This document shows, piece after piece, positions 1-64,000 of a stretch of DNA of 64,000 nt. Each line of letters opens with the position of its first letter. Within the stretch, counting starts at the first letter, position 1. Below the pieces are notes generated by a model. That model made no database searches and was not told where the DNA came from. It was given only the letters and a program-made list of their open reading frames with translations. Both the position numbers and the translations under genes were made by a program. The stretch spans positions 147,202 to 211,201 of IMG/VR virus record IMGVR_UViG_3300049846_000628; one strand, written 5' to 3'. This DNA comes from a virus.

Positions 1-773
1 GGACACTTAGCGTTGCCCCAAGTAGGTTCAAACTTACCCTCATAGTTCAACAGAAATAGGACAGCAGATGAAACATCTTCGGCATGAATGTAATGGCGTG
101 ACCCAGGAATCGTACAGGTACTATCACTATGAATGGTTACAGTTTCACCGTCACGAATTTTACGAATACACATAGGAATAAACTTCTCTGGATGCTGACG
201 CTCACCAAAGACGTTCATCGTGTGGGTAATGTATACTGGAAGACCGTAGGTGTTCTCATAAGCAACAGAAAGTTCTTCACCACCTGCTTTAGATGCACTA
301 TAAGGATTCGTGGAGTTATAACGGTCGTTCTCCTCATACTTGATTCCATCAGGAGCAGGACCGAATACTTCATCAGTGCTAAAGTAAACAAACCTTTCAA
401 GATTAGTTTGAGTACGGGCAAACTCAAGAATGTTGCAGGTTCCTACTACATTATCAAGTACAAACTCCATAGGATATTCAATACTACGGTCAACGTGAGA
501 ACCAGCAGCAAGATGGAGAATGTAATCAACTTGACCGATTTCAGAACGGACAAGAGGATTAAGTTCAGCTTTGAGGTCATGATGAACAACACGAACACGC
601 TTACGAACTTCAGGATCGAATGAGAGCATTAGATCGTGAAGTCGATTCAAATTTCCACTGTAATCAAGACGATCAAGAGTAATAACCTCCCAATCAGTTG
701 TCTTCAAAATTTGACCAATCAGATGGTGTGCAATAAATCCAGCACCACCAGTAATCAATGCTCTCTTAGTCAT
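1..773 (-). CDS. rmlB: dTDP-glucose 4,6-dehydratase-like NAD-dependent epimerase/dehydratase (partial, runs off left edge)
   Basis: Open from the ATG at 773 to the window edge (about 257 codons), so the C-terminus is missing. It shows the extended short-chain dehydrogenase pattern: an N-terminal nucleotide-binding loop TGGAGFI (residues 8-14), a STDEVFG segment, and the catalytic Tyr-x-x-x-Lys as YSASK. These are hallmarks of the RmlB family, which converts dTDP-glucose to the 4-keto-6-deoxy sugar; related NDP-sugar dehydratases are possible. The usual third glycine of the Rossmann loop is Ala. It is the first of several nucleotide-sugar genes in the window (see 42141-43226) and may feed glycan modification of virion or host surface. 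Family assignment is strong; exact substrate is inference. Confidence 0.88.
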   Translation of the reverse strand, partial: MTKRALITGGAGFIAHHLIGQILKTTDWEVITLDRLDYSGNLNRLHDLMLSFDPEVRKRVRVVHHDLKAELNPLVRSEIGQVDYILHLAAGSHVDRSIEYPMEFVLDNVVGTCNILEFARTQTNLERFVYFSTDEVFGPAPDGIKYEENDRYNSTNPYSASKAGGEELSVAYENTYGLPVYITHTMNVFGERQHPEKFIPMCIRKIRDGETVTIHSDSTCTIPGSRHYIHAEDVSSAVLFLLNYEGKFEPTWGNAKC

Positions 774-936
774 ACTTGTAACTCAGTTGAATGTCTTTCT
801 TTTTAAGATTGTATCGGTCAATGTGCTTTTGACGATTGTGTTCGCTATCAAAATAACACTTGCGGGTTTCTTTTCCTTCTTTGTAAACCAACTTCCAAGG
901 AAACTGATCAAAGGGAAATTCTTCAGTGTAGTCCAT
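766..936 (-). CDS. Small conserved phage protein, unknown function
   Basis: 56 codons, ATG at 936, overlapping the start of the dehydratase gene by 8 bases, which supports translational coupling. Starts MDYTEEFPFDQFPWKLVYKE, then a Cys and a Lys/His-rich helix-like tail ending KYD. The 'PWKLVYKEGKETR' style resembles short hypothetical proteins I associate with T4-like cyanophages, from memory only. No motif suggests a function. Confidence 0.7.
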   Translation of the reverse strand: MDYTEEFPFDQFPWKLVYKEGKETRKCYFDSEHNRQKHIDRYNLKKKDIQLSYKYD

Positions 937-1097
937 CAGGTAGGTTGCTCAACACGTTGAGTATACACGATATCAAAGAGTCCGTCAAGTATCTCATTGC
1001 ACTGCTGATACTCGTCACTATTCAGAATAGCCTTCTCAATCTGATATCGACGAACAGCAGTGTGAATGAGTTTGTAATGTTCAGGTGTAAAGTTCAT
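936..1097 (-). CDS. Small hypothetical protein
   Basis: 53 codons from ATG at 1097 to TGA at 936-938, overlapping the preceding gene's ATG in an ATGA-like junction. The product (starts MNFTPEHYKLIHTAVRRYQI) looks alpha-helical and soluble. No recognisable domain. The coding call rests on length, tight packing and lack of stops in the only frame that fits between its neighbours. Confidence 0.6.
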   Translation of the reverse strand: MNFTPEHYKLIHTAVRRYQIEKAILNSDEYQQCNEILDGLFDIVYTQRVEQPT

Positions 1098-1273
1098 TCC
1101 GTTCCTCCATAAATTCTTTGCCCATCTTCATAACCCACTTGATATGCTGCCTGCAACCACTTGATGATTGCTCCATAATCATTTGTTTTTGCTGCAAAAT
1201 CAAAGTCATCATAGAATCTTTCAGAGCGGAATGAGTACCCTTCCATTTCTTCAAACCAATCTTCAAATTTCAT
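1094..1273 (-). CDS. Small acidic hypothetical protein
   Basis: 59 codons, ATG at 1273, TGA overlapping the next ATG at 1097. The protein starts MKFEDWFEEMEGYSFRSERF and is rich in aromatic and acidic residues. A second open frame over the same bases (1081-1266) was not chosen because it breaks the overlap chain. Function unknown. Confidence 0.6.
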   Translation of the reverse strand: MKFEDWFEEMEGYSFRSERFYDDFDFAAKTNDYGAIIKWLQAAYQVGYEDGQRIYGGTE

Positions 1274-1443
1274 TAGTCGTAAAGATTCTGCTCGTGCTGC
1301 AATCTATCTAGGTAATGATAAATCGTCTGCTCTGAATACCGAAACTCTTCAAATCGTTGCGGATTTCCTTCTTTCATTTTGTTCAGCATATTAATCCAGT
1401 CATAGTGTTTGTTCACGACCCACCCATAATGTTCATCATTCAT
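1273..1443 (-). CDS. Small hypothetical protein
   Basis: 56 codons, ATG at 1443; its TAA shares one base with the ATG at 1273. Starts MNDEHYGWVVNKHYDWINML; aromatic-rich and probably helical. It is a member of the same overlapping small-gene train. Function unknown. Confidence 0.6.
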   Translation of the reverse strand: MNDEHYGWVVNKHYDWINMLNKMKEGNPQRFEEFRYSEQTIYHYLDRLQHEQNLYD

Positions 1444-1600
1444 TTTTCATAATCAGTAATTTTCCCACAATCATACCATAAAAAAGTTCACTTACCTTAT
1501 CATCGGCATTTTTCATTTGATCTTTTGTAAGACGAATTAACTCACTAATCTCAACATCAGTAAGTTTCCATTCAGTAATGTTGTGCTCGGTTACTTTCAT
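1436..1600 (-). CDS. Small hypothetical protein
   Basis: 54 codons, ATG at 1600, overlapping the downstream start by 8 bases. The N-terminal part (MKVTEHNITEWKLTDVEISE) is polar, followed by a helix with KLLIMK near the C-terminus. No domain recognised. Packing and frame support it as coding. Confidence 0.6.
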   Translation of the reverse strand: MKVTEHNITEWKLTDVEISELIRLTKDQMKNADDKVSELFYGMIVGKLLIMKNE

Positions 1601-1776
1601 CATTTCAAGTGCTTTGGTTTTTCAGTATCAAATTGATAGAACTTTACATCCTTCATATCAAGACACATACGCACAGTTTCGTGCTCTCTGTGTTCTCTAT
1701 CTGTTCCTTTATATATCCCTCTGCGTTGATAAGCACAACACCAGACATTATAGTAGATTTTAGATTTATCATTCAT
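1600..1776 (-). CDS. Small basic hypothetical protein
   Basis: 58 codons, ATG at 1776, TGA sharing a base with the ATG at 1600. Basic, with paired cysteines (VWCCAY) followed by an Arg/His-rich stretch. This could be a small nucleic-acid-binding or host-takeover protein, but nothing in the sequence proves that. Confidence 0.6.
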   Translation of the reverse strand: MNDKSKIYYNVWCCAYQRRGIYKGTDREHREHETVRMCLDMKDVKFYQFDTEKPKHLK

Positions 1777-1988
1777 TGACCTATCCTCAACTTGCGTTCA
1801 TCTGAAATAATGATATTGTAAGGGTCATCATAAGGATAGATGTATTCCATATACCATCCCAAAGATAAACCTTCCCAGAACTCATCATATCCCCAAGTAT
1901 CACCATCATTATAACAATCCAGACAATTCCAGAAGTTATGGAAACCCTCAAGGAAGATTTCCCATTTTGTTGGATTATCAAATCTCAC
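1773..1988 (-). CDS. Small acidic aromatic-rich hypothetical protein
   Basis: 71 codons from ATG at 1988. Very rich in Trp, Tyr, Phe and Asp, with two cysteines (NCLDCYND). It overlaps both neighbours by 4 bases. Another small gene here (6184-6546) has a similar W/Y/D-rich character around YxxYxxPxDDPY, so the two may be distant paralogues. Function unknown. Confidence 0.65.
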   Translation of the reverse strand: MRFDNPTKWEIFLEGFHNFWNCLDCYNDGDTWGYDEFWEGLSLGWYMEYIYPYDDPYNIIISDERKLRIGQ

Positions 1989-2173
1989 GGCGTTTCATCA
2001 CTCCAATAGTAACGCAGTTTATCACCATCGGCAGAAATATTCAAGTGATAGATTTTATCATCCTCAGTATACACACCAATCCAAAGTGTGCGTTCATTCA
2101 TACTTTCCAGGTGAAACATTTGAATGTCTTGGAGTACGATTTCGTCTGGGTTTTCAGTCCATTTTCGGGACAT
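1985..2173 (-). CDS. Small hypothetical protein, first gene of a small operon
   Basis: 62 codons, ATG at 2173. It lies just downstream of the stem-loop/promoter cassette at 2199-2255 and would be the first gene of the train reading toward position 1. The sequence alternates hydrophobic and polar residues (IVLQDIQMFHLES) as in a small beta-rich fold. Function unknown. Confidence 0.65.
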   Translation of the reverse strand: MSRKWTENPDEIVLQDIQMFHLESMNERTLWIGVYTEDDKIYHLNISADGDKLRYYWSDETP

Positions 2174-2198
2174 TAGAGTTTTCTCAATTTATAAAAGT

Positions 2199-2255
2199 AT
2201 CATATCAGAAAGGGCATCCAAAATCAACTGCCCTTATTCCAGTTCTCAAAGTGTC
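2199..2255 (-). promoter_or_regulatory. PeSL-type cassette: stem-loop plus early promoter
   Basis: Minus-strand reading: conserved lead GACACTTTGAGAAC, hairpin AAGGGCA/TGCCCTT (arms 2229-2235 and 2210-2216), TTTCTG, then a -10 box TATGAT (2199-2204). A -35 box TTGATT (2222-2227) sits in the hairpin loop with exactly 17 bases between boxes. Two further cassettes with the same plan are at 6136 and 9596. This matches the mobile promoter/stem-loop elements (PeSLs) described for T4-type phages. It should terminate upstream transcription and start the small-gene operon from 2173. Confidence 0.75.
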
Positions 2256-2256
2256 T

Positions 2257-2619
2257 TTATGATATTCTTTTTCTTTTAGAAGTATCTATATTTCTTTTTT
2301 GTTGGTATCGTGTAAGTGCCCCTGATGTAGTTATAAACCCAGTTTCAAGACACATCCATTTTTGAGAATTAGTTATTTTTGAACCTTGTTTTCCAGCATT
2401 TTTTCTTATATTATAAAGTTCTTCTGTTGATAAAGCAAAAAATCCAACACCTTTTTCATAAGATGTTTTTCCTCCTATTTTTCCACCAGGAAGAAAAGAA
2501 TGTTTATGAACTACCATTTTTCCTTCAAGTTCAAGAAAATCAATCAGTATTCTATCACACTCATAAAATTCTTTGAGGTATTGTGATACTTTTACATAAT
2601 CTATGTGTTTATCAATCAT
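2257..2619 (-). CDS. Hypothetical protein with endonuclease-like C-terminal motif
   Basis: 120 codons using the ATG at 2619, which overlaps the stop of the upstream gene (TAA 2619-2621); a longer frame to 2661 would overlap it by 43 bases. The C-terminal 45 residues contain a Lys-rich stretch, W-x-C-L-E-T-G-F, then GALTRYQQKRNIDTS and a basic end. I associate this 'TGF..(G)xLxxYQ..RGID' pattern with small proteins scattered in cyanophage genomes and suspect a DNA-binding or homing-type accessory domain; that is inference. No catalytic motif is visible. The gene ends directly beside a PeSL cassette. Confidence 0.65.
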   Translation of the reverse strand: MIDKHIDYVKVSQYLKEFYECDRILIDFLELEGKMVVHKHSFLPGGKIGGKTSYEKGVGFFALSTEELYNIRKNAGKQGSKITNSQKWMCLETGFITTSGALTRYQQKRNIDTSKRKRIS

Positions 2620-2744
2620 TAGATTAAAGAAGCAATAATTACAAGAATAAAAAATCCCCAAGGAATATTCAAACTAATGACTTCTCCCTTGTCGTTTCTA
2701 TCCGCATATGGAACAAAAAACTTGATAATGTCTAAAGTGTTCAT
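2619..2744 (-). CDS. Small single-pass membrane protein
   Basis: 41 codons, ATG at 2744. After a polar N-terminus (MNTLDIIKFF) the C-terminal third is hydrophobic (IPWGFFILVIIASLI), consistent with one membrane segment. It overlaps the upstream ATG region (2742-2744) and shares a base with the next start at 2619. Function unknown. Confidence 0.6.
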   Translation of the reverse strand: MNTLDIIKFFVPYADRNDKGEVISLNIPWGFFILVIIASLI

Positions 2745-2974
2745 CGGAAACTCTTCAATACTTTACGAATAAACTGAATAGAACCATAAAACTCTTGACC
2801 ATCCTGTCCACCAATTACAATCCAATCAACTTCTTCCAGAGCAAGTTTAATTCTTTCATCTCTGGTGAGGTCTTCAAATGATTTCTTTGCGAGTTCTTGT
2901 CGTGCTGCTGCATCCATAACCTTTTCAAAGTCTTCTTCGGATACTTTTGCGGTGGTTGGTTGTTCGTCAGTCAT
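2741..2974 (-). CDS. Small hypothetical protein
   Basis: 77 codons, ATG at 2974, overlapping its neighbours by 4 bases on each side. Mostly helical and charged (EEDFEKVMDAAARQELAKK), with a C-terminal GGQDGQEFYGSIQFI segment. No domain recognised. Confidence 0.65.
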   Translation of the reverse strand: MTDEQPTTAKVSEEDFEKVMDAAARQELAKKSFEDLTRDERIKLALEEVDWIVIGGQDGQEFYGSIQFIRKVLKSFR

Positions 2975-3267
2975 TTTGTTCCTGGTGCAAAAGGACTGCT
3001 GCTATAAGTTTCCTTTGGTGCTTTTACATCACACCAAATATTGGGTTCATGGGGTGTAGTTTTCAAAGGAATTGGAGGAGTATAAGGAACTGCGATTGGT
3101 TGAGTAAGTGGTTGAGAGAATGAGTATTGTTTGGTCTCATAAATCCATCGTTCCAGAATGTTGCAATCCCATCCATCATAATGTTTCTTACCATATTCCA
3201 CACAATCCTCACGATTGGGGAAAGCAACAACAAAAGTGTCTTTGTAATAAAGTGCGTAGATTTTCAT
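2971..3267 (-). CDS. Hypothetical protein with Pro-rich C-terminal half
   Basis: 98 codons, ATG at 3267. The N-terminal half (MKIYALYYKDTFVVAFPNRE) suggests a small alpha/beta domain of the kind common in phage accessory proteins. The C-terminal half is proline-rich (PLTQPIAVPYTPPIPLK) and probably disordered. Overlaps the upstream gene by 4 bases. Function unknown. Confidence 0.65.
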   Translation of the reverse strand: MKIYALYYKDTFVVAFPNREDCVEYGKKHYDGWDCNILERWIYETKQYSFSQPLTQPIAVPYTPPIPLKTTPHEPNIWCDVKAPKETYSSSPFAPGTK

Positions 3268-3833
3268 AATGCCTCATCAATCCACACAAAGCCCAAACAA
3301 GTTTTCATAAAGAACCTCACCAAACGATTAGGTTTATCAGGCATATAATACCTGAAATATCGTTGATTACCAATCGTATAATAACCTTTATGAGTATTTC
3401 CCTGTTTGATTACAAAAGAGGTTTCAGTATAAGGACTAGTATAAGCAGTCAATCCAGTTGTTGTATAAGCAAGTTTTAGTTCAGGTGGAAAATGTCCGTG
3501 CTCCTTTGCGTATTCAAATTTCTCAAAAATCCTATCAAACTTTCGGTTGTATCTCTCCTCGGCATGTTCTCTTGACCATTTAGAGCACATTTTGAACTTC
3601 TCTATCTGAGCACCAATCTTCTCATCAAACTCTTGTTGGATTTCATCCAGAGTTTTAGGAGGTTCTGGAATATCCAAGTATGGTTTAATTACATCAAAAT
3701 GCTCATAATCTTTGTTGAAGTAAATAAACCCAAGCAAATAAGGAAGAATACTTTGAGATGCTCCTTTGAGTTTCTCTGGATTGAGTTTATACCCCGATGT
3801 CCCTATTTTTAGTGTTCCTTGTGGTTCAATCAT
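3264..3833 (-). CDS. Hypothetical protein, 189 aa
   Basis: ATG at 3833. The largest gene of this stretch. The middle is a charged helix (residues about 65-105, EEIQ/KFKMCSKW.../RKFDRIFEKFEYA). The C-terminal part is beta-rich with a Tyr/Arg-rich tail. No enzymatic motif found. Overlaps neighbours on both sides by 4 bases, so it is part of the same operon. Confidence 0.7.
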   Translation of the reverse strand: MIEPQGTLKIGTSGYKLNPEKLKGASQSILPYLLGFIYFNKDYEHFDVIKPYLDIPEPPKTLDEIQQEFDEKIGAQIEKFKMCSKWSREHAEERYNRKFDRIFEKFEYAKEHGHFPPELKLAYTTTGLTAYTSPYTETSFVIKQGNTHKGYYTIGNQRYFRYYMPDKPNRLVRFFMKTCLGFVWIDEAL

Positions 3834-3997
3834 CGTATTCCAGTATCAAAGAGTTTTCTCAGTTCATTATACACCAATATAATGTCGTGGTCAGTAGTCA
3901 TATGACCACGATCTTTTTCTAATTTTAGAAGATCATAAAGTTGTCGTGCTTGGTCTTCTGTGAGTGTGAGTTTATACTGCTTTTCAACTTCAATCAT
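3830..3997 (-). CDS. Small hypothetical protein
   Basis: 55 codons, ATG at 3997. Starts MIEVEKQYKLTLTEDQARQL, a strand followed by amphipathic helix; the 'LTEDQARQLYDLL' pattern is common in small phage proteins of unknown role. TGA overlaps the next ATG at 3833. Confidence 0.65.
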   Translation of the reverse strand: MIEVEKQYKLTLTEDQARQLYDLLKLEKDRGHMTTDHDIILVYNELRKLFDTGIR

Positions 3998-4003
3998 TTT
4001 CAA

Positions 4004-4204
4004 TCACTCCACATAATGATATAAAGGTTCTTTGTATTTTCTCAGTAGTCGTATTGCATCTTGTGCTTCTTCAAGTGTTTGGAATATAGCATCTGAATAA
4101 AGAAAATACTTTTGGTCTTTAATACTATATCTTTGAATAAAAAAATAAGGTTTCAAAGTTTTTAAATTGAGGTCTTCTACAATTCGGTAATCATATACTT
4201 TCAT
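4004..4204 (-). CDS. Small hypothetical protein with EEAQ helix
   Basis: 66 codons using ATG at 4204, whose last base is the first of the upstream stop; an in-frame ATG at 4222 is less compatible with that junction. The beta-rich body ends in a helix TLEEAQDAIRLLRK. The same layout (aromatic beta part, then 'TFEEAQ..') recurs in 4419-4643, so the two may be paralogues. Function unknown. Confidence 0.65.
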   Translation of the reverse strand: MKVYDYRIVEDLNLKTLKPYFFIQRYSIKDQKYFLYSDAIFQTLEEAQDAIRLLRKYKEPLYHYVE

Positions 4205-4422
4205 TATTTCCGTGCCTCCCAATACTTACCTTCTTCACTACATTTACCATAAGTTCGTCTCATCAAATCACAAAAACGACCACCTTTGACTTTTCCAGTC
4301 ACCAGATTTTCACTCAATACTGGATTGAAGCATAAGTCAAATCGGTCTCCACCACCAGTAAGATGTTCAAACCAATCTTTCTTATACCACTTACAATCTT
4401 TACAGAGCTTTAGATCAGTCAC
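4204..4422 (-). CDS. Small cysteine-rich (probable zinc-binding) protein
   Basis: 72 codons, ATG at 4422. Cysteines occur as CKDCKWY (residues 7-13), LCFNP, RFCDLMR and GKCSEEGKYWE. This spacing resembles small treble-clef or zinc-ribbon proteins found in many tailed phages. A metal-binding role is likely; a partner or target cannot be read from sequence. It overlaps both neighbours. Confidence 0.7.
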   Translation of the reverse strand: MTDLKLCKDCKWYKKDWFEHLTGGGDRFDLCFNPVLSENLVTGKVKGGRFCDLMRRTYGKCSEEGKYWEARK

Positions 4423-4643
4423 TGGGATTCTCCATAATCACAATCAAAGGACAAATACTCAATCACAGGTTTCCTCAAATAGTTACAAAGGTGCCACTGT
4501 GCTTCTTCAAATGTAGAATAATCACCATCCCTATATTCGTCTACAAATAGATTATACCAAAACAATCCAAATCTTTTGTGTTGTGGATAGTATCTGGTTG
4601 AGTGTCCGTCTGTTACTTTTTTGATGCGGTAGTTTTTAGTCAT
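4419..4643 (-). CDS. Small hypothetical protein with EEAQ helix
   Basis: 74 codons with ATG at 4643, just beyond the upstream stop; an alternative ATG at 4667 overlaps the upstream gene by 23 bases. Contains RYYPQHKRFGLFWYN, then FEEAQWHLCNYL. It resembles 4004-4204 in order of elements. Function unknown. Confidence 0.65.
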   Translation of the reverse strand: MTKNYRIKKVTDGHSTRYYPQHKRFGLFWYNLFVDEYRDGDYSTFEEAQWHLCNYLRKPVIEYLSFDCDYGESQ

Positions 4644-4644
4644 T

Positions 4645-4845
4645 TCAAATACCTGCGTCGGCATCAATAGTGAAGTTTGGTTTGTCTATGATGACCTCTA
4701 CACTCATACTACCCATAATCCCAGCAATCACATTCCTTACATTCTCCCTTGATTTAGCAGTATAGTATCCATTCCAGTTTGATACTGTTAGAGAATGGTT
4801 GAGTGTATCAATAATAACTGCGAGTTCGTGTGCTGTAAGTTTCAT
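4645..4845 (-). CDS. Small hypothetical protein
   Basis: 66 codons, ATG at 4845. The N-terminal helix MKLTAHELAVIIDTLNHSL is followed by a polar segment and VEVIIDKPNFTIDAD. The 'LTAHELAVIIDTLxxSL' start is a form seen often in small T4-like phage proteins; I do not know its role. Confidence 0.65.
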   Translation of the reverse strand: MKLTAHELAVIIDTLNHSLTVSNWNGYYTAKSRENVRNVIAGIMGSMSVEVIIDKPNFTIDADAGI

Positions 4846-5138
4846 TTCAATACCTCATCAACATCAACACCATCATAATCATCAATACCAAGTTTGAACC
4901 TTACGAAATCAGTGAGGTCAGTAGCATCCCGTTCATACACACAATACCCACCATTATTATCACTTTCTGTGTAATTGGTGAAGTAATCATCAAATACTAC
5001 CATAATAGCAAGGGCACGGGATTGGTCGTGTTCTGTGATGGTCTTATGGGGATGTGCTACAATTTTAGTGATACACTCAAAGAGTTCCTCACGAGTGTAT
5101 GAGAATGCTTTTGCTTCTGGATTGAGTTGGTAAGTCAT
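4842..5138 (-). CDS. Hypothetical protein, 98 aa
   Basis: ATG at 5138, overlaps both neighbours by 4 bases. The helical N-terminal part (REELFECITKIVAHPHKTIT) is followed by an acidic C-terminus rich in Asp. No domain recognised. Confidence 0.65.
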   Translation of the reverse strand: MTYQLNPEAKAFSYTREELFECITKIVAHPHKTITEHDQSRALAIMVVFDDYFTNYTESDNNGGYCVYERDATDLTDFVRFKLGIDDYDGVDVDEVLK

Positions 5139-5392
5139 TTCAGTTCCTCTTCTCTTTGGAGTTCATAAAACATATCATTCAAAAATGCAAGTGCGTGTTT
5201 TCCAACAAACCAAGCATCTTTATCCTCAAAGAATCTATCACCAACAGTTCTCATATCATAACCTTCTTTGGTTTCATCAAAGAAAGCAACAACATAACAT
5301 AACTCTTTGTCGTTGCTGTCCTTATACCACTTTACGAGTTCATACTTTTTGTTGAATTCACTCCAACGGAACTCTACATCACGAAACCTCAC
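5135..5392 (-). CDS. Hypothetical protein, 85 aa
   Basis: ATG at 5392. Opens with a beta-like stretch (MRFRDVEFRWSEFNKKYELV) and has many aromatic and charged residues. Part of the overlapping train; function unknown. Confidence 0.65.
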   Translation of the reverse strand: MRFRDVEFRWSEFNKKYELVKWYKDSNDKELCYVVAFFDETKEGYDMRTVGDRFFEDKDAWFVGKHALAFLNDMFYELQREEELK

Positions 5393-5565
5393 TCTTCATC
5401 CTCCTCATAAGGAAACATTTCATCATACTCTTCGTCAGTGAGAGTAAGATACTGAACATCAGCATTCTTGTGCTCTTCGGCATACACTAACTGGTAGTGT
5501 GCGAAAGAAGAAGGGTCTGAACTAGCAAATTCTAGCAGACCATCAACAAAACAAAGGTAGTTCAT
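5389..5565 (-). CDS. Small acidic hypothetical protein
   Basis: 58 codons, ATG at 5565, TGA overlapping the next ATG. Strongly acidic C-terminus (EEYDEMFPYEEDEE). Such acidic small phage proteins are sometimes host-enzyme inhibitors or DNA mimics, but nothing here proves that. Confidence 0.6.
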   Translation of the reverse strand: MNYLCFVDGLLEFASSDPSSFAHYQLVYAEEHKNADVQYLTLTDEEYDEMFPYEEDEE

Positions 5566-5723
5566 TTTAGTTCTCCAAGATTCACAGGAGGTTTGATGTC
5601 CATAAGTTCATCATACAGCATCTGGGCAAACCCGTAGTGGGGTCTTGTACCAGTTTCAATACTGGTACTGGTCGCCACTGCCCACATAATATCAAGTTCT
5701 CTTTTATCAGGTAGTTTCTTCAT
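5562..5723 (-). CDS. Small hypothetical protein
   Basis: 53 codons, ATG at 5723. Starts MKKLPDKRELDIMWAVATS and is soluble. It overlaps the preceding gene by 17 bases and the following one by 4. Function unknown. Confidence 0.55.
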   Translation of the reverse strand: MKKLPDKRELDIMWAVATSTSIETGTRPHYGFAQMLYDELMDIKPPVNLGELK

Positions 5724-6114
5724 CTTCCTCATCAGTCAGGACAGTTCCCATCGGACCCTTTTTCAATCGTGCCCAGTCTTCATCACGCTGTTTCCAGTCT
5801 TGAAACTTTTTCTCCAAGTCCTCATTCACAGTCAGGTCAAATTCATCAGCAACCTTACGCATTTCTTCAGGACTTCGCATATCATTGAAGGCAAGGGCAC
5901 AGGCACCTTTCATAATACCTTGCTCACTATGACCCATTGTGCGAGCAATCGTTCCAAAGAAACGGAACAATTGAATGCTGTTAATGTCTTCGGTAGAAAT
6001 CTCAAAAGTATAATGCTCTTCTGGAAGACTTTCATCATCATAAATTCCAGACCCACCATAGGTAGGAGTCCATTCAGCGTCAAAATGCACACGAAGTTTT
6101 GCCTTGTAAGTCAT
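5707..6114 (-). CDS. Hypothetical protein, 135 aa, first gene after PeSL cassette
   Basis: ATG at 6114, about 20 bases downstream of the -10 box of the cassette at 6136, so it should be an early, promoter-proximal gene. The N-terminal half is beta-rich (KAKLRVHFDAEWTPTYGGS), then a helical part with a Lys/Glu-rich segment and an acidic tail (TDEEDEETT). No known domain recognised. Confidence 0.7.
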   Translation of the reverse strand: MTYKAKLRVHFDAEWTPTYGGSGIYDDESLPEEHYTFEISTEDINSIQLFRFFGTIARTMGHSEQGIMKGACALAFNDMRSPEEMRKVADEFDLTVNEDLEKKFQDWKQRDEDWARLKKGPMGTVLTDEEDEETT

Positions 6115-6135
6115 TGGTTTGTTGCTTATGAGAGT

Positions 6136-6193
6136 ATAATACCAGAAAGGGCACCTGAAATCAAGTGCCCTTGTGACGGTTCTTCAAGTGTCC
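6136..6193 (-). promoter_or_regulatory. PeSL-type cassette: stem-loop plus early promoter
   Basis: Minus-strand reading: GGACACTTGAAGAAC, hairpin AAGGGCAC/GTGCCCTT (arms 6165-6172 and 6147-6154), TTTCTG, -10 box TATTAT (6136-6141). The -35 box TTGATT (6159-6164) lies in the loop with 17 bases to the -10. Same plan as 2199-2255, including the TTGATTT loop and TTTCTG. It separates the operon ending at 6184 from the one starting at 6114. Confidence 0.78.
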
Positions 6194-6546
6194 TCGTCGG
6201 GTAGTTCTTCATCTAAATCCACATCAATTCCATCAGTGAGTTCTTTTATTCGTTCAAAGAAATCTTCATCTAATGGAATGAGTTTCTCTTCTCCTCTATC
6301 AATTCTATCACACATTTCCATCAGATGTTCAAGAAACTCTTTTGGATAAGTCTCATCAAGGTTGATACTTGTCCAGAACCATTGATAACATTCTTCATAA
6401 GGGTCATCGGTTGGAAGTAGGGCATAATCTGCATAATTTCCACTGATGAGGTCTCTCCACATCTTGAAATTATTCCACATCTCACGCCACCCTGTTTGAA
6501 AGCAGTGACCAATGTAATACTCAAACCAGTTCATCTTTTTGGACAT
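6184..6546 (-). CDS. Acidic hypothetical protein, about 120 aa
   Basis: The frame is open from 6585; the likely start is ATG at 6546 or 6534, because earlier starts overlap the upstream gene deeply. W/Y/D-rich (YEECYQWFWTSINLDE) with a very acidic C-terminus (DGIDVDLDEELPDEDT). Possibly related to the 1773-1988 product in composition. The gene ends within the conserved lead of the 6136 cassette. Function unknown. Confidence 0.65.
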   Translation of the reverse strand: MSKKMNWFEYYIGHCFQTGWREMWNNFKMWRDLISGNYADYALLPTDDPYEECYQWFWTSINLDETYPKEFLEHLMEMCDRIDRGEEKLIPLDEDFFERIKELTDGIDVDLDEELPDEDT

Positions 6547-6808
6547 AGAACAATTCATCCCGCCAGTTTCTACCAGCAATATCAAAAGTGAAACCTACCC
6601 TACCAATAGAAAATAAGCAGGAGAACAACTTACCATATCCCATAGAGATTTGAAGATAAGGAAACTCAATCCACTTCCCATACTCACCATAATCAATTGC
6701 AACCTGAAGAAGTGAGTATCGTTCTGTAAGAAAAAGTGCTAGATACCACTCTTTACCATAATCTTCTCTCACACCCCATTTTGCAACTTGAAAGATTTTC
6801 ATAATCAA
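6521..6808 (-). CDS. Hypothetical protein, 95 aa
   Basis: ATG at 6808 forms an ATGA overlap with the upstream stop. The product is beta-rich and aromatic (WGVREDYGKEWYLALFLTE). The mid-part is moderately hydrophobic but shows no clear membrane segment. Function unknown. Confidence 0.65.
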   Translation of the reverse strand: MIMKIFQVAKWGVREDYGKEWYLALFLTERYSLLQVAIDYGEYGKWIEFPYLQISMGYGKLFSCLFSIGRVGFTFDIAGRNWRDELFYVQKDELV

Positions 6809-7011
6809 CCAAATCCTTTTTTGTCTTTTTTATCCAGAACTTCAATATGACTCACAAAGTCTGATGGAGTGTTCCACCAAGACTCCTGCACATCCTGATA
6901 GTTATCGTAAATCACTTCTTGCCCATTACTATAGACCAACTTGTAGATATGTCGGTCATACAGTTTGTCTGATGTTTGTTTGAATGTTTCAGTCACGCTG
7001 TCTCCAATCAT
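6805..7011 (-). CDS. Small hypothetical protein
   Basis: 68 codons, ATG at 7011, overlapping the upstream gene's end by 23 bases and the downstream start by 4. Contains HIYKLVYSNGQEVIYDNYQD, a beta-hairpin-like element also common in other small cyanophage proteins. Function unknown. Confidence 0.65.
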   Translation of the reverse strand: MIGDSVTETFKQTSDKLYDRHIYKLVYSNGQEVIYDNYQDVQESWWNTPSDFVSHIEVLDKKDKKGFG

Positions 7012-7303
7012 CTGGTTTGTCTTCTGTCCACCAGTCTATCATATCATCTACACTTTCAAAACATCTTTTACCAAATCTTTCGTGACCCATTCCACCAAGA
7101 TCTAATTGGTTGAGAAAGTCATCCATCTCATCCATATCAGGATTTTCTGCTTTTCTCCTTGCCTGACGGAGTATTGTGGCGGCAGAGCGGTTTGATTTTG
7201 CAAGTTTTTCTGCCCAAATCATATCTTCTAAACTCACCTCTTCACCTTTTACAATCTTTTCGCAGATTGCTTCAAGACGCAGGCGATATTGTGTAGAGAG
7301 CAT
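6989..7303 (-). CDS. Hypothetical protein, 104 aa, helical
   Basis: ATG at 7303. Arg/Lys/Glu-rich helices (YRLRLEAICEKIVKGEEV, LRQARRKAE), then an acidic segment DMDEMDDFLNQLDLGG. I associate similar 'QYRLRLEAIC.KI..GEEV' proteins with T4-like cyanophages, from memory. Function unknown. Confidence 0.7.
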   Translation of the reverse strand: MLSTQYRLRLEAICEKIVKGEEVSLEDMIWAEKLAKSNRSAATILRQARRKAENPDMDEMDDFLNQLDLGGMGHERFGKRCFESVDDMIDWWTEDKPDDWRQRD

Positions 7304-7323
7304 ATGTATTACCAGATATAAGA

Positions 7324-7557
7324 TTATTTATTTTGATATTCGTCCATTAACTCTTTTGCGAGTTTCATAGACCTACGCCATATCAAATACTTTACAATTG
7401 GATTTGCAGGGTTGTGAAGTATCCACCACTTTGTTTTTTCGTATTGAACTTGTGCAAGTTGAGACAGCATATAAAATGCCCTCGCTACTGATTGATCTGT
7501 AATAATCAGGTAAGCAATACAAAAAAATATAACAAAGTAAATGTATGATACACTCAT
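7324..7557 (-). CDS. Small membrane-anchored protein
   Basis: 77 codons, ATG at 7557. Residues about 4-22 form a hydrophobic segment (SYIYFVIFFCIAYLIITD), followed by a basic, aromatic cytoplasmic-type tail with IWRRSMKLAKELMDEYQ. A single-span inner-membrane protein is the simplest reading. Confidence 0.65.
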   Translation of the reverse strand: MSVSYIYFVIFFCIAYLIITDQSVARAFYMLSQLAQVQYEKTKWWILHNPANPIVKYLIWRRSMKLAKELMDEYQNK

Positions 7558-7727
7558 TGTCTTAGAGTTTTGAGGTATTCTAGCACATTCTCACGCACTG
7601 CCATGAGTTCATTGTAACATTTCTGATTATGAGCACAATTGCGAAGCTCAGCATCAGGTTTCAATACACTCTCTTCAAACAAGGTCAAACCACGATTCCA
7701 CTTATCTACTTGGTCTTCTTGGGTCAT
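7554..7727 (-). CDS. Small hypothetical protein
   Basis: 57 codons, ATG at 7727, TGA overlapping the next ATG at 7557. Helical and polar with two cysteines (LRNCAHNQKCYNE). Function unknown; the call is supported by the gene-overlap chain. Confidence 0.6.
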   Translation of the reverse strand: MTQEDQVDKWNRGLTLFEESVLKPDAELRNCAHNQKCYNELMAVRENVLEYLKTLRQ

Positions 7728-7887
7728 CTTTGGTTACTCTAACAGGGCAAGAGGGGATAACTTTACGAATCTCCCGAACAATCTCAGTTTTTTGAGATTC
7801 GGTCAATCCGACAATTTTTGTGACGCGATGAATAATATTCAATGCATCGCTGCAGGAGATAATGGTTGATGCAAGTAGAACAACCAT
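7702..7887 (-). CDS. Small protein with N-terminal hydrophobic segment
   Basis: 61 codons, ATG at 7887. The first 12 residues (MVVLLASTIISC) look like a short signal or membrane anchor ending at a Cys; the rest is basic (KTEIVREIRKVIPSC). A lipoprotein-like signal is possible but the n-region lacks the usual basic residues. Confidence 0.55.
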   Translation of the reverse strand: MVVLLASTIISCSDALNIIHRVTKIVGLTESQKTEIVREIRKVIPSCPVRVTKDDPRRPSR

Positions 7888-7932
7888 AGGTTTTTTCCTA
7901 TTCTTCTATTATTTAACTGTGTTTATAATTTT

Positions 7933-8166
7933 TTAATGAATGAATGCCTCTAGGGTAGCAGTTTTCTTTTTCTTTGAGGATTTAACCTCTTTTGCAATGT
8001 AAGACCTAGCAGAATTGTAATTGTTTGCAGTATGAACCTGCTGCCCGTTGTGAAGAATCATAAACTTTTTACCAAACGGAACAGCAGCCCACATACCATC
8101 TTTAGTCACATAACCATTTGGATTGCCTGGTTTTGCATTCAAAATACCTTCGTTTTGAACGTTCAT
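7933..8166 (-). CDS. Hypothetical protein, 77 aa
   Basis: ATG at 8166. Beta-rich, with WAAVPFGKKFMILHNGQQV followed by SARSYIAKEVKSSKKKK; the Lys-rich C-terminus suggests nucleic-acid contact. Overlaps the upstream TGA by 4 bases. Function unknown. Confidence 0.65.
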   Translation of the reverse strand: MNVQNEGILNAKPGNPNGYVTKDGMWAAVPFGKKFMILHNGQQVHTANNYNSARSYIAKEVKSSKKKKTATLEAFIH

Positions 8167-8306
8167 TTCATCACAGCGTTCACAGAAATGACCTTAGCAC
8201 TTGGATTGCGGGCGAGAGCAGTTTTCCTAGCATCCTGATAGTCCCGTGCTTCCACTTCCTCATAAAAGACCTTACCAGCGACGTAGAGTTGGACTTTGCA
8301 GCGCAT
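8163..8306 (-). CDS. Small conserved phage protein
   Basis: 47 codons, ATG at 8306. The product (starts MRCKVQLYVAGKVFYEEVEA, then ARDYQDARKTALARNPSAK) is a compact strand-strand-helix protein; similar short 'YVAGxxFxEEVxARDYxDARxxALARNP' proteins are familiar from T4-like cyanophages, from memory. It lies 26 bases downstream of a promoter at 8332-8360. Confidence 0.68.
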   Translation of the reverse strand: MRCKVQLYVAGKVFYEEVEARDYQDARKTALARNPSAKVISVNAVMK

Positions 8307-8331
8307 TGGATTTCTCCTTGTGTGTTTGGAT

Positions 8332-8360
8332 ATTGTAGCAGAAAACTCAGCGTTTTACAA
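8332..8360 (-). promoter_or_regulatory. Sigma70-type promoter for the 8306 operon
   Basis: Minus strand TTGTAA (8355-8360), 17 bases, TACAAT (8332-8337). The bases just before the -10 read TTTTCTGC, the same as in the PeSL cassettes, but here no stem-loop is present. The -35 lies within the last codons of the helicase gene. Confidence 0.6.
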
Positions 8361-9582
8361 CACTGATGGCGGGCTGACCCTGCTCGAACACGGTGTCCAC
8401 CACCGCCTGCACCTTTTTAGCGGTGCTGATGCCCACAGAAGAGTACACAGGGATGCAGACCAGTCCAAAGGACTTGGTGTAGTCTCCAAGGGCACCAGGG
8501 GCAATCCTGCCGCTCCTGAGCGCCTCTGCGTCGTCCTTGTGCAGGCGGATCACGCGCCCGATGGTCTGAGAGATCCCGATGTAGTCCATAGAGCGCATAA
8601 ACAGCACCGCTTCCAGACCAGAAACGTTGATTCCCTCAGAGAGAATGCTGTGGTGAAGCACAACGAATTTCTTGTCGTTGTCCTTACCCCAGGCACTCAG
8701 GGTATCAAAGAAAACCTCACGGTTAACCTTCTGACCATCAATCACGGCACCAGTCTTAGAAGTAATATACATCCAAGAGAAACCACGATCCTCCAGTTGC
8801 TTGCAGAAATCAGTCTGGGAAACCAGATTCTGAATCTGTTTGGTTGCCTTGGAGCAAACAAGAACCTTGCCCACTTCCTGAGCATCAATAGTCTGAATCA
8901 GGTTCTCACAGTCAACATCAGCAACGATCTGACCCTTAGAGAGCATCTCAAACTGCTGCACCACAACCTTAGGAGGAACGATGAAACCACCCTCCACCAG
9001 TTCGGGAGCGGGAACGTTGCAGATGACCTGCCCGTAGACAGCACCATCGTTCATCCCAGGTTTGGAAATAGTAGCAGAATGCTTAGGAGTAGCAGTGAAG
9101 AAATAGCAGCGGTCAGCAGTAGCAGCAAAGTGCTCGGTTGCTGGAAAAAAGTTACGCTGAACCGAATTGTGCGCTTCATCAAAGTAAATGGTGTTGACGT
9201 GAATATCTGCCTGCTGAAGACGTTGCAGGGAGTTGTAGGTGGTAAAGATTAGTTTGTTGCCGCGAGTTTGATCGACCCAGTTACGGATCTCATTCGGGCG
9301 AGTCGTGCTTTGGTGATGCGTTTCACCACTGTGGACGTGCAGCACCTGAGCATTGGTGATAAACTCAAGATACTCAGAAGACAGTTGCTCGGCAAGCAGA
9401 ATGCGGGGAGCAACAACTACAATCGTCTGAGGAGTCTCTTTCAGAAACTCACGCATTGCATCACAGATGCCCACAAGGGTCTTACCACCACCAGTAGGGA
9501 TAATCACTTGACCCTTCAGGTACTTAGCAAGGGCGTCAAGGGCACGTTGCTGGTGAGGTCGGAGTTGAATCACAGGTCCCAT
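8347..9582 (-). CDS. Superfamily 2 DEAH-box helicase (ResIII/UvsW-like)
   Basis: 411 aa. Motif I PTGGGKT at residues 29-35, motif II DEAH at 135-138, motif III TATP around 167, and motif VI QTIGRVIR near residue 345; together a complete SF2 helicase core. The N-terminal LRPHQQRALD resembles the Q-motif region of ResIII/XPB-like enzymes. T4 UvsW, which remodels recombination intermediates, is the nearest functional model, but orthology cannot be shown here. Base composition is richer in GC than its neighbours. The -10 box of the 9596 cassette ends only 13 bases before the ATG, leaving a very short leader. Confidence 0.88.
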   Translation of the reverse strand: MGPVIQLRPHQQRALDALAKYLKGQVIIPTGGGKTLVGICDAMREFLKETPQTIVVVAPRILLAEQLSSEYLEFITNAQVLHVHSGETHHQSTTRPNEIRNWVDQTRGNKLIFTTYNSLQRLQQADIHVNTIYFDEAHNSVQRNFFPATEHFAATADRCYFFTATPKHSATISKPGMNDGAVYGQVICNVPAPELVEGGFIVPPKVVVQQFEMLSKGQIVADVDCENLIQTIDAQEVGKVLVCSKATKQIQNLVSQTDFCKQLEDRGFSWMYITSKTGAVIDGQKVNREVFFDTLSAWGKDNDKKFVVLHHSILSEGINVSGLEAVLFMRSMDYIGISQTIGRVIRLHKDDAEALRSGRIAPGALGDYTKSFGLVCIPVYSSVGISTAKKVQAVVDTVFEQGQPAISVVKR

Positions 9583-9595
9583 CGCGTATGAAACT

Positions 9596-9650
9596 ATTAT
9601 AGCAGAAAACCGCCCCTGGTGCGACCCAGTGGGCGGTTCTCAAAGTGTCC
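9596..9650 (-). promoter_or_regulatory. PeSL-type cassette: terminator stem-loop plus promoter
   Basis: Minus-strand reading: GGACACTTTGAGAAC, hairpin AACCGCCC/GGGCGGTT (arms 9631-9638 and 9608-9615), TTTTCTGC, -10 box TATAAT (9596-9601). No convincing -35 was found at 17 bases. Shares lead, stem position and TTTCTG with the cassettes at 2199 and 6136. It separates the fibre gene ending at 9723 from the helicase. Confidence 0.75.
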
Positions 9651-9690
9651 TATAGAAGCTCAGACTCCCATCTTCAACCCAGACAAAGGT

Positions 9691-9719
9691 AGTCTAGCAG
9701 TATTATGAGTATGAGTCAA
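9691..9719 (-). promoter_or_regulatory. Possible promoter after fibre gene
   Basis: Minus strand TTGACT (9714-9719), 17 bases, TAGACT (9691-9696). The -35 lies just past the stop codon of the fibre gene. The short transcript would run straight into the 9596 cassette. Weak -10; listed as a possibility. Confidence 0.35.
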
Positions 9720-9722
9720 GTG

Positions 9723-11441
9723 TTACCAGAAGCTATTCCAGTTTGTACCATCATATCCCTGGTGTCTATTTAAACTTGAGTTATAAATGACTGCTCCAGC
9801 TGTAATTCCTCCTGAGGTATAAGTATCTCTTTCTGCAGTTGTCATGATTGGTGGATAGAATGCCGAAGTAGTAATAGAACTTAAATCAAGTGCATCTGTA
9901 AGAGATAACGTTGATGAAGCTATTGATACTGCAGTAACACCAGCTACATTTACAGCTCCAGATCCATTTCCAAAATTATTCGCAGTAATTGTTGAACTGA
10001 CGCTAACGTTTGTTGCCGAAACTGTAGTTGCTGAAACCGTTGTTGCTGAAACTGTAGCAGCAGTAACAATACCACTTACTCTTAGATTTCCTAAGGAACT
10101 AATACCAACACCATTTGATCCAGAATCTGGATTAGCACCAACCTGAAGATTATAAGTTGTTGGTAAACTGCTGGTAGATACTCCTAAAGTTCCAACTAGT
10201 TGAGAATTAAGTGAAAATGCTCCAGTAACTGAGAGTGTTCCACCAATATTCAAATTACCTGAGATTGTTGAAGAACCACCAACAAATGAATTTCCAGTTA
10301 CGGTAGATGTTCCAACAACGTGAAGTGTATTAGTTGGATTTGCCTGATTGATTCCTAATTTACCATCATAAGTCAGAGTCATTAATGATGTATTTGGATT
10401 CTGCCCATAAATCCAATTGAAGTTTCCTGTACCTACACCAGCACTTCCATATTGTAGATAAGAGTTAATATTACCATCATCATAGTTTATGATATCAAGA
10501 GATTGATCTGTACTGTAATTGTAAGATAGGTTAGCATTTCCAAATCTTATTTTACCTAATCCCTTACCAGAACTATCAGATCTAGCTACGGAAACACTTG
10601 CTTCATTACTTGTACTTCTAATATGAATTGAAGATATTCCAGACTGTCTGATTTCTACTTGAGTAACTGGATTATCTGTTCCTAATCCAATTTTTCCATT
10701 TACATTTATATTGTTCGTAACTGTTGCAACTCCAATGGAAGCACCAGATACAGAAATAAATGCAGTCGTTGTAATTCCACTCGCAGTGGAAGCAGTTCCA
10801 GTTAGATTACCAACAAATGATCCTGCAGTAACGATACCAGATACAACAATATTTGATGGGAGTCTTGCAGTATCTAATGTTCCTGTAATGATATTGCTAG
10901 CATTTAAAGCAGTGATGTTTCCACCATCACCAACAAAAGCATTTGCTGTAACAATACCAGTAATTTTAGCGTCACCAGTTGAATTAAATCCAACACCAGA
11001 AGCAGCGTCTGGATTTCCACCAATTTGGAAATAGTAGTAAGGATAGTTTGTTGCTACTCCAACAGCACCTGCGGCATAAATGCTTGTTATTCCTATTCCA
11101 GTATTAACATCAACCCATTGTGATGTTGGAATATTAATAAGACCAGATCCATCACCATAGAAAGTCGCTACACCAACTGATGATGTAATAATACCTGAAC
11201 TAATTCTAACTGTTCCATCAGTCAGAGAGACAAATGTTCCAATTCCAGTTACAAGTAAATTAGAGATTGTAGCACTTGATGCAGTAATAAGACCAACAAC
11301 CTTTGCCGTTCCTCTAATATCTAATAGTTCAGTTGGTGAGGAAGTTCCAACACCAACCAAACCATTTGAATTTACAATAAAATTATCATCATCAACCTGA
11401 ACACCATTCCTAAGATTAAATGACTTTCTATAATTTGCCAT
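9723..11441 (-). CDS. Tail fibre / virion structural protein
   Basis: 572 aa, ATG at 11441. The N-terminus MANYRKSFNLRNGVQVDDDNF followed by GLVGVGTSSPTELLDIRG is typical of cyanophage fibre proteins. Recurrent 'VSGIVTAGSFVGN' and 'LSVTGAFS' stretches are short beta repeats as in trimeric beta-helical or triple-stranded fibres, and a Val/Ser/Ala-Thr run (SATTVSATTVSA) lies near residue 480. The C-terminus ends RHQGYDGTNWNSFW, a common phage fibre ending. It likely forms part of the distal fibre or baseplate appendage. Which fibre position it occupies cannot be judged. Confidence 0.8.
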   Translation of the reverse strand: MANYRKSFNLRNGVQVDDDNFIVNSNGLVGVGTSSPTELLDIRGTAKVVGLITASSATISNLLVTGIGTFVSLTDGTVRISSGIITSSVGVATFYGDGSGLINIPTSQWVDVNTGIGITSIYAAGAVGVATNYPYYYFQIGGNPDAASGVGFNSTGDAKITGIVTANAFVGDGGNITALNASNIITGTLDTARLPSNIVVSGIVTAGSFVGNLTGTASTASGITTTAFISVSGASIGVATVTNNINVNGKIGLGTDNPVTQVEIRQSGISSIHIRSTSNEASVSVARSDSSGKGLGKIRFGNANLSYNYSTDQSLDIINYDDGNINSYLQYGSAGVGTGNFNWIYGQNPNTSLMTLTYDGKLGINQANPTNTLHVVGTSTVTGNSFVGGSSTISGNLNIGGTLSVTGAFSLNSQLVGTLGVSTSSLPTTYNLQVGANPDSGSNGVGISSLGNLRVSGIVTAATVSATTVSATTVSATNVSVSSTITANNFGNGSGAVNVAGVTAVSIASSTLSLTDALDLSSITTSAFYPPIMTTAERDTYTSGGITAGAVIYNSSLNRHQGYDGTNWNSFW

Positions 11442-11462
11442 TTGTAGCTGCTTTATTTGAAG

Positions 11463-11470
11463 TATTTATT
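11463..11470 (-). promoter_or_regulatory. Late-promoter-like box upstream of fibre gene
   Basis: Minus strand AATAAATA 22 bases before the ATG at 11441; one base from the T4 late consensus TATAAATA. A similar AATAAATA precedes the start at 17165. Suggestive only. Confidence 0.4.
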
Positions 11471-11477
11471 TTTAAAA

Positions 11478-14400
11478 TCACGCATAACGAATAATGTATC
11501 CAAGAGCAATATATGGAGGTAGGTTTGCATCAGTTCCAGAAACTCCCTTATCGGCGGTTGTGAAGGTATGTGTATGGTTTTGACTCTCTCCACCAGTTCC
11601 TCCACCGTGAGAGTGGGATCCTGCGTCATTACTTCTACCAGCATCTGGTCCATTTCCTGTACCTTTAAGGGCATATCTATAATCATTATTGTTATTGAGT
11701 ATCGCAGTTCTTAATAAGAATGGAACCCCACCATTATCAACTAAATTAGTAAATCTATTTGTATCAGATCTTTCACCACTGTTAACAACAAGGTGGTTAT
11801 GGTTTCCATCTCCACTGATTCCGTGGTTATGTCCTCTATTATTACCATCAGTTGTTCCTGTATGGTTGTGAGAGACAACTACAGCATCCTTTGTACCACC
11901 CGTTCTAGTTACAGCTCCTGTAACAGTTGTTCCACCGTTTGCACTTGATCCAATAATGAATCTATCAGTTAGATTTGGAAGGTTGAAGGTTGTTGATCCG
12001 TTTCCAGCACCAAAAGTTGTTCCGGTGATTGCAAATAGAGCACTAAATGTAGTTCTAGAAACAGCAGATCCATTACATAGTAACCATCCAGTTGGAACAC
12101 TGGTCACATTTCCAGCCCACATTACAACAGATCCAATTGGTGCAATGCTCTGAGAGAAAATTTGACCAATTGTAGCAATTCCAGAAATTGAAGCATTATT
12201 TGAAACACTTAGATCTGTTGTAGTAGTAACACCAGTAACAATAGCACCAGTTGATGTTGTTTCAATTTTCTTAGAATTATTATGATAGAGTTCAGAAGAT
12301 CCATCTACACTAAACTTACTTAGTATTTCTCCACCTATTGATTCTAGAGTAATAGAACCACTGGTTGTTCTCAGGGAAAGGTTTCCAACAGCGTTATCAA
12401 CAAAGCTACCAGTACCATTAGTGTAGATTGATAGATTAACACTATCACCAAAGATTATCTTATTAGTTCCTTTGATGTTTACATTATTAAAGGCATTTGT
12501 TCCACCAAAAATATTGATAGAATCTGATGCTGTGTTAGTAAATCTTACTTTTCCACTAAAAGTAGATTGTGCTTTAATTCTAAGATCTTTGTTGAAGGTT
12601 ACAGGACCATCAAACTGAGAAAGAACTTGTCCAGAATCACCACCCTCAACAAGAAGTCTTTCCTTAATTGTAACCTCATCATATACTACACTGAGTCTTG
12701 AAGGATCTTCACCAGTGATGGTTGGATTTGGAATATCGTAGGAAACAGTTTCTCCACTTGCTGCAGAAGTTTTTGTATTTCCATTGAATACATCACCATC
12801 ACTATTCATAGCAGTGTAGACAACAACACCACCAGAACGTTCCTGAGATTGTGCTAGGAAGTCCTCTCTTTCGGTGAGAGTCTTGACTTGAATCTGTGGT
12901 AAACCAGTTGAATAGTTACCAGGACCATATCCAAGATATTCAAATGTGTGTCCAGAAGCACGAAGAATAGATGGTCTACGGAATTCAATAGCGACTGGAT
13001 CAATCTTACGAATTAGTGATCCACCATCGTGATTTTCTTGACGTGTACCGAGAGCACCACGAATAACGCTAATCTGAGCAGCATTATCACTGGTCGTCAC
13101 TCTCATAATCTCATTATCAATTTGGATATAAGATCCAAGAGGCAATCTGTTTGATGTAGCACCTACACCAGCAATTGCGAATGTTGACTCAGTTGTAATT
13201 GAAGCAGAGAGTGTAAATGTTTCACTAGCATAGAATGGAACAGATCTTGTCCCGATATTCTCTCCATTTGCATCAGAAATGCCCTGGTTTGCTGATAAAC
13301 CGTGCTTCAGGATATAACCGTTTGTTGCCGAAATTGATTGGTTGGTTATCGCACTGAATGTGTTTACGCCAACTCTTTCATAGACTAAGTAATCTCCAAG
13401 ATTATTATTGCTAGAATCAATGACTCTAAACTGGTTACCAGCAACCAATCCGTGAGCATCTGATGTAGTAAATGTGGAAATTCCTGTTGCTGAACCGTAA
13501 GAAGTTCCAGTAATTAAAACTGAAGGTCCGACTAAGAATCCATACTGACTGCTGAGAATCGTTGGATCTCCAGAAGTCTTAGCAACTGAAATAGTTGTTG
13601 CAGATCCAACTGAAGTGATTCTGTAATATCCGTCAGCGGTTGTTCCAGCACCAGTAAATTGAATTACATCACCAATATTTGTAGAAATACCTGCATTGTT
13701 AATTGCAATAGATGCATCTGCAGTTCCACCAATCTTAGCAGTATCAAAGTACAGAGTCTCTCCGCTTACATATCCAGAACCACCTGCTTGAATATCAACA
13801 CCAACAACAGATCCACCAGAAACTACAACCTTAGCAGTAGCACCATCCCAGTTTACAAGTCCTGCTTCATTATAAAGTTTAACATTGTAGAACGTTCCAT
13901 TTGTATGTCCAGTTCCACCAGTCAGTGAACTATATGTTGCGATTCCTGCAAGACCGTGATTTCTTCCAAAGGTGATCGTTGCAATTCCACTGTTAGATAC
14001 AACTGAAGATATTGTAAGACCAATACCAATATTCTTCAGCATCAAGTCGGATGCTTCTCTTGTAATACTCTTCTTCAGATCGTTTGTTATAACATCACCA
14101 ATTGGAGAACGCTTCGCAAAGGACTTCGCAGCTCTTGGGTTTGCGTCTACATTATCTCTATCCAGCTGAGGATAAAGATCTACAGGTGACTGACTGAACT
14201 TAAGATTTGTAAATTCTGATGGTATTGCATTGTTTGCATCAAGAACATATAGGTGGTAAATACCATCCTGAACATTATAAACATATGGAGAAATAATCTC
14301 ATTTCTATAAACATACAGGTTACCCTGCATATCATTTCTTTCAAATCTTGGTAGATCAATGTCTCTAACATTTACATCACTAGTGAATGTTCCTGGAGTA

Positions 14401-17165
14401 TGTGCAACTCCAAAAACGTCAGTTGTAGAATACTTAAATGTTACATCATCAGAAACAGAAACCTGGAATACACCATTATATCCAAGATTATTCTCACCAG
14501 TTGTATTGGTTGTACTCTTAACACTCTTAATCGCTACAAGATCTCCAGTTTGAAGATTATGTGGGAGTTCAGAAATAACGGTTACTGTATTTGAAGCTAC
14601 AGAGCAAGTGCTAATGAATCTTGGATTCTTATTGTATCCATAATCAGTGGTCGCAATGCTTACTCTTGTGAAATCAGCATTATTTCTAGCACCAGTTGAA
14701 CTTGAAGTTTGAATAATAAATCCAGTCTCAGGATCTTTTGCGTTTACAAGTTCTTTTGGAATTACAACTCTCATCTTGTAGAGTTTTTCATCCAAACTTC
14801 TTTCGTCAGAAATTCTCTTTACATAGATAAGATCTGTTGTAGTTCCATAAGTTTCTGTTCCACCAGACGCAAATGCATTATAAATTTGGTTATTTGCATT
14901 AGTGTGAATAAACCAGTTTGATCTAACTGGATCATATTGTACTGGTGATCCAATGTCTCCAGATTCTTTATCAGATACTCTGCTTAAAATGCTAAGGCTG
15001 GTTCCACCATAGACTGTAAGAGTCTGATTGGAGATTGAGTTAGTATATGAAGTAGCAAGTTTGATTTCAGTCGCACTAGTACGAACAGCATAATAGATAC
15101 GATGTGGTTCAATATTCTCTGGATAATCTCCATCATCACTTATGAGAATAACTCTTTCTCCAGTCTGAATCTTGTGATTTCCAAGAGTAAAGACACTAGA
15201 TGTTAATGAAGATACTGTGTATGACTTAATAGCACTAATTGTTCCAATCGCTGTTGTAAATCCACTGCTTGCGATAATATTATCGCACATATAGATATCA
15301 GCTGAGAATGTGCTTCCTGCACCAACAAAATATAGTTTATCATTTAATCTAGCACCAATTCTATATCCCTGTGTTTGAGAAGAAGGAGCACTATCTGATG
15401 CTGTAAATCCAGCTATGTATAAATGACTTGAAATACCGACAGAAGTAGTAAGACCTACATCTAAAGATAACCATTCAATATTATCTTCATTAGTAGTATT
15501 AACTGCTCTTGGAGGAATAACAGCAGTAATGAAGGCATTATTGTCCTTATCAAATGCCGCCTTTCTAAATCCTACAGAGTTTAGAGATATCTGACCAAAG
15601 TTGGAGTTGGAGTTGGTAATAGAAGCATCTCCACCACTTTCTGCATCAAAGTGTTTTGTAAATCCAATTGCAAACACCGAAACAATCTGAATGAATGCAT
15701 CATTACTGATCTTAATATGACTTGTTTCCCATCCAGATCTATAAACTGCATCTGGATCTAAGTGATAGACTTGATTTGAGTCTGTCTGTGAAGCACCTTC
15801 CGTAAGAGTGGATCCATAAACAGGAGTGATTGGGTTTACACCCTGATAAGTTCTAGATGTCTTGTTATATTTTACAAACGCACGGTCGTCTTTTTGTAGT
15901 GAAACAGCAGTAAACTGTGCAACAACGGTACTTCTAAATCCAGATGCTTTACTACCATCGGCGTGAAGACCGTTCATACCCCAAACGGAGCGCATAGAAA
16001 TATTGAAAATGTATGGCGATGCGCCAGACACTGTATCAGTTTCAATTGTTACTGTCGCAGATGCAGCACTTGGGCTTGGATTGATATTTGGATAAGATGC
16101 TAATCCAGGCAGCAAGTAGGTAAATGATGTATCGCTAAGTACATTCTGAACCTTTGTTGAAATATTATATGGTGCTGTTACACCAGATCCACTAACTCCT
16201 CTGATCTTAATTGGAGTTCCTGCATTTAATCCGTGATTTGCTGAAGTTGTTACCGTTACAACTGCACTTGCAGTGCTTCCATTTCCAGAAATGATGGAAG
16301 AAATTGTAATAGGATCTGGAGCAAAAGCACCAACAATTTCCCATTCTGAACGTTGCTTTGCAAATCCTTCCCCATCAACAGGGAACTTCTGGTCTATATC
16401 ACGAATCGCATTATATGCGTTAGAGACCTTGCTATAGTACATATCAAGATCAGTAATTCCATAATTACCAATCTTGTTTACACCATCACAGAATTCAAAA
16501 CAAGTGAGTTTGTGGTGTGAGAATGATGGAATTGATTGATATGTAGTTCCGAAGTTATCAGGGTTTGTATAAACAAGACCATTATCATCACCATCAAAAA
16601 TTGAGAACTGCCAGAAATAGCAAGCACCAGTAATTCTGAAGATAGCAGACTTGCTAACAGAAGAATCTGTTGGATTTGGTACGTACTTTGGTCTGATTTT
16701 TGTCTTACGAAGGTCAAGACCAACAATAGAAGTTCCTCTTGGAACTACAACACCACCATAATAACTGTTAAACTTATAAAGAATATTGTCTTCTTGTGTT
16801 AGGTCAAAAACAGAATCAAGACCTAACGATAATACTGAGGATGCTAAAACACCAGCGCCGCCTGCTCTGGAAACTGCATAAGCAGATCCACCATTATCAT
16901 AGATCGCAAATCCAGGTCTATTATCAACTAAGTGCTCTCCAGGGAATAACAGAATTGTAGTTTTTTCTACTAAATCGTTATTATCACCCTTAACGTAAGA
17001 GAACCTCGCTGCTTCTATAAGAGCTCTCTGAATCGTTTTGAACGGACGGGCAAGGGAATTTCCCTGATTTGTAATTGAGTCGGTAGCATCTAGATCATTG
17101 GGATTTACATATAGAATGCGACCCTCAGTGTTCTTAATAAAATTATCTAATTTGTTTAATGGCAA
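11478..17165 (-). CDS. Giant virion structural protein with C-terminal tail-collar (gp12-like) domain
   Basis: 1895 aa. The N-terminus (PLNKLDNFIKNTEGRILYV, then NPNDLDATDSI) matches a widespread cyanophage structural protein family; the start is a TTG at 17163-17165, aligned with where relatives begin. The C-terminal 200 residues carry a phage tail-collar domain: PTGWLLCNGSAVSR, TFNLPNLTDRFIIG, and His-rich clusters (HNHGISG, HNHLVV, SHSHGGG, HTHTF) like the metal-binding histidines of T4 gp12 short tail fibre. The middle has beta-rich modules and a GG-rich segment. It probably sits at the baseplate as a wedge-attached collar or short fibre. Confidence 0.82.
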   Translation of the reverse strand: MPLNKLDNFIKNTEGRILYVNPNDLDATDSITNQGNSLARPFKTIQRALIEAARFSYVKGDNNDLVEKTTILLFPGEHLVDNRPGFAIYDNGGSAYAVSRAGGAGVLASSVLSLGLDSVFDLTQEDNILYKFNSYYGGVVVPRGTSIVGLDLRKTKIRPKYVPNPTDSSVSKSAIFRITGACYFWQFSIFDGDDNGLVYTNPDNFGTTYQSIPSFSHHKLTCFEFCDGVNKIGNYGITDLDMYYSKVSNAYNAIRDIDQKFPVDGEGFAKQRSEWEIVGAFAPDPITISSIISGNGSTASAVVTVTTSANHGLNAGTPIKIRGVSGSGVTAPYNISTKVQNVLSDTSFTYLLPGLASYPNINPSPSAASATVTIETDTVSGASPYIFNISMRSVWGMNGLHADGSKASGFRSTVVAQFTAVSLQKDDRAFVKYNKTSRTYQGVNPITPVYGSTLTEGASQTDSNQVYHLDPDAVYRSGWETSHIKISNDAFIQIVSVFAIGFTKHFDAESGGDASITNSNSNFGQISLNSVGFRKAAFDKDNNAFITAVIPPRAVNTTNEDNIEWLSLDVGLTTSVGISSHLYIAGFTASDSAPSSQTQGYRIGARLNDKLYFVGAGSTFSADIYMCDNIIASSGFTTAIGTISAIKSYTVSSLTSSVFTLGNHKIQTGERVILISDDGDYPENIEPHRIYYAVRTSATEIKLATSYTNSISNQTLTVYGGTSLSILSRVSDKESGDIGSPVQYDPVRSNWFIHTNANNQIYNAFASGGTETYGTTTDLIYVKRISDERSLDEKLYKMRVVIPKELVNAKDPETGFIIQTSSSTGARNNADFTRVSIATTDYGYNKNPRFISTCSVASNTVTVISELPHNLQTGDLVAIKSVKSTTNTTGENNLGYNGVFQVSVSDDVTFKYSTTDVFGVAHTPGTFTSDVNVRDIDLPRFERNDMQGNLYVYRNEIISPYVYNVQDGIYHLYVLDANNAIPSEFTNLKFSQSPVDLYPQLDRDNVDANPRAAKSFAKRSPIGDVITNDLKKSITREASDLMLKNIGIGLTISSVVSNSGIATITFGRNHGLAGIATYSSLTGGTGHTNGTFYNVKLYNEAGLVNWDGATAKVVVSGGSVVGVDIQAGGSGYVSGETLYFDTAKIGGTADASIAINNAGISTNIGDVIQFTGAGTTADGYYRITSVGSATTISVAKTSGDPTILSSQYGFLVGPSVLITGTSYGSATGISTFTTSDAHGLVAGNQFRVIDSSNNNLGDYLVYERVGVNTFSAITNQSISATNGYILKHGLSANQGISDANGENIGTRSVPFYASETFTLSASITTESTFAIAGVGATSNRLPLGSYIQIDNEIMRVTTSDNAAQISVIRGALGTRQENHDGGSLIRKIDPVAIEFRRPSILRASGHTFEYLGYGPGNYSTGLPQIQVKTLTEREDFLAQSQERSGGVVVYTAMNSDGDVFNGNTKTSAASGETVSYDIPNPTITGEDPSRLSVVYDEVTIKERLLVEGGDSGQVLSQFDGPVTFNKDLRIKAQSTFSGKVRFTNTASDSINIFGGTNAFNNVNIKGTNKIIFGDSVNLSIYTNGTGSFVDNAVGNLSLRTTSGSITLESIGGEILSKFSVDGSSELYHNNSKKIETTSTGAIVTGVTTTTDLSVSNNASISGIATIGQIFSQSIAPIGSVVMWAGNVTSVPTGWLLCNGSAVSRTTFSALFAITGTTFGAGNGSTTFNLPNLTDRFIIGSSANGGTTVTGAVTRTGGTKDAVVVSHNHTGTTDGNNRGHNHGISGDGNHNHLVVNSGERSDTNRFTNLVDNGGVPFLLRTAILNNNNDYRYALKGTGNGPDAGRSNDAGSHSHGGGTGGESQNHTHTFTTADKGVSGTDANLPPYIALGYIIRYA

Positions 17166-17187
17166 TTTTCCGCACCAATTACTACTT

Positions 17188-17727
17188 CTATGCTTTATTT
17201 ATTATTCTTCCCAATTTATAATCTTTACCCGGACACTCTTTTGAAAACTTACATTCTACTCCATTATTCCACCATTTTTTGCCCCAAGAAGGATTCTTTT
17301 CCTTTGACATAATACCCACCATAACAGCACTCACACTCTCCCTCCATTTATCACTTGCCTTTCTTTTCTTTGCTGCTTTACTCAATGCTTTTCTATGTGC
17401 CTCACTTTTCTTTCTGCCTTTATGTGCCTCACTTAACTTCCTTTTAGTTTCCTCACTCAAAACCCTACCGGCACATCCTTCACCACCATCAGTCATATTT
17501 CTCAAAATACCTGTACCTAAATCTTTTCTACCAAGCACGGCAATCATATAAACCTCGTGCTTTCGTGCTTCTTCGTCTGTAAGGTTTTGCTTTAAGAATA
17601 TTCTTCTATCTTCTTCTGGGGGCAGATGTATTGCGTGCAGTTTATTGTTAATTCTACCTGCCTTTCCCTTACCAATGTAGTATGGAGTTCCATCTTCACG
17701 CAAGTAAGCGTAAGTATAATAATTCAT
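17188..17727 (-). CDS. GIY-YIG homing endonuclease (free-standing)
   Basis: 179 aa. The GIY-YIG signature appears as YTYAYLREDG then PYYIGKGKAGR (residues 4-23); Arg, His and Glu catalytic-type residues follow (EEARKHEVYMIAVLG) and TDGGEGCAGR. The C-terminal half has NUMOD3-like repeats (LSEETKRKLSEAHKGRK, SEAHRKALSKAAKKRK), a DNA-binding module of such enzymes. It sits just upstream of the giant structural gene and is paralogous to 29676-30335 in its N-terminal domain. Translation is probably gated by the hairpin/late-promoter at 17731-17812. Not in an intron as far as can be seen. Confidence 0.92.
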   Translation of the reverse strand: MNYYTYAYLREDGTPYYIGKGKAGRINNKLHAIHLPPEEDRRIFLKQNLTDEEARKHEVYMIAVLGRKDLGTGILRNMTDGGEGCAGRVLSEETKRKLSEAHKGRKKSEAHRKALSKAAKKRKASDKWRESVSAVMVGIMSKEKNPSWGKKWWNNGVECKFSKECPGKDYKLGRIINKA

Positions 17728-17730
17728 TCT

Positions 17731-17812
17731 GCTTTAATCGTGGTTATGAATATTTATATGAGAAAAGGAGCATTTCTGCTCCTACTCTTTGCTTAAACAA
17801 CCACGATTAAGC
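17731..17812 (-). promoter_or_regulatory. Occluding hairpin with internal late promoter, upstream of GIY-YIG gene
   Basis: Perfect 12-base inverted arms (17734-17745 and 17799-17810) bracket an exact TATAAATA on the minus strand (17751-17758) and an inner hairpin AGGAGCA/TGCTCCT (17767-17773, 17777-17783). The 3' arm ends 6 bases before the ATG at 17727. Read-through RNA would pair over the start region; RNA begun at the late promoter would lack the 5' arm. The inner hairpin may also act as a terminator for the gene ending at 17821. Confidence 0.7.
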
Positions 17813-17820
17813 ACTAATAT

Positions 17821-18123
17821 TTATGAAGTCAAATCTTCCCCATATTCAAGTTCAAAGTCATCTGGAAGATCCTCTGGATTTTCCAGTTCTATTGGAAACA
17901 ACATTGGATGTGCTTCTTCATCTATAAGGTAAAACGAAGATTTATATAAGTCTTCTGGATCAAATGTACGGTTTTTATCTGCTTCTCTACACAAATCTTG
18001 GTCATATAAATGTCCCTCTGGTAATTCATCAAATGTAAAAGGAACGTGATTGATGAAATACATTTTCACAATCATACTGCCGTCATTGTACCAACAATAT
18101 GCGTGATCGATACGATAAGACAT
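17821..18123 (-). CDS. Small hypothetical protein, 100 aa
   Basis: The frame is open to 18195 but that would run into the tRNA-Leu gene; ATG at 18123 (MSYRIDHAYCWYNDG) is the sensible start. Beta-rich N-terminus (SMIVKMYFINHVPFTFDEL), acidic C-terminus (DDFELEYGEDLTS). No domain recognised. It lies between the tRNA cluster and the homing gene. Confidence 0.65.
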   Translation of the reverse strand: MSYRIDHAYCWYNDGSMIVKMYFINHVPFTFDELPEGHLYDQDLCREADKNRTFDPEDLYKSSFYLIDEEAHPMLFPIELENPEDLPDDFELEYGEDLTS

Positions 18124-18156
18124 AGGGATTTTCCCATATCTCTTATTTATTTTAAG

Positions 18157-18238
18157 TAGGGCGAGCGGGACTTGAACCCGCAAGGCTTGCGCCACCGGTT
18201 TTTAAGACCGGAATGTTTACCGATTTCATCACCGCCCC
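18157..18238 (-). tRNA. tRNA-Leu (anticodon TAA)
   Basis: 82 bases. Acceptor GGGGCGG pairs with TCGCCCT with two G-U pairs; anticodon arm CCGGT-CTTAAAA-ACCGG gives TAA; a medium-long variable arm follows; T arm GCGGG-TTCAAGT-CCCGC is perfect. CCA is not encoded. It would read UUA/UUG, which suits an AT-rich genome. Confidence 0.9.
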
Positions 18239-18251
18239 GTGATGTGAGACC

Positions 18252-18280
18252 ATTATAACTCTTTGAGTCTGAATGGTCAA
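18252..18280 (-). promoter_or_regulatory. Sigma70-type promoter between tRNA genes
   Basis: Minus strand TTGACC (18275-18280), 17 bases, TATAAT (18252-18257), 14 bases before tRNA-Leu. The pair GACCATT/AATGGTC around it could also form a hairpin, which might process or terminate RNA from the upstream tRNAs. Confidence 0.75.
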
Positions 18281-18281
18281 G

Positions 18282-18354
18282 TGCTCCTTGCGTGGATCGA
18301 ACACGCCTCAGGCGAATTATGAGTTCGCTGCATTCACCAGATTGCTAAAGGAGC
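18282..18354 (-). tRNA. tRNA with CAT anticodon (Met, or Ile2)
   Basis: 73 bases. Acceptor GCTCCTT/AAGGAGC, discriminator A, anticodon arm GCGAA-CTCATAA-TTCGC, T arm GCGTG-TTCGATC-CACGC. The anticodon CAT can be elongator Met or, if modified to lysidine, Ile for AUA. No three G-C pairs typical of initiator tRNA in the anticodon stem. Confidence 0.88.
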
Positions 18355-18358
18355 AAGG

Positions 18359-18446
18359 TACGAGTGCCTGGATTCGAACCAGGTCAAAGCCGCTAATCTG
18401 GCGGAAAGAGTTTATAAGACTCCTCTGACTACCAAGTCTCACTCGC
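18359..18446 (-). tRNA. Class II tRNA with apparent TAT anticodon (identity uncertain)
   Basis: 88 bases. Acceptor GCGAGTG/CACTCGT, discriminator A, perfect T arm CCTGG-TTCGAAT-CCAGG, and a long variable arm with stem CCGC/GCGG, typical of Leu, Ser or bacterial Tyr tRNAs. The anticodon loop reads CTTATAA, giving TAT (Ile AUA) by standard numbering. This mix is odd. It may be a recoded or mis-folded reading, so only the tRNA call is firm. Confidence 0.72.
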
Positions 18447-18462
18447 ATAAAAACCCTAAGTA

Positions 18463-18636
18463 TCAGGGTGCTTCGTTATTTAACTCAGTGTGTATTCGTA
18501 TGAGGTCATCATCTGCGGGCATCATAACTGCTGCCTGCCCGTCTTCGTTGATGATTCCTAAACGCTCTCCATTTTCAACTCGTTCCATCAGTTCATCAAA
18601 CCTCTCTTGAAACTCTTCCACTGTGAAAATTTCCAT
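18463..18636 (-). CDS. Phd/YefM-like small protein
   Basis: 57 codons, ATG at 18636. Residues 1-45 (MEIFTVEEFQERFDELMERV, then NGERLGIINEDGQAAVMMP) follow the pattern of the Phd/YefM antitoxin DNA-binding domain: strand, helix, 'ENGE.xxI' turn, strand. No toxin gene is adjacent; phage copies may act as stand-alone repressors or antidotes to host toxins. Promoter at 18650-18678 leaves only a very short leader. Confidence 0.6.
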   Translation of the reverse strand: MEIFTVEEFQERFDELMERVENGERLGIINEDGQAAVMMPADDDLIRIHTELNNEAP

Positions 18637-18649
18637 TTTCGATATTTAT

Positions 18650-18678
18650 ATTATAGCATCACTGCCCATAAATTGCAA
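18650..18678 (-). promoter_or_regulatory. Sigma70-type promoter for Phd-like gene
   Basis: Minus strand TTGCAA (18673-18678), 17 bases, TATAAT (18650-18655), 13 bases before the ATG at 18636. An exact TATAAATA late box (18643-18650) overlaps it, so the gene may be expressed early and late, in both cases from an almost leaderless RNA. Confidence 0.65.
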
Positions 18679-18859
18679 GATCTGCATACTCAATCTGCTC
18701 AGGTTGAAGATTTGCAGTAACAACTTCCAGAACGTTCATAAATTCGTCTACAGTATCACACTCTACCAGACGTTCACTACCTCGATCACTCAAAAGCAGG
18801 AAGGTACGGGTGCATACGTCAATCACAATACCTTGTACGGTTTCTTGTGCAGTGCTCAT
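18659..18859 (-). CDS. Small hypothetical protein, 66 aa
   Basis: ATG at 18859. Starts MSTAQETVQGIVIDVCTRTF and continues as a small beta barrel-like sequence (LLLSDRGSERLVECD) with a C-terminal helix ending DLAIYGQ. First gene after the promoter at 18885. Function unknown. Confidence 0.65.
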   Translation of the reverse strand: MSTAQETVQGIVIDVCTRTFLLLSDRGSERLVECDTVDEFMNVLEVVTANLQPEQIEYADLAIYGQ

Positions 18860-18884
18860 TCGGTGTTCCGTTGATTACCCCCAT

Positions 18885-18913
18885 ATTATAGGGTAGATGG
18901 GTCCTGGCGTCAA
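18885..18913 (-). promoter_or_regulatory. Sigma70-type promoter
   Basis: Minus strand TTGACG (18908-18913), 17 bases, TATAAT (18885-18890), 25 bases before the ATG at 18859. It would drive the two small genes and the tRNA cluster downstream. It lies directly after the stop of the structural gene ending at 18920. Confidence 0.75.
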
Positions 18914-18919
18914 GGGGTC

Positions 18920-19597
18920 TTAAGGATAATTTTTGACCACCTCAATGGACCCAATGATTCTTGTATTTTCTTCTTGAAGTTCTTTAATTGTAAAATTCTG
19001 CCCATATCTTTCAAACTCATATTCTCTTCTTTCAGTTTTAATCTGATTTGATCCAGTAACTAAACTTGTTAATTGACTTCTCAAAGATACAATTTGTGCT
19101 TGCTTTGATGTAATGGACGATGCGTGTGAAACACAAACTGAAGATGTGCAGGGTATTCCATAACAAGTAGACAAGTCACCATATAAACTTCCTATTCCGG
19201 TCTGTGTAGAATCATTTTGCGTATAAACTAGCCACGTACCTATTCCAACATTTGCTGAAATCAAAAGTGTATTAGAACTATCAAAAGGATCTTCACCATT
19301 ATAAGTTGGAGAGGACATATTTTCACTATAAACTCTCACAACATCAGGGAAAACAGTTGCAACTCCAACGGTTGTTCCACATCCAACAGCATAAGCATTC
19401 TGCGAAAGAGATACTATTTCTGTTTGAAGAGCGATAATTGATGCCGCAATAGAAACTATCTTTCTATCAACATTTATGGAAGGAGATGAAAATAGATCAA
19501 TATTTTCTTGAGACTCACTTTTACTCTCATTAAGAAAAGAGATTGCATCATTGTTTGAAACTAATTTTTCATTTAATACTTCAGTTAGAAATTTCAT
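18920..19597 (-). CDS. Virion structural protein (putative), 225 aa
   Basis: ATG at 19597, overlapping the upstream S74 gene by 17 bases. Two helical, coiled-coil-like ends (residues 1-70 and 165-225) flank a Cys/Gly/Ser-rich middle with STCYGIPCTSSVC. Such helix-beta-helix proteins occur near cyanophage fibre genes. The role (fibre connector?) is inferred from position between hub and fibre genes. Confidence 0.65.
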   Translation of the reverse strand: MKFLTEVLNEKLVSNNDAISFLNESKSESQENIDLFSSPSINVDRKIVSIAASIIALQTEIVSLSQNAYAVGCGTTVGVATVFPDVVRVYSENMSSPTYNGEDPFDSSNTLLISANVGIGTWLVYTQNDSTQTGIGSLYGDLSTCYGIPCTSSVCVSHASSITSKQAQIVSLRSQLTSLVTGSNQIKTERREYEFERYGQNFTIKELQEENTRIIGSIEVVKNYP

Positions 19598-20252
19598 TTA
19601 TCTTCTCCTTCAGTTCTTCAATCTGTTTTTGTTGTTCTTTAATTGCTTCAATTAAGAGACCAACAATGTTTCCATATTGGACGCCCTTGTATCCATCAGG
19701 GTTTTCTCCGACAACTTCTGGTATAATTTTTTCAACTTCTTGTGCAATAACTCCAATTTGTGGTTGTTTGTTTTCTTTAAAGTCAAAAGATACTCCACGA
19801 AGAGCAGAAACTTTATCTAATGCATTTTCAATCGTATGAATATTTTCTTTGAGTCTTTCGTCAGATGATGGAAGTCTCTTCGCTAATGCAATTTCTGCTT
19901 CTAAATCTTTATTATTAATTCTAACCTTTCCAAAAAAATTAGTTCTACCAATAACAGTTAATCTTCCAGATATGTAACTTGTTCCAAATAGATAAACTCC
20001 AGAAAAATTAAGAATTTTTCCTCTGGTTCCTATGATATTAGGTGGTGTTTTTGGATTAAATGGATTCTTAAGCATCCATAAATTTCCACAAATACCTTTT
20101 TCACCAAGAGTTAAGGAATTGCTTTGTGCTACTAACTCTCCAGTGACTTTTACATTCTGATTAAAAGTACTATTGTCATGATAAAACGTTTCCTTACCCT
20201 TTACAGGAAGAGTTGGGAAACCAATAAGACTGAATAGTGATTGTATAGACAT
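19581..20252 (-). CDS. Short fibre/spike protein with C-terminal S74 chaperone domain
   Basis: 223 aa. Residues about 30-125 are beta-rich fibre-like. From about residue 128 a peptidase S74 intramolecular chaperone begins: SSDERLKENIHTIENALDKV, GVIAQEVEKIIPEVV, YGNIVGLLIEAIKEQ, ending in a coiled coil. S74 domains trimerise fibres and normally cut themselves off at the Ser before Asp. Nearly the same domain ends the 60093-64000 protein. It adjoins the spike-like gene at 20252 with a one-base stop/start overlap. Confidence 0.85.
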   Translation of the reverse strand: MSIQSLFSLIGFPTLPVKGKETFYHDNSTFNQNVKVTGELVAQSNSLTLGEKGICGNLWMLKNPFNPKTPPNIIGTRGKILNFSGVYLFGTSYISGRLTVIGRTNFFGKVRINNKDLEAEIALAKRLPSSDERLKENIHTIENALDKVSALRGVSFDFKENKQPQIGVIAQEVEKIIPEVVGENPDGYKGVQYGNIVGLLIEAIKEQQKQIEELKEKINEISN

Positions 20253-20818
20253 TAAGCTACTCCTACAATACTACTAATTGCACCAAAGACATTAAACCCA
20301 CCAAGAAATACATCATCAATGTATTCATTTCCAACAGGTGAAAGTGCAAATGCTCTCTTACCAAATGTATTAAGAATTGCATTACCAGTAAGAGCAACCT
20401 GATCTATTTTATTTGCTTTCATAATGATTCTACCAGATCCAGATATTGCATTGATATTTCTACCTGCTTTAAGATCTAGATCTTCTAAAGCTTCAATCAT
20501 AATTGTTTTTCCTTTGATCTTCACTGTTCCATTAGATGTAGCAGTAATACAAATGTCTCCGCCTTTTCCGGTAATACATATATCTACATCACCTTCAGAT
20601 CCATTTTGACCTGCAACAATTTCAATACCTTTACTATTAATTATTTTGTAGGCACCAGATTCATTAAAAGTTTGTAGATGAATATCATTATCATTTGTAT
20701 AAGCATACATGTTATATACTGATGATCCATCCGCTCCAATCATAGGATCGTTTGTGGTAATTCTAAATTTTGGACCAACACTGATGTAATCTCTTGCTTC
20801 GTAATTTCTGTGAGTCAT
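20252..20818 (-). CDS. Baseplate spike-like beta-helix protein
   Basis: 188 aa, ATG at 20818. The centre has short repeats (GGDICITATSNGTVKIKGK, then LDLKAGRNINAISGSGRI) like the beta-helix of T4 gp5 C-terminal domain and VgrG spikes. Immediately downstream of the OB-fold hub gene, it probably forms the membrane-puncturing needle or a spike chaperone. In T4 these are one protein; here they appear split. Confidence 0.7.
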   Translation of the reverse strand: MTHRNYEARDYISVGPKFRITTNDPMIGADGSSVYNMYAYTNDNDIHLQTFNESGAYKIINSKGIEIVAGQNGSEGDVDICITGKGGDICITATSNGTVKIKGKTIMIEALEDLDLKAGRNINAISGSGRIIMKANKIDQVALTGNAILNTFGKRAFALSPVGNEYIDDVFLGGFNVFGAISSIVGVA

Positions 20819-20819
20819 C

Positions 20820-22868
20820 TTATATAATACAATCTACTTGACGTTGTTCTTTTCCAGTTTGTGTAATCGGTCCAAGAATTGGTTTTAGGACTGCACCAAA
20901 TCCAGTGTTTGAATTAATTGTAATTACTGGTATACCAGTCGCTTCTACAGTATTTAGAGGTTTTGCAGAAAGTATCAGTCCATTATCAACTGTTAGTTGA
21001 TATGAATTTCCCAAGTTGTCCACAGCAATATCACCATTTGAATACTCCAATCCTGGAGTTTGAACTACAACATCAACAACTCCATATGAACCTTGTTGTT
21101 CTGGTAAGTATGGATATCCTTCTCCAGGAGAAGTTATATAAATTGAACTAATCTCACCTTTATCATTAATTGTTGCTCTTGCTCTAGCACCATATCCTAA
21201 TCCACAATCATCAACAATTTCAACAAATGGTGGAAAACGATAACCAGATCCAGCGTTAGTAACAACTGCTCCTATAATACTAGCAGTTTCAGTTACGTTA
21301 TTATAAATTGAAGTGCTCTGGACTGCTGCTCCAAGAATAGGAACTGCTGCTCCACCAATTCCTCCACCACCAAAGATGTTTAGTTTAGGTGGACCACAAG
21401 AGGTTGGAGTTCCAGTAAAACATGCCCCTGCAGCATCCAGGGCGCTTTGTAAGGACTCATTTAAAGAATCTCCACTGAAAACATTAACTACTCCCGTAGC
21501 ACTATTTTGTATTTGTTGCAACTGAGATGGAACTGATTTTGCATTTTCAACAAGAGCGTTAATATTAGAGGCAATAGTTTGAATATTTTTAAAAGCACTA
21601 TCAACGTCTAAATCTTGTTTAGGTCCAATTCCAACTTTCCATTCTTTAACTCCATCACATTTTGTATTGGTTTGATTACAGTCAAACAATCCACCTAAAC
21701 CTTGAATTGCATCGATGGTGCTTGTTACAAATTCAACAACATCAAAAACTCCACCGATTAATCCAGATACACCATCTAAAGCTGAAGATAGTCCATCAGC
21801 AACACTATCTACGATAGTGCTAAGAAGAGCACCAATAAATTGTTCAGCGGCACAGGTTGTAAAATTTTTAACATTTTGTAGAAGAGATTCTAACAACTCT
21901 ACAATTAAATCTTTTAATCCTTCTACAATTTTATTCGCAACACACGAGATTGCTTCCTCTAAAATTTTAATTGGAATCACAAAGACTTCATTTGATTTAT
22001 ATCCTGCAGTATGGGCAGCTGCTGGATTTCGTGTTGCTGCAAAAGTTGCTCCATAAACACTAACATATAATGCACTTAAAGCTCTTGGAATAATGCCTGG
22101 TTTTTCTTCAGTTCCAACTAAAAAATTATAAATTGCATCAATTATCTGACCAACTAACCAGTTTAAAGCAGTTTTAATAACTTCAGCAGTATCTTTAATT
22201 TTTTGTTTGTATTGATCTATCTTTCCTTGAGCATCTTTTAAAAATTTTAATAAATTATTAACTTCTGCCTTGATTGTTTTAACAGTTGTATTTTCGCAAG
22301 TATCGGCAAAAACAACCTCATCACCAATTCCAGGAATACCAATTTCCCCTAATCGCCTAGCAACTTCAGGAGGAACTTGTCTTGGATTTTGTTGAGCAGT
22401 AGGTGTTGCTTCGTTTGTTTGATTTGGATAATTTCTACCACTAGAACTTGGATTAACAATATTATCAGTATAACCTGTAAATGGAACAAATGGATTAGTA
22501 TATCCCGCAGTGGAATATTGACTTGTTCTTCCAAGTGCTCCCATAACAATGGGTATTTGTGCATTATCACCATCTAAAAAGAATCCAATAACAGTATCAC
22601 CTTGCTGTAACTTATGATTAATAGCATAATTAGCAGCTCCAGTTCCAGCAATTGGATCTAATAATACTTGGGCCCAAGGTAAATCTTGATTTGGTAATAA
22701 CTTATCATCTAATGGATGATATCCAAGAATTCTAACCTTAACTCTATTTCCCCACCCTTCTTTATTTGCTTGATCTGCCCAATCTTTTTTAGGAGCAATC
22801 TGTCCGATCCACCAACGGAAACCATCCCTTCCTATAAAATGACTCTGTAGTAATGATTGATCTAACAT
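20820..22868 (-). CDS. 5: Baseplate hub protein with gp5-like OB fold
   Basis: 682 aa, ATG at 22868. Residues about 15-120 (WWIGQIAPKKDW, NRVKVRILGYHPL, DLPWAQVLLDP, GDTVIGFFLDGD, IPIVMGALG) match the N-terminal OB-fold of T4 gp5/VgrG hubs. No lysozyme domain follows, unlike T4 gp5; the lysin is a separate gene at 24227. The long helical middle (about 195-430) contains amphipathic segments and cysteines, and the C-terminal part is Gly/Pro-rich. It should bind the gp27-like protein encoded next. Confidence 0.82.
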   Translation of the reverse strand: MLDQSLLQSHFIGRDGFRWWIGQIAPKKDWADQANKEGWGNRVKVRILGYHPLDDKLLPNQDLPWAQVLLDPIAGTGAANYAINHKLQQGDTVIGFFLDGDNAQIPIVMGALGRTSQYSTAGYTNPFVPFTGYTDNIVNPSSSGRNYPNQTNEATPTAQQNPRQVPPEVARRLGEIGIPGIGDEVVFADTCENTTVKTIKAEVNNLLKFLKDAQGKIDQYKQKIKDTAEVIKTALNWLVGQIIDAIYNFLVGTEEKPGIIPRALSALYVSVYGATFAATRNPAAAHTAGYKSNEVFVIPIKILEEAISCVANKIVEGLKDLIVELLESLLQNVKNFTTCAAEQFIGALLSTIVDSVADGLSSALDGVSGLIGGVFDVVEFVTSTIDAIQGLGGLFDCNQTNTKCDGVKEWKVGIGPKQDLDVDSAFKNIQTIASNINALVENAKSVPSQLQQIQNSATGVVNVFSGDSLNESLQSALDAAGACFTGTPTSCGPPKLNIFGGGGIGGAAVPILGAAVQSTSIYNNVTETASIIGAVVTNAGSGYRFPPFVEIVDDCGLGYGARARATINDKGEISSIYITSPGEGYPYLPEQQGSYGVVDVVVQTPGLEYSNGDIAVDNLGNSYQLTVDNGLILSAKPLNTVEATGIPVITINSNTGFGAVLKPILGPITQTGKEQRQVDCII

Positions 22869-24227
22869 TTATTTCTTAATACCAAATGTATCTCTAACTA
22901 GTTTTAAAGAAGTATATGAATTTTTAGCGTCAAAATGATGACACAACTCTTTAATCATATATAGACCACTTTGATCAATGTCATATTCTCTAGCAGGATC
23001 TCGTGTAATTTTAGGGAATAAACACTCTATAACATCACCTGCTCTCAAATTTGTATTTGATGGAATCATTACATTGAGGGTTTGAACAAATAGATTATTA
23101 TATCTCATTAGTGCTTGAGATTGGTACTCTAATGGATTTGCATTCTTTGCGGTTGAAATTCCTTTATCCATTGTCCCAACATCAAGAATTCCAGTCATAA
23201 TTCTAGAAGGAAGATCGCCAAGAGTTTGATCAGAATTTTGAGAAACTCTTGGTAATCTAATTTGTTCTTGTCCTAGGGTTTTTGTCTTATCTATGTAATT
23301 TTCTAGTCTGAAATGGGCTTTATCTGGTGGGGTAATAGTACCATCAAGTGGATTGAAGAATATTCTATAGTTAGAATAAGTTCCTAATCTTAATTTTTCA
23401 AGTAAATTTTGGTTTCTCTCAATATTATAGTTCAGAATTTTAAAGTTATTGTTAATTCTTGCGCCATCAGTAGTATAAGACTGTGTTGCTTCACTATAGA
23501 TATATGTTGCTTTTGGTGCCTGTTGATTTAACAAGTCAATAGATCTGAATTGAAATCCATCCACAGTTTGGTAGAAGAAGAATCCTGCAGTTCCTTCTTG
23601 TGAATTTACAGATGTGGAACCATCACTTGAAACTATAGGAACACTCTTAGATGCTAACCAAGTCAAAACTGTAAATGGTTTTCTCAGGTTACCAATAAAT
23701 CCATATTTGTTTGATGTTTTATCAATTGTCGTAGGTTTGTCTGTCTTTAGAACATTAGTAAGAATCCGACTTACAGATTCATTAATAGGCAATGAGGGAT
23801 CAAATTTTGTTGCAACTCTTGTGGTTTCATTTGAGATAGCATCTCTAGAAACAAGATTTAATGTAAAGCTTTCTTTATTGTTCTCCGCAATTACATCACT
23901 AATGCTAGAAACATACAAATAATTTTTAGGATCAGTTGAAAAATCTAATCCAGGGTTTTTATCTGTGTTACCTGCAATTTTGATCGCAATTCTTTCTCCA
24001 CCCCTCAAAGGTAAACCATTATATATTGATTGGAGTTTACCATCCTTACTGTCTGGAGAAGCAACAGTATTTCCTGTGTTTACAACTCTTATTTTAGCAG
24101 TAATTGTTGGAGAAAATACATCTTCATAATAATCAATCATAATTGAACCAGAAGTAATGTCTACTGCTCTACTTCCGTCGTTTGATTCTATAACTATCTG
24201 TTGAAATATAGACCTTTGAATAGACAT
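22869..24227 (-). CDS. 27: Baseplate hub subunit (gp27-like)
   Basis: 452 aa, ATG at 24227. Order and length fit the T4 gp27 hub (trimeric ring joining tail tube and gp5). Readable features: a beta domain (IDYYEDVFSPTITAKIRV), IYNGLPLRGGERIAIKI, and C-terminal LRAGDVIECLFPK with LYMIKELCHHFDAKNSYTS, typical of phage hub proteins. Directly upstream of gp5 with no gap. Assignment rests on synteny plus fold-like pattern. Confidence 0.72.
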   Translation of the reverse strand: MSIQRSIFQQIVIESNDGSRAVDITSGSIMIDYYEDVFSPTITAKIRVVNTGNTVASPDSKDGKLQSIYNGLPLRGGERIAIKIAGNTDKNPGLDFSTDPKNYLYVSSISDVIAENNKESFTLNLVSRDAISNETTRVATKFDPSLPINESVSRILTNVLKTDKPTTIDKTSNKYGFIGNLRKPFTVLTWLASKSVPIVSSDGSTSVNSQEGTAGFFFYQTVDGFQFRSIDLLNQQAPKATYIYSEATQSYTTDGARINNNFKILNYNIERNQNLLEKLRLGTYSNYRIFFNPLDGTITPPDKAHFRLENYIDKTKTLGQEQIRLPRVSQNSDQTLGDLPSRIMTGILDVGTMDKGISTAKNANPLEYQSQALMRYNNLFVQTLNVMIPSNTNLRAGDVIECLFPKITRDPAREYDIDQSGLYMIKELCHHFDAKNSYTSLKLVRDTFGIKK

Positions 24228-26215
24228 TAGACGTAACTTAAATCGGAGAGTAATTTGTTTTTCATAAAGTTATTTACCAAGAAAGATTCGTCAGTTGAAA
24301 GGTCAAGATCAAGAGATCCACCAGATGCTGCTACAACTTGCTGAGTCGCTGGTTGTCTATCATCAATCACAATAACTTTTCTACCAGTTCTCTCTTGCTT
24401 TACGCCTTCAAGAACACCAGCTAAGTAAGATTGTCCCTCCATATCTACCTCAGCAGCAGTCTGTGTAGCAATACTTGCACCTGCTGGTCTCATTGAGACT
24501 AATGGTTGAGAGGGTTGTGCGAATCCTTTACCAATTGGTTTATTTGTGAGGAATAGAAGGCGAACGTATTGATCCAACTTAGCAGCATAATTAGGATCAT
24601 CATTGATAGCACCACCACCACGACTACCCTTTTTAGTATCATACTCTAAGTGAATATGTGGTCCAGTAACTCTTCCAGACTTTCCTACTCTTGCAAAAGA
24701 AGTTCCTGCTGGTATTTTTCCAGATTTGATGATTACCGAACTCAAGTGAGCCATTCTTAATTGAATGCCCAAACTTGGAACCCAAACATCTATCAATAAA
24801 CCATAATCACCGTATGTTCCTTGTGCTACAACCTCACAATCAACTCTCAAGGAAATATAAGTTCCAGTAGGTGCTGCAATATCAATTCCTCCGTGACCTC
24901 TACCATCTCCAACAAGACTCGATACCTCAATATAATCAACACCTCTACCTAGAGACTTTGTAAAGACATCACCCTCCCTCAATCTTCTTTGTCCTGCTGC
25001 TCCACCGGTGAGTAATGCAAGTAGTGCTGCTGCAGGCGATCCAAATTGAGATAAAACTTGAGCGGGGGATGGTGTTTGAGATGTTGGTGTAGCAGTTGAC
25101 TTTCCTAGAGGAGTATCCTTCGCCCTATACATTATTTCTATCTCTTTTCTAGAATATTTTGAATATTTCGTCCAAGCACTAGGACCTTGAGTTTTTAATA
25201 TTCCAATCGCCAATAGATCTTGATTATTTTGATCAAACATATCAGTATCTTTTAATCCAGCAGCAGATTGTGCTGAAGGTAAAGTACCTGGTACAATCTG
25301 ATATCTTCCAGCAGCCCATAAAGTTTTTTTAACATTTTGATAATTTTTAACTTCACCAATGGTCATATCAGTAAGATTTTTTCCAAGCCATTTTTTTGAT
25401 CCTCCTGGTCTATCACCAGACTGTCCATTATTGATTGCATTATAATCTCCTCCACTTTCTGGTCCAGAAATAATATCAAGAGCCTGTTTATGAATTGGTT
25501 TTAACTTACTACCAGATACTGAAGGTTGTGCAGATGGTGGAGTTCCAGGAATCCCAGGTATTGTTGATGGTAATTGACCAAAAGCATCAGGAATCTTTTC
25601 TAACTCTTTAAATGGTTGTATGAGAACAGCAAAAGCATCACTAATTCCTCCACCAAGCTCATCAATTGATAGTTTTAAATCATTCAGAGAACTTCTTACA
25701 AGATATGAACTATCAGAAAAATCAAACTTGGAAATATTAACCAATCCTGCACTAAAAACATTTCCAATGCTAGATATAACTTCAACCAGTTCATCTCCAT
25801 ATCCACTTAGAATACTTCCAGCCGCTACAATTCTTTGTGAAAATTGTTCTCCCAAGGAAATCCAAGTTGGTAGATTACTTAATATCCATCCAGCAGAAAG
25901 ATAACCAACAAATCCAAGTAATCTATCAGTAATACTTGTACTTCTATCAGATGCTGCTAATAGTCTTGGACCTTTTGGTTTAACAGCAATGAGTGGAGCT
26001 GCTAAACGATCTCTTAAAACATTTCTATTTTCTCTTTCAATTCTTTTTTGTTTTATACTTCTAATATTAGATGATAGATTTCTTTTAGTGGATATATTCT
26101 TATTCAGTAACTTTGATAGATTAATAGCTGTATTTTTAGTTTCCTTCGTCTGCCTTTTTGTGGAAGACACTGAATCAGAAATTTTTTTAAATGAGATAGA
26201 GGGAGATATAGCCAT
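24227..26215 (-). CDS. Tail-associated lysin: lysozyme-like plus M23 endopeptidase
   Basis: 662 aa. Residues 1-70 are basic, helical; about 98-120 hydrophobic. A lysozyme/transglycosylase-like domain spans about 240-370 (GPESGGDYNAINN with candidate catalytic Glu253, AGRYQIVPGTL at 302-312). An M23 peptidase follows at about 425-545: HGGID (441-445), His490, GPHIHLEY (518-525), giving the His/Asp zinc ligands. The pair would cut both glycan and peptide bonds of peptidoglycan during DNA entry, replacing the lysozyme domain of T4 gp5. Neighbours are hub and tape-measure genes. Confidence 0.87.
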   Translation of the reverse strand: MAISPSISFKKISDSVSSTKRQTKETKNTAINLSKLLNKNISTKRNLSSNIRSIKQKRIERENRNVLRDRLAAPLIAVKPKGPRLLAASDRSTSITDRLLGFVGYLSAGWILSNLPTWISLGEQFSQRIVAAGSILSGYGDELVEVISSIGNVFSAGLVNISKFDFSDSSYLVRSSLNDLKLSIDELGGGISDAFAVLIQPFKELEKIPDAFGQLPSTIPGIPGTPPSAQPSVSGSKLKPIHKQALDIISGPESGGDYNAINNGQSGDRPGGSKKWLGKNLTDMTIGEVKNYQNVKKTLWAAGRYQIVPGTLPSAQSAAGLKDTDMFDQNNQDLLAIGILKTQGPSAWTKYSKYSRKEIEIMYRAKDTPLGKSTATPTSQTPSPAQVLSQFGSPAAALLALLTGGAAGQRRLREGDVFTKSLGRGVDYIEVSSLVGDGRGHGGIDIAAPTGTYISLRVDCEVVAQGTYGDYGLLIDVWVPSLGIQLRMAHLSSVIIKSGKIPAGTSFARVGKSGRVTGPHIHLEYDTKKGSRGGGAINDDPNYAAKLDQYVRLLFLTNKPIGKGFAQPSQPLVSMRPAGASIATQTAAEVDMEGQSYLAGVLEGVKQERTGRKVIVIDDRQPATQQVVAASGGSLDLDLSTDESFLVNNFMKNKLLSDLSYV

Positions 26216-26216
26216 C

Positions 26217-27443
26217 TTATACTACATTATAGTTGAGTTGGGAATATAATGTATAAAAATTATCAGTATTTTTTGAAGAAATCAAAGGAACATCAGTTAG
26301 TGTTTGTGGAGTAGAAACAGATGCTACCGATTGCTGCCCTTTTTGCCCAGATTGTAAATAAATTAAGTCTGGTGCTGCCTCCGGAACAGGTCCAATGTTT
26401 GGTGTTTGTAATTTTGGAGTCTGCACTTGAGAAACAAAAGCATCCATCTTGGTAGTCTTTGTTTCCTCCACCTTTGCAACAAATGTTCTCTCTGCGGGAA
26501 CATCAAGATTTGCAGCACCCATAATGTTATCCTTCATTGAAGAGAAATCAAAGTTCGGAAGTTTAAAACTTTCTGGTAGTGAAATATTCCCTGACTTTAT
26601 TCCACCACCAGTCATCATTTCATATCCAACACTTCCAATTGCTGCTGGAATTTGTAATGGTGATGGAATTGTGGCGGCACCACTCAATATCGCTCCAGGA
26701 ATATCTCCCTCTTGAATATTTTGTGCTGTTGCTACTGCACCCAATGCAGTACCCCCAACTCTTAAAGCTGTTCCACCAACACCACGCAACAACCCAGATA
26801 AACCTTCCATAGCATCATCTGCTGCAGAAGATACTGCAGATGATGCTGCTTGTGCAGAAGGTTTACCACCCTTGAATAAATTCTTAAATATTTCAGATAT
26901 TGCTTTAAATGGAGACTTTGTAAGTTCAACAGCACTTTTAGAAACTCTTTGAGTTACATTAGTAACTGAAGTAATAATAGATCCAATACCACTTCTTAAA
27001 TTCGAAAATGCCCCTGTAATAAATCCTAATGAATTTCTGACTACAGTTCCAATATTGGAAAGTGCTTGTCCAGTTTTGAGGGCACTAAATTTTATTGATC
27101 TTAGGAGTTGAAATCCTAAAACAGATGTAAATAAGTATTTTAAAGAACTTGTAATTCCTTCAAAAGTTGAAGTTAATTTATTCTCTAAATTTTTAACAGG
27201 TCGAATTAGAGAAGAGGAAATTCTTTGCTGTAATTGTTCTTCCTGCCCAATTCTAATTTCTCTTTCAGCAAGTATTCTTTCTTGCTCTCTTTCTTCACGA
27301 AGTCTTTGTTGATCTAGAAAAGAATCTGTTTGAATTAAACCCGCAATATTTTGAAGTCCAGAGTTAACCGTAAAAACTTCTGAACGAATTGTATTTAATT
27401 GTTCTTGGAGACCTACAAGAGCTGTAGCATTCTCTTTATCCAT
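26217..27443 (-). CDS. 29: Baseplate hub/tape-measure candidate (gp29-like)
   Basis: ATG at 27443 (408 aa) overlaps the upstream small gene by 8 bases; an alternative start at 27473 overlaps more. Residues about 10-90 form a charged coiled coil (REEREQERILAEREIR), then amphipathic and hydrophobic helices (SVLGFQLLRSIKF), then Ala/Gly-rich segments as in tape measures. T4 gp29 acts as hub part and tail-length ruler. Position directly after the gp26/small-chaperone pair is where other phages keep the tape measure. Rather short for a ruler, so the role may be shared with 24227-26215. Confidence 0.6.
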   Translation of the reverse strand: MDKENATALVGLQEQLNTIRSEVFTVNSGLQNIAGLIQTDSFLDQQRLREEREQERILAEREIRIGQEEQLQQRISSSLIRPVKNLENKLTSTFEGITSSLKYLFTSVLGFQLLRSIKFSALKTGQALSNIGTVVRNSLGFITGAFSNLRSGIGSIITSVTNVTQRVSKSAVELTKSPFKAISEIFKNLFKGGKPSAQAASSAVSSAADDAMEGLSGLLRGVGGTALRVGGTALGAVATAQNIQEGDIPGAILSGAATIPSPLQIPAAIGSVGYEMMTGGGIKSGNISLPESFKLPNFDFSSMKDNIMGAANLDVPAERTFVAKVEETKTTKMDAFVSQVQTPKLQTPNIGPVPEAAPDLIYLQSGQKGQQSVASVSTPQTLTDVPLISSKNTDNFYTLYSQLNYNVV

Positions 27444-27609
27444 TAGATGAATTCCTTTGGTTTTCCTCTTCAATATATTGCTGTAGGAGACCTATGTAAA
27501 TTTCTCTCTCCCACGGGATCATATTTTCTAGTTCAGTCAAAGAATATTTATGATGCTGAACGAGGGCAAAATTAGTCTTATAGTATGACGCAAGATCAAC
27601 GTGCGCCAT
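27436..27609 (-). CDS. Small tail/hub assembly protein downstream of gp26
   Basis: 57 codons, ATG at 27609. Starts MAHVDLASYYKTNFALVQHH and contains LTELENMIPWEREIYIGLL. The 'PWEREIY' core recalls the short C-terminal extensions of tail-assembly chaperones. It starts 2 bases after the gp26 stop and is exactly in the -1 frame of the slippery site at 27618-27624, so it may be made mainly as a gp26 extension. In T4 gene 51 follows gene 26, but this product is far shorter. Confidence 0.72.
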   Translation of the reverse strand: MAHVDLASYYKTNFALVQHHKYSLTELENMIPWEREIYIGLLQQYIEEENQRNSSNG

Positions 27610-27611
27610 CC

Positions 27612-28331
27612 CTAGACGAAAAAAGACGCTAATCCCTCCAAAACAACTTCACTTTCAACACCAGTATTTGGATTCGTAACATTGATTGTATGAGAAAGTT
27701 TAGGCATAGTTTGGAAAAACTTCTCAATCTGTTTAAATTGTTTTGAACTCAATTGCTCTAAGAATTCATTAAGTTCTTTCTTAGTTACATCTGATGCAGT
27801 CCAAGATTCTTCCTGATTATAAATTTGCTCTATGCAAGAAGAAACCATTCCAAATGTATCATCAACACTCATATCATTTTGACTTGAAAAGTTATTCTTC
27901 ACAAACTCTTGCATTGATGGATACTTCATTCTTAATGTAAGATCAGCATCCAACTGAATATCTCTAGAATGCTCTGGACTTACAACGACTTGGATATCAT
28001 CTAAATTAATACTTACAGGAACCTGAGTGACTCCATCATCAGGACAAGTAATCAGAACATCAACATCTTCCCCAACAGATTTTCCACGAATATTAAGGAA
28101 CAAATATTCAATATCAAACGTTGATAGTTCGTCAATCTTAACTCCTCTAGTAAGAATACAATTTCCGATAACTGTTTTAATTGCTTCCGAAATTTGTTTA
28201 GGATCCTCACTCTCCATCGCAATGATGAGGATCTTTTCTTCTTTAACTAGAAAGGGGCGATACTTAACTGTTTTCTTTAATGAAGGAATTTCCAACTCAT
28301 AAGTTGGCGTAGCAATTTTTGGTAAAGGCAT
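27612..28331 (-). CDS. 26: Baseplate hub assembly protein (gp26/T4_baseplate family)
   Basis: 239 aa, ATG at 28331. Conserved opening (YELEIPSLKKTVKYRPFLVKE) followed by KILIIAMESED and ILTRGVKIDELSTFDIEYLF matches T4-like gp26 proteins (T4_baseplate family), also similar in layout to tail-assembly chaperones of other phages. The C-terminus LASFFV is encoded by TCT TTT TTC GTC TAG, a slippery heptamer in phase. It lies just upstream of the small hub gene and the likely tape measure. Confidence 0.82.
   Translation of the reverse strand: MPLPKIATPTYELEIPSLKKTVKYRPFLVKEEKILIIAMESEDPKQISEAIKTVIGNCILTRGVKIDELSTFDIEYLFLNIRGKSVGEDVDVLITCPDDGVTQVPVSINLDDIQVVVSPEHSRDIQLDADLTLRMKYPSMQEFVKNNFSSQNDMSVDDTFGMVSSCIEQIYNQEESWTASDVTKKELNEFLEQLSSKQFKQIEKFFQTMPKLSHTINVTNPNTGVESEVVLEGLASFFV
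27618..27639 (-). promoter_or_regulatory. Probable programmed -1 frameshift site
   Basis: Minus strand GGAGGG (27634-27639), 9 bases, then T TTT TTC (27618-27624) in the X XXY YYZ phase of gp26, 5 bases upstream of its TAG. A -1 slip reads CGT CTA GGG ATG GCG, entering the 27436-27609 gene in frame. GGAGGG is too far (24 bases) from that ATG to be its ribosome site but is well spaced to stimulate -1 slipping as in dnaX. Confidence 0.65.
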
Positions 28332-28371
28332 ATCAAGATAATGATAGTCAGATAAAAATATTTAGTGGGTA

Positions 28372-29166
28372 TTATTCAATGATGGTTGGGATTACAGATC
28401 CAGCAGGAGTATAAGTTCTTCTTACACCAGGCTCATTTCCAAGAGATTGTCCCGTTCTGGGAATAAGACGATCTTGATTTTCATTTGGAAGTTGCGGAAT
28501 TGTTGGATCAAGATTAAATCCATCACCATTGAAGATGTTTATACTCATTGCTCTACCAGCAATATAACGATCATATCGGAAAGATATTGAAACTTTTAGA
28601 ACATCAGATTGAACATACGAAATTTGTGGAGAACTCATCGCTACTGGCCAAAGACCAATAAAACGATATTCAATCTCAGCATTATAATCCCTATCAAACT
28701 TAATAATTCTAGTATAGTTTGACTTATAGTATTCTGGATATTGCATCCTCGCAAAATATCCATAGTTAGCCTGACTAACCGATCCTGCTACACCATCAAT
28801 TGGATTATAAGATCCACTAGCAATAAACTCCATCCAAGACTCTATGAATTTCAAAGTTTTATAATTACTATCAACATAAAACTGTAAATCTATCTCATTG
28901 TAAAGTCTAGCAACAGCAAAGTTCTCTTGGACTCCAGTAAAGTTTCCATCAACTTGTTTTGAACTAAATGTAGATGTTGGTAAAGATGCATTAAAACACA
29001 ATAGTCCAGCATCCTCACCAATAAAGAGTGGAGAAATACCCTTGCGACTCACATAATTTCTCAATTCAACAGGCAATCCACCAAACAATACTTGATAGTG
29101 TGATGTTTGGGCTAGATTTGTAAATAGGGGTTTAATATCCGATATTTTACGGGGTTTTGCAGGCAC
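28372..29166 (-). CDS. 54: Tail-tube-fold baseplate protein (gp54-like, tail tube initiator)
   Basis: 264 aa, ATG at 29166. The sequence reads like a T4 gp19/gp54-type tube fold: SHYQVLFGGLP, LLCFNASLPTSTFSS, RLYNEIDLQFYVDSNYKTLKF then ESWMEFIASG, and a C-terminal strand VLKVSISFRYDRY. gp54 initiates the tail tube on the baseplate. It is at the end of the minus-strand hub block, divergent from gp4 by 40 bases. Whether it is gp54 or another tube-like protein is inferred from synteny with gp48. Confidence 0.62.
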   Translation of the reverse strand: MPAKPRKISDIKPLFTNLAQTSHYQVLFGGLPVELRNYVSRKGISPLFIGEDAGLLCFNASLPTSTFSSKQVDGNFTGVQENFAVARLYNEIDLQFYVDSNYKTLKFIESWMEFIASGSYNPIDGVAGSVSQANYGYFARMQYPEYYKSNYTRIIKFDRDYNAEIEYRFIGLWPVAMSSPQISYVQSDVLKVSISFRYDRYIAGRAMSINIFNGDGFNLDPTIPQLPNENQDRLIPRTGQSLGNEPGVRRTYTPAGSVIPTIIE

Positions 29167-29206
29167 TCTAAATACCCTATATGACTTTTATAGTATAAGT
29201 ATTTAG

Positions 29207-29641
29207 ATGGCTTCTTACAAAGGAAAATATAAACCATCTTACCCACAAAAATATAAAGGAGATCCAACAAACATTGTATACAGATCTTTGTGGGAAAGAA
29301 AATTTATGGTTTATTGTGATACGAATCAAAAAATATTAGAATGGGGTAGTGAAGAGATGTATGTCTGGTATAAATCCCCCATTGATGGAAAACCTCATCG
29401 TTATTTTCCAGATTTCTACATTAAAGTCCAAGAAGGAAATGGAAGTATAAAAAAATATTTAATTGAAATCAAACCTCAGAAGCAAACTGTCCCCCCACCC
29501 AAACCACAAAGACAAACTAAAAGATACATTAGTGAAGTCTATGAGTATGCTAAAAACCAATCAAAATGGGAAGCTGCAAGAGAATGGTGTGCTGATCGTG
29601 GATATGAATTTAAAGTAATTACTGAGAATGAATTATTTTAA
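29207..29641 (+). CDS. 4: Head completion protein gp4 (PD-(D/E)XK-like)
   Basis: 144 aa, ATG at 29207. Typical gp4 features: YKPSYPQKYKGDP, VYRSLWERKFMVYCD, HRYFPDFYIK and YLIEIKPQKQ, the last two forming a PD...ExK nuclease-like core. T4 gp4 (gp50/gp65) is needed to complete DNA-filled heads before tail joining. First gene of the plus-strand block. The 5' arm of the downstream hairpin overlaps its last codons. Confidence 0.9.
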   Translation: MASYKGKYKPSYPQKYKGDPTNIVYRSLWERKFMVYCDTNQKILEWGSEEMYVWYKSPIDGKPHRYFPDFYIKVQEGNGSIKKYLIEIKPQKQTVPPPKPQRQTKRYISEVYEYAKNQSKWEAAREWCADRGYEFKVITENELF

Positions 29642-29669
29642 TTATAAATAATAGTATATTATTAAAATA
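29634..29669 (+). promoter_or_regulatory. Occluding hairpin with internal late promoter, upstream of second GIY-YIG gene
   Basis: Nine-base perfect arms TATTTTAAT (29634-29642) and ATTAAAATA (29661-29669) bracket an exact TATAAATA (29643-29650). The 3' arm lies 6 bases before the ATG at 29676. Arms are AT-only so the hairpin is weak, but the order is the same as at 17731, 34662 and 37805. Confidence 0.6.
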
Positions 29670-29675
29670 TAAAAA

Positions 29676-30335
29676 ATGAGTGAATATTATACATATGCCT
29701 ATTTGCAAAATAATGGGTTTCCATATTATATTGGAAAAGGCAAAGGAAATAGATTATATGATCATAGAGGTAAAAATTGCAATCCACCAAAAGATAAAAG
29801 TAGAATAATAAAATTAAAACAAAATATAACTGAAGAAGAAGCGTTTAAGCACGAAATTTATATGATTGCTTTATTTGGAAAAAAATGTGATAATACAGGC
29901 ATTTTAATGAATATTGCAGATGGTGGAAATGCTCCTCCAACATACTATGGAGAAGATAGTCCAACAAAAAGGTCTGAAGTTAGAGCAAAAATTGGTGCTG
30001 CAAATAAAGTAAGTTTGAAGGGAAGAAAAATTCCAGAAGAGGTAAGAAAAAAGCAATCAAATACTTGGAAAGAGAAATTAAAAAATAATCCAAGACCAAT
30101 ATCATATTATACTGAAAATTTAAAAAAAATGGCAGAAAGAAATCGTAATGATAAAAAAAAGCATAGAAAACATAGTGAAATGATGAAAGGCAGACCAAGT
30201 GCCAATAGAAAACCTGTCATTTATGATAGAAAAATATATGCATCTATGACTGAAGCCATAGAAAAGACAAAACTATCTCGTTATCTTATCTTAAAAAATG
30301 GTGGAATGTTCCTTAATAAAGAAGATATCAAATAA
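29676..30335 (+). CDS. GIY-YIG homing endonuclease (free-standing)
   Basis: 219 aa. GIY-YIG signature YTYAYLQNNG and PYYIGKGKGNRLYDH (residues 5-29), EEEAFKHEIYMIALFG, and ILMNIADGGNAPP. The C-terminal part has basic helices (SLKGRKIPEEVRKKQS, KKHRKHSEMMKGR) and a YDRKIYASMTEA segment like NUMOD1 modules. Clearly paralogous to 17188-17727. Much more AT-rich than gp4 and gp48, which fits recent insertion between gp4 and the next structural gene. Stop and next ATG overlap by one base. Confidence 0.92.
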   Translation: MSEYYTYAYLQNNGFPYYIGKGKGNRLYDHRGKNCNPPKDKSRIIKLKQNITEEEAFKHEIYMIALFGKKCDNTGILMNIADGGNAPPTYYGEDSPTKRSEVRAKIGAANKVSLKGRKIPEEVRKKQSNTWKEKLKNNPRPISYYTENLKKMAERNRNDKKKHRKHSEMMKGRPSANRKPVIYDRKIYASMTEAIEKTKLSRYLILKNGGMFLNKEDIK

Positions 30336-30712
30336 TGCCTAGAAAGACACTTCAACAAAGAAAAATAAATCGCGTTGCTCCTCTTGTTAAAAAACTGATT
30401 GGAACAGAGAATCCTGATGATTTAATGCTTCAACTGTTAAGTGTACTAACAGAAACAAGCGAACCACCTAGAGTTGGTAGATTTTATATTTTTGTTTATA
30501 ATGCTAAGACTACCAGTATAAGATATGATCAGAATCCATTTGTTGTCGTAACTGCAGTTTATGGATGGGGATTTAGAGGAATTAACTATCACTGGGGTGA
30601 AGAAAGGCAATATACTTGGGATGAGATTGCTGGGGGAATGTATGAAGTGTATAAGGAAGAAGTGGGTGATCTAAGAAGGATACCATTTGGAAATATCCGT
30701 CTAAATAGTTAG
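30335..30712 (+). CDS. Conserved structural-region protein, 125 aa
   Basis: ATG at 30335 overlapping the homing gene's stop by one base. N-terminal basic helix (MPRKTLQQRKINRVAPLVKK), then beta-rich GRFYIFVYNAKTTS and WGFRGINYHWGEERQYTWDE. Genes of this type sit between gp4 and gp48/gp53 in T4-like cyanophages. Likely a virion or assembly protein; exact function unknown. Confidence 0.7.
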   Translation: MPRKTLQQRKINRVAPLVKKLIGTENPDDLMLQLLSVLTETSEPPRVGRFYIFVYNAKTTSIRYDQNPFVVVTAVYGWGFRGINYHWGEERQYTWDEIAGGMYEVYKEEVGDLRRIPFGNIRLNS

Positions 30713-30721
30713 AAAACATAA

Positions 30722-31762
30722 ATGGCGGACTCATATACAACTGGACAAAGTATTAGTTCATACGGTTCATTTGGAACCACTTCGCCTACTTCTAATTCTA
30801 CTACTATTACTTCTGGACAAAGTATTAGTGAGTTTGGATCTTTTCAATCTCCTGGAAATACAAAAACGAGTTATTTTAATTATAGATATCCACTCACAAA
30901 ACTTACATCAGCAGACGATTATTTAAAGATTGATATATTTGAATATATTCCTCCAGGATTTGAATCTGCAGAAGGAAATTTTGCATTGCCATCTTCAGAT
31001 ACTGTGGGATATAATAATCCTATAGGAACGATTATGCTTCCAGTTCCAGAAAGTATCGGAGATAATAATTATACTAATTGGGGAACAAGTGAATTTAATC
31101 CACTTCAAGCAGCAGCTGCTAGAGTTGCTGGTGGTGTAATTGACGCGAAAACAGCGCAAGATGCACTCAATACAATGACTGGAGAAGTTGATAGAGTTTT
31201 TAAAGCAGCAAAATCTGGAACAACTCAAAAATATTTACAAGCACTTGGAATTAGTTTTGCTTCAAACATTGTTCTTGGTCGTGGAAGTGTAGGGAACATA
31301 AATGAAGTAGCATCCCGTTATGCTGGTGTAGTCGTTAACTCTAACGTTGAACTAGTCTTTACTGGCGTTAAACTGAGAGATGGATTTGTTTTTACTTTTG
31401 ATATCGTTCCTCGTTCCAAGAAAGAATCAGACGAAGTTAAAAAAATTATCAAAACTTTCAAACAAGCAAGTGCTGCTAAAAAAGGAGTTACGGGAGCAGG
31501 AGCTGCTGGATTGTTCTTAAAAGCACCAAATGTATTTAAGATTCAATATATGAGTGGAGGTAGACCACACCCATACTTAAATAAATTTAAAATATGCGCT
31601 CTTCAAGGAGTTGGTGTTGACTATACAGGATCTGGAACTTATGCTACTTACTCAGATTCTACGCCAGTTAATATGAAATTAACTTTAGCATTCCAAGAAC
31701 TCACACCAATTTATGCTGAAGATTATGATACTGCAGAGGGTCAACAAGGAGTTGGTTACTAA
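30722..31762 (+). CDS. 48: Baseplate tail tube cap gp48
   Basis: 346 aa, ATG at 30722. Features expected of gp48: TIMLPVPESIGDNN, long Ala-rich helix (NPLQAAAARVAGGV), NVELVFTGVKLRDGFVFTF, FKIQYMSGGRPHPYLNKFK, and a C-terminal tube-type strand VNMKLTLAFQELTPIY. The N-terminus carries two copies of SGQSIS.(F/Y)GSF (residues 7-17 and 31-41). gp48 caps the baseplate and nucleates the tail tube with gp54. Followed by gp53 with a one-base overlap. Confidence 0.85.
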   Translation: MADSYTTGQSISSYGSFGTTSPTSNSTTITSGQSISEFGSFQSPGNTKTSYFNYRYPLTKLTSADDYLKIDIFEYIPPGFESAEGNFALPSSDTVGYNNPIGTIMLPVPESIGDNNYTNWGTSEFNPLQAAAARVAGGVIDAKTAQDALNTMTGEVDRVFKAAKSGTTQKYLQALGISFASNIVLGRGSVGNINEVASRYAGVVVNSNVELVFTGVKLRDGFVFTFDIVPRSKKESDEVKKIIKTFKQASAAKKGVTGAGAAGLFLKAPNVFKIQYMSGGRPHPYLNKFKICALQGVGVDYTGSGTYATYSDSTPVNMKLTLAFQELTPIYAEDYDTAEGQQGVGY

Positions 31763-32412
31763 TGTCTTACTTCAGAGAACTTCCAAACTTACAATACCAA
31801 TCATTTCTTCCAGATAGTCAATCGTCAGATGATTACATTCTGATTAAAAATCTATTTCGTCGCGTAAAACTTCGTGATGATCTTCAGAATGTCTTTACCG
31901 TGTTTGATAAGTATGAAATTGTTGATGGTGCTCGCCCAGACACAGTTGCAGAAGAAGTTTATGGTAGTTCCCAATATGATTGGGTTGTTATCATTGGTGC
32001 TGGTATTACACGAGTCAGAGATGAATGGCCTCTAAGTGATAAAGAACTTTATGATTATGCTGTCGAATTATATGGTGATGATTTAAATAGCATTCATCAT
32101 TATGAAACAACAGAAGTAAAAGATTCGAAAGGAAGACTCATCCTACCTGCTGGGAAAGTAGTTGATCCAACTTTTACAATTTCTGATCCTGCAGTTCCAA
32201 CAACGACATTAAACCCTGTGGTTGGAATAAGTAACTATGAATATGAAGTTCTAAGAAATAATAAAAAAAGATCTATCTATATTCTAAAACCACAATACTT
32301 ACAGCAAGTTCTTTTAGATACAAGAAGAGAGATGACTTACGACCAGTCATCTCAATATGTAAGTAATAACGTAATTAAGACTGAAAATACTAAATCATCA
32401 AACCCATTTTAG
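31762..32412 (+). CDS. 53: Baseplate wedge protein gp53
   Basis: 216 aa. MSYFRELPNLQYQSF with a later 'DKYEIVDGARPDTVAEEVYG' stretch and YDWVVIIGAGITRVRDEWPLS match gp53 (LysM-like wedge protein in T4). The conserved 'RPDTVAEEVYGSSQYDWVV' core is typical of many contractile-tail wedge proteins. Its last 15 bases overlap the convergent gene 32398-32988. Confidence 0.9.
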   Translation: MSYFRELPNLQYQSFLPDSQSSDDYILIKNLFRRVKLRDDLQNVFTVFDKYEIVDGARPDTVAEEVYGSSQYDWVVIIGAGITRVRDEWPLSDKELYDYAVELYGDDLNSIHHYETTEVKDSKGRLILPAGKVVDPTFTISDPAVPTTTLNPVVGISNYEYEVLRNNKKRSIYILKPQYLQQVLLDTRREMTYDQSSQYVSNNVIKTENTKSSNPF

Positions 32413-32988
32413 ATTTAAGTTCTTATCAAAGATCATTACATATCGGTGCTTGCGGGAGCGTTCTTTCCACTCTCCTTCAGCACCTTTTACTTTTCCGCGA
32501 GAGTGTTTAGTTCCGTCTGCAAAGTAGAAATCTTTTTTTGGATCTGTGAGACCTGCATACTTAAAGTTACAAGCCCGATAGATTGTACCACTATGCAAAC
32601 TGCTATCAGCATAAGATATAATTGCTGATACTTTTGTGTCCTTCCGAAACTGTTTAATCGCTTTTGCAACGAACCAAGAAGTAATGTTGTACTCTTGTGA
32701 CTGGACATCTGGATGGATACAAAGTCTGGAGAGTTCAAAGAGTCCTTGTTGTTCATTTCTTTCTAACCCAAACGCTCCTTGTGCTATTTCTGGAACAGGG
32801 AGTCCAGTAAAAATACAAACTCCCTGGATACCACCTATATTTAACGGACAGAACTCATTTTTCTTGAAAAGACCGTAGTTATATCCTGATTTAAAATCTT
32901 TTGAAATATCTTTGAGATAATGAAACCGCAGAAGTAACTCTGCGGCTTCGGATTTACTTACACGGTCAATGTAGTAATCGGATTTCAC
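32398..32988 (-). CDS. Mom-like GNAT-fold protein (possible DNA modification acyltransferase)
   Basis: 196 aa, ATG at 32988. GNAT-type order: strand (VCIFTGLPVPEI), acyl-CoA-loop-like region, LFELSRLCIHPDVQ, then ISYADSSLHSGTIYRACNF, the 'Y-D-x-x-x-H-x-G-x-x-Y-x-A-x-x-F' pattern seen in phage Mu Mom relatives, which convert adenine to a carbamoylmethyl form. Positioned beside gp32. Modification of phage DNA is an inference; another acyltransfer target is possible. 3' end overlaps gp53 convergently. Confidence 0.68.
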   Translation of the reverse strand: MKSDYYIDRVSKSEAAELLLRFHYLKDISKDFKSGYNYGLFKKNEFCPLNIGGIQGVCIFTGLPVPEIAQGAFGLERNEQQGLFELSRLCIHPDVQSQEYNITSWFVAKAIKQFRKDTKVSAIISYADSSLHSGTIYRACNFKYAGLTDPKKDFYFADGTKHSRGKVKGAEGEWKERSRKHRYVMIFDKNLNLKWV

Positions 32989-33908
32989 TCCTCAGCAAGA
33001 CGTGCGAAATAACTGAGTGCATCATCATCTTCATCCTCTTCTACTGCCGCAGCACGGCGGGTAGGTTGAAGATTGTTGAGTTCAGTGCGAAGATCTTCAT
33101 CAAGATCTTTCACAGGACCACGGGTGTTATCCTCATCAAACTCTTCAGGATCCTGATAACGGGGAGTACCTTTATTACCCAGCACATAGTCCAGACGCTT
33201 TTTCAGTTCATCATAAGATTTGAACTGATCAGCAGCAATATGCTCAGCAAGAGAATATTGCTTACGCCATACTGCTTCCAGAGCCTCATCATCGTCTAGA
33301 AGAGGAGAAGGATTAGCAAACTCACTGGAATCATAGTTACGATAACCAGCAACGTTCTTCGCCTTCAGTTTGAAGTTAGCACCCTTCCAGAAGTCAAAGG
33401 GATCAATTGCTTCCTCATCTTCAAACTCAGGTTGCATTGCAGCAGTGAGTTTATCAAAGATCTTCTTACCATACTTGAACAGGAAGACCTTACCTTCGTT
33501 TGCAGGATTAGCAGGATCCTTCACCACATAGATGTTGGACACATAGGTGAGTTTACGCTTCTGCTTACGGGCAAGTTCTTTACCAGCATCAGTACCGTTG
33601 TTCCACAGTTCGGAGTTCAGTTCCGACACGGGATCCTTCTGACCCAGAGTAGTCAGAGAATTCTCAATATACCAACCACCAGGACCTTGGAATGCGTGAC
33701 TGTAGAGTTTCACGAAGGGCAGGTCTTCACCTTCGGGAGCGGGAAGGAAACGGATAACGGCATAACCATTGCCGCTTTTATCTACATCCAGTTTCCACAG
33801 ACGGTCATCACTAGAACCGCTGTTAGTATTCATTTTTTCAACTTCCTTGACCAGTTTGGCGGTCAGGGAACCAAGTTTAGACTGTTTCTTAAGATCGGCA
33901 AAGCCCAT
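32985..33908 (-). CDS. 32: Single-stranded DNA-binding protein gp32
   Basis: 307 aa, ATG at 33908. The basic N-terminal helix (LKKQSKLGSLTAKLVKE) matches the gp32 cooperativity region. The core has VIRFLPAPEGEDLPFVKL, FQGPGGWYIENS, KRKLTYVSNIYVVKDP and VFLFKYGKKIFDKL as in T4-like gp32. The C-terminus is strongly acidic (EEDEDDDALS), the partner-binding tail. Has its own promoter at 33951-33979. GC higher than neighbours and codon use suggests high expression. Confidence 0.95.
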   Translation of the reverse strand: MGFADLKKQSKLGSLTAKLVKEVEKMNTNSGSSDDRLWKLDVDKSGNGYAVIRFLPAPEGEDLPFVKLYSHAFQGPGGWYIENSLTTLGQKDPVSELNSELWNNGTDAGKELARKQKRKLTYVSNIYVVKDPANPANEGKVFLFKYGKKIFDKLTAAMQPEFEDEEAIDPFDFWKGANFKLKAKNVAGYRNYDSSEFANPSPLLDDDEALEAVWRKQYSLAEHIAADQFKSYDELKKRLDYVLGNKGTPRYQDPEEFDEDNTRGPVKDLDEDLRTELNNLQPTRRAAAVEEDEDDDALSYFARLAEE

Positions 33909-33950
33909 TTAGATACCTCGGATAGTTTGGATTCGGGGGATTACTCGGAT

Positions 33951-33979
33951 AGTATAACAGGGTTTCTCTCAGCGGTCAA
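33951..33979 (-). promoter_or_regulatory. Sigma70-type promoter for gene 32
   Basis: Minus strand TTGACC (33974-33979), 17 bases, TATACT (33951-33956). The -35 is inside the end of the DUF1825-like gene. About 42 bases lie between the -10 and the gp32 ATG, ending CCGAGGTATCTAAATG with a GAGG ribosome site. Confidence 0.75.
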
Positions 33980-34301
33980 TGTATTGCTTGAGAGATTCAA
34001 TCGTCTTGTTCATACTACTGAATAAAACTTGCATATCAGTCTCTGGTGGGAAACCCATCAGGGCAACTGACTTGCGTAGGTTCTCTTTCATTTCAACCGC
34101 TTGAGGGTCGTCTGAAAGGGATAACCTAGTATACATCACTCTCTGCTTTTCTAGCAAGAGCTCAAGTTTCTCAATGTGTTTCAATTTGGTCTCACGGGGC
34201 ATTCCACCGAAAGTTAAAATACTTCCGTAGATTTCTTCTTGTAACTTATTAATTTCTTTCAGTTCTTCCTGAATGATATCTGAGTCAAAAAAGTTACTCA
34301 T
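33969..34301 (-). CDS. DUF1825-like protein (cyanobacterial-type)
   Basis: 110 aa, ATG at 34301. Opens MSNFFDSDIIQEELKEINKL and includes LEKQRVMYTRLSLSDDPQAV, matching my memory of the DUF1825 family ('FFDS.IVQEE...YR.F..R..LSDDP.A'), which is common in cyanobacteria and their T4-like phages. Entirely helical. It lies between gp32 and gp59, but the true gp33 homologue is at 35521, so a transcription-factor role is not assumed. Supports a cyanobacterial host. Confidence 0.75.
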   Translation of the reverse strand: MSNFFDSDIIQEELKEINKLQEEIYGSILTFGGMPRETKLKHIEKLELLLEKQRVMYTRLSLSDDPQAVEMKENLRKSVALMGFPPETDMQVLFSSMNKTIESLKQYIDR

Positions 34302-34346
34302 CTATGATTTCCCGTAAAATTTTCTTATAATTGAACACATCAATAT

Positions 34347-34652
34347 TTAGAAACTGTTTTTTATCCTTTGTTTTCTTTCTCTTGCCCGTTTTTTACGGGT
34401 TTCCCTATCTTTATTATTTTCCCAATACCTCTTTTTTTCTCTAGCCCGTCTAGCTAAAACTTGTTCTTCAGTTAATCCCTTTGCCCACCTTTTCTTTTCA
34501 TAATCTGGATTTTTTTCTCTCCATTTTTGACGAGATTGTTCTCTTTGAACTTCTCTAGATGGAAATTTTTCAGAATCTGTAATTGATATGTCTTCTATAA
34601 AGTCAGGACCATCAATATTAAGGGCACGGTTAATACCTGATACATTTAACAT
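34347..34652 (-). CDS. Basic helical protein, probable mobile/homing-derived gene
   Basis: 101 aa, ATG at 34652. The second half is Arg/Lys/Glu-rich (QREQSRQKWREKNPDYEKKR; REKKRYWENNKDRETRKK), like the DNA-binding spacers found in HNH/homing proteins ('YRENNPEK..' type). No GIY-YIG or HNH core is visible. It sits between gp59 and the DUF1825 gene and has the same arm/TATAAATA/arm leader as the three homing genes. A stand-alone DNA-binding remnant of a homing gene is my best guess. Confidence 0.6.
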   Translation of the reverse strand: MLNVSGINRALNIDGPDFIEDISITDSEKFPSREVQREQSRQKWREKNPDYEKKRWAKGLTEEQVLARRAREKKRYWENNKDRETRKKRARERKQRIKNSF

Positions 34653-34661
34653 ATTCTTTTA

Positions 34662-34738
34662 GTAGGGGTAATACTATTTATATTGTAAAGGCGGGACTTA
34701 CACAAGTCAAATACCCCTACCCGACTTTGCTGCCCGCC
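34662..34738 (-). promoter_or_regulatory. Nested hairpin with late promoter and complementary arm before 34652 gene
   Basis: Minus strand: outer stem GGCGGG/CCCGCC (34733-34738 with 34690-34695), inner stem AAGTC/GACTT, loop holding GTAGGGGTA (34712-34720). Then TATAAATA (34675-34682) and the perfect complement TACCCCTAC (34662-34670), 9 bases before the ATG. Read-through RNA could form a pseudoknot over the start region; late RNA would lack the 5' partner. The hairpin may also terminate gp59 transcripts. Confidence 0.6.
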
Positions 34739-34740
34739 AA

Positions 34741-35337
34741 TTATAAAATTATTTCTTTGAGTATTTTTTTATAACTAGAAATATCTACTTGAATGAAAGG
34801 AGAATACTTCTTAATCTTTAAGGAAACACACTCCCACACTGGGTCCAAAAGTTTCTTATCAAAATCTACGGAGAAACGGAATATTTTTTCGTAGATTGTT
34901 AAAGTTTCTAGCGATAACTGCCCGCTTAGAAACTTTTTGAGGACTATTGGATGCCCCTTTGAACAATTCAAAGCATCCTCTAATTTTGTCCCCAAGAACA
35001 ATTCGCTGCTTTGTTCTTTGAATAAGTAACTCAAACTCTGTTGTCTTCGCATCCACTCTGAGTATGTTCTTTCTCCAGAATTGATAATTTCTCCAATCCA
35101 TAAGTTCTGTGGGTTATCTGCTGATACAAAGTTTGATACTAGAAAATCTATAATTTCTTTATCTGAAAATTTGCGACTTGTGCGTTCGAAAAAATATTTA
35201 TCTTTGCGTCGATTAAACGAAGTCATACTCGCACGAGTCTTCGCACCATACTTAAAGAAGTCGTATTTGGGGTTTGTGAAATGATTTTTTAAAGACAAAT
35301 AATGTTGATAGGTTTCAAAGGGTGTCACTTTCAGCAT
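34741..35337 (-). CDS. 59: DNA helicase loader gp59
   Basis: 198 aa, ATG at 35337. T4 gp59 features: VTPFETYQHYLSLKNHF, FKYGAKTRASMTSFNRRKDK, FLVSNFV, LWIGEI, and the C-terminal YKKILKEIIL. gp59 loads the replicative helicase onto gp32-covered forks. The T4 order 33-59-32 is kept here, with two extra genes between 59 and 32 (34347 and 33969). Length is close to T4 gp59 (217). Confidence 0.88.
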   Translation of the reverse strand: MLKVTPFETYQHYLSLKNHFTNPKYDFFKYGAKTRASMTSFNRRKDKYFFERTSRKFSDKEIIDFLVSNFVSADNPQNLWIGEIINSGERTYSEWMRRQQSLSYLFKEQSSELFLGTKLEDALNCSKGHPIVLKKFLSGQLSLETLTIYEKIFRFSVDFDKKLLDPVWECVSLKIKKYSPFIQVDISSYKKILKEIIL

Positions 35338-35524
35338 CTACAAATCCAGCAAATTCAATATCTTCAATACAATCAACTGTGACTTGGTGTTCACCAATAC
35401 GATACCAGTGTTGATTGAGACCCAAAGTATCTGGATAATAACCAAGATATTCTAAGTCATTCGATTTATTTTCACGCAACCAAGCTTGAAGGCGATGGTG
35501 CATTAGTTCATCACGAGAAATCAT
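35315..35524 (-). CDS. Small hypothetical protein
   Basis: 69 codons, ATG at 35524, overlapping gp59's start by 23 bases and gp33's end by 4. Starts MISRDELMHHRLQAWLRENK. Small alpha/beta protein with an acidic C-terminus. In an operon of replication/late-transcription genes; function unknown. Confidence 0.65.
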   Translation of the reverse strand: MISRDELMHHRLQAWLRENKSNDLEYLGYYPDTLGLNQHWYRIGEHQVTVDCIEDIEFAGFVDAESDTL

Positions 35525-35781
35525 AGGGGCAACTTCGCACGCGATGTTTTCTTCATAAAGTTAAGACGAATAGCGTCCCACTTTAACCGTTCCTTTAAAG
35601 GTTTTGAAATGAGTTTTGTTACTGATTCTACTTCAAGATTATTGATTTCGCAATAATGAACAATCGCATCAATATAATTGAGGTTTTCTTCAACAACAAT
35701 CTTTTCAATCTCAAGAGCAAACTTGGAAGGAGTTAGAAACTTGTTCTCAATAACTTGTTCTAGTTCTTTATTCGTTTCCAT
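35521..35781 (-). CDS. 33: Late transcription coactivator gp33
   Basis: 86 aa with ATG at 35781, a 14-base overlap with the upstream nuclease gene; the frame is open to 35886 but that would overlap by over 100 bases. Core FALEIEKIVVEENLNYIDA then IVHYCEINNLEVESV aligns by eye with T4 gp33 (phage late-transcription coactivator family). It ends KLPL, a short hydrophobic C-terminus as used by T4 gp33 to bind the sliding clamp. It should bridge host RNA polymerase to the clamp at TATAAATA-type late promoters. Confidence 0.8.
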   Translation of the reverse strand: METNKELEQVIENKFLTPSKFALEIEKIVVEENLNYIDAIVHYCEINNLEVESVTKLISKPLKERLKWDAIRLNFMKKTSRAKLPL

Positions 35782-36451
35782 AGAGTTCCAGTTTATCTCT
35801 AACAAACTTTCTAATGTATTCTGTGAGAAGTTTGATGTATTTTGATTTGTTTCGTTCTTCATAGACGACGCATTCTCCATTTTCACAAGCCATAATGATT
35901 ACAAGTTTTTTGACTGAAATACCAGTCAGTTCGTATAGCATACATCCGTAAGCCATACATTGAACAAAATAATGTTCGATCCACTCTCGTGGTTTTGGTT
36001 TTTTAGAAGTCTTAAAGTCGATTATTGCTAGTTCACCATCGTATTCGGCAATGCAGTCAACAGTTCCAGCAATGCCTAGTTGTTTACTATATAAAGACCC
36101 TTCAAGGGCGTAAATATTATTTATACGATTTAAATCTGTCTTTGCAATCTTAAACAGAAAGTCAGATATTGGTTGAACGGGGGGCAGATTTTTATTGTAA
36201 AGATAATTCTCTACAAGAGTATGCATATCAGTTCCACGACTTGTTGCCGCTTTTGTGATACGCTCTGCCTCTTCATTCCCAACTTTCTTTCTCCAATTAA
36301 CAAAAATTTCTTTATTAAAATGACTGGTCACCGAAGTGATGGAGACCAGTCGGAGAAGTTCTTCTTCTGTGGGAACTTTGTAATACCTTACACCATCAAT
36401 AGTCTCCCTTTCAAGGTCGGGGAGGTCAATATCAATATGTTTGAACATCAA
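35768..36451 (-). CDS. PD-(D/E)XK family exonuclease
   Basis: 227 aa, ATG at 36451. Motifs: RGTDMHTLVENYL (residue about 70), GIAGTVDCIAEYDG and LAIIDFKTSKK, i.e. G-x-x-D ... D-F-K active-site pattern, then QCMAYGCML, the Q-x-x-x-Y motif of RecB/Cas4-like nucleases. Typical of the nuclease found beside PhoH in T4-like cyanophages. Probably acts in recombination or DNA processing. Overlaps PhoH by 4 bases. Confidence 0.82.
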   Translation of the reverse strand: MMFKHIDIDLPDLERETIDGVRYYKVPTEEELLRLVSITSVTSHFNKEIFVNWRKKVGNEEAERITKAATSRGTDMHTLVENYLYNKNLPPVQPISDFLFKIAKTDLNRINNIYALEGSLYSKQLGIAGTVDCIAEYDGELAIIDFKTSKKPKPREWIEHYFVQCMAYGCMLYELTGISVKKLVIIMACENGECVVYEERNKSKYIKLLTEYIRKFVRDKLELYGNE

Positions 36452-37203
36452 AAACCAGCTTCCATTTTTGCAAGGATGTATTCTTTAACAAGTCCAGAGC
36501 GGACAATATCATCTACACCAAATTCAATTATATCAAAGGAAGGCATTTTACGCAATACCGTCATAAAGTCTACAATACCATTGCGTTCATTTGTTTTCTG
36601 CAAGTCAGACTGAGAAGCATCACCACAGAAACAAATTTTAGTATTTTCACCAACACGAGTGATGATTGAATCTAATTCGTGGAAATTGAGGTTTTGGAAT
36701 TCATCTACAATGATAATGGAATTATCCAAAGTTGTTCCACGAAGGAATGAAGTTGACCAGAACTTAATCGTTTCTTGTGCTTTAAGATTTCCATAAAGCA
36801 TTTCAAACTCGCTGTCGCTAGGCATTTGGAACATATACTTCACCATATTCTTATAGGGAATCTGGTAGATGTCTGCCTTATCATCGTGAGAACCAGGAAG
36901 AAATCCAATTTCACGAGTAGCAACTAAAGAACGAACAATGTAGACTTTTTCGTAAGGACTTCTTTCGTTCAATACATCTTGAATAGCATTATAGAGTGTG
37001 ATAAAAGTCTTACCAGTTCCAGCGCACCCATAAGCGACGATATGCTTTTGGTCTTTATAAGAATCAAATAATCTTTTTTGATTATCTGTGAGTGGTTCAA
37101 TATCTACAAGATATTCAGAACTTAATGGTTTTCTACGCTTCATTTGACGGGTTGTTAAACCAACCCCTATTGGTTGGTCGTTCGTCCTTTTTCTTCTAGC
37201 CAT
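36448..37203 (-). CDS. phoH: PhoH-like ATPase
   Basis: 251 aa, ATG at 37203. Walker A GCAGTGKT (residues 59-66), VRSLVATREIGFLPGSHDDK, Walker B-like IIIVDEFQN and GDASQSDL are hallmarks of PhoH. Widespread marine phage gene; a role in RNA metabolism or phosphate stress is proposed in the literature but unproven. It is followed upstream by the inserted HNH gene. Confidence 0.92.
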   Translation of the reverse strand: MARRKRTNDQPIGVGLTTRQMKRRKPLSSEYLVDIEPLTDNQKRLFDSYKDQKHIVAYGCAGTGKTFITLYNAIQDVLNERSPYEKVYIVRSLVATREIGFLPGSHDDKADIYQIPYKNMVKYMFQMPSDSEFEMLYGNLKAQETIKFWSTSFLRGTTLDNSIIIVDEFQNLNFHELDSIITRVGENTKICFCGDASQSDLQKTNERNGIVDFMTVLRKMPSFDIIEFGVDDIVRSGLVKEYILAKMEAGF

Positions 37204-37204
37204 A

Positions 37205-37804
37205 TTAGAGTTTTTGATGATTTGCTATTTTTAAAATATGGTTCATAAATGAAGAAACATTCATATCACTTTTCATATAGTTACATTTAGTACAACAGGG
37301 GACACAATTTTCTTTTTCATATCCTCTCATACTATCTATTCGGTCAATTCCATTGTAAGGAACAGGAACACCTACATATTTCCCCCTACCTCTGTGAGGT
37401 TGCTTTAACTCTGGTTCTGAACCACAATAATAACAATTTCGTTTAATAATTTCAAGATATTCTTCTTTTGATAAATCAAAATTTATATTTCTAGTTTTTG
37501 CTCCAGATTGATATTGTTCGTAAATGTATCTATAGACACTTTCTGGTTTTCTTCTTTTTTGAGCATTAAAGTTGTTTCTGTAAGTATGTTTGCAACCACA
37601 ACTTTTTGCTCTGTCTAGTTCATTTTTACACACAAAACTATCATATCTAAAAACTTTTTCTGTTCCACAAACACATCTACACAAAAGTTTTTTTCTTTTT
37701 CTGCCATTTGAATAAGTTTCATAAAAAGGATTAGATATAACTTCAAGATGATAAAATTTATCGCCCACCTTTATCTCAGGGTGTTTTTTATATTCTCTAG
37801 TCAT
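37205..37804 (-). CDS. HNH homing endonuclease (free-standing)
   Basis: 199 aa, ATG at 37804. N-terminal domain with paired cysteines (LLCRCVCGTEK, AKSCGC), then an HNH core: CYYCGSEP, YNGIDRIDSMRGY, ENCVPCCTKCNYMKSDMN, with zinc CxxC pairs. It lies between PhoH and the 37853 gene, so it is an insertion in a conserved block. Its start is embedded in the hairpin at 37805-37859. Confidence 0.9.
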   Translation of the reverse strand: MTREYKKHPEIKVGDKFYHLEVISNPFYETYSNGRKRKKLLCRCVCGTEKVFRYDSFVCKNELDRAKSCGCKHTYRNNFNAQKRRKPESVYRYIYEQYQSGAKTRNINFDLSKEEYLEIIKRNCYYCGSEPELKQPHRGRGKYVGVPVPYNGIDRIDSMRGYEKENCVPCCTKCNYMKSDMNVSSFMNHILKIANHQKL

Positions 37805-37859
37805 ATTATAAACCAGGTTGGAATGTTTAAATTATTTATATTATAACCTGGTTTATAAT
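37805..37859 (-). promoter_or_regulatory. Occluding hairpin with internal late promoter, upstream of HNH gene
   Basis: Fifteen-base perfect arms (37805-37819 and 37845-37859) surround an exact TATAAATA on the minus strand (37833-37840). The 3' arm abuts the HNH start codon (37802-37804). The 5' arm covers the end of the upstream gene. Transcripts from upstream would hide the start; those beginning at the late promoter would not. The clearest of four such sites. Confidence 0.78.
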
Positions 37860-38092
37860 TTTTTTACTGTTGATCCTGGAGCTCTGCTGGCTTTTTCAAG
37901 GACAGTGTTCCAGGAAGGATGTTTGGAGGTGAGTTTATTCCTCCAATCACCCACTTCACCAACATTCATTTGTGTTGGAATAAGTGGTTTAAGGTGAGGA
38001 TTTTCTTTAAGATATGGTTCCTTTTCTGCCATAAGCATCCATTTTTCAAAGATTTCACCAGTTTCTGTATTTTCAAATCTATAGGTCGGCAT
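37853..38092 (-). CDS. Hypothetical protein with MPTYRFENTETGE start
   Basis: 79 aa, ATG at 38092. The opening resembles FmdB-type small regulators (MPTYxYxC..CG) but lacks their zinc cysteines: here MPTYRFENTETGEIFEKWM. The C-terminal part is SKHPSWNTVLEKASRAPGST. Similar proteins lie near PhoH/ThyX in T4-like cyanophages, from memory. Function unknown. The stop is overlapped by the HNH hairpin. Confidence 0.7.
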   Translation of the reverse strand: MPTYRFENTETGEIFEKWMLMAEKEPYLKENPHLKPLIPTQMNVGEVGDWRNKLTSKHPSWNTVLEKASRAPGSTVKKL

Positions 38093-38118
38093 AAAGTTAC
38101 GAATTCAAGATAATTTAT

Positions 38119-38754
38119 TTAGATCCACTCTAGAGCTTCAGACACTGAGGGGAATTGCTCCTTAAAAACTTCTTTGCAAGCAAGTGCAATATCCATATGC
38201 TCTTTCTGAGTACCGTTTGCAGAACGCAGATTGATATAATGTATCCACGAACGGCAAGAACCGGTCATATAGATGCGTGTGGGCGTCGCCAAGGGCAATA
38301 CAAACCTTGAACACTCCTTTGCTACTCCGTGAGCAAGAAGTTCCTTGTAGAGGCGCATAGACTGTGCAAAATGCTCTTGAATTTTACTCTGCAAAGTCAG
38401 TTTCTCATACTCAGGAATATCATCAATTGAGTTCTGACGATTCTTAGTATCCTGACGACGAAGTTCTGGTACAGGAATGTATTCGGAAATCAGAGAAGTA
38501 TCAGCATACCGTTGCGAAAATTCTTGATATGTAAATGAACGGTGACGAAGGATTTGAGCTGCGATTCCACGATTTGTTTCAATCTCAAGAGTCATAGAAG
38601 ACTGTTCAAAAACAGACCAATGATTGTGATTAATACAATAAGCAAGCAACTTGGCATAGTTTTCGTTGTCTTGATTCGCAGGATTAGAAACTCGCGCAAT
38701 ATACGCCATTGTTTTTTCTGCATCGGGAGTCACCGAAATAAGTTTTACAGTCAT
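38119..38754 (-). CDS. thyX: Flavin-dependent thymidylate synthase ThyX
   Basis: 211 aa, ATG at 38754. ThyX motif RHR-x7-S-x-R is present as RHRSFTYQEFSQR (residues 70-82). The C-terminal RIYMTGSCRSWIHYINLR segment carries further dUMP/FAD-binding residues. Makes dTMP from dUMP using FAD, NADPH and methylene-folate, supporting phage DNA synthesis. Overlaps the upstream small gene by 4 bases (ATGA). Confidence 0.95.
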   Translation of the reverse strand: MTVKLISVTPDAEKTMAYIARVSNPANQDNENYAKLLAYCINHNHWSVFEQSSMTLEIETNRGIAAQILRHRSFTYQEFSQRYADTSLISEYIPVPELRRQDTKNRQNSIDDIPEYEKLTLQSKIQEHFAQSMRLYKELLAHGVAKECSRFVLPLATPTRIYMTGSCRSWIHYINLRSANGTQKEHMDIALACKEVFKEQFPSVSEALEWI

Positions 38755-38918
38755 TTCTTTCCAAATCCTTTTGATGTTTTTGCTTCGAGTTCTGCGAGTT
38801 CTTCTTTTAGTGCTCGCAGTTGTTGTTTCATTTCTAAAATTTTTTCATCTGTATAAAGATGCTCTTGCTTCACAAGGCGTTCAAGCAACTTTATAAGTTT
38901 CCGTGCTCTACTAGTCAT
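38751..38918 (-). CDS. Small helical protein upstream of thyX
   Basis: 55 codons, ATG at 38918, TGA overlapping the thyX ATG. A continuous charged helix (KLIKLLERLVKQEHL and LRALKEELAELEAKTS) ending SKGFGKK, likely a coiled coil. Similar short proteins with a 'KGF' basic end occur in T4-like cyanophages. Function unknown. Confidence 0.68.
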   Translation of the reverse strand: MTSRARKLIKLLERLVKQEHLYTDEKILEMKQQLRALKEELAELEAKTSKGFGKK

Positions 38919-39084
38919 CTAAATCAGAGTCCTCAAAAATTTCGTCGTAATCTAAAATCGGTCTTTTTCTCACATCTGGTTCTGTGTATTTGTATGCAGA
39001 TGTATCAGAATAAACTTCTGCTTTCAGAGAATCAACCAATAATTCAAGATTACGGACAATCAGTTTTAGTTTGTCCTTGTCCAT
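38911..39084 (-). CDS. Small hypothetical protein
   Basis: 57 codons, ATG at 39084, overlapping the next start by 8 bases. Helical N-terminus (MDKDKLKLIVRNLELLVDSL) and an acidic Asp-rich tail. First gene after the promoter at 39106. Function unknown. Confidence 0.65.
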   Translation of the reverse strand: MDKDKLKLIVRNLELLVDSLKAEVYSDTSAYKYTEPDVRKRPILDYDEIFEDSDLDD

Positions 39085-39105
39085 AAGATACCATTCTCTC
39101 TCAGG

Positions 39106-39134
39106 ATTTTAGCATAAAAAAAGGAGGGGATCAA
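39106..39134 (-). promoter_or_regulatory. Sigma70-type promoter for thyX operon
   Basis: Minus strand TTGATC (39129-39134), 17 bases, TAAAAT (39106-39111), 21 bases before the ATG at 39084. Leader contains GAGAGAG. A palindrome TTGTAA-N6-TTACAA (39155-39172) lies upstream and could be an operator; that is speculative. Confidence 0.65.
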
Positions 39135-39203
39135 CCCTATAATTATATAAGTTTTTTTGTAATATTTGTTACAATTTTATAAAATCTTAAGGGACAAAAA
39201 AAT

Positions 39204-39224
39204 TGCCGGGAATTTTTCCCAGCA
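39204..39224 (-). terminator. Rho-independent terminator
   Basis: Minus strand 9-bp stem TGCTGGGAA/TTCCCGGCA (one G-U) with AAA loop, followed by ATTTTTTT. It sits 10 bases past the stop of the gene at 39234 and before the thyX promoter. Confidence 0.85.
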
Positions 39225-39233
39225 TTTGGTAAA

Positions 39234-39602
39234 TCACTTTCGCTTTTTCTTTTCGGGTGACTTGTAACCCCACAGTTTTGGATTGACTCGCCCATATCCA
39301 AAGTCAATACTCTTCAGATTCCCACGAAACTTGTCCCAGTACATATCAAACAAACGAACTCTTGTTCCTCTTGTAAGATCAAAACAAATTTTATCATCCA
39401 CAGAATACTTGATGATATAAGCATCGTTGGGTGCATCTTTCGTACAGACTTCAGCATAAGAACTGTTTTCAATTAGAATATCACATCCGTAGCGTGACTT
39501 ACAGGTTTCTTTTTCTGCTGATGTCCAGTGGTCCATATGCTTTTCTATATTTTGTGGTGTTTGAGTTACATCACGAACTTGACTCACGAACGACCTCCCC
39601 AA
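39234..39602 (-). CDS. Conserved hypothetical protein, 122 aa
   Basis: ATG at 39602. Contains EKETCKSRYGCDILIENSS and KICFDLTRGTRVRLFDMYWD, ending in a Lys/Arg-rich tail (SPEKKKRK). It is last in its operon, followed by the terminator at 39204. Overlaps the DUF6433-like gene by 19 bases. Function unknown. Confidence 0.65.
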   Translation of the reverse strand: MGRSFVSQVRDVTQTPQNIEKHMDHWTSAEKETCKSRYGCDILIENSSYAEVCTKDAPNDAYIIKYSVDDKICFDLTRGTRVRLFDMYWDKFRGNLKSIDFGYGRVNPKLWGYKSPEKKKRK

Positions 39603-40198
39603 TGAATATCTGGATAAGCTTCAGCAACGATCTCTTTTGTGATCTTATACTTATCACCAAGTTTTTTATCCTTTACAAGGCAAACAATTTCTGCTTCAAG
39701 AGGATGAAGCCCTTCAAGGATTGAAATGAACATTGATTCTCTACGAATATTATTCAGTCCATCATTACCACCTTTTACAAAGTGATAGAAGTTCTTGAAC
39801 TCTTTACGGATTGTTGTACGTCCCTGATTATCACTAGATCCAAGAGAGAAGGATCCAGTCTCGTGCATCTTACGGACTTCCTCAGTGATTTTAGTGCTTA
39901 AGGTTCCATTGTAGGAAGTTTGATCCGAGTATCCTGAGTAAGGAACTGGTCCTTCAGGAAGCATTGAAATTACAGTCTCATCAAAGTTCCAAATGAGAAC
40001 TGCTTTCAACGATGGATGCTCATACTTTTTAAGGATCTCCACCTTTTTAGCATTTGACCTTTGCCTTGATACAAGATCAAAAATCTCAAATGTAAAAGGA
40101 TTTGATGGGAGATTATCTACAACTGCTGGAGTTGTGGGTTTTTTTGTCTGAACTACCTTTGCTTTAGGCGTCGTCGTCTTCTTCTGTGTCGTAGTCAT
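39584..40198 (-). CDS. DUF6433-like protein
   Basis: ATG at 40198 (204 aa; the frame is open to 40222 but MTTTQKK is the more natural start). After a Thr/Lys-rich disordered N-terminus (residues 1-30) comes NPFTFEIFDLVSRQRSNAK, ILKKYEHPSLKAVLIWNFDE and SMLPEGPVPYSGYSD, a block I recognise from T4-like cyanophage proteins of the DUF6433 family. Function unknown, but strong conservation suggests an essential role in infection. Confidence 0.72.
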   Translation of the reverse strand: MTTTQKKTTTPKAKVVQTKKPTTPAVVDNLPSNPFTFEIFDLVSRQRSNAKKVEILKKYEHPSLKAVLIWNFDETVISMLPEGPVPYSGYSDQTSYNGTLSTKITEEVRKMHETGSFSLGSSDNQGRTTIRKEFKNFYHFVKGGNDGLNNIRRESMFISILEGLHPLEAEIVCLVKDKKLGDKYKITKEIVAEAYPDIHWGGRS

Positions 40199-40391
40199 AA
40201 TAGTTTTCAAAATTAAATGCAATTACTTCGTCAGGTATAAGATTACCTTGTTGGTCGAACATCTCAGGATGAGGTCTAGGAATTTCCCGATAGTTCATCA
40301 TATATTCTCTTGCTACCCAACCAGTTACAAGTCCCACTATAAGAAACAAAACGGTTAAAAATGAACCGAAAACTAGGCTAACTGCGAGCAT
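40164..40391 (-). CDS. Small single-pass membrane protein
   Basis: 75 codons, ATG at 40391. Residues about 3-28 are hydrophobic (LVFGSFLTVLFLIVGLVTGW), then RPHPEMFDQQGNLIPDEVIA and an acidic tail (DYDTEEDDDA). Likely inner-membrane protein with acidic cytoplasmic tail. Overlaps both neighbours, by 35 bases downstream. Confidence 0.7.
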   Translation of the reverse strand: MLAVSLVFGSFLTVLFLIVGLVTGWVAREYMMNYREIPRPHPEMFDQQGNLIPDEVIAFNFENYYDYDTEEDDDA

Positions 40392-40593
40392 TTTTCTTTC
40401 TCCGGGAAACTACTGTTTTTTTCTTTACATCTAAAGAAAATTCAAAATAGATGGTTACTTCCCGATGGAGAAAGCAAACCAATTTCTGAAAAATAATGTG
40501 GAAGTATTTGGGTTGCTTTCTTTTCCCTCCATTTAGAAAAATTTCAACACCACGATTCCTGTGGTTAAACTTATTTATGTTCGTATCAGACAA
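40378..40593 (-). CDS. Small basic hypothetical protein
   Basis: 71 codons, ATG at 40593. Basic with a hydrophobic middle (IIFQKLVCFLHREVTIYF) and a Lys/Arg end. Called coding because its start overlaps the glutaredoxin end by 8 bases and its stop overlaps the next gene by 14, matching the operon style. Confidence 0.5.
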   Translation of the reverse strand: MSDTNINKFNHRNRGVEIFLNGGKRKQPKYFHIIFQKLVCFLHREVTIYFEFSLDVKKKTVVSRRKKNARS

Positions 40594-40837
40594 TTTGTTT
40601 TTCTTTCAGGAATTTTACAGTGTCCGTACACCCACCCAATTTTTGATTATCACAGATAACTTGAGGGAATGTAGTTCCTTCACCAAACTCAGCATAAAAT
40701 TCATCTTTGGTGAAGTGCTCATCAAGATTATACACTACAAAGTTGCTTCCCGTCAACTCTAATACTTGTTTGACCTTGTAACAATAAGGACAATTATCTT
40801 TTGAATATACAGTGAAATTCATATCTGAACAAGACAA
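40586..40837 (-). CDS. Glutaredoxin
   Basis: 83 aa, ATG at 40837 (MNFTVYSK at 40822 is an equally possible start). Active site CPYC (in KDNCPYCYKVKQ), cis-proline TFPQV, and GGCTD near the C-terminus give the full glutaredoxin pattern. Supplies electrons to ribonucleotide reductase and other enzymes during phage replication. Confidence 0.92.
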   Translation of the reverse strand: MSCSDMNFTVYSKDNCPYCYKVKQVLELTGSNFVVYNLDEHFTKDEFYAEFGEGTTFPQVICDNQKLGGCTDTVKFLKEKQIV

Positions 40838-40865
40838 AATAAGATTTAATATAATTTATAAGAAA

Positions 40866-40962
40866 AAAGAGGAGGTAAAATCCTCCTCTCATTATACCAC
40901 CAACTCACCTCTCCCACCACAGAGAGGGTCTTCATTCCCAAAGTTACAAGGATATTGAAGAC
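40866..40962 (-). ncRNA. Candidate small RNA (or tiny ORF) between promoter and terminator
   Basis: A strong promoter (40969-40997) and a strong terminator (40867-40889) are only about 100 bases apart with no ordinary gene between. The predicted RNA has a CCTCTC/GAGAGG hairpin near its middle. Alternatively a 29-codon frame starting at an internal ATG (MKTLSVVGEVSWWYN...) runs from 40932 to 40846 through the terminator stem. Which is real cannot be decided by eye. Confidence 0.45.
40867..40889 (-). terminator. Rho-independent terminator
   Basis: Perfect 8-bp stem AGAGGAGG/CCTCCTCT (arms 40882-40889 and 40868-40875) with a 6-base loop, followed on the minus strand by TTTTTT. Ends transcripts arriving from the sugar-gene operon or from the promoter at 40969. 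Confidence 0.85.
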
Positions 40963-40968
40963 TTGAAT

Positions 40969-40997
40969 ATTATAAGGTATTTTCACAAAAAAGTCAA
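40969..40997 (-). promoter_or_regulatory. Sigma70-type promoter
   Basis: Minus strand TTGACT (40992-40997), 17 bases, TATAAT (40969-40974). The -35 overlaps the stop region of the gene at 40994. Its only close target is the short stretch before the terminator at 40867. Confidence 0.7.
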
Positions 40998-41362
40998 GTG
41001 GTTTGTAAAGACTGAATATAGTCTTTGGAATTTTGAATATCTGCCTCAACAGCAGCAATTTGCTCTTCAAGACGAGTATATTCATCAGTCCCTTCTTCAA
41101 GACCAGAAAGTTCTTCTCTAAGAGTGGTTAAGTATTGTTCATTATTTGTAATTCTTTCTTGATGAGCTGCGATATCCCCTTCTACAGTATAAGGAGGTGG
41201 AACTGGATGAGTAATCGTTGCTTCAATTTCAAATTCTCCACCCTTCTCATCAATAAGAGCCTGGACTTCTTCTAGAGTATATCCAGTATCATTATTACCA
41301 TCAGCAGTCAAATAGTAAAGATGATTTAAAGGTAGAGTAAGCGTTGTCGTTTCAGTTGCCAT
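40994..41362 (-). CDS. Coiled-coil hypothetical protein
   Basis: 122 aa with ATG at 41362 (the frame extends to 41395, but MATETTT is the natural start). Beta-type N-terminus (TLTLPLNHLYYLTADGN), then EVQALIDEKGGEFEIEAT. Residues about 60-120 are coiled coil (REELSGLEEGTDEYTRLEE). Possibly a small virion or chaperone protein. Follows the sugar-gene cluster. Confidence 0.6.
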   Translation of the reverse strand: MATETTTLTLPLNHLYYLTADGNNDTGYTLEEVQALIDEKGGEFEIEATITHPVPPPYTVEGDIAAHQERITNNEQYLTTLREELSGLEEGTDEYTRLEEQIAAVEADIQNSKDYIQSLQTT

Positions 41363-41391
41363 AGTTTTATATTTTGTTTTTTTTTTATTTA

Positions 41392-42144
41392 TCAATATGT
41401 TAAGTGCCTAAGAGAGTTTTTATGCTCTTGTGCAATTAAAAATGGTTGAGATGCAACTTGTTGAAAAACTTCAAAGATATCATTTTGATTTGATTTCCAA
41501 TGAGTTCCACCGCCATCTTGTTTTTGCTTAAAACTTGTGCGGTCTTGATGTCTTTTCACCATCGTCTCAAAATCAAAACGATGAAGGTGTGCAATGTAAC
41601 AATCACGATGATAGTTATTGTTTTTACCTTTCAGTGAGTGAAATCCCCAGTTCCATTCAAGAGAAATTTTAGACATCAATGTTTTATCTTCAGCAGCATC
41701 TTTATACCAGATGTTTCTTTTTTCAAAAATAAAATCTCCAGTTTGAAGCGCAGGTTCATTTTGAATATCTTGAATTACACTATAACCACTGAAGGTTAGG
41801 TATAAGTCATCACCAGCAATAAACTCATCTATTGTTTGATTGAATGGTTTTTCAAGAGAGTATAAAATCTCATCACTCTCTGCAAAAATCACACACTCAT
41901 AATCTTTCAAAAGTTCTTTTTGAAAGTCTTGTGCAATTTTAACTAACCACTCATGGTCATTTACATAATCATTTGCAACAGTTCTTACATTGACTGGAAG
42001 ATTTGAAGTAGACCCATCTGTGGAATGATGGTCTAGAACATAAATGTCTTGATTATTAAAATACTGCTGATAATGCCTTAACCAAATCGGTAAAAAAATA
42101 CTTTCATTTTTTACTGTTGTAAATACGGCACACTTCTTTTTCAT
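41392..42144 (-). CDS. Glycosyltransferase (GT-A, GT2/GT92-like)
   Basis: 250 aa, ATG at 42144. Opens with CAVFTTVKNESIFLPIWLRH then QDIYVLDHHSTDGS, the start of a GT-A nucleotide-sugar fold, and has FAESDEIL as the DxD-type metal motif (ESD). Ends with HLHRFDFETMVKRHQDR. Overlaps the UDP-galactopyranose mutase gene by 4 bases. Substrate unknown. Confidence 0.78.
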   Translation of the reverse strand: MKKKCAVFTTVKNESIFLPIWLRHYQQYFNNQDIYVLDHHSTDGSTSNLPVNVRTVANDYVNDHEWLVKIAQDFQKELLKDYECVIFAESDEILYSLEKPFNQTIDEFIAGDDLYLTFSGYSVIQDIQNEPALQTGDFIFEKRNIWYKDAAEDKTLMSKISLEWNWGFHSLKGKNNNYHRDCYIAHLHRFDFETMVKRHQDRTSFKQKQDGGGTHWKSNQNDIFEVFQQVASQPFLIAQEHKNSLRHLTY

Positions 42145-43226
42145 TCAATATCTCCAAACTTATTCATTGCTGACTTAATAGTTGCGTCCATGTCCATATA
42201 CTTATACTCACAAAGTCTACCACCAAATATAAAATTGGTCAATATTTTGGACTTGTCTTTGTATAATTGATATAACTTTTGATTATCTTCATTATTAATT
42301 GGGTAATATGGAATCATTCCTTTTTGATAATCTTGTGGATACTCATAAGAAATTATTGTATGAGGTGTATTAATAGATTGAAAATGTTTATGCTCTATAA
42401 TTCGGGTATGATTAAATGATTTATCACAGTAATTAATGACTGCATTGCCTTGAAAATTATCCACAGAATGATATTCTTCTTTGAAGTCTAAAGAACGATA
42501 CTCAAGACTTCCATACTCATAATCAAAAAATTCATCAATACAACCAGTATAAACAACTTGATTTGAAATTGAGTTAAAGTATTCTTTGTTAGAAAAATAA
42601 TCAGTATTAAGTTTGACTTCAATATTATCCAACATCTTGTTTATCATTTGAGTATATCCATCCGTTGGAATACCTTGATACTTATCGTTGAAGTAATTAT
42701 TGTTAAAAGTAAATCTCAATGGAAGTCTTTTAATAATAAATGCGGGAAGTTCTATTGCTGATTTACCCCATTGCTTTTCTGTATATTCTTTAATCAAAGT
42801 GTTGTAAATATCAGACCCAACCAAATATAATGCTTGCTCTTCTAAATTGGTTGGATTAATTTGAAGTGTCTGTTTTTCAATAATTTTTTTTGCTTCTTGT
42901 GGATTTGTAACTCCCCATAACTCATAAAAAGTATTCATATTAAAAGGAAGTGAATATAACTTCCCCTTTGAAAATGCTTTGGGTGAATTGATAAAAGAAT
43001 TAAAAGACGCAAAACGATTTACAAAGTTCCATACTTTTTCATTACTTGTATGAAAAATATGTGCTCCGTATTTGTGTATATGAATGTCTTCTATCTTTTC
43101 TGTATAACAATTACCACCAATATGAGACCTTTTATCAATGACTAAACAAGACTTACCACTATCAGCAGCAAGTCTTGCGAATGTTGCACCGAATAAACCA
43201 GCACCAACAATTAGATAATCATACAA
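42141..43226 (-). CDS. glf: UDP-galactopyranose mutase
   Basis: 361 aa, ATG at 43226. FAD-binding GxGxxG as GAGLFG (8-13), HIGGNCY with the following HKYGAHIFHTS, LPFNMNTFYELWG, EKQWGKSAIELPAFIIKRLP and the C-terminal GRLCEYKYMDMD are typical of Glf. It converts UDP-galactopyranose to UDP-galactofuranose, implying that galactofuranose is used on a phage or host glycan. Lies in a glycosyltransferase operon. Confidence 0.93.
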   Translation of the reverse strand: MYDYLIVGAGLFGATFARLAADSGKSCLVIDKRSHIGGNCYTEKIEDIHIHKYGAHIFHTSNEKVWNFVNRFASFNSFINSPKAFSKGKLYSLPFNMNTFYELWGVTNPQEAKKIIEKQTLQINPTNLEEQALYLVGSDIYNTLIKEYTEKQWGKSAIELPAFIIKRLPLRFTFNNNYFNDKYQGIPTDGYTQMINKMLDNIEVKLNTDYFSNKEYFNSISNQVVYTGCIDEFFDYEYGSLEYRSLDFKEEYHSVDNFQGNAVINYCDKSFNHTRIIEHKHFQSINTPHTIISYEYPQDYQKGMIPYYPINNEDNQKLYQLYKDKSKILTNFIFGGRLCEYKYMDMDATIKSAMNKFGDIE

Positions 43227-45074
43227 TTATCCTTTCCTCCACAACTCCTTAGAGAATTGAACCCAGTCTTTCACTCTGGTTTCCCAACTATAATACTCAT
43301 TACAAATTTCAACCTGTCTTGTATTATCAAACTCACCATTACGATACTCAGTAATGGTTCTCTTGAGTTCTCTAGTAAATCGTTCAATATGTTTTTGACG
43401 GTCTGGAATAAAACCATAGTGTCTTGCAAACCCAAGACCAGTCTCAGGAAGTGCAGCAAGGTTAGAAGAAAGCACAGAGCATCCAGCACACAATGCTTCA
43501 ATCATACAAATACAAGATGTTTCCATAAAGTAAGTTGGATAAGCAAAGATGTGAGTATTCATCAGTTGCTCACGAATCTTAGAATTATTTGTGCGTGTGT
43601 GACGAACAACTCTCTTATCCTGATTTGCAAGACTTAAACAATACCGAAGAAACTGTTCTTCTTGTGGATTAATATGTGAGTATTCGTAAGTTTGAAGACC
43701 CTGTTGGAATTGTTTTTTCCTTTCATCAGGGTCAAGTTCATGGAAAATGTGAAGTTCAAAGTCTTCTTCTGGAATGAGTTTAATACTTTCAAGAAGAATA
43801 TCCAATCCACGAATTGGATTTGAATGGAACATCAGTTGCAGTTTTCCTTCTGGTTTCTTATGAACTGGGAATGGTTGCGTTGCATTTTTCAGAACATAAC
43901 ACTTCTCCATCGGCAGTTGAAGTCTTTCACCAAACCTCTCATACTGCCAGTTAGAGACAAACACGTATGCCTTAAAGTGTTTCTGGAATTCCTTATCTAA
44001 TAGTCGTTCAATACCCTCTTCCATATGGTGAGGGTGTAACCACACGATATTAGAACTATCGGGAGACAAAGTATTATCACCTGGAATGACTGCCCAGTGC
44101 CAGTCAGCAAGGTCAGGAGCAGCAGGAAGAACATAGTCTTGCCAGGAGCGACCCATAAGTTCGGTGCCACCTACACCATCAGGGTTGAGAACTGCTTCCA
44201 GAAGTGGAGGCATATTATTATGAAGATATTCTGGTTTTGTAATTACTTCTGGTTGCATCATTTCATAAAACTCCTTTGGAAATATTTTTGTAATCAGACT
44301 TCTTAATTCTTCTGGAAAGTTACTAAAGTTGTAGTCTTTAAAGTTTTCATTCCTACCGAACAAATCTTTTTTAGATTCAATCGCATTCAAAATATTACTA
44401 TCATTAATTATAGCATCTTTATTGAATTCTTGGTGTGCAAATGATTGTAATTTGGTTCTAATTCTTTCGGTGTCACCAAAATATGAGAAGTGCCACCCAC
44501 CTTGTTCAACAAAAGGAAACTCATATGCTTTGTATCTTAAGAAATCACATCCCTTCTCAGTCGCATTTGAAACTGTAGTGAAGACAGTTCCTCCCCAAAG
44601 ACTATCGTGAAAGGTCTTAAAGTTATAATAAAACAAATCACACTTTGCGGTTGCAACAAAATCTCTTTCAAGTCTTTGTTGACTCAAATACTGAATTGCT
44701 TCTGCCCTTGGAATCTCATCAGCATCACTCACCATAAACAAATCATCTGGTGAAAACTGTTTCAAACCTTCTATGATATGTGCTCGTTGACCCCTCTCAA
44801 TCTTCCAAAATCCAGATTCAAAATTACATTCATCACGATTTGAAAAGTCATAATCAGTAATATCTGGTTCATACTTCAGACGAATAATCTTTCTACGAAT
44901 ATCTTCATCAAACTCACCAAGAACCTCATCAAGATAATAAGGTTTTGGATTACCTGCGTGAGTATAGTTGCACTCACTAATTACAAAGTAATCAACAACA
45001 TTCTTAAGATAATTCAATCGCAGTTTGACTATATCAAACTCATTAAAGAATAAAAAACTATCAATGACTTTCAT
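43227..45074 (-). CDS. Two-domain glycosyltransferase (GT17-like plus GT-B/GT4-like)
   Basis: 615 aa, ATG at 45074. N-terminal 270 residues resemble GT17: DSFLFFNEFDIVKLRLNYL, VVDYFVISECNYTHAG, MVSDADEIPR (metal motif) and GGWHFSYFGD. From about 300 on a GT-B enzyme follows: WLHPHHMEEG, YVFVSNWQYERF, LMFHSNPIRGLDILL and the donor-site FMETSCICMIEALCAGC. Fusion of the two classes suggests sequential sugar additions. Adjacent to Glf, so galactofuranose may be one donor. Confidence 0.85.
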   Translation of the reverse strand: MKVIDSFLFFNEFDIVKLRLNYLKNVVDYFVISECNYTHAGNPKPYYLDEVLGEFDEDIRRKIIRLKYEPDITDYDFSNRDECNFESGFWKIERGQRAHIIEGLKQFSPDDLFMVSDADEIPRAEAIQYLSQQRLERDFVATAKCDLFYYNFKTFHDSLWGGTVFTTVSNATEKGCDFLRYKAYEFPFVEQGGWHFSYFGDTERIRTKLQSFAHQEFNKDAIINDSNILNAIESKKDLFGRNENFKDYNFSNFPEELRSLITKIFPKEFYEMMQPEVITKPEYLHNNMPPLLEAVLNPDGVGGTELMGRSWQDYVLPAAPDLADWHWAVIPGDNTLSPDSSNIVWLHPHHMEEGIERLLDKEFQKHFKAYVFVSNWQYERFGERLQLPMEKCYVLKNATQPFPVHKKPEGKLQLMFHSNPIRGLDILLESIKLIPEEDFELHIFHELDPDERKKQFQQGLQTYEYSHINPQEEQFLRYCLSLANQDKRVVRHTRTNNSKIREQLMNTHIFAYPTYFMETSCICMIEALCAGCSVLSSNLAALPETGLGFARHYGFIPDRQKHIERFTRELKRTITEYRNGEFDNTRQVEICNEYYSWETRVKDWVQFSKELWRKG

Positions 45075-45704
45075 TTATTTCTTCTCGTAGACGTAACAAT
45101 CATAACCAGCAAGTACATTTTGATTTCCCAGTGTTTCTCTCACCGCACGATAAGCACTACTTGCATTTGAATTATAATAATGATCTAGTTCATAACTATT
45201 TCCAGTTGGTCTCATACCCCAAGAAGTGGGTTGAGGTGGAAAATAATAATCGTGTCCCGCAAGAACACCACCTCTTTTTACTTTAGGCAACCAAGAAATA
45301 ATATCATCTTTAATGTCCTCATATTCGTGAGAACCATCAATAAAAACAAAATCAAGACTTTCATCCTGAAACTTTTGAACTGCTTCCATAGAAGACATTC
45401 TCATATCTTGGTAATAACCTTCAACAGATTTCATATTATCTTTAAAGATATTATAAAGACGTGGTAGTTCTGGATTGTTTTGATGTTCTACACTTCCTTC
45501 AAAAGTATCTACACAATAGAAGTCAATTTGCTTTCCAGAATTAGCAATCTCAACACACATAAAAGCAGAAGACTTACCTTTCCATGACCCAATTTCAACA
45601 AATTTACTACCAGAAGGAAACCTGTTTACCATATCCTTATAAAGTTCTGGATAAGTAAACCAGTCTTCACCAAACTCAGGTTGATGGTAAATATGAGGGA
45701 TCAT
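45075..45704 (-). CDS. SAM-dependent methyltransferase (Methyltransf_24-like)
   Basis: 209 aa, ATG at 45704. Motif I FVEIGSWKGKSSAFM (residues about 36-50), VDTFEG, LDFVFIDGSHEYEDI (about 118-132) and GGVLAGHDYYFP fit class I methyltransferases seen in glycan gene clusters, often sugar O-methylation enzymes. Overlaps the GT genes on both sides. Confidence 0.85.
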   Translation of the reverse strand: MIPHIYHQPEFGEDWFTYPELYKDMVNRFPSGSKFVEIGSWKGKSSAFMCVEIANSGKQIDFYCVDTFEGSVEHQNNPELPRLYNIFKDNMKSVEGYYQDMRMSSMEAVQKFQDESLDFVFIDGSHEYEDIKDDIISWLPKVKRGGVLAGHDYYFPPQPTSWGMRPTGNSYELDHYYNSNASSAYRAVRETLGNQNVLAGYDCYVYEKK

Positions 45705-46543
45705 AAAACCTCCTTTAAGAAGTTTTCCATTGGAGACTTCTTAAAGATTTCAAGACCTTTTTCTGCTTGTGCGTCAAGTTCTTCTGGTTTCTTGAGAAGT
45801 CTGTAAGCAGTATCCACAAAACGATTGTAAGTTGAAGTGAATACCGTGTCTTCCATATAATCAGGGAAGTCTGTATCAGGGTTTCTTTCTGCAAGAACTG
45901 GAACTTTGTTTTGAATCAAATGAGATACACGAACCATTTCAAAGATTTGATTATCGTGATTATGAAGGTTGATGACTAACTTTGCTCTCTTGATATATTC
46001 ATCTCGTTCATCACCATAAGTTGATTGAATATGAACAAAGTTCAGTTTTGGATTGTTTGAAAACTGCTCCATAATATGAACTCTTCGTGGTGAAGGGCAT
46101 CCATAAAACAGAATATCAATATCACGGTCTTGTGGTTTATTTCTTTCAAAGTATGAAATCTCTGGAACATAACCAATCTTACAGTACTTAATATTCTCCA
46201 CACCTGCCTTTTGAAGAACCTCTACATTACGAAGAGAATAATCCCATACTTCAAGACCACGATACTTACGACACCAACGCATACACTCTGGTTGGTCTTT
46301 CATTTGTTCCAGAGAATAAACAATTGTTCCTTTTGGAATATCATGTCTTACCACATCAACAGGACAGTGATGCATTCCAAACACGATATTTCTTCGGTCT
46401 GATGCAAATTGATTTGTGCTATTTGTTACATCATGTCCCAATCGTTGTAGAGAAAAAAACATTGCTGCTTCAATCTCATGAAAGACTTGTGCGTGAACAT
46501 CAAATCCATTATCAGGAACAATTCTTACTAAATTAAATTTCAC
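45701..46543 (-). CDS. Glycosyltransferase (GT-B-like, glycan_trans_1 type)
   Basis: Likely GTG start at 46543 (VKFNLVRIVPDNG), leaving an 11-base overlap with the upstream gene; an ATG at 46576 overlaps by 44. Has IVYSLEQMKDQPECM, FYGCPSPRRVHIMEQF, IKRAKLVINLHNHDNQIFEM and VRVSHLIQNKVPVLAE, the acceptor/donor region of short GT-B enzymes. Substrate unknown; part of the sugar cluster. Confidence 0.75.
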   Translation of the reverse strand: MKFNLVRIVPDNGFDVHAQVFHEIEAAMFFSLQRLGHDVTNSTNQFASDRRNIVFGMHHCPVDVVRHDIPKGTIVYSLEQMKDQPECMRWCRKYRGLEVWDYSLRNVEVLQKAGVENIKYCKIGYVPEISYFERNKPQDRDIDILFYGCPSPRRVHIMEQFSNNPKLNFVHIQSTYGDERDEYIKRAKLVINLHNHDNQIFEMVRVSHLIQNKVPVLAERNPDTDFPDYMEDTVFTSTYNRFVDTAYRLLKKPEELDAQAEKGLEIFKKSPMENFLKEVL

Positions 46544-47966
46544 GGATAAACTCTCCAAAATTCTTTTTAATTTCATTAATGAGATTTATATCTCCAGCAA
46601 CTACACCCAATCCATTACAATGCCCAAAGTTTGTTTTAGGTAAATTAATTTCTTTAAAGAATCTACTCACACCAAACTTAGGGTCATCAACCATAGTATC
46701 ATGCATTAATATTATACCATTTTCTTTTACAAATGGAATCCACTTTTCAAAATCATTTCTGACTGCTTCATAAGTATGAAGACCATCAATATGCAAAATA
46801 TCAATTGGTTTATTCCAAGTTTTAACAACATCGTCAAAGAACCCTTTGATAATTGTAACATTATTCAATTCAAGTTCTTTAACTTTATCTCTCACATATT
46901 CATAAGTATCTCTTTCTCCAGCACAAATATCTCCTTCAAAACTATCAATACCATAAACTTGACCGATTTCTGGAAGTGCAAAACAGAATGTTGAGTATCC
47001 ATAATCCACACCCAAATCAACAATTGTTTCTGGTTGCTTTCTACGAACTAACCAATCTGCAAACTGTCTATGGTCTCTCCAGTTGAATAAGTTTTTACTT
47101 CCAACTTCCATTAATACATCTAACTTATTCCTATTATATTTCGTCTCATCTTTTTCAACATCATCACGATACATTTCTGGAGGATAATAAGTGAAGTATC
47201 TTTCAAGACCTTGATTATCGTATTGATGATGACGACGATAATGGAAACAATGTTGCTTTGGAAGTCCTGTAGCCATCCATAATTCAAAACAATAACGATA
47301 GTTCTGTAACTCTCTCATCATTGCTTCTACATCCATATACTCTTCAATTTTGAGTGGATGCTTCAGTTTGCGGATGTAATCATTTCGTGCCCACCAGAAG
47401 TTTCCTGCATAATGTTGAACAACAAAATCAAGTTTGATGTCGTGTCTTTCTACCCAGTCAACACCACAACAATCATAACCTTCGTCTAGTTTTGCAATAC
47501 AGTCTTCCCACTTTTCAATATTATAATACTGCATATAGTGTCTCCAGTCCTTGATCGCACCAGGAATATGGGTTGAATAAGAACTCATTCCTTTATTATG
47601 GAAGTAGAAGACATAACCATCCTCTTGAAGACAATGCTCATAAATCTTTGCAAGTGTTTGACCTTCATAAAGATTTGGTTGTTCCCCCACACCTCTCATA
47701 TCAATGATGTTTACAAATGGGAATCTGTCTTTGATATATCCAGTCACCATTTGGTCATATGAATGTCCTGTTTTGGAATTATAAAGACCAAGAGGTAGGG
47801 TAATACACATATTAATGGTTGCCTTATCAGCAAGACCAGTGGACTTCAACAGACTCATCTGTTCATCCACCCACCAAATCCACATATTGTTGGTGTCTGG
47901 AATATAAAGATGATAGAAAACTGCGATAGTTTTTGGATTTTTCTTTTCGTTAGTATAATTCAACAT
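46533..47966 (-). CDS. Fusion protein: glycosyltransferase-like domain plus methyltransferase
   Basis: 477 aa, ATG at 47966. Starts with the tag MLNYTN and a linker. Residues about 13-280 read as a glycan-related domain (IAVFYHLYIPDTNNMW, GYVFYFHNKGMSSYS, DWRHYMQYYNIEKWEDC, FWWARNDYIRKLKHP), as in proteins that annotate as 'DUF' glycosyltransferases. From about 315 a class I methyltransferase follows (ETIVDLGVDYGYSTF, VYGIDSFEGD, DILHIDGLHTYEAV, ILMHDTMVDDP), related to the 45075 protein. Confidence 0.78.
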   Translation of the reverse strand: MLNYTNEKKNPKTIAVFYHLYIPDTNNMWIWWVDEQMSLLKSTGLADKATINMCITLPLGLYNSKTGHSYDQMVTGYIKDRFPFVNIIDMRGVGEQPNLYEGQTLAKIYEHCLQEDGYVFYFHNKGMSSYSTHIPGAIKDWRHYMQYYNIEKWEDCIAKLDEGYDCCGVDWVERHDIKLDFVVQHYAGNFWWARNDYIRKLKHPLKIEEYMDVEAMMRELQNYRYCFELWMATGLPKQHCFHYRRHHQYDNQGLERYFTYYPPEMYRDDVEKDETKYNRNKLDVLMEVGSKNLFNWRDHRQFADWLVRRKQPETIVDLGVDYGYSTFCFALPEIGQVYGIDSFEGDICAGERDTYEYVRDKVKELELNNVTIIKGFFDDVVKTWNKPIDILHIDGLHTYEAVRNDFEKWIPFVKENGIILMHDTMVDDPKFGVSRFFKEINLPKTNFGHCNGLGVVAGDINLINEIKKNFGEFIREI

Positions 47967-48655
47967 ACAATATTACTCTTAATGTGTCCAACAATAATGT
48001 TGGGGTCTACATAAACCTTATGACCCTGCTCTGCGACCCTCTCACAGAAGTATAAGTCTTCTCCAAGTGGAAGTTCATAAGTTACTCCATCTACCTCTTG
48101 AATGACCTTCCCAAGACCAAACCAGGGTCTTTTGAGTGATTCAAAGACACCAGACTTGATGCACATAAATCCCATACCAACACCATAAACTTCAATCGGT
48201 TCTCCTAGTTGTTGAAGAAGTTGAAGTTCTTCTCTTGTGGTTGGTTTAAAATCATTTTTTTGTTTGTGTATCATTGCATCATTTCCCTGTGCCTCAAAGT
48301 ACACAGCAGAAATAACTGACTTATCACTTGCATAAAGTCTTAGAAACTGCTCTGGATTCCAGACAATATCACTATCAATACAGAAGATTTTATCATAAGT
48401 GTATTGACCTTTACCTGGTGCAGAATTAAAGACTTCTAGATTTCTTGAACCTGTAATCGTTGCTTCTCTTGCATTTGTAATAATAGAAGCATACTCGTTC
48501 TGGTATAACCAAGAAATATTATTTGCTTGAAGTGTATGAATCGTTGCGAGCAGACACTTTACATAGTCCGCACACATTGAATTACCTGGAGTTGTAATCA
48601 CCACATTAAAATGTGGTTTTGTCTCTTGTTGCTGTGAATTAGAATAATTTAGCAT
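47960..48655 (-). CDS. GT-A glycosyltransferase with MLNYSN tag
   Basis: 231 aa with ATG at 48655; the frame is open to 48712 but that would overlap the next gene heavily. Starts MLNYSNSQQQ, then FNVVITTPGNSMCADYVKCL and IFCIDSDIVWNPEQF, where DSD is the DxD metal motif, and GVGMGFMCIKSGVFESL. Similar to 48661-49383. Part of the glycan cluster. Confidence 0.8.
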   Translation of the reverse strand: MLNYSNSQQQETKPHFNVVITTPGNSMCADYVKCLLATIHTLQANNISWLYQNEYASIITNAREATITGSRNLEVFNSAPGKGQYTYDKIFCIDSDIVWNPEQFLRLYASDKSVISAVYFEAQGNDAMIHKQKNDFKPTTREELQLLQQLGEPIEVYGVGMGFMCIKSGVFESLKRPWFGLGKVIQEVDGVTYELPLGEDLYFCERVAEQGHKVYVDPNIIVGHIKSNIVC

Positions 48656-48660
48656 AAGAT

Positions 48661-49383
48661 TTAAATAGTAATCATTTTCTGGTGACCGACACGAACTTTT
48701 GGATGAACCCAAATATCAAACCCATACTTGCGGAAGTCTTCACACATAGAGATGTCTTCAGAGCAGACATCTTCAAGAATAGTCCCATCTGGTTTCTTGA
48801 GTTGAATCACTCTCGGAACAAACCAAGGATAAGGAATTTTTTCATAGACACCTTTCTTAATCAACATCCAACCAAAACCACAATAATCTACTTTAAAAGG
48901 TTCTGTTCTGCGAGACATATCTTCAACAGTCTCATACTTATTAGAACCTTTCTCATAAAGTTCTTGTTGATTCATTCTTTCTACAACAGTAGATTGATTG
49001 GAAAGAATCCCACCATTTGATTGAACATACCAACCAGCAGCAATATCCTTATTCATTTTAAGAAGTTCAATCAGGTCTTCTGTCTTGAAGATAATATCAC
49101 TATCAATCCACATAATATAATCATAAGGAACCTGTCCTCTAAAAGGAGTGAGCATCGTTCCTGCATAATTATCTGCCTGCAAACAATCAGTTCGTGCGTG
49201 ATTCACCATTGAACTGTATTGTTGGGAGATATAAAAATTAATTCCTTGTTGATTCAGGTCAAACAGTAATCTTATGAACTGAGTCATAAAAGTTCCAGAA
49301 TACATCAATCCTGGAAGACAGAAAGCAATGGTTTTTCCTTTAAGACTTGTACTTGTCGTTTGATTTGTATAATTCAGGGGCAT
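48661..49383 (-). CDS. GT-A glycosyltransferase with MPLNYTN tag
   Basis: 240 aa, ATG at 49383. Starts MPLNYTNQTT, then IAFCLPGLMYSGTFMTQFI, YIMWIDSDIIFKTEDLIELL with the DSD motif, and YCGFGWMLIKKGVYEKI. Paralogue of the 47960 protein. First gene of the sugar operon, just downstream of the fibre gene 49429. Confidence 0.8.
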   Translation of the reverse strand: MPLNYTNQTTSTSLKGKTIAFCLPGLMYSGTFMTQFIRLLFDLNQQGINFYISQQYSSMVNHARTDCLQADNYAGTMLTPFRGQVPYDYIMWIDSDIIFKTEDLIELLKMNKDIAAGWYVQSNGGILSNQSTVVERMNQQELYEKGSNKYETVEDMSRRTEPFKVDYCGFGWMLIKKGVYEKIPYPWFVPRVIQLKKPDGTILEDVCSEDISMCEDFRKYGFDIWVHPKVRVGHQKMITI

Positions 49384-49428
49384 ACAATAAAGTCATATTG
49401 AATTCATTCTATCATATCTAGGCAAGTT

Positions 49429-52400
49429 TTACCACCAGGTAATTTTTACGTATCCATTTCCACCATCACCACCAACACCAAATTTGTTTTGTTCTATGGA
49501 GTATCCACCTCCACCTCCACCACCACCACGAGTTCCATTTCCTCCGTGTCCTGCTGCTGATGCTGTGGTGTCTGATGCTGTTATAAGTCCACCACTAGTA
49601 CCACCAGATACAAAAAGATTATTACCAAAAATAATATTATTTAAAACAAAAGAAACCCCAGTAGTTCTAGCAATCCACACAATAGTATCAGTTGAAGTTC
49701 TCAATTGAGAAGAATCACCACATAAAACATAGATATTATTCCCATATGTAAGTCCCCTTAAAGTATTTCCAGAAAATCCAACAGTTCTTAATTGCCAAGT
49801 GATTGCATCAGTTGAGATATTTACAGTCATGGGGAAAGTACCACCACCAGCAACATAGAGATTGTTTGCGTAGGTGATCGCAGTAATACCATTAGAACCA
49901 AAACTAGCAGTTCTTAAGGTCCAGGTGATTGTATCTGTTGAGGTGTTTAATACTCCAGAAGCACCACCAGCAACATAAGTATTGTTTCCAAAAGTGATAT
50001 TATTAATAGCATTACCACCAAAACCAGAAGTTCTTAAGGTCCAAGTAATTGTGTCTGTTGATGTACTTAACCTTCCACTAATACCACCAACAATATGAAT
50101 ACCATTACCAAAAGTAAGAGTATACCAAGTACCACCATACCCAGAAGTTCTTAACTCCCAAGTGATTGCGTCTGTTGAAGTGTTTAATGTTCCACCATTA
50201 TCTGCAGTGATATAAGTATTGTTTGCAAAAATAATAGCATTAATACTCGCAGTAGAATTCCCAGAAGTTCTTAAGGTCCAAGTGATTGCGTCTGTTGAAG
50301 TATTTAATGTACCATTAGCACCAGCAGCAACATAAGTATTGTTTCCAAAAGTGATATTATTAATAGCATTACCACCAAAACCAGCAGTTCTTGCATACCA
50401 ACTATTAATTCCAGTGCTCAAAGCACCTCCACCACCTCCACCAGAACCATAAGACCCAGTATAACTTCCAGGAATACCATCAGCACCATTACCACCAGTA
50501 TTACTTCCACCACTCGTTGTAGCAGTATTTCCATAATAATAAGAAACTGAATTACCTCCTGTATTGGTATTATATGCTCCTCCTCCACCACCAGAAACTT
50601 GGAATGCACTTGCTTGTGTAGAAGAGTTTGAAGTTGCTAATGCTGATAATCCAGCACCACCAGCACCACCAGCAGTAGTATAAAGATTATTTGTTGTTGC
50701 AACTAAAGATGAACCTTGGGTTCCTGCTGTGGTTGCTGTATCACTTGCTCCACCACCAGTAGCAGCAGTTAATTGATAAGTCGCAGTACCTGTTGGAGTA
50801 TTTCCAATCCAAGTAACACTTGATCCACTACCAGAACTTCCACCACCAGAACTAACACCACCAGCAACAAAGACTGTTCCGTATGTGAGTGCGTTGATGT
50901 TTTGTGCCTTAAAGAGTGAGGTTCTTTGCGTCCAAGTGATTGTGTCTGTAGATGATGCAAGAACTCCAGAAGCACCTGCTGTTATGTAGAGATTGTTTGT
51001 GTATGAGAGGGCATTTAATTGTGTGGTGGTTCCTGAAGTTCTTAAAGTCCAAACAATTGTATCTGTTGAGGTTACTATGACTCCAAGAGTACTACCAGCA
51101 ACATAAAGATTATTTCCAAATATTAATCCTAATATAGTATTAATTATTCCAGAAGTTCTTAAAGTCCATTGAATTGCGTTTGTTGAAGTGTTTAATACTC
51201 CAGAATCACCAGCAACAACATAAGTATTATTTGCAAAAGTGAGAGCATAAAAAGTTTGTGCAGTATTTGAAGTTCTTAAAGTCCAGGTGATTGCGTCTGT
51301 TGAAGTAAGTAATCTTCCAGCAGGGCAACCAGCAACGTAAGTATTATTTGCAAAAACAAGAGCATTATGAGATACAGTAGTACCAGCAGTTCTTAAAGTC
51401 CAAATAATTGTGTCCGTTGAAGTTATCAGTCTACCAGCATTATCACCTGCAACATAAGTATCAGTAGGACTATTACCATAAGTTAACGATGAAAAAGTTG
51501 TAATTGAAGAATAACCAGTTGTTCTAATTCTCCAAGTAACTCCATTATCAGTAGATACTGTAATTCCAGATGCCGTAAAAAGTGCAACATAGTATGGATT
51601 ATTATACAATAGTTTTTGAACTGAATAAGTAAGACCAGATCCACCAGGAACAGTCTCCCATACAATTCCATCAGTACTCGTACTCATTCCACGATTGTTT
51701 CCACCACGACCACCAGCACCAACAGTCACGGTCATCGTAGAAGCACTTCCAAGTTCTCCACGACGAATTAACCAAGAATTATAAGCACCAGAACCACCAC
51801 CACCACCAGAACCTAATGTTCCCGTAACTCTTCCTGATGCTCCGCCTCCACCACCACCGATTGCTTCAATGTAAAACTGGGTTGCTGTTGGAGGAATAAA
51901 GAATGTTCCAGAACTTGTGAATTCTTGAGAACCTTTGTATGATACTGGGTCTTGTGGTGTGGTTGTTGTAGCATTTATGGGTTCCCAGATTTTTTGAGTT
52001 GCTTGGGAAGTTATTATTTCACCACCACCAACAAATGCAGTATAAGCATTGTTTGCAAAAACTATTCCATTAATAGAATTAGTAACTAAAGAAGTTCTTA
52101 TGGACCAAATAATAGTATCTGTTGAAGTAATTAATGTTCCATTAGAACCACCAGCAACGTAAGTATTATTTCCATAAGTAAGATTTCTTATATTTTGACC
52201 AGTACCAGTAGTTCTTAAGGTCCAAGTGATTGCATCGGTTGAGGTACTTAATTTTCCAGAACCACCACCAGCAACATAAGCGTTATTAAGAAAATTGAGA
52301 ACGATAATAGCATCACCACCAAAACCAGAAGTTCTTGCGACCCATACAATTCCATTTATTGAAGTCTTTATAATTCCAGCAACACCACCAGCAACATAAG

Positions 52401-52971
52401 TATTATTTGCAAAAGTAACACTTTGAATATATTGAGAACCACCAAAGTTAGAAGTTCTTAAGGTCCAAGTAATAGCATCTGTTGAAGTGTTTAATACTCC
52501 ACTATCACCAGCAGCAATATAAAGATTATTAGCAAAAGTAAGAGCATAAATGATAGTAGTAGCAAAACCAGAAGTTCTTAAGGTCCAAGTGATTGCGTCT
52601 GTTGAAGTGTTTAAGATACCAGAAAAACCACCAGCAACATAAAAAGTTGAATAAGTAAGAGCATTGATATTAGAGAGACCAAATCCAGAAGTTCTTGAAG
52701 TCCAGGTAACTGCGTCTGTTGAGGTATTCAATCTTCCAGAAACACCACCAGCAACATAAAAAGTTGTGTAAACATTAGCACCTAAACCTGACACAGAACC
52801 AGAAGTCCTCAACACCCAATACTGAGCACCAGGATAAACTGCTAAAAATCTTCCAGCATTTCCAGTTAAACTTGGAAGAGCATTATCATCAAGATATTGA
52901 CGATTTACAGCATCAGTCGTACCAGATACTACACTTACACTAGTAACCTTATTGCTGTCTAATGTTGCCAT
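49429..52971 (-). CDS. Giant repeat fibre protein with Asp-box arrays and glycine-rich tip
   Basis: 1180 aa, ATG at 52971. N-terminal TTDAVNRQYLDDNALPSL matches the other two fibres. About 19 degenerate Asp-box repeats of roughly 38 residues (core STDAITWTLRTSG ... NNTYVAGG) form three arrays, at the N-terminus, after GAGGRGGN, and near the C-terminus, set into a Gly-rich module (IEAIGGGGGGASG; GYVKITWW end). One repeat is a canonical Asp-box STDNGVTW (51532-51558). Such repeats fold as beta hairpins or propeller blades. Likely an adsorption fibre. Confidence 0.8.
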   Translation of the reverse strand: MATLDSNKVTSVSVVSGTTDAVNRQYLDDNALPSLTGNAGRFLAVYPGAQYWVLRTSGSVSGLGANVYTTFYVAGGVSGRLNTSTDAVTWTSRTSGFGLSNINALTYSTFYVAGGFSGILNTSTDAITWTLRTSGFATTIIYALTFANNLYIAAGDSGVLNTSTDAITWTLRTSNFGGSQYIQSVTFANNTYVAGGVAGIIKTSINGIVWVARTSGFGGDAIIVLNFLNNAYVAGGGSGKLSTSTDAITWTLRTTGTGQNIRNLTYGNNTYVAGGSNGTLITSTDTIIWSIRTSLVTNSINGIVFANNAYTAFVGGGEIITSQATQKIWEPINATTTTPQDPVSYKGSQEFTSSGTFFIPPTATQFYIEAIGGGGGGASGRVTGTLGSGGGGGSGAYNSWLIRRGELGSASTMTVTVGAGGRGGNNRGMSTSTDGIVWETVPGGSGLTYSVQKLLYNNPYYVALFTASGITVSTDNGVTWRIRTTGYSSITTFSSLTYGNSPTDTYVAGDNAGRLITSTDTIIWTLRTAGTTVSHNALVFANNTYVAGCPAGRLLTSTDAITWTLRTSNTAQTFYALTFANNTYVVAGDSGVLNTSTNAIQWTLRTSGIINTILGLIFGNNLYVAGSTLGVIVTSTDTIVWTLRTSGTTTQLNALSYTNNLYITAGASGVLASSTDTITWTQRTSLFKAQNINALTYGTVFVAGGVSSGGGSSGSGSSVTWIGNTPTGTATYQLTAATGGGASDTATTAGTQGSSLVATTNNLYTTAGGAGGAGLSALATSNSSTQASAFQVSGGGGGAYNTNTGGNSVSYYYGNTATTSGGSNTGGNGADGIPGSYTGSYGSGGGGGGALSTGINSWYARTAGFGGNAINNITFGNNTYVAAGANGTLNTSTDAITWTLRTSGNSTASINAIIFANNTYITADNGGTLNTSTDAITWELRTSGYGGTWYTLTFGNGIHIVGGISGRLSTSTDTITWTLRTSGFGGNAINNITFGNNTYVAGGASGVLNTSTDTITWTLRTASFGSNGITAITYANNLYVAGGGTFPMTVNISTDAITWQLRTVGFSGNTLRGLTYGNNIYVLCGDSSQLRTSTDTIVWIARTTGVSFVLNNIIFGNNLFVSGGTSGGLITASDTTASAAGHGGNGTRGGGGGGGGYSIEQNKFGVGGDGGNGYVKITWW

Positions 52972-53000
52972 TGTCTTCTATCTTCCATAAGGGTATTTAT

Positions 53001-54776
53001 TTACCACCAGGTAATCTTCACGTAACCATCACCACCATTTCCACCAGAACCAAAAGTAGAACCGATAGAAGCACCACCACCTCCACCACCACCACGAGCA
53101 CCATTTCCACCAGTTGCTGCAATAGAAACACTTGCACCTCCACCACCTCCACCAGAACCATAAGGAAGTCCAGAGATTACAATAGCATTAGTTCCATTTG
53201 TTCCTGTAGAGTCTCCACCAGATGCTGATGTTGTGATTCCATATACGTTGATTACTCCACCAGAACCACCAGCACTTGAAGTAGAACCAGCACCACTTCC
53301 ACCACCTGTTGGTTGGAATTGATTAGTTTGTGCTGTTGCTGTGATACCTATTCCTGGAGATTGATTTGCCCCAGAAAGTCCTGCAGTGGTATAAAAAGAA
53401 CTTGATTGACTTGTGAGTTGTGCTGCTCCTGCTGCTGTTCCAGAACCACCAGATGCTGTGATTGTATAAGTTCCTCCAGGTCCAGTCCAGGATACTGTGG
53501 TTCCTGCTCCTGCTGAACCTGTTGCTGCGTCTGTGGTTGCTCCTGCTCCACCAACACCAGGATTGATTGTGAGGTTTGATGATACAATTGCTTTTGGAAT
53601 ATACCAGGAAGTATAAGAACCTGCACCTCCTCCTGCTCCTGATGCTTGGGAGTATGAGGTGTGTAATGAAGTTGGACCACCTGAACCTGAAAAAAGGAAT
53701 GTATTGTTTCCATAAGTAGAACTTATTAATAATGTCGTACTAACAAAAGTTCTTAAGGTCCAAGTGATTGCGTCTGTTGAAGTATTGAGTCTTCCCGAAT
53801 CACCACCAGCAACATAAATGTTGTTTCCAAAGGTAAGAGTACGAATATTATTAGCACCAAAACCAGAAGTTCTCAGAGTCCAAGTGATTGCGTCTGTTGA
53901 GGTATTTAAGACTCCACTATTACCACCAGCAACATAAAAAGTTGTATAAGTAAAAACATTAATAGTAGTATTAAACCCAGAAGTTCTTAAGGTCCAAGTG
54001 ATTGCGTCTGTTGAAGTGTTTAAGATACCAGAAAAACCACCAGCAAGAAAAATACCATTTCCAAAACCAACAGAAGACGAACCTCCAATACCTCCACCAG
54101 TTCTCAGAGTCCAATTTATGGTATCGGTTGATGATTCTAAAGGTAGACCAGTACCAGTGGCGAGGTAAATACTATTTCCAAAGGTAATTCCAGTTACCAT
54201 ACCTGCAGTAGTTCTCAATATCCAAGTGATTGTATCTGTCGATGTAGTTAAAAATACATTTCCACCAACAAAATAATTACCATTAAGATACTCTGCAGAA
54301 GATGGACTAGTATTGAATACAGCAGTTCTCAAAATCCAAGAAATTGCATCTGTTGATACGACTATTGTGTTAGAATTTACTCCAGAAATAAACAGAGAAT
54401 TTCCAAAAGTAACATTACCACCACCAGAACTAGATATGTTTATAGCAGTTCTAATTGTCCAAGTAACTCCTGCCTGTGCTGTTGTCTGCCCCGCACTTCC
54501 TCCACCGCCAGCACCAACTGCTTCAATAAACAAAAGGTTTGTATAACTTGGAACTGTAAAAGTCTGTGCTCCAGTTGATGTAAATTCCTGATAGTTAGAA
54601 ACATAATCCCAAGAAAGACTTGTTCCATCAGTTGTAAGTAAAAACTTACCAGCATTACCAGTTTGTGATGGTAAGGGTTGTGCATTAGCATCTACATAAT
54701 CCTTATTGACTACATCAGTTGAAGCAAAGACTGTTGTAGTAATACCAGAAATAAAATTAGAACCTGCGGTAGTCAT
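53001..54776 (-). CDS. Repeat fibre protein with one Asp-box array and glycine-rich tip
   Basis: 591 aa, ATG at 54776. Starts TTAGSNFISGITTTVFAS, TDVVNKDYVDANAQPLPSQ, then QEFTSTGAQTFTVPSYTNLL and IEAVGAGGGG. One array of about 6 Asp-box repeats is inserted at this point; the glycine-rich module then runs uninterrupted to GGNGGDGYVKITWW. The simplest of three relatives, so it may show the ancestral module. The Gly-rich part recalls polyglycine receptor-binding tips of phage fibres. Confidence 0.8.
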   Translation of the reverse strand: MTTAGSNFISGITTTVFASTDVVNKDYVDANAQPLPSQTGNAGKFLLTTDGTSLSWDYVSNYQEFTSTGAQTFTVPSYTNLLFIEAVGAGGGGSAGQTTAQAGVTWTIRTAINISSSGGGNVTFGNSLFISGVNSNTIVVSTDAISWILRTAVFNTSPSSAEYLNGNYFVGGNVFLTTSTDTITWILRTTAGMVTGITFGNSIYLATGTGLPLESSTDTINWTLRTGGGIGGSSSVGFGNGIFLAGGFSGILNTSTDAITWTLRTSGFNTTINVFTYTTFYVAGGNSGVLNTSTDAITWTLRTSGFGANNIRTLTFGNNIYVAGGDSGRLNTSTDAITWTLRTFVSTTLLISSTYGNNTFLFSGSGGPTSLHTSYSQASGAGGGAGSYTSWYIPKAIVSSNLTINPGVGGAGATTDAATGSAGAGTTVSWTGPGGTYTITASGGSGTAAGAAQLTSQSSSFYTTAGLSGANQSPGIGITATAQTNQFQPTGGGSGAGSTSSAGGSGGVINVYGITTSASGGDSTGTNGTNAIVISGLPYGSGGGGGGASVSIAATGGNGARGGGGGGGASIGSTFGSGGNGGDGYVKITWW

Positions 54777-54790
54777 TTAGTTATCCTCCT

Positions 54791-57700
54791 TTAGTACCAA
54801 CTGATACGAACATATCCATCACCACCAGTTCCTCCAGTACCTGCGGTGTTTGTGGTTTCTTCATATCCACCTCCACCACCTCCACCACCTTTAGAACCAG
54901 CACCTCCTGCTCCTGCGGTAATTGTTGGTGAAGTATATAATGCTCCAGTTAGACCAGCAGCAACATAAGTATTATTTCCGTATGTGAAAGCATACGGAGT
55001 AGGATTAGACCCTACAGTTCTTGCAGTCCAAACAATTGCGTCTGTAGATGCATGTAATCTAAATGTTCCACCATAAAGATATAAATTATTTTGATAGATA
55101 AGGGCATTAATACCAGAACTCTCACTAGAAGTTCTTAAAGTCCAAGTGATTGCGTCTGTTGAAGTAGTTAATACTCCAGAAGCACCAGCAGAAACATAAA
55201 TATTATTTCCAAAAGTAAATGCATTAATATTATTAGTAGCAAACCCAGAAGTTCTTAAAGTCCAAGTGATTGCGTCTGTTGAAGTGTTTAATACTCCAGA
55301 AGAACCACCAGCAACATAAAAAGTTGTGTAAATAAGAACATTAAGTTGAGTAGTAGCACTAGAAGTTCTTAAAGTCCAAGTGATTGCGTCTGTTGAAGTA
55401 TTTAATGTTCCAGAAACACCACCAGCAACATAAGTATTATTTCCAAAAGTAAGAGCATTAATACCCAAAGGTAATCCAGAAGTTCTTAAAGTCCAAGTGA
55501 TTGCGTCTGTTGAAGTGTTTAATACTCCAGAAGAACCACCAGCAACATAAAAAGTTGTGTAAATAAGAACATTAAGTTGAGTAGTAGCACTAGAAGTTCT
55601 TAAAGTCCAAGTGATTGCGTCTGTTGAAGTATTTAATGTTCCAGAAACACCACCAGCAACATAAGTATTATTTCCAAAAGTGAGAGCATAAAGATTATTA
55701 CCACCAGTATTAGAAGTTCTTGTAGTCCATAAAAGTGCATTATCACTTGCAGCACCTCCACCACTTCCACCACCACCATAAGAAAGTCCAGTAACATTAG
55801 GTCCTAAACTTCCATTCACTTCAATTGATGTATTTGCTGCTGTGTTTGCATAATAATTAATCGTTCCTGCACCACCACCAAGAACACCAGCATTTACATT
55901 ATAAACAATTGAATGAGAACCAGAACCACCACCAGTTGTTTGATATGAAAGTGTTGATGTTGCTGCTGCCGTTGGTGTTGTACCTGGATAAAGAGAAGAT
56001 GCACCAGCAGCACCTGCACTTGCTCTTAAGTAATTAAAGTTTCTATTTGGAACTGTACCACCAGCACCAGCACCATAAGCAGTAGCACCAGAACCACCAT
56101 TCGCAGTGACTGTATAAGTTCCAGCAGGTCCAGTCCAGGATACTGTAGTGTTTGAACCTGCTTGTGCTGATAGGTCTAGTGCTGTGAGAGTTCCTGATTC
56201 TCCTCCAGCAAGATAAGTATTGTTTCCAAAAGTAAGAGCATAAATGAAATTAGTACCAAATCCAGAAGTTCTTAAAGTCCAAACAATTGCATTTGTTGAA
56301 GTGTTTAATACTCCTCCACTACCAGCAACAAAGTAATTACCGTTTTGGTAAATGAAATTACTATAAATTCCATTAGTACCAAATCCAGAGGTTCTTAAAG
56401 TCCAAACAATTGCATCTGTTGATGTTACTAAACTAGCAGTTCCTCCACCAGAAGGAACTGAACCTGCAAGATATAGATTATTTGCATAAAAAACACTTTT
56501 AACTTGATTAGTTACTAATGAAGAAGTTCTTAAAGTCCATTCAATTGCATTTGTTGAAGTGATTATTATTCCATTAAGACATCCAGCAACATAAGTATTA
56601 TTTCCAAAAGTAATAGAATAAATTGTATCTAAACCAATACCAGCAGTTCTTAAAGTCCAAGTGATTGCGTCTGTTGAAGTATTAATTTTTCCATTATCAC
56701 CACCAACAACATAAGTATTGTTTGCGAAAGTAAGAACATTAATTTGAGTAGTACCAAACCCAGAAGTTCTTAAGATCCAAGTGATTGCGTCTGTTGAAGT
56801 GTTTAATGGACTAGGAAAACTACCACCAAGAATATAGAATGATGTATAGAGGAGAGTACGAACAGAAGCAATAGCACCAGAACCAGCAGTTCTTAAGGTC
56901 CAAGTGATTGTGTCTGTTGACGTAATTAATCTTCCACTAAGACCACCAACAACATAAAGATTACTTGCATAAATTGCTGATAGATAAATTGATGTAGTAC
57001 CAGAAGTTCTTAAAGTCCAACTATTAGATATGTTTTGCCCACCACCAGTTCCACCAGCACCAACACTTACATTAAATGAAGACCCTGTGATTTGAGTTCT
57101 ATCAAGTTCCCAAGTCACTGATGCTCCACCCCCACCACCAGGACCACCAGAACCAAGACGAACTGGAGAAGCAGAAAGAGCACCAGAAGCACCAGCAGTT
57201 ATAAAGGTATTACCGACACCAACATCACCAATTAAGTTTGCGGTAGTACCAGAAGTTCTTGCAATCCAAGTAATTGCATCTGTTGAGGATAAAATACGTC
57301 CAGAGTCTCCATTTGCTACATAAGTGGAACCACTGAAAGAAAGACCACGAAGAATTGATGTTGTACCTGAAGTTCTTAGAGTCCAAGTATTAGAATCCGT
57401 AGAAGTTACAATTGCACCAGAACCACCAGCAGCAACATAAAGATTGTTTCCATAAACAACTGCATTTAGGTTTTGTGTGGTATTTGATACTATTGCACCA
57501 CTTGCAGTCCAAATAATTGCATCAGTAGAAGTATTAATTGCTCCACTATTACGAACCGCAACATAATTACTTGAAGGTGTTGCAGTATATACTAAACCAT
57601 TAATTGAATTTGATGTATCTGTTGTAGTTCTAAAAGACCAAGTAATTGTGTCTGTGGATGTTTGAAGAACACCGTTTTGTACTAGGTCTGTAAGACTTGA

Positions 57701-60091
57701 ATAAGTAGCAGTGTTTAATACTCCATTAGCACCACCAGCAACATAAAGATTGTTTCCAAAAGTAAGAGCAGTAAGATTTTGTATAGTGTTTGAAGTTCTT
57801 GCAGTCCAAATAATTGTGTCTGTTGAAATACTTATTACTCCAGAATTACCCCCTACAACATAGAGATTATTTGCAAATGTAAGAGCATTAATTTGAGTAG
57901 TACCAAACCCAGAAGTTCTTATGGTCCAAACAATTGCATCTGTTGATGCAGTTATTCTCCCACCACCATGACCAGCAACATAAGTATTATTTGCATAAGT
58001 AATTACAAAAACAGTAGCATTGTTATTATTAGAAGTTCTTAAAGTCCAGATGATTGCGTCTGTTGAAGTGTTTAATACTCCAGCAGCACCACCAGCAACA
58101 TAAAGACCACCACCATAACCAAAAGAATTAACAGCATTGCTACCAAATCCAGAGGTTCTTAAAGTCCAAGTAATTGCATCTGTTGAGGTACTTAATGTTC
58201 CAATATTAGCACCAGCAACATAAGTATTGTTTACAAAAGTAAGAGCATTAAGAGTTTGTGTTATACCAGAAGTTCTTAAAATCCAAGTGATTGCATCTGT
58301 TGAAGTGTTTAGTACTCCAAAACTACCACCAGCAAGATAAGTATTGTTTCCGTAAGAACTTGCAAGTAGAATAGCCGAACCATTAAATGCAAAAGTTCTT
58401 AAAGTCCAAGTGATTGCGTCTGTTGAGGTTGCTATCGTATTATTACTACTAGTAATAAGATAAGAATTTGTTTGGTCTGAGGCATAACTAATAGTATTAA
58501 TACCACCAAGACCTAAACCAGAAGTTCTTGCAGTCCACTGAACCGTAGGAGTTCCTAAATTACCCCCAGCAACATAAACATTACCATAAACAACACTGTT
58601 AATCGTTGCATTACCAAACCCTGTAGTTCTCAATAACCAATTGATTCCATCTGTAGTTACTGAAATTCTACCACCATTACCAAGTATATCACTACCTCCC
58701 GCAACAATATAATCGTTACTGGTTCCTATACTATTAATTGTTTGACTTAGAGTAGTTGTGCGAAGTATCCAATATATGGTGTCTGTAGAAGTGGAGAAAT
58801 ATGCACCGAATCCTTCATCATTCGTTAATGTAGAATAATTTGAGGTGTGTAATACTCCAGAAGCACCACCAGCAAGATAAATATCATTTCCAAAGGTAAG
58901 TGCATTCACTTGAGCATTAGAAAGAGAAGTTCTTAAGGTCCAAGTGATTGTGTCTGTTGAGGTAGTTAATATTCCACTCCCACCACCAGCAACATAAAGA
59001 TTGTTTGCGTAGGTGAGAGCATTAAAAATAGTAGTACCACTAGTAGTTCTCAGTACCCAAGTGATTGCATCTGTTGAGGTGCTTACTCTTCCAGCAGCAC
59101 CACCACAATACAAATATAAACTATTTGCAAAAATAAGAGTATTAATTTGACTCGCAGAACCAGAAGTTCTTAAAGTCCAGATGATTGCGTCTGTTGAAGT
59201 GTTTAATACTCCAGCAGCACCACCAGCAACATAAAGACCACCACCATAACCAAAAGAATTAACAGCATTGCTACCAAATCCAGAGGTTCTTAAAGTCCAG
59301 ATGATTGCGTCTGTTGAGGTTATTAATTTTCCAGTTTGACCACCAGCAACATAAGTGTTGTTTGCAAAAGTAAGTGCATTAATTTGACCAGTACCAAACC
59401 CAGTAGTTCTTGTACTCCAAGTGATTGCATCTGTTGATGTAGTTAAAAATTCATTTACACCGCCAGCAAAAAGACCTGCAATTATGTAAAGATTATTTGC
59501 ATAAGAAATTACCCAATTAACATTAGTATTACCTGAAGTCCTTGCTATCCAAACGATTGCATCCGTTGAAGTTCTTAAGTTTCCACCATTACCAACAACA
59601 AAATAAGTATTATTTTCATAAGTAAGACCATTAAGGGGAGAAGTAGTACCAGAAGTCCTTAAAGTCCAATAAAAAATTCCTGCTCCAGTTCCACCTAAAA
59701 GGAATGAATTATTTCTAAATCCAAGCGCATTCAGTTGTGTAGTTGTTCCCGCAGTTCTTAGTGACCACAAAGAACCAGGAACATATGCAGACAACATTGC
59801 ATTTCCACTTTCTCCACCACCACCAGCACCCGTTGCTTCAATCGTAAATTTCTTTGCTTGTGTTGGAAAGTTAAAAGTATAAGACCCTGCTGCAGTATAT
59901 TCTTGACTTGCCTGTATTGGTTCCCACGATACTGTGCTTCCATCCGTAAAGAGAAACTCATTCTCATTACCGTAAATGGTTGGAAGTGCTGCTCCTAATC
60001 TATTATCAACATACTCTTTGTAAGCAGCATCAGTACCACTTGTTGCTGTGGAAACTCCAGTGATTGAACTTAGACCTACAACAACAGGCAT
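54791..60091 (-). CDS. Giant repeat fibre protein with about 30 Asp-box repeats
   Basis: 1766 aa, ATG at 60091, one base after the stop of the next upstream gene region. Opens SSITGVSTATSGTDAAYKE, YVDNRLGAALPTI, then EYTAAGSYTFNFPTQ and IEATGAGGGGES. Arrays of Asp-box repeats sit at three places of the Gly-rich module, totalling about 30 copies; the C-terminus ends GGDGYVRISWY. Contains a 206-bp and a 138-bp perfect DNA duplication. Length variation by recombination seems likely. Probable host-recognition fibre. Confidence 0.8.
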   Translation of the reverse strand: MPVVVGLSSITGVSTATSGTDAAYKEYVDNRLGAALPTIYGNENEFLFTDGSTVSWEPIQASQEYTAAGSYTFNFPTQAKKFTIEATGAGGGGESGNAMLSAYVPGSLWSLRTAGTTTQLNALGFRNNSFLLGGTGAGIFYWTLRTSGTTSPLNGLTYENNTYFVVGNGGNLRTSTDAIVWIARTSGNTNVNWVISYANNLYIIAGLFAGGVNEFLTTSTDAITWSTRTTGFGTGQINALTFANNTYVAGGQTGKLITSTDAIIWTLRTSGFGSNAVNSFGYGGGLYVAGGAAGVLNTSTDAIIWTLRTSGSASQINTLIFANSLYLYCGGAAGRVSTSTDAITWVLRTTSGTTIFNALTYANNLYVAGGGSGILTTSTDTITWTLRTSLSNAQVNALTFGNDIYLAGGASGVLHTSNYSTLTNDEGFGAYFSTSTDTIYWILRTTTLSQTINSIGTSNDYIVAGGSDILGNGGRISVTTDGINWLLRTTGFGNATINSVVYGNVYVAGGNLGTPTVQWTARTSGLGLGGINTISYASDQTNSYLITSSNNTIATSTDAITWTLRTFAFNGSAILLASSYGNNTYLAGGSFGVLNTSTDAITWILRTSGITQTLNALTFVNNTYVAGANIGTLSTSTDAITWTLRTSGFGSNAVNSFGYGGGLYVAGGAAGVLNTSTDAIIWTLRTSNNNNATVFVITYANNTYVAGHGGGRITASTDAIVWTIRTSGFGTTQINALTFANNLYVVGGNSGVISISTDTIIWTARTSNTIQNLTALTFGNNLYVAGGANGVLNTATYSSLTDLVQNGVLQTSTDTITWSFRTTTDTSNSINGLVYTATPSSNYVAVRNSGAINTSTDAIIWTASGAIVSNTTQNLNAVVYGNNLYVAAGGSGAIVTSTDSNTWTLRTSGTTSILRGLSFSGSTYVANGDSGRILSSTDAITWIARTSGTTANLIGDVGVGNTFITAGASGALSASPVRLGSGGPGGGGGASVTWELDRTQITGSSFNVSVGAGGTGGGQNISNSWTLRTSGTTSIYLSAIYASNLYVVGGLSGRLITSTDTITWTLRTAGSGAIASVRTLLYTSFYILGGSFPSPLNTSTDAITWILRTSGFGTTQINVLTFANNTYVVGGDNGKINTSTDAITWTLRTAGIGLDTIYSITFGNNTYVAGCLNGIIITSTNAIEWTLRTSSLVTNQVKSVFYANNLYLAGSVPSGGGTASLVTSTDAIVWTLRTSGFGTNGIYSNFIYQNGNYFVAGSGGVLNTSTNAIVWTLRTSGFGTNFIYALTFGNNTYLAGGESGTLTALDLSAQAGSNTTVSWTGPAGTYTVTANGGSGATAYGAGAGGTVPNRNFNYLRASAGAAGASSLYPGTTPTAAATSTLSYQTTGGGSGSHSIVYNVNAGVLGGGAGTINYYANTAANTSIEVNGSLGPNVTGLSYGGGGSGGGAASDNALLWTTRTSNTGGNNLYALTFGNNTYVAGGVSGTLNTSTDAITWTLRTSSATTQLNVLIYTTFYVAGGSSGVLNTSTDAITWTLRTSGLPLGINALTFGNNTYVAGGVSGTLNTSTDAITWTLRTSSATTQLNVLIYTTFYVAGGSSGVLNTSTDAITWTLRTSGFATNNINAFTFGNNIYVSAGASGVLTTSTDAITWTLRTSSESSGINALIYQNNLYLYGGTFRLHASTDAIVWTARTVGSNPTPYAFTYGNNTYVAAGLTGALYTSPTITAGAGGAGSKGGGGGGGGYEETTNTAGTGGTGGDGYVRISWY
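55245..55681. repeat. 206-base perfect direct duplication
   Basis: 55245-55450 and 55476-55681 are identical by my reading, offset 231 bases (77 codons, two repeat units), so the reading frame is kept. Confidence 0.85.
58031..59299. repeat. 138-base perfect duplication, dispersed
   Basis: 58031-58168 and 59162-59299 are identical, offset 1131 bases (377 codons). Both encode the same segment around GYGGGLYVAGGAAGVLNTST, in different arrays of the same protein. Confidence 0.82.
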
Positions 60092-60092
60092 A

Positions 60093-63000
60093 TCAACCCT
60101 CCTCCAGTCTTCTCTTCAGTTCTTGTATCTCTTTGTTTTGTTCTTTGATTGCTTCAATCAAGAGACCTACAATGTTTCCATAAGCAACTGATTTAGTTTC
60201 ATTATTTGGTGCTGGTTGTTTTGGATATACAACCTCAGGAATAATCTCTTCAACTTCTTGTGCAATCACACCAATTTGTTTATCTCCATTATCTATACGA
60301 GTAAATTCAACTCCTCTGAGAGATAGAACTTTTTCAAGAGCATTTTCAATTGTTTGAACATCTGTCTTCAGTTTTTTATCGGAGTTTGCTGTGACTGTAC
60401 CACCAGCAACTAAGTTTCCTGTTGATGGGTTGAATGTGAGTTTTGTAGATGATACATTAATAGATGTAACTGTCCCACTTGTAGCATCATCAAATAAAAC
60501 ATAACGTGTTGCGTTTGTTGAAGTATCATCAGTAACCGTTAGACCAGCACTAATACCAGTTAAGCTTGAACCATCTCCAAAATAAGTAACACCAATACCA
60601 CCTACTGTTGCACCTGTTCCAACTGGTGTGATGCGGAAGTTTCCAATCGTTGAAATACCAGAAATTGAAAGTCCAGTACCAACAATGTTATCTGAGATTG
60701 TGATTGTTGCAATACCTGTAGCAGCAGTAGCAGTAGCAATTACATTAGAACCAACGAAGTTTAACTGAGATATACTATTAGCAGCACCAATGATTGTACC
60801 TTCATCTCTAACTGTTAAACCAGTAATAGCATTGGATGGTGCCGCATTAACCCAAGAAGGAGCACTAGTTCCTCCATTAGACTGTAATATTTGTCCAGAA
60901 GAACCGTTTGCTAAGAATGCCGTTGTGTCAGCAGCAGATTGGTAAACAATTGTTCCACCAGATCCACCTTTGAGGTTTGTTGATATACCAGCACTAGTAG
61001 CGAAAGTTGCTATGCCTGCTACATTAGAATATCCTGAGAACGTAGAGAATCCTGATGTATTTGAGTATCCTGAGAACGTAGAGAACCCAGAAACACCAGA
61101 GTAGGTTGATACTCCAGCCGTTACTGCATAAGTAGAAACACCTGATGTATTTGAGTATCCAGAGAAGGTAGAGAATCCTGATGTATTAGCGTATCCAGAG
61201 AAAGTAGAAACACCTGATGTATTAGCGTATCCTGAGAACGTAGAGAATCCTGATGTATTTGAGTATCCTGAGAAAGTAGAGAACCCAGAAACACCAGAGT
61301 AGGTTGATACTCCAGCCGTTACTGCATAAGTAGCAATACCAGATACGTTAGCGTATCCAGAGAAGGTAGAGAACCCAGAAACACCAGAGTAGGTTGATAC
61401 TCCAGCCGTTACTGCATAAGTAGAAACACCTGATGTATTAGCGTACCCAGAGAAGGTAGAGAATCCAGATACGTTAGCGTATCCAGAGAAAGTAGAAACA
61501 CCTGATGTATTAGCATAAGTAGCAATACCAGATACGTTAGCGTATCCTGAGAAAGTAGAAACACCTGATGTATTAGCATAAGTAGCAATACCAGATACAT
61601 TAGCGTACCCAGAGAAGGTAGAGAATCCAGATACGTTAGCGTATCCAGAGAACGTAGAGAATCCAGATACATTAGAATAAGTTGCTACACCTGCTACATT
61701 AGAATACCCAGAGAACGTAGAGAATCCAGATACATTAGCGTACCCAGAGAAGGTAGAGAATCCAGATACGTTAGCGTATCCAGAGAAAGTAGAAACACCT
61801 GATGTATTAGCGTATCCAGAGAACGTAGAGAATCCAGATACATTAGAATAAGTTGCTACACCTGCTACATTAGAATACCCAGAGAACGTAGAGAATCCAG
61901 ATACATTAGCGTACCCAGAGAAGGTAGAGAATCCAGATACGTTAGCGTATCCAGAGAAAGTAGAAACACCTGATGTATTAGCATAAGTAGCAATACCAGA
62001 TACGTTAGCGTATCCTGAGAAAGTAGAAACACCTGATGTATTAGCATAAGTAGCAATACCAGATACGTTAGCGTATCCTGAGAAAGTAGAAACACCTGAT
62101 GTATTTGAGTATCCAGAGAACGTAGAGAATCCAGATACATTAGCGTACCCAGAGAAGGTAGAGAATCCAGATACATTAGAATAAGTTGCTACACCAGATG
62201 CATTAGAATAAGTTGCTACACCTGCTACATTAGAATACCCAGAGAACGTAGAGAATCCTGATGTGTTAGAGTACCCAGAGAACGTAGAGAATCCAGATAC
62301 ATTAGAATAAGTTGCTACACCAGATGCATTAGAATAAGTTGCTACACCTGCTACATTAGAATACCCAGAGAACGTAGAGAATCCAGATACGTTAGCGTAT
62401 CCTGAGAAGGTAGAGAATCCTGATGTGTTAGAGTACCCAGAGAACGTAGAGAATCCTGATGTGTTAGAGTACCCAGAGAACGTAGAGAATCCTGCTACAT
62501 TAGCATAAGTTGCGCTTGTAGCATTACCGCTAAATGATGCAGCAGTAATAATACCAGAGGCATTAATATTCCTTACAACTGCTAAGTCTCTTTCTGTAAA
62601 TTGAACTGAACCAGCAGCAAGTCTGGTTCCTGATGGGAATTGTGTTGAACCAATACCAATCGCGTAGTTACTTAACCAAGCGTCAGTATTCAGTCCAGCA
62701 AAAGCACCTGCCTGGAACCACATAAATTTCTTATATGTGGCGGGTAAGGACTCACCAATTGCTACATTAACAAGTTGAACTAATGGATTTCCTTCAGTAG
62801 ATGCAATTGCAATACCACCGTGATTTGCTGTAGTATCTGTAGAAGCATCTTGATTTGAACTGTTAGTAGTAAATCCAAGGATTATATCAGCATCACTAAC
62901 TCTAAAATCCTGTACGATAACATAAGCAGATGTACCACCAACAGTAATATTACCAGTTACATTTAAATTATTGTTAACTTGTAAATCATTTCCAATTGTT

Positions 63001-64000
63001 ACATTTCCACCAATGGTTGGGTTTGGTGAAAAAGAGATAACAGGCGTTGAACCTTCGCCAGTTCCTCCAGTAACAGTTATTTGACCTACAGTTCCAGAAA
63101 TTGACTGAACATAATCTCCAGTAGTGTCACTACCTAAAGCAACACTATTAGGTTGAATAGTTGCCGCTAATGATACATTACCAGTTCCATTGAAACTGAT
63201 TGGAGACGCAATAATATCACCAGTGATTTCGAATGTTCTTGAGTTTTGAAGTGCGGTCGCTACACCTGCCGTGGAAGCATAAGTAGCAATACCACTTGAG
63301 GTTGCATAAGTTGCTACACCTGCCGTGGAAGCATAAGTAGCAATACCACTTGAGGTTGCATAAGTTGCTATACCAGCATAAGTAGCATAAGTTGCTATAC
63401 CAGCATTAGTAGCATAAGTTGCTATACCAGCATAAGTAGCATAAGTTGCTATACCACTTGAGGTTGCATAAGTTGCTATACCACTTGAGGTTGCATAAGT
63501 TGCTATACCAGCATTAGTAGCATAAGTTGCTATACCAGCATAAGTAGCATAAGTTGCTATACCAGCATTAGTAGCATAAGTTGCTACACCTGCCGTGGAA
63601 GCATAAGTAGCAATACCACTTGAGGTTGCATAAGTTGCTATACCAGCATTAGTAGCATAAGTTGCTATACCAGCATAAGTAGCATAAGACACAATACCAG
63701 CATTAGTAGCATAAGTTGCTACACCTGCCGTGGAAGCATAAGTAGCAATACCAGCATAAGTAGCATAAGTTGCTATACCAGCATAAGTAGCATAAGTTGC
63801 TACACCTGCCGTGGAAGCATAAGTAGCAATACCAGCATTAGTAGCATAAGTTGCTATACCAGCATAAGTAGCATAAGTTGCTATACCAGCATAAGTAGCA
63901 TAAGTTGCTACACCTGCCGTGGAAGCATAAGTAGCAATACCAGCATTAGTAGCATAAGTTGCTATACCAGCATAAGTAGCATAAGTTGCTATACCAGCAT
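60093..64000 (-). CDS. Very long repeat fibre with C-terminal S74 chaperone (partial, runs off right edge)
   Basis: Open from the stop at 60093 to the window edge, so the N-terminus is outside. From the N side: a 9-residue repeat (AGIATYATN type), a beta fibre domain (QNSRTFEITGDIIASPISF, IGGNVTIGNDLQVNNN), a 12-residue repeat (SGFSTFSGYANV type, about 40 copies), another beta domain, and an S74 domain (SDKKLKTDVQTIENALEKV, GVIAQEVEEIIPEV, YGNIVGLLIEAIKEQ). S74 drives trimerisation and self-cleavage. Likely the long tail fibre. Confidence 0.82.
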   Translation of the reverse strand, partial: AGIATYATYAGIATYATNAGIATYASTAGVATYATYAGIATYATYAGIATYATNAGIATYASTAGVATYATYAGIATYATYAGIATYASTAGVATYATNAGIVSYATYAGIATYATNAGIATYATSSGIATYASTAGVATYATNAGIATYATYAGIATYATNAGIATYATSSGIATYATSSGIATYATYAGIATYATNAGIATYATYAGIATYATSSGIATYASTAGVATYATSSGIATYASTAGVATALQNSRTFEITGDIIASPISFNGTGNVSLAATIQPNSVALGSDTTGDYVQSISGTVGQITVTGGTGEGSTPVISFSPNPTIGGNVTIGNDLQVNNNLNVTGNITVGGTSAYVIVQDFRVSDADIILGFTTNSSNQDASTDTTANHGGIAIASTEGNPLVQLVNVAIGESLPATYKKFMWFQAGAFAGLNTDAWLSNYAIGIGSTQFPSGTRLAAGSVQFTERDLAVVRNINASGIITAASFSGNATSATYANVAGFSTFSGYSNTSGFSTFSGYSNTSGFSTFSGYANVSGFSTFSGYSNVAGVATYSNASGVATYSNVSGFSTFSGYSNTSGFSTFSGYSNVAGVATYSNASGVATYSNVSGFSTFSGYANVSGFSTFSGYSNTSGVSTFSGYANVSGIATYANTSGVSTFSGYANVSGIATYANTSGVSTFSGYANVSGFSTFSGYANVSGFSTFSGYSNVAGVATYSNVSGFSTFSGYANTSGVSTFSGYANVSGFSTFSGYANVSGFSTFSGYSNVAGVATYSNVSGFSTFSGYANVSGFSTFSGYANVSGIATYANTSGVSTFSGYANVSGIATYANTSGVSTFSGYANVSGFSTFSGYANTSGVSTYAVTAGVSTYSGVSGFSTFSGYANVSGIATYAVTAGVSTYSGVSGFSTFSGYSNTSGFSTFSGYANTSGVSTFSGYANTSGFSTFSGYSNTSGVSTYAVTAGVSTYSGVSGFSTFSGYSNTSGFSTFSGYSNVAGIATFATSAGISTNLKGGSGGTIVYQSAADTTAFLANGSSGQILQSNGGTSAPSWVNAAPSNAITGLTVRDEGTIIGAANSISQLNFVGSNVIATATAATGIATITISDNIVGTGLSISGISTIGNFRITPVGTGATVGGIGVTYFGDGSSLTGISAGLTVTDDTSTNATRYVLFDDATSGTVTSINVSSTKLTFNPSTGNLVAGGTVTANSDKKLKTDVQTIENALEKVLSLRGVEFTRIDNGDKQIGVIAQEVEEIIPEVVYPKQPAPNNETKSVAYGNIVGLLIEAIKEQNKEIQELKRRLEEG
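61010..62515. repeat. 36-base tandem repeat zone
   Basis: The plus strand alternates variants of CCAGAGAACGTAGAGAATCC; encodes SGFSTFSGYANV-type 12-residue units with Ala-Thr-Tyr variants (SGIATYAN). Confidence 0.85.
61636..61982. repeat. 171-base tandem duplication in long fibre gene
   Basis: 61636-61811 and 61807-61982 are identical, offset 171 bases (57 codons). It lies in the 12-residue repeat zone of the 60093 gene. Confidence 0.82.
63250..64000. repeat. 27-base tandem repeat zone at right edge
   Basis: Variants of AGCATAAGTTGCTATACC repeat every 27 bases and continue beyond the window; they encode AGIATYATN-type 9-residue units. Confidence 0.85.

Follow-up and report, generated by a model that had tools for sequence, protein, structure and literature searches.

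Seven-bladed Asp-box propellers, some of them nested, inserted in one glycine-rich module of three putative tail-fibre proteins of a T4-like cyanophage

The tip of Pam3 gp24 (PDB 7YPX) and gp38 of Salmonella phage S16 (6F45) have glycine-rich loops that follow the fibre axis to a variable distal end, the proposed site of receptor binding (PMC9608196). GGGGxGG motifs are present in both and also in the modules described here; unlike the proteins of this study, no propellers have been described in their loops, and no significant sequence match was found between our module and Pam3 gp24. With a profile of the three modules, the only solved homologue was the tail wing brush protein gp33 of mycobacteriophage Bxb1 (9d93, E 9e-5), which is a polyproline-II bundle like the S16 gp38 tip (PMC13243192); it has 267 aa and lacks propeller insertions. 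The Pfam domain PF21722 (Gly_rich_2) matches all three modules once their arrays are taken out, that of P0002 over essentially its whole length, but it is a 226-position model without room for inserts, and the domain studied here is split by one to three arrays of 270-870 aa. For the arrays, the Asp-box propellers of YCF48 (2xbg, 5oj5) share the propeller fold and the layout of strand C plus Asp-box, but identity is only 17-18%, the Asp-box is usually one residue shorter in our proteins and the propellers are fibre inserts. Beta-propeller lectins of eCIS are likewise binding domains on tail-derived fibres, but they are joined to collagen shafts, and the passages on them describe neither insertion in glycine-rich loops nor nesting (PMC12923769).

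The window analysed is a stretch of 64,000 nucleotides, the last 64 kb of the 211,201-base virus record IMGVR_UViG_3300049846_000628. It was assigned to a T4-like cyanophage because the closest relatives of one tail protein in it are those of cyanophages S-SRM01 (60% identity), S-SKS1 and P-SSM2. Three ORFs of 1180, 591 and 1766 aa (P0001, P0002 and P0003), at 49429-60091 on the minus strand, come after a fibre gene with an S74 chaperone domain, which places them in a fibre setting. As originally predicted, an N-terminal region is common to the three, and so is a glycine-rich module that starts with QE(F/Y)T and has GYV(K/R)I(T/S)W at its end. Their parts are the following:

49429..52971, minus strand: P0001, 1180 aa; N-terminal region, linker propeller, and two further propellers in loops B and C of the Gly_rich_2 module
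52825..52971, minus strand: P0001 N-terminal region, aa 1-49, with related regions in P0002 and P0003; putative attachment end
52006..52824, minus strand: 7-blade propeller in the P0001 linker, aa 50-322, ahead of the glycine-rich module
51670..51930, minus strand: P0001 Gly_rich_2 segment 1 (SQEFT...), aa 348-434
50848..51669, minus strand: P0001 loop-B propeller, 7 blades, aa 435-708
50410..50847, minus strand: P0001 Gly_rich_2 segment 2, aa 709-854
49570..50409, minus strand: P0001 loop-C propeller, 7 blades, aa 855-1134; closed seven-blade ring predicted
49432..49569, minus strand: P0001 Gly_rich_2 last segment, aa 1135-1180, end GYVKITWW
53001..54776, minus strand: P0002, 591 aa; one propeller, in loop A of its Gly_rich_2 module
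54471..54593, minus strand: P0002 module segment 1 (YQEFT...GAGGGG), aa 62-102
53655..54470, minus strand: P0002 loop-A propeller, 7 blades, aa 103-374
53004..53654, minus strand: P0002 module segment 2, aa 375-591; loop C empty
54791..60091, minus strand: P0003, 1766 aa; five propellers in its Gly_rich_2 module, of which three are nested in loop A and loops B and C have one each
57167..59773, minus strand: P0003 loop-A array, aa 107-975; outer 7-blade propeller with two breaks in B-C loops
58841..59674, minus strand: P0003 nested propeller 1, 7 blades, aa 140-417, within the outer propeller
57704..58543, minus strand: P0003 nested propeller 2, 7 blades, aa 517-796, within the outer propeller
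56183..57028, minus strand: P0003 loop-B propeller, 7 blades, aa 1022-1303; same loop empty in the homologue L015_+1057
54929..55738, minus strand: P0003 loop-C propeller, 7 blades, aa 1452-1721; 206-nt exact internal duplication
54794..54928, minus strand: P0003 Gly_rich_2 last segment, aa 1722-1766, end GYVRISWY

The analysis demonstrates a common module with four insertion sites, units of seven blades and, by sequence grammar, nesting. The three proteins are most likely paralogous tail-fibre or adhesin proteins, in which a Gly_rich_2 tip carries inserted seven-bladed Asp-box propellers, some of them nested. In each protein a short N-terminal region would serve for attachment and be followed by a single Gly_rich_2 domain, a polyglycine-stem tip as in Pam3 gp24 and S16 gp38, and by analogy with these two proteins (PMC9608196) the glycine-rich module is probably the receptor-binding tip. 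Self-contained propellers with a YCF48-like fold are inserted into its distal loops A, B and C and into the preceding linker. The chain appears to be opened at the Asp-box hairpin of one blade, so that it would enter the propeller as strand D and leave after strands A-B-C of that blade. Since both chain ends then emerge side by side, the propeller fits a loop, and by the same property it can be housed in the B-C loop of a second propeller, which produces nested assemblies. The propellers may act as extra binding heads at the tip, probably for glycans, each joined to its carrier loop by the Asp-box side and making contact through the variable face formed by the D-A and B-C loops. If the fibre is trimeric, as in Pam3, P0002, P0001 and P0003 would present 3, 9 and 15 heads, respectively.

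The loop-C array of P0001 was modelled with AlphaFold2 from an alignment of 100 propellers (pLDDT 95.2, pTM 0.92), and the 28 strands of the model run D, then ABCD six times over, then ABC. What had originally been called propeller-like can therefore be specified, for this array, as a predicted closed ring of seven four-stranded blades. Because the chain starts with strand D and ends with strands A-B-C, the two ends of the propeller meet at one hairpin. Solved YCF48 superposes on this model with a TM-score of 0.81, and Foldseek matches the model to propellers and to many predicted phage proteins. The whole P0002, modelled with an alignment of 8 sequences, reached a pLDDT of only 35. Among the Pfam families, PF19755 (DUF6242) is the best match of 67 of the 100 propellers; these matches are partial and, for the member listed, below the curated cut-off. 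No BNR family is among the Pfam matches listed for the propellers, and searches of NCBIfam and PHROGs produced no array-specific match.

Strand-D tryptophans number seven in P0002, 7+7+7 in P0001 and 21+7+7 in P0003, which corresponds to 7, 21 and 35 blades, or one, three and five propellers, with repeats mostly 38-41 aa long. The Asp-box (BNR) was defined by the motif S/T-x-D-x-G-x-T-W in the C-D turn of each blade. Its columns show S in 98%, D or N in about 100% and W in 100%, and most copies have a 7-residue form without the glycine, with one canonical 8-residue copy, in P0001. The strict motif occurs six times per propeller (6 in P0002, 18+1 in P0001 and 30 in P0003), which agrees with the copy numbers of about 6, 19 and 30 first reported for the arrays. 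Six boxes accompany seven blades because in one blade, that at the insertion point, the Asp-box hairpin is where the chain opens, and this blade has lost its Asp-box turn.

Mean entropy is 2.8 bits at the D-A and B-C loop columns and 1.65 at the A-B and C-D turns, a difference to which fold constraint also contributes. The D-A/B-C side of the propeller is also the side where further propellers are inserted. The propellers might provide only bulk that makes the fibre tip longer or shields it, with no ligand of their own, and the wide variation in propeller number among relatives (1 to 11 per protein) would suit such a function. We consider this unlikely, as variability is much higher on the loop face than on the Asp-box face, a pattern more in keeping with a contact surface than with a spacer. 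Sialidases contain Asp-box propellers and phage tailspikes often degrade glycans, and the propellers could on these grounds be sialidase-like glycosidases that cut host surface glycans instead of binding them. However, the RIP motif, which together with a catalytic arginine triad marks a sialidase, is absent from P0001, P0002 and P0003, and for this reason we regard an enzymatic function as very improbable; moreover, the nearest natural solved folds include YCF48, a non-enzymatic assembly factor.

The loop-A array of P0003 shows a break in a B-C loop, a complete inner propeller that begins at strand D, and a return to strand C, and this occurs twice. The outer blades are marked by W109, 441, 485, 818, 862, 903 and 942, and the inner blades span 142-384 and 519-762. 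The same nesting pattern is found in the linker of the homologues L036 and L038, and L015 shows nesting to three levels; in all nesting cases the chain leaves and re-enters the outer blade mainly at columns 22-28 of the blade, which correspond to the B-C loop. By the seven-blade grammar, some of the Asp-box arrays of the original prediction are nested propellers and not simply longer rows of repeats. Another reading of the P0003 array, as three propellers in tandem or as an uninterrupted blade solenoid without a regular size, is suggested by the 7+7 tandem arrays of relatives (loop A of L021_+5409 and several other viral proteins), but a tandem arrangement would require 8, 9 and 4 blades where nesting gives 7, 7 and 7. 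In addition, the B-C loop is where the blades on either side of the inner arrays are interrupted, and strand C is where they continue; the nesting rule also fits L015, L023, L024, L025, L028, L034, L036, L038 and the giant proteins. An array without nesting is accordingly hardly credible, and nesting is retained. DDB1 may be a known case of a propeller inserted among others and provides a lead.

In the intact proteins, Pfam detects PF21722 only piecewise in P0001 and P0002 and not at all in P0003, although intact P0001 still passes the curated cut-off (34.9 bits). After the arrays are cut out, all three modules match PF21722, with a best E-value of 2.2e-9. The array-free P0002 covers positions 1-225 of 226 (E 3.5e-9, 37.5 bits against a cut-off of 24.3), a profile match above the curated cut-off across the domain that assigns it to the family. 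The array-free modules of the IMG/VR homologues (303-371 aa) can be aligned along their whole length. Over 43 homologues, insertion is confined to four places: in the linker it comes ahead of QEFT, in loop A it follows IEA.GAGGGG, in loop B it follows VGAGG and in loop C it precedes GGNG.RGGGGGGG. P0002 uses one site (loop A), P0001 uses the linker and loops B and C, and P0003 uses loops A, B and C. The site numbers given by the original prediction, one in P0002 and three in each of the other proteins, thus stand, but one site of P0001 is in the linker, outside the module in which all of them had been placed.

Every one of the four sites is empty in some homologues, and these empty sites show that the insertions are in-frame and at fixed positions. 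At loop C, P0002 reads GGGGGGASVSIAATGGNGARGG, with no insert, whereas L014 reads GGGGGGAGVGN, followed by a propeller and then by QGTAIAATGGNGARGG; L018 and L021 also have a propeller at this position. The loop-B propeller of P0003 is missing in L015, and the site of the linker propeller of P0001 is empty in L010_+8223. Because PF21722 is matched in full without the arrays, and homologues with and without arrays in the same loops exist, the arrays are insertions in one common module: the Pfam comparison with arrays removed gave one Gly_rich_2 domain in all three proteins, as had been proposed, and not the unrelated separate domains that had been named beforehand as the contrary outcome. That glycine-rich pieces and propellers are instead separate domains strung along one chain, as the partial Gly_rich_2 matches of the intact proteins and the occurrence of each domain type alone in other phages might suggest, is extremely improbable in view of the full-length match after array removal and of the propeller-less homologues in which the flanking residues adjoin.

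Blade numbers in relatives were obtained by a Viterbi search with a blade profile, followed by a stack grammar, with a background model that includes the composition of the module. Run blind, a grammar of seven blades per propeller fits 39 of the 43 complete proteins, on which the parser had also been developed, and no protein is fitted by grammars of 5, 6, 8 or 9 blades. Of the four exceptions, three are mis-calls, caused by a native module tryptophan taken as a blade (P0003 and L033) or by a tyrosine in place of the tryptophan (L017), and one is an ORF (L019) that looks truncated. On contigs unused in building the parser, seven blades fit 15 of 26 complete proteins, six blades fit one of 26 and the other numbers none. 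This lower fraction is mostly due to tandem arrays without a detected boundary, which fail to close; several of the non-fitting proteins total 14 or 21 blades. Homologues with different array numbers, whose existence was to be checked, range from one propeller to the 11 of L059 (3,589 aa). With native tryptophans set aside, the giant relatives have 77, 70, 56 and 63 blades in 3589, 3328, 2719 and 2985 aa, respectively. One giant fibre gene (L063/L064, in G005) is divided into two ORFs at ~20.7-21.2 kb, through a frame break, an assembly error or a real split. Repeats confuse assemblers and the frame is broken in this one contig, but an artefact of metagenome assembly is an extremely improbable source of the repeat numbers, given exact multiples of seven in dozens of divergent contigs and a second IMG/VR record, perhaps from a related sample, that is 100% identical to the array region over 18,692 bp.

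P0003 contains an exact duplication of 206 nt within its loop-C propeller (aa 1471-1538 and 1548-1615), and another of 138 nt (aa 265-310 and 642-687) across two different nested propellers. Both show recent DNA exchange among blades, and since the blade count stays at seven despite this exchange, selection for ring closure is indicated. L034 and L036, which are different fibre genes in different contigs, have cassettes with 88% identity over 990 nt, and such near-identical cassettes suggest movement of whole propellers. In the propeller tree the site labels are clustered, with 40 changes against 66.9 in shuffles, but the clades are not clean and, therefore, neither pure vertical descent nor free shuffling is claimed. 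We propose tentatively, as a possibility somewhat short of an even chance, that the propeller is a plug-in cassette, which would behave in this way because its two ends meet at one hairpin. Fibre loops and other propellers would gain, lose or exchange it whole, giving branched multi-headed adhesins with up to at least 11 propellers per chain (33 per trimer), whose targets could be changed by adding or exchanging heads. The near-identical cassettes are consistent with this proposal, as are the exact duplications, which comprise whole blades and do not alter the count of seven.

The architecture is real and well supported, and it combines known folds in an arrangement that is new and recursive. 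The original prediction knew of no description of this architecture, and none of this arrangement was found among the open PMC papers searched. Fibre-tip loops with whole propellers, some nested to three levels, would be an unusual answer to the problems of protein architecture and multivalent receptor binding. Exact seven-blade quantisation despite recent exact blade duplications offers a direct way to test how a closed ring of repeats is maintained by selection, and the four sites provide a set of natural insertion points together with self-contained, putative binding heads. Propeller insertion also explains giant fibre genes of over 10 kb in uncultured cyanophages.

Other viral contigs (L094, L109, L113, L116, L120 and L121) encode propellers of this family outside any glycine-rich module, singly or in tandem rows of ~14 to 29 blades. 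The cultured Actinomycetia phage DSL-LC01 encodes a free-standing propeller of 290 aa (WJZ48562.1; L065 5989-6861, OQ999401.1) with the same start and end points as the inserted ones, but it is not an insert, and the DSL-LC01 genome has no Gly_rich_2 match. It is annotated as a 'photosynthesis system II assembly factor', probably on account of a fold like that of YCF48 and not of its function. The array-free module gave no match among cultured phages in a search in which the glycine-rich sequence was probably removed by the low-complexity filter, and the module profile found nothing in S-SRM01, P-SSM2, S-SKS1 and B23, in a search run without a positive control; no cultured phage with the full architecture was found in these searches.

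The fibre gene at 60093-63998 encodes, besides the S74 endosialidase-type chaperone domain, very long GIATYATNA / SGFSTFSGYSN repeats, and it lacks its 5' end because the contig stops within it, which truncates the fibre cluster. No match to the reverse transcriptase family PF00078 was found in the 211-kb record, which may be incomplete, and because of this the idea that the region is the target of a diversity-generating retroelement was dropped. The region adjoining the fibres at 41392-49383 contains genes encoding a family-2 glycosyltransferase, a UDP-galactopyranose mutase, a family-17 glycosyltransferase and two methyltransferase-24 proteins, and this block possibly has a role in glycan decoration of the virion or of the host surface. 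Further away, at 11478-17165, the window encodes a protein of 1895 aa with a phage tail collar domain and E1_FCCH-like stretches.
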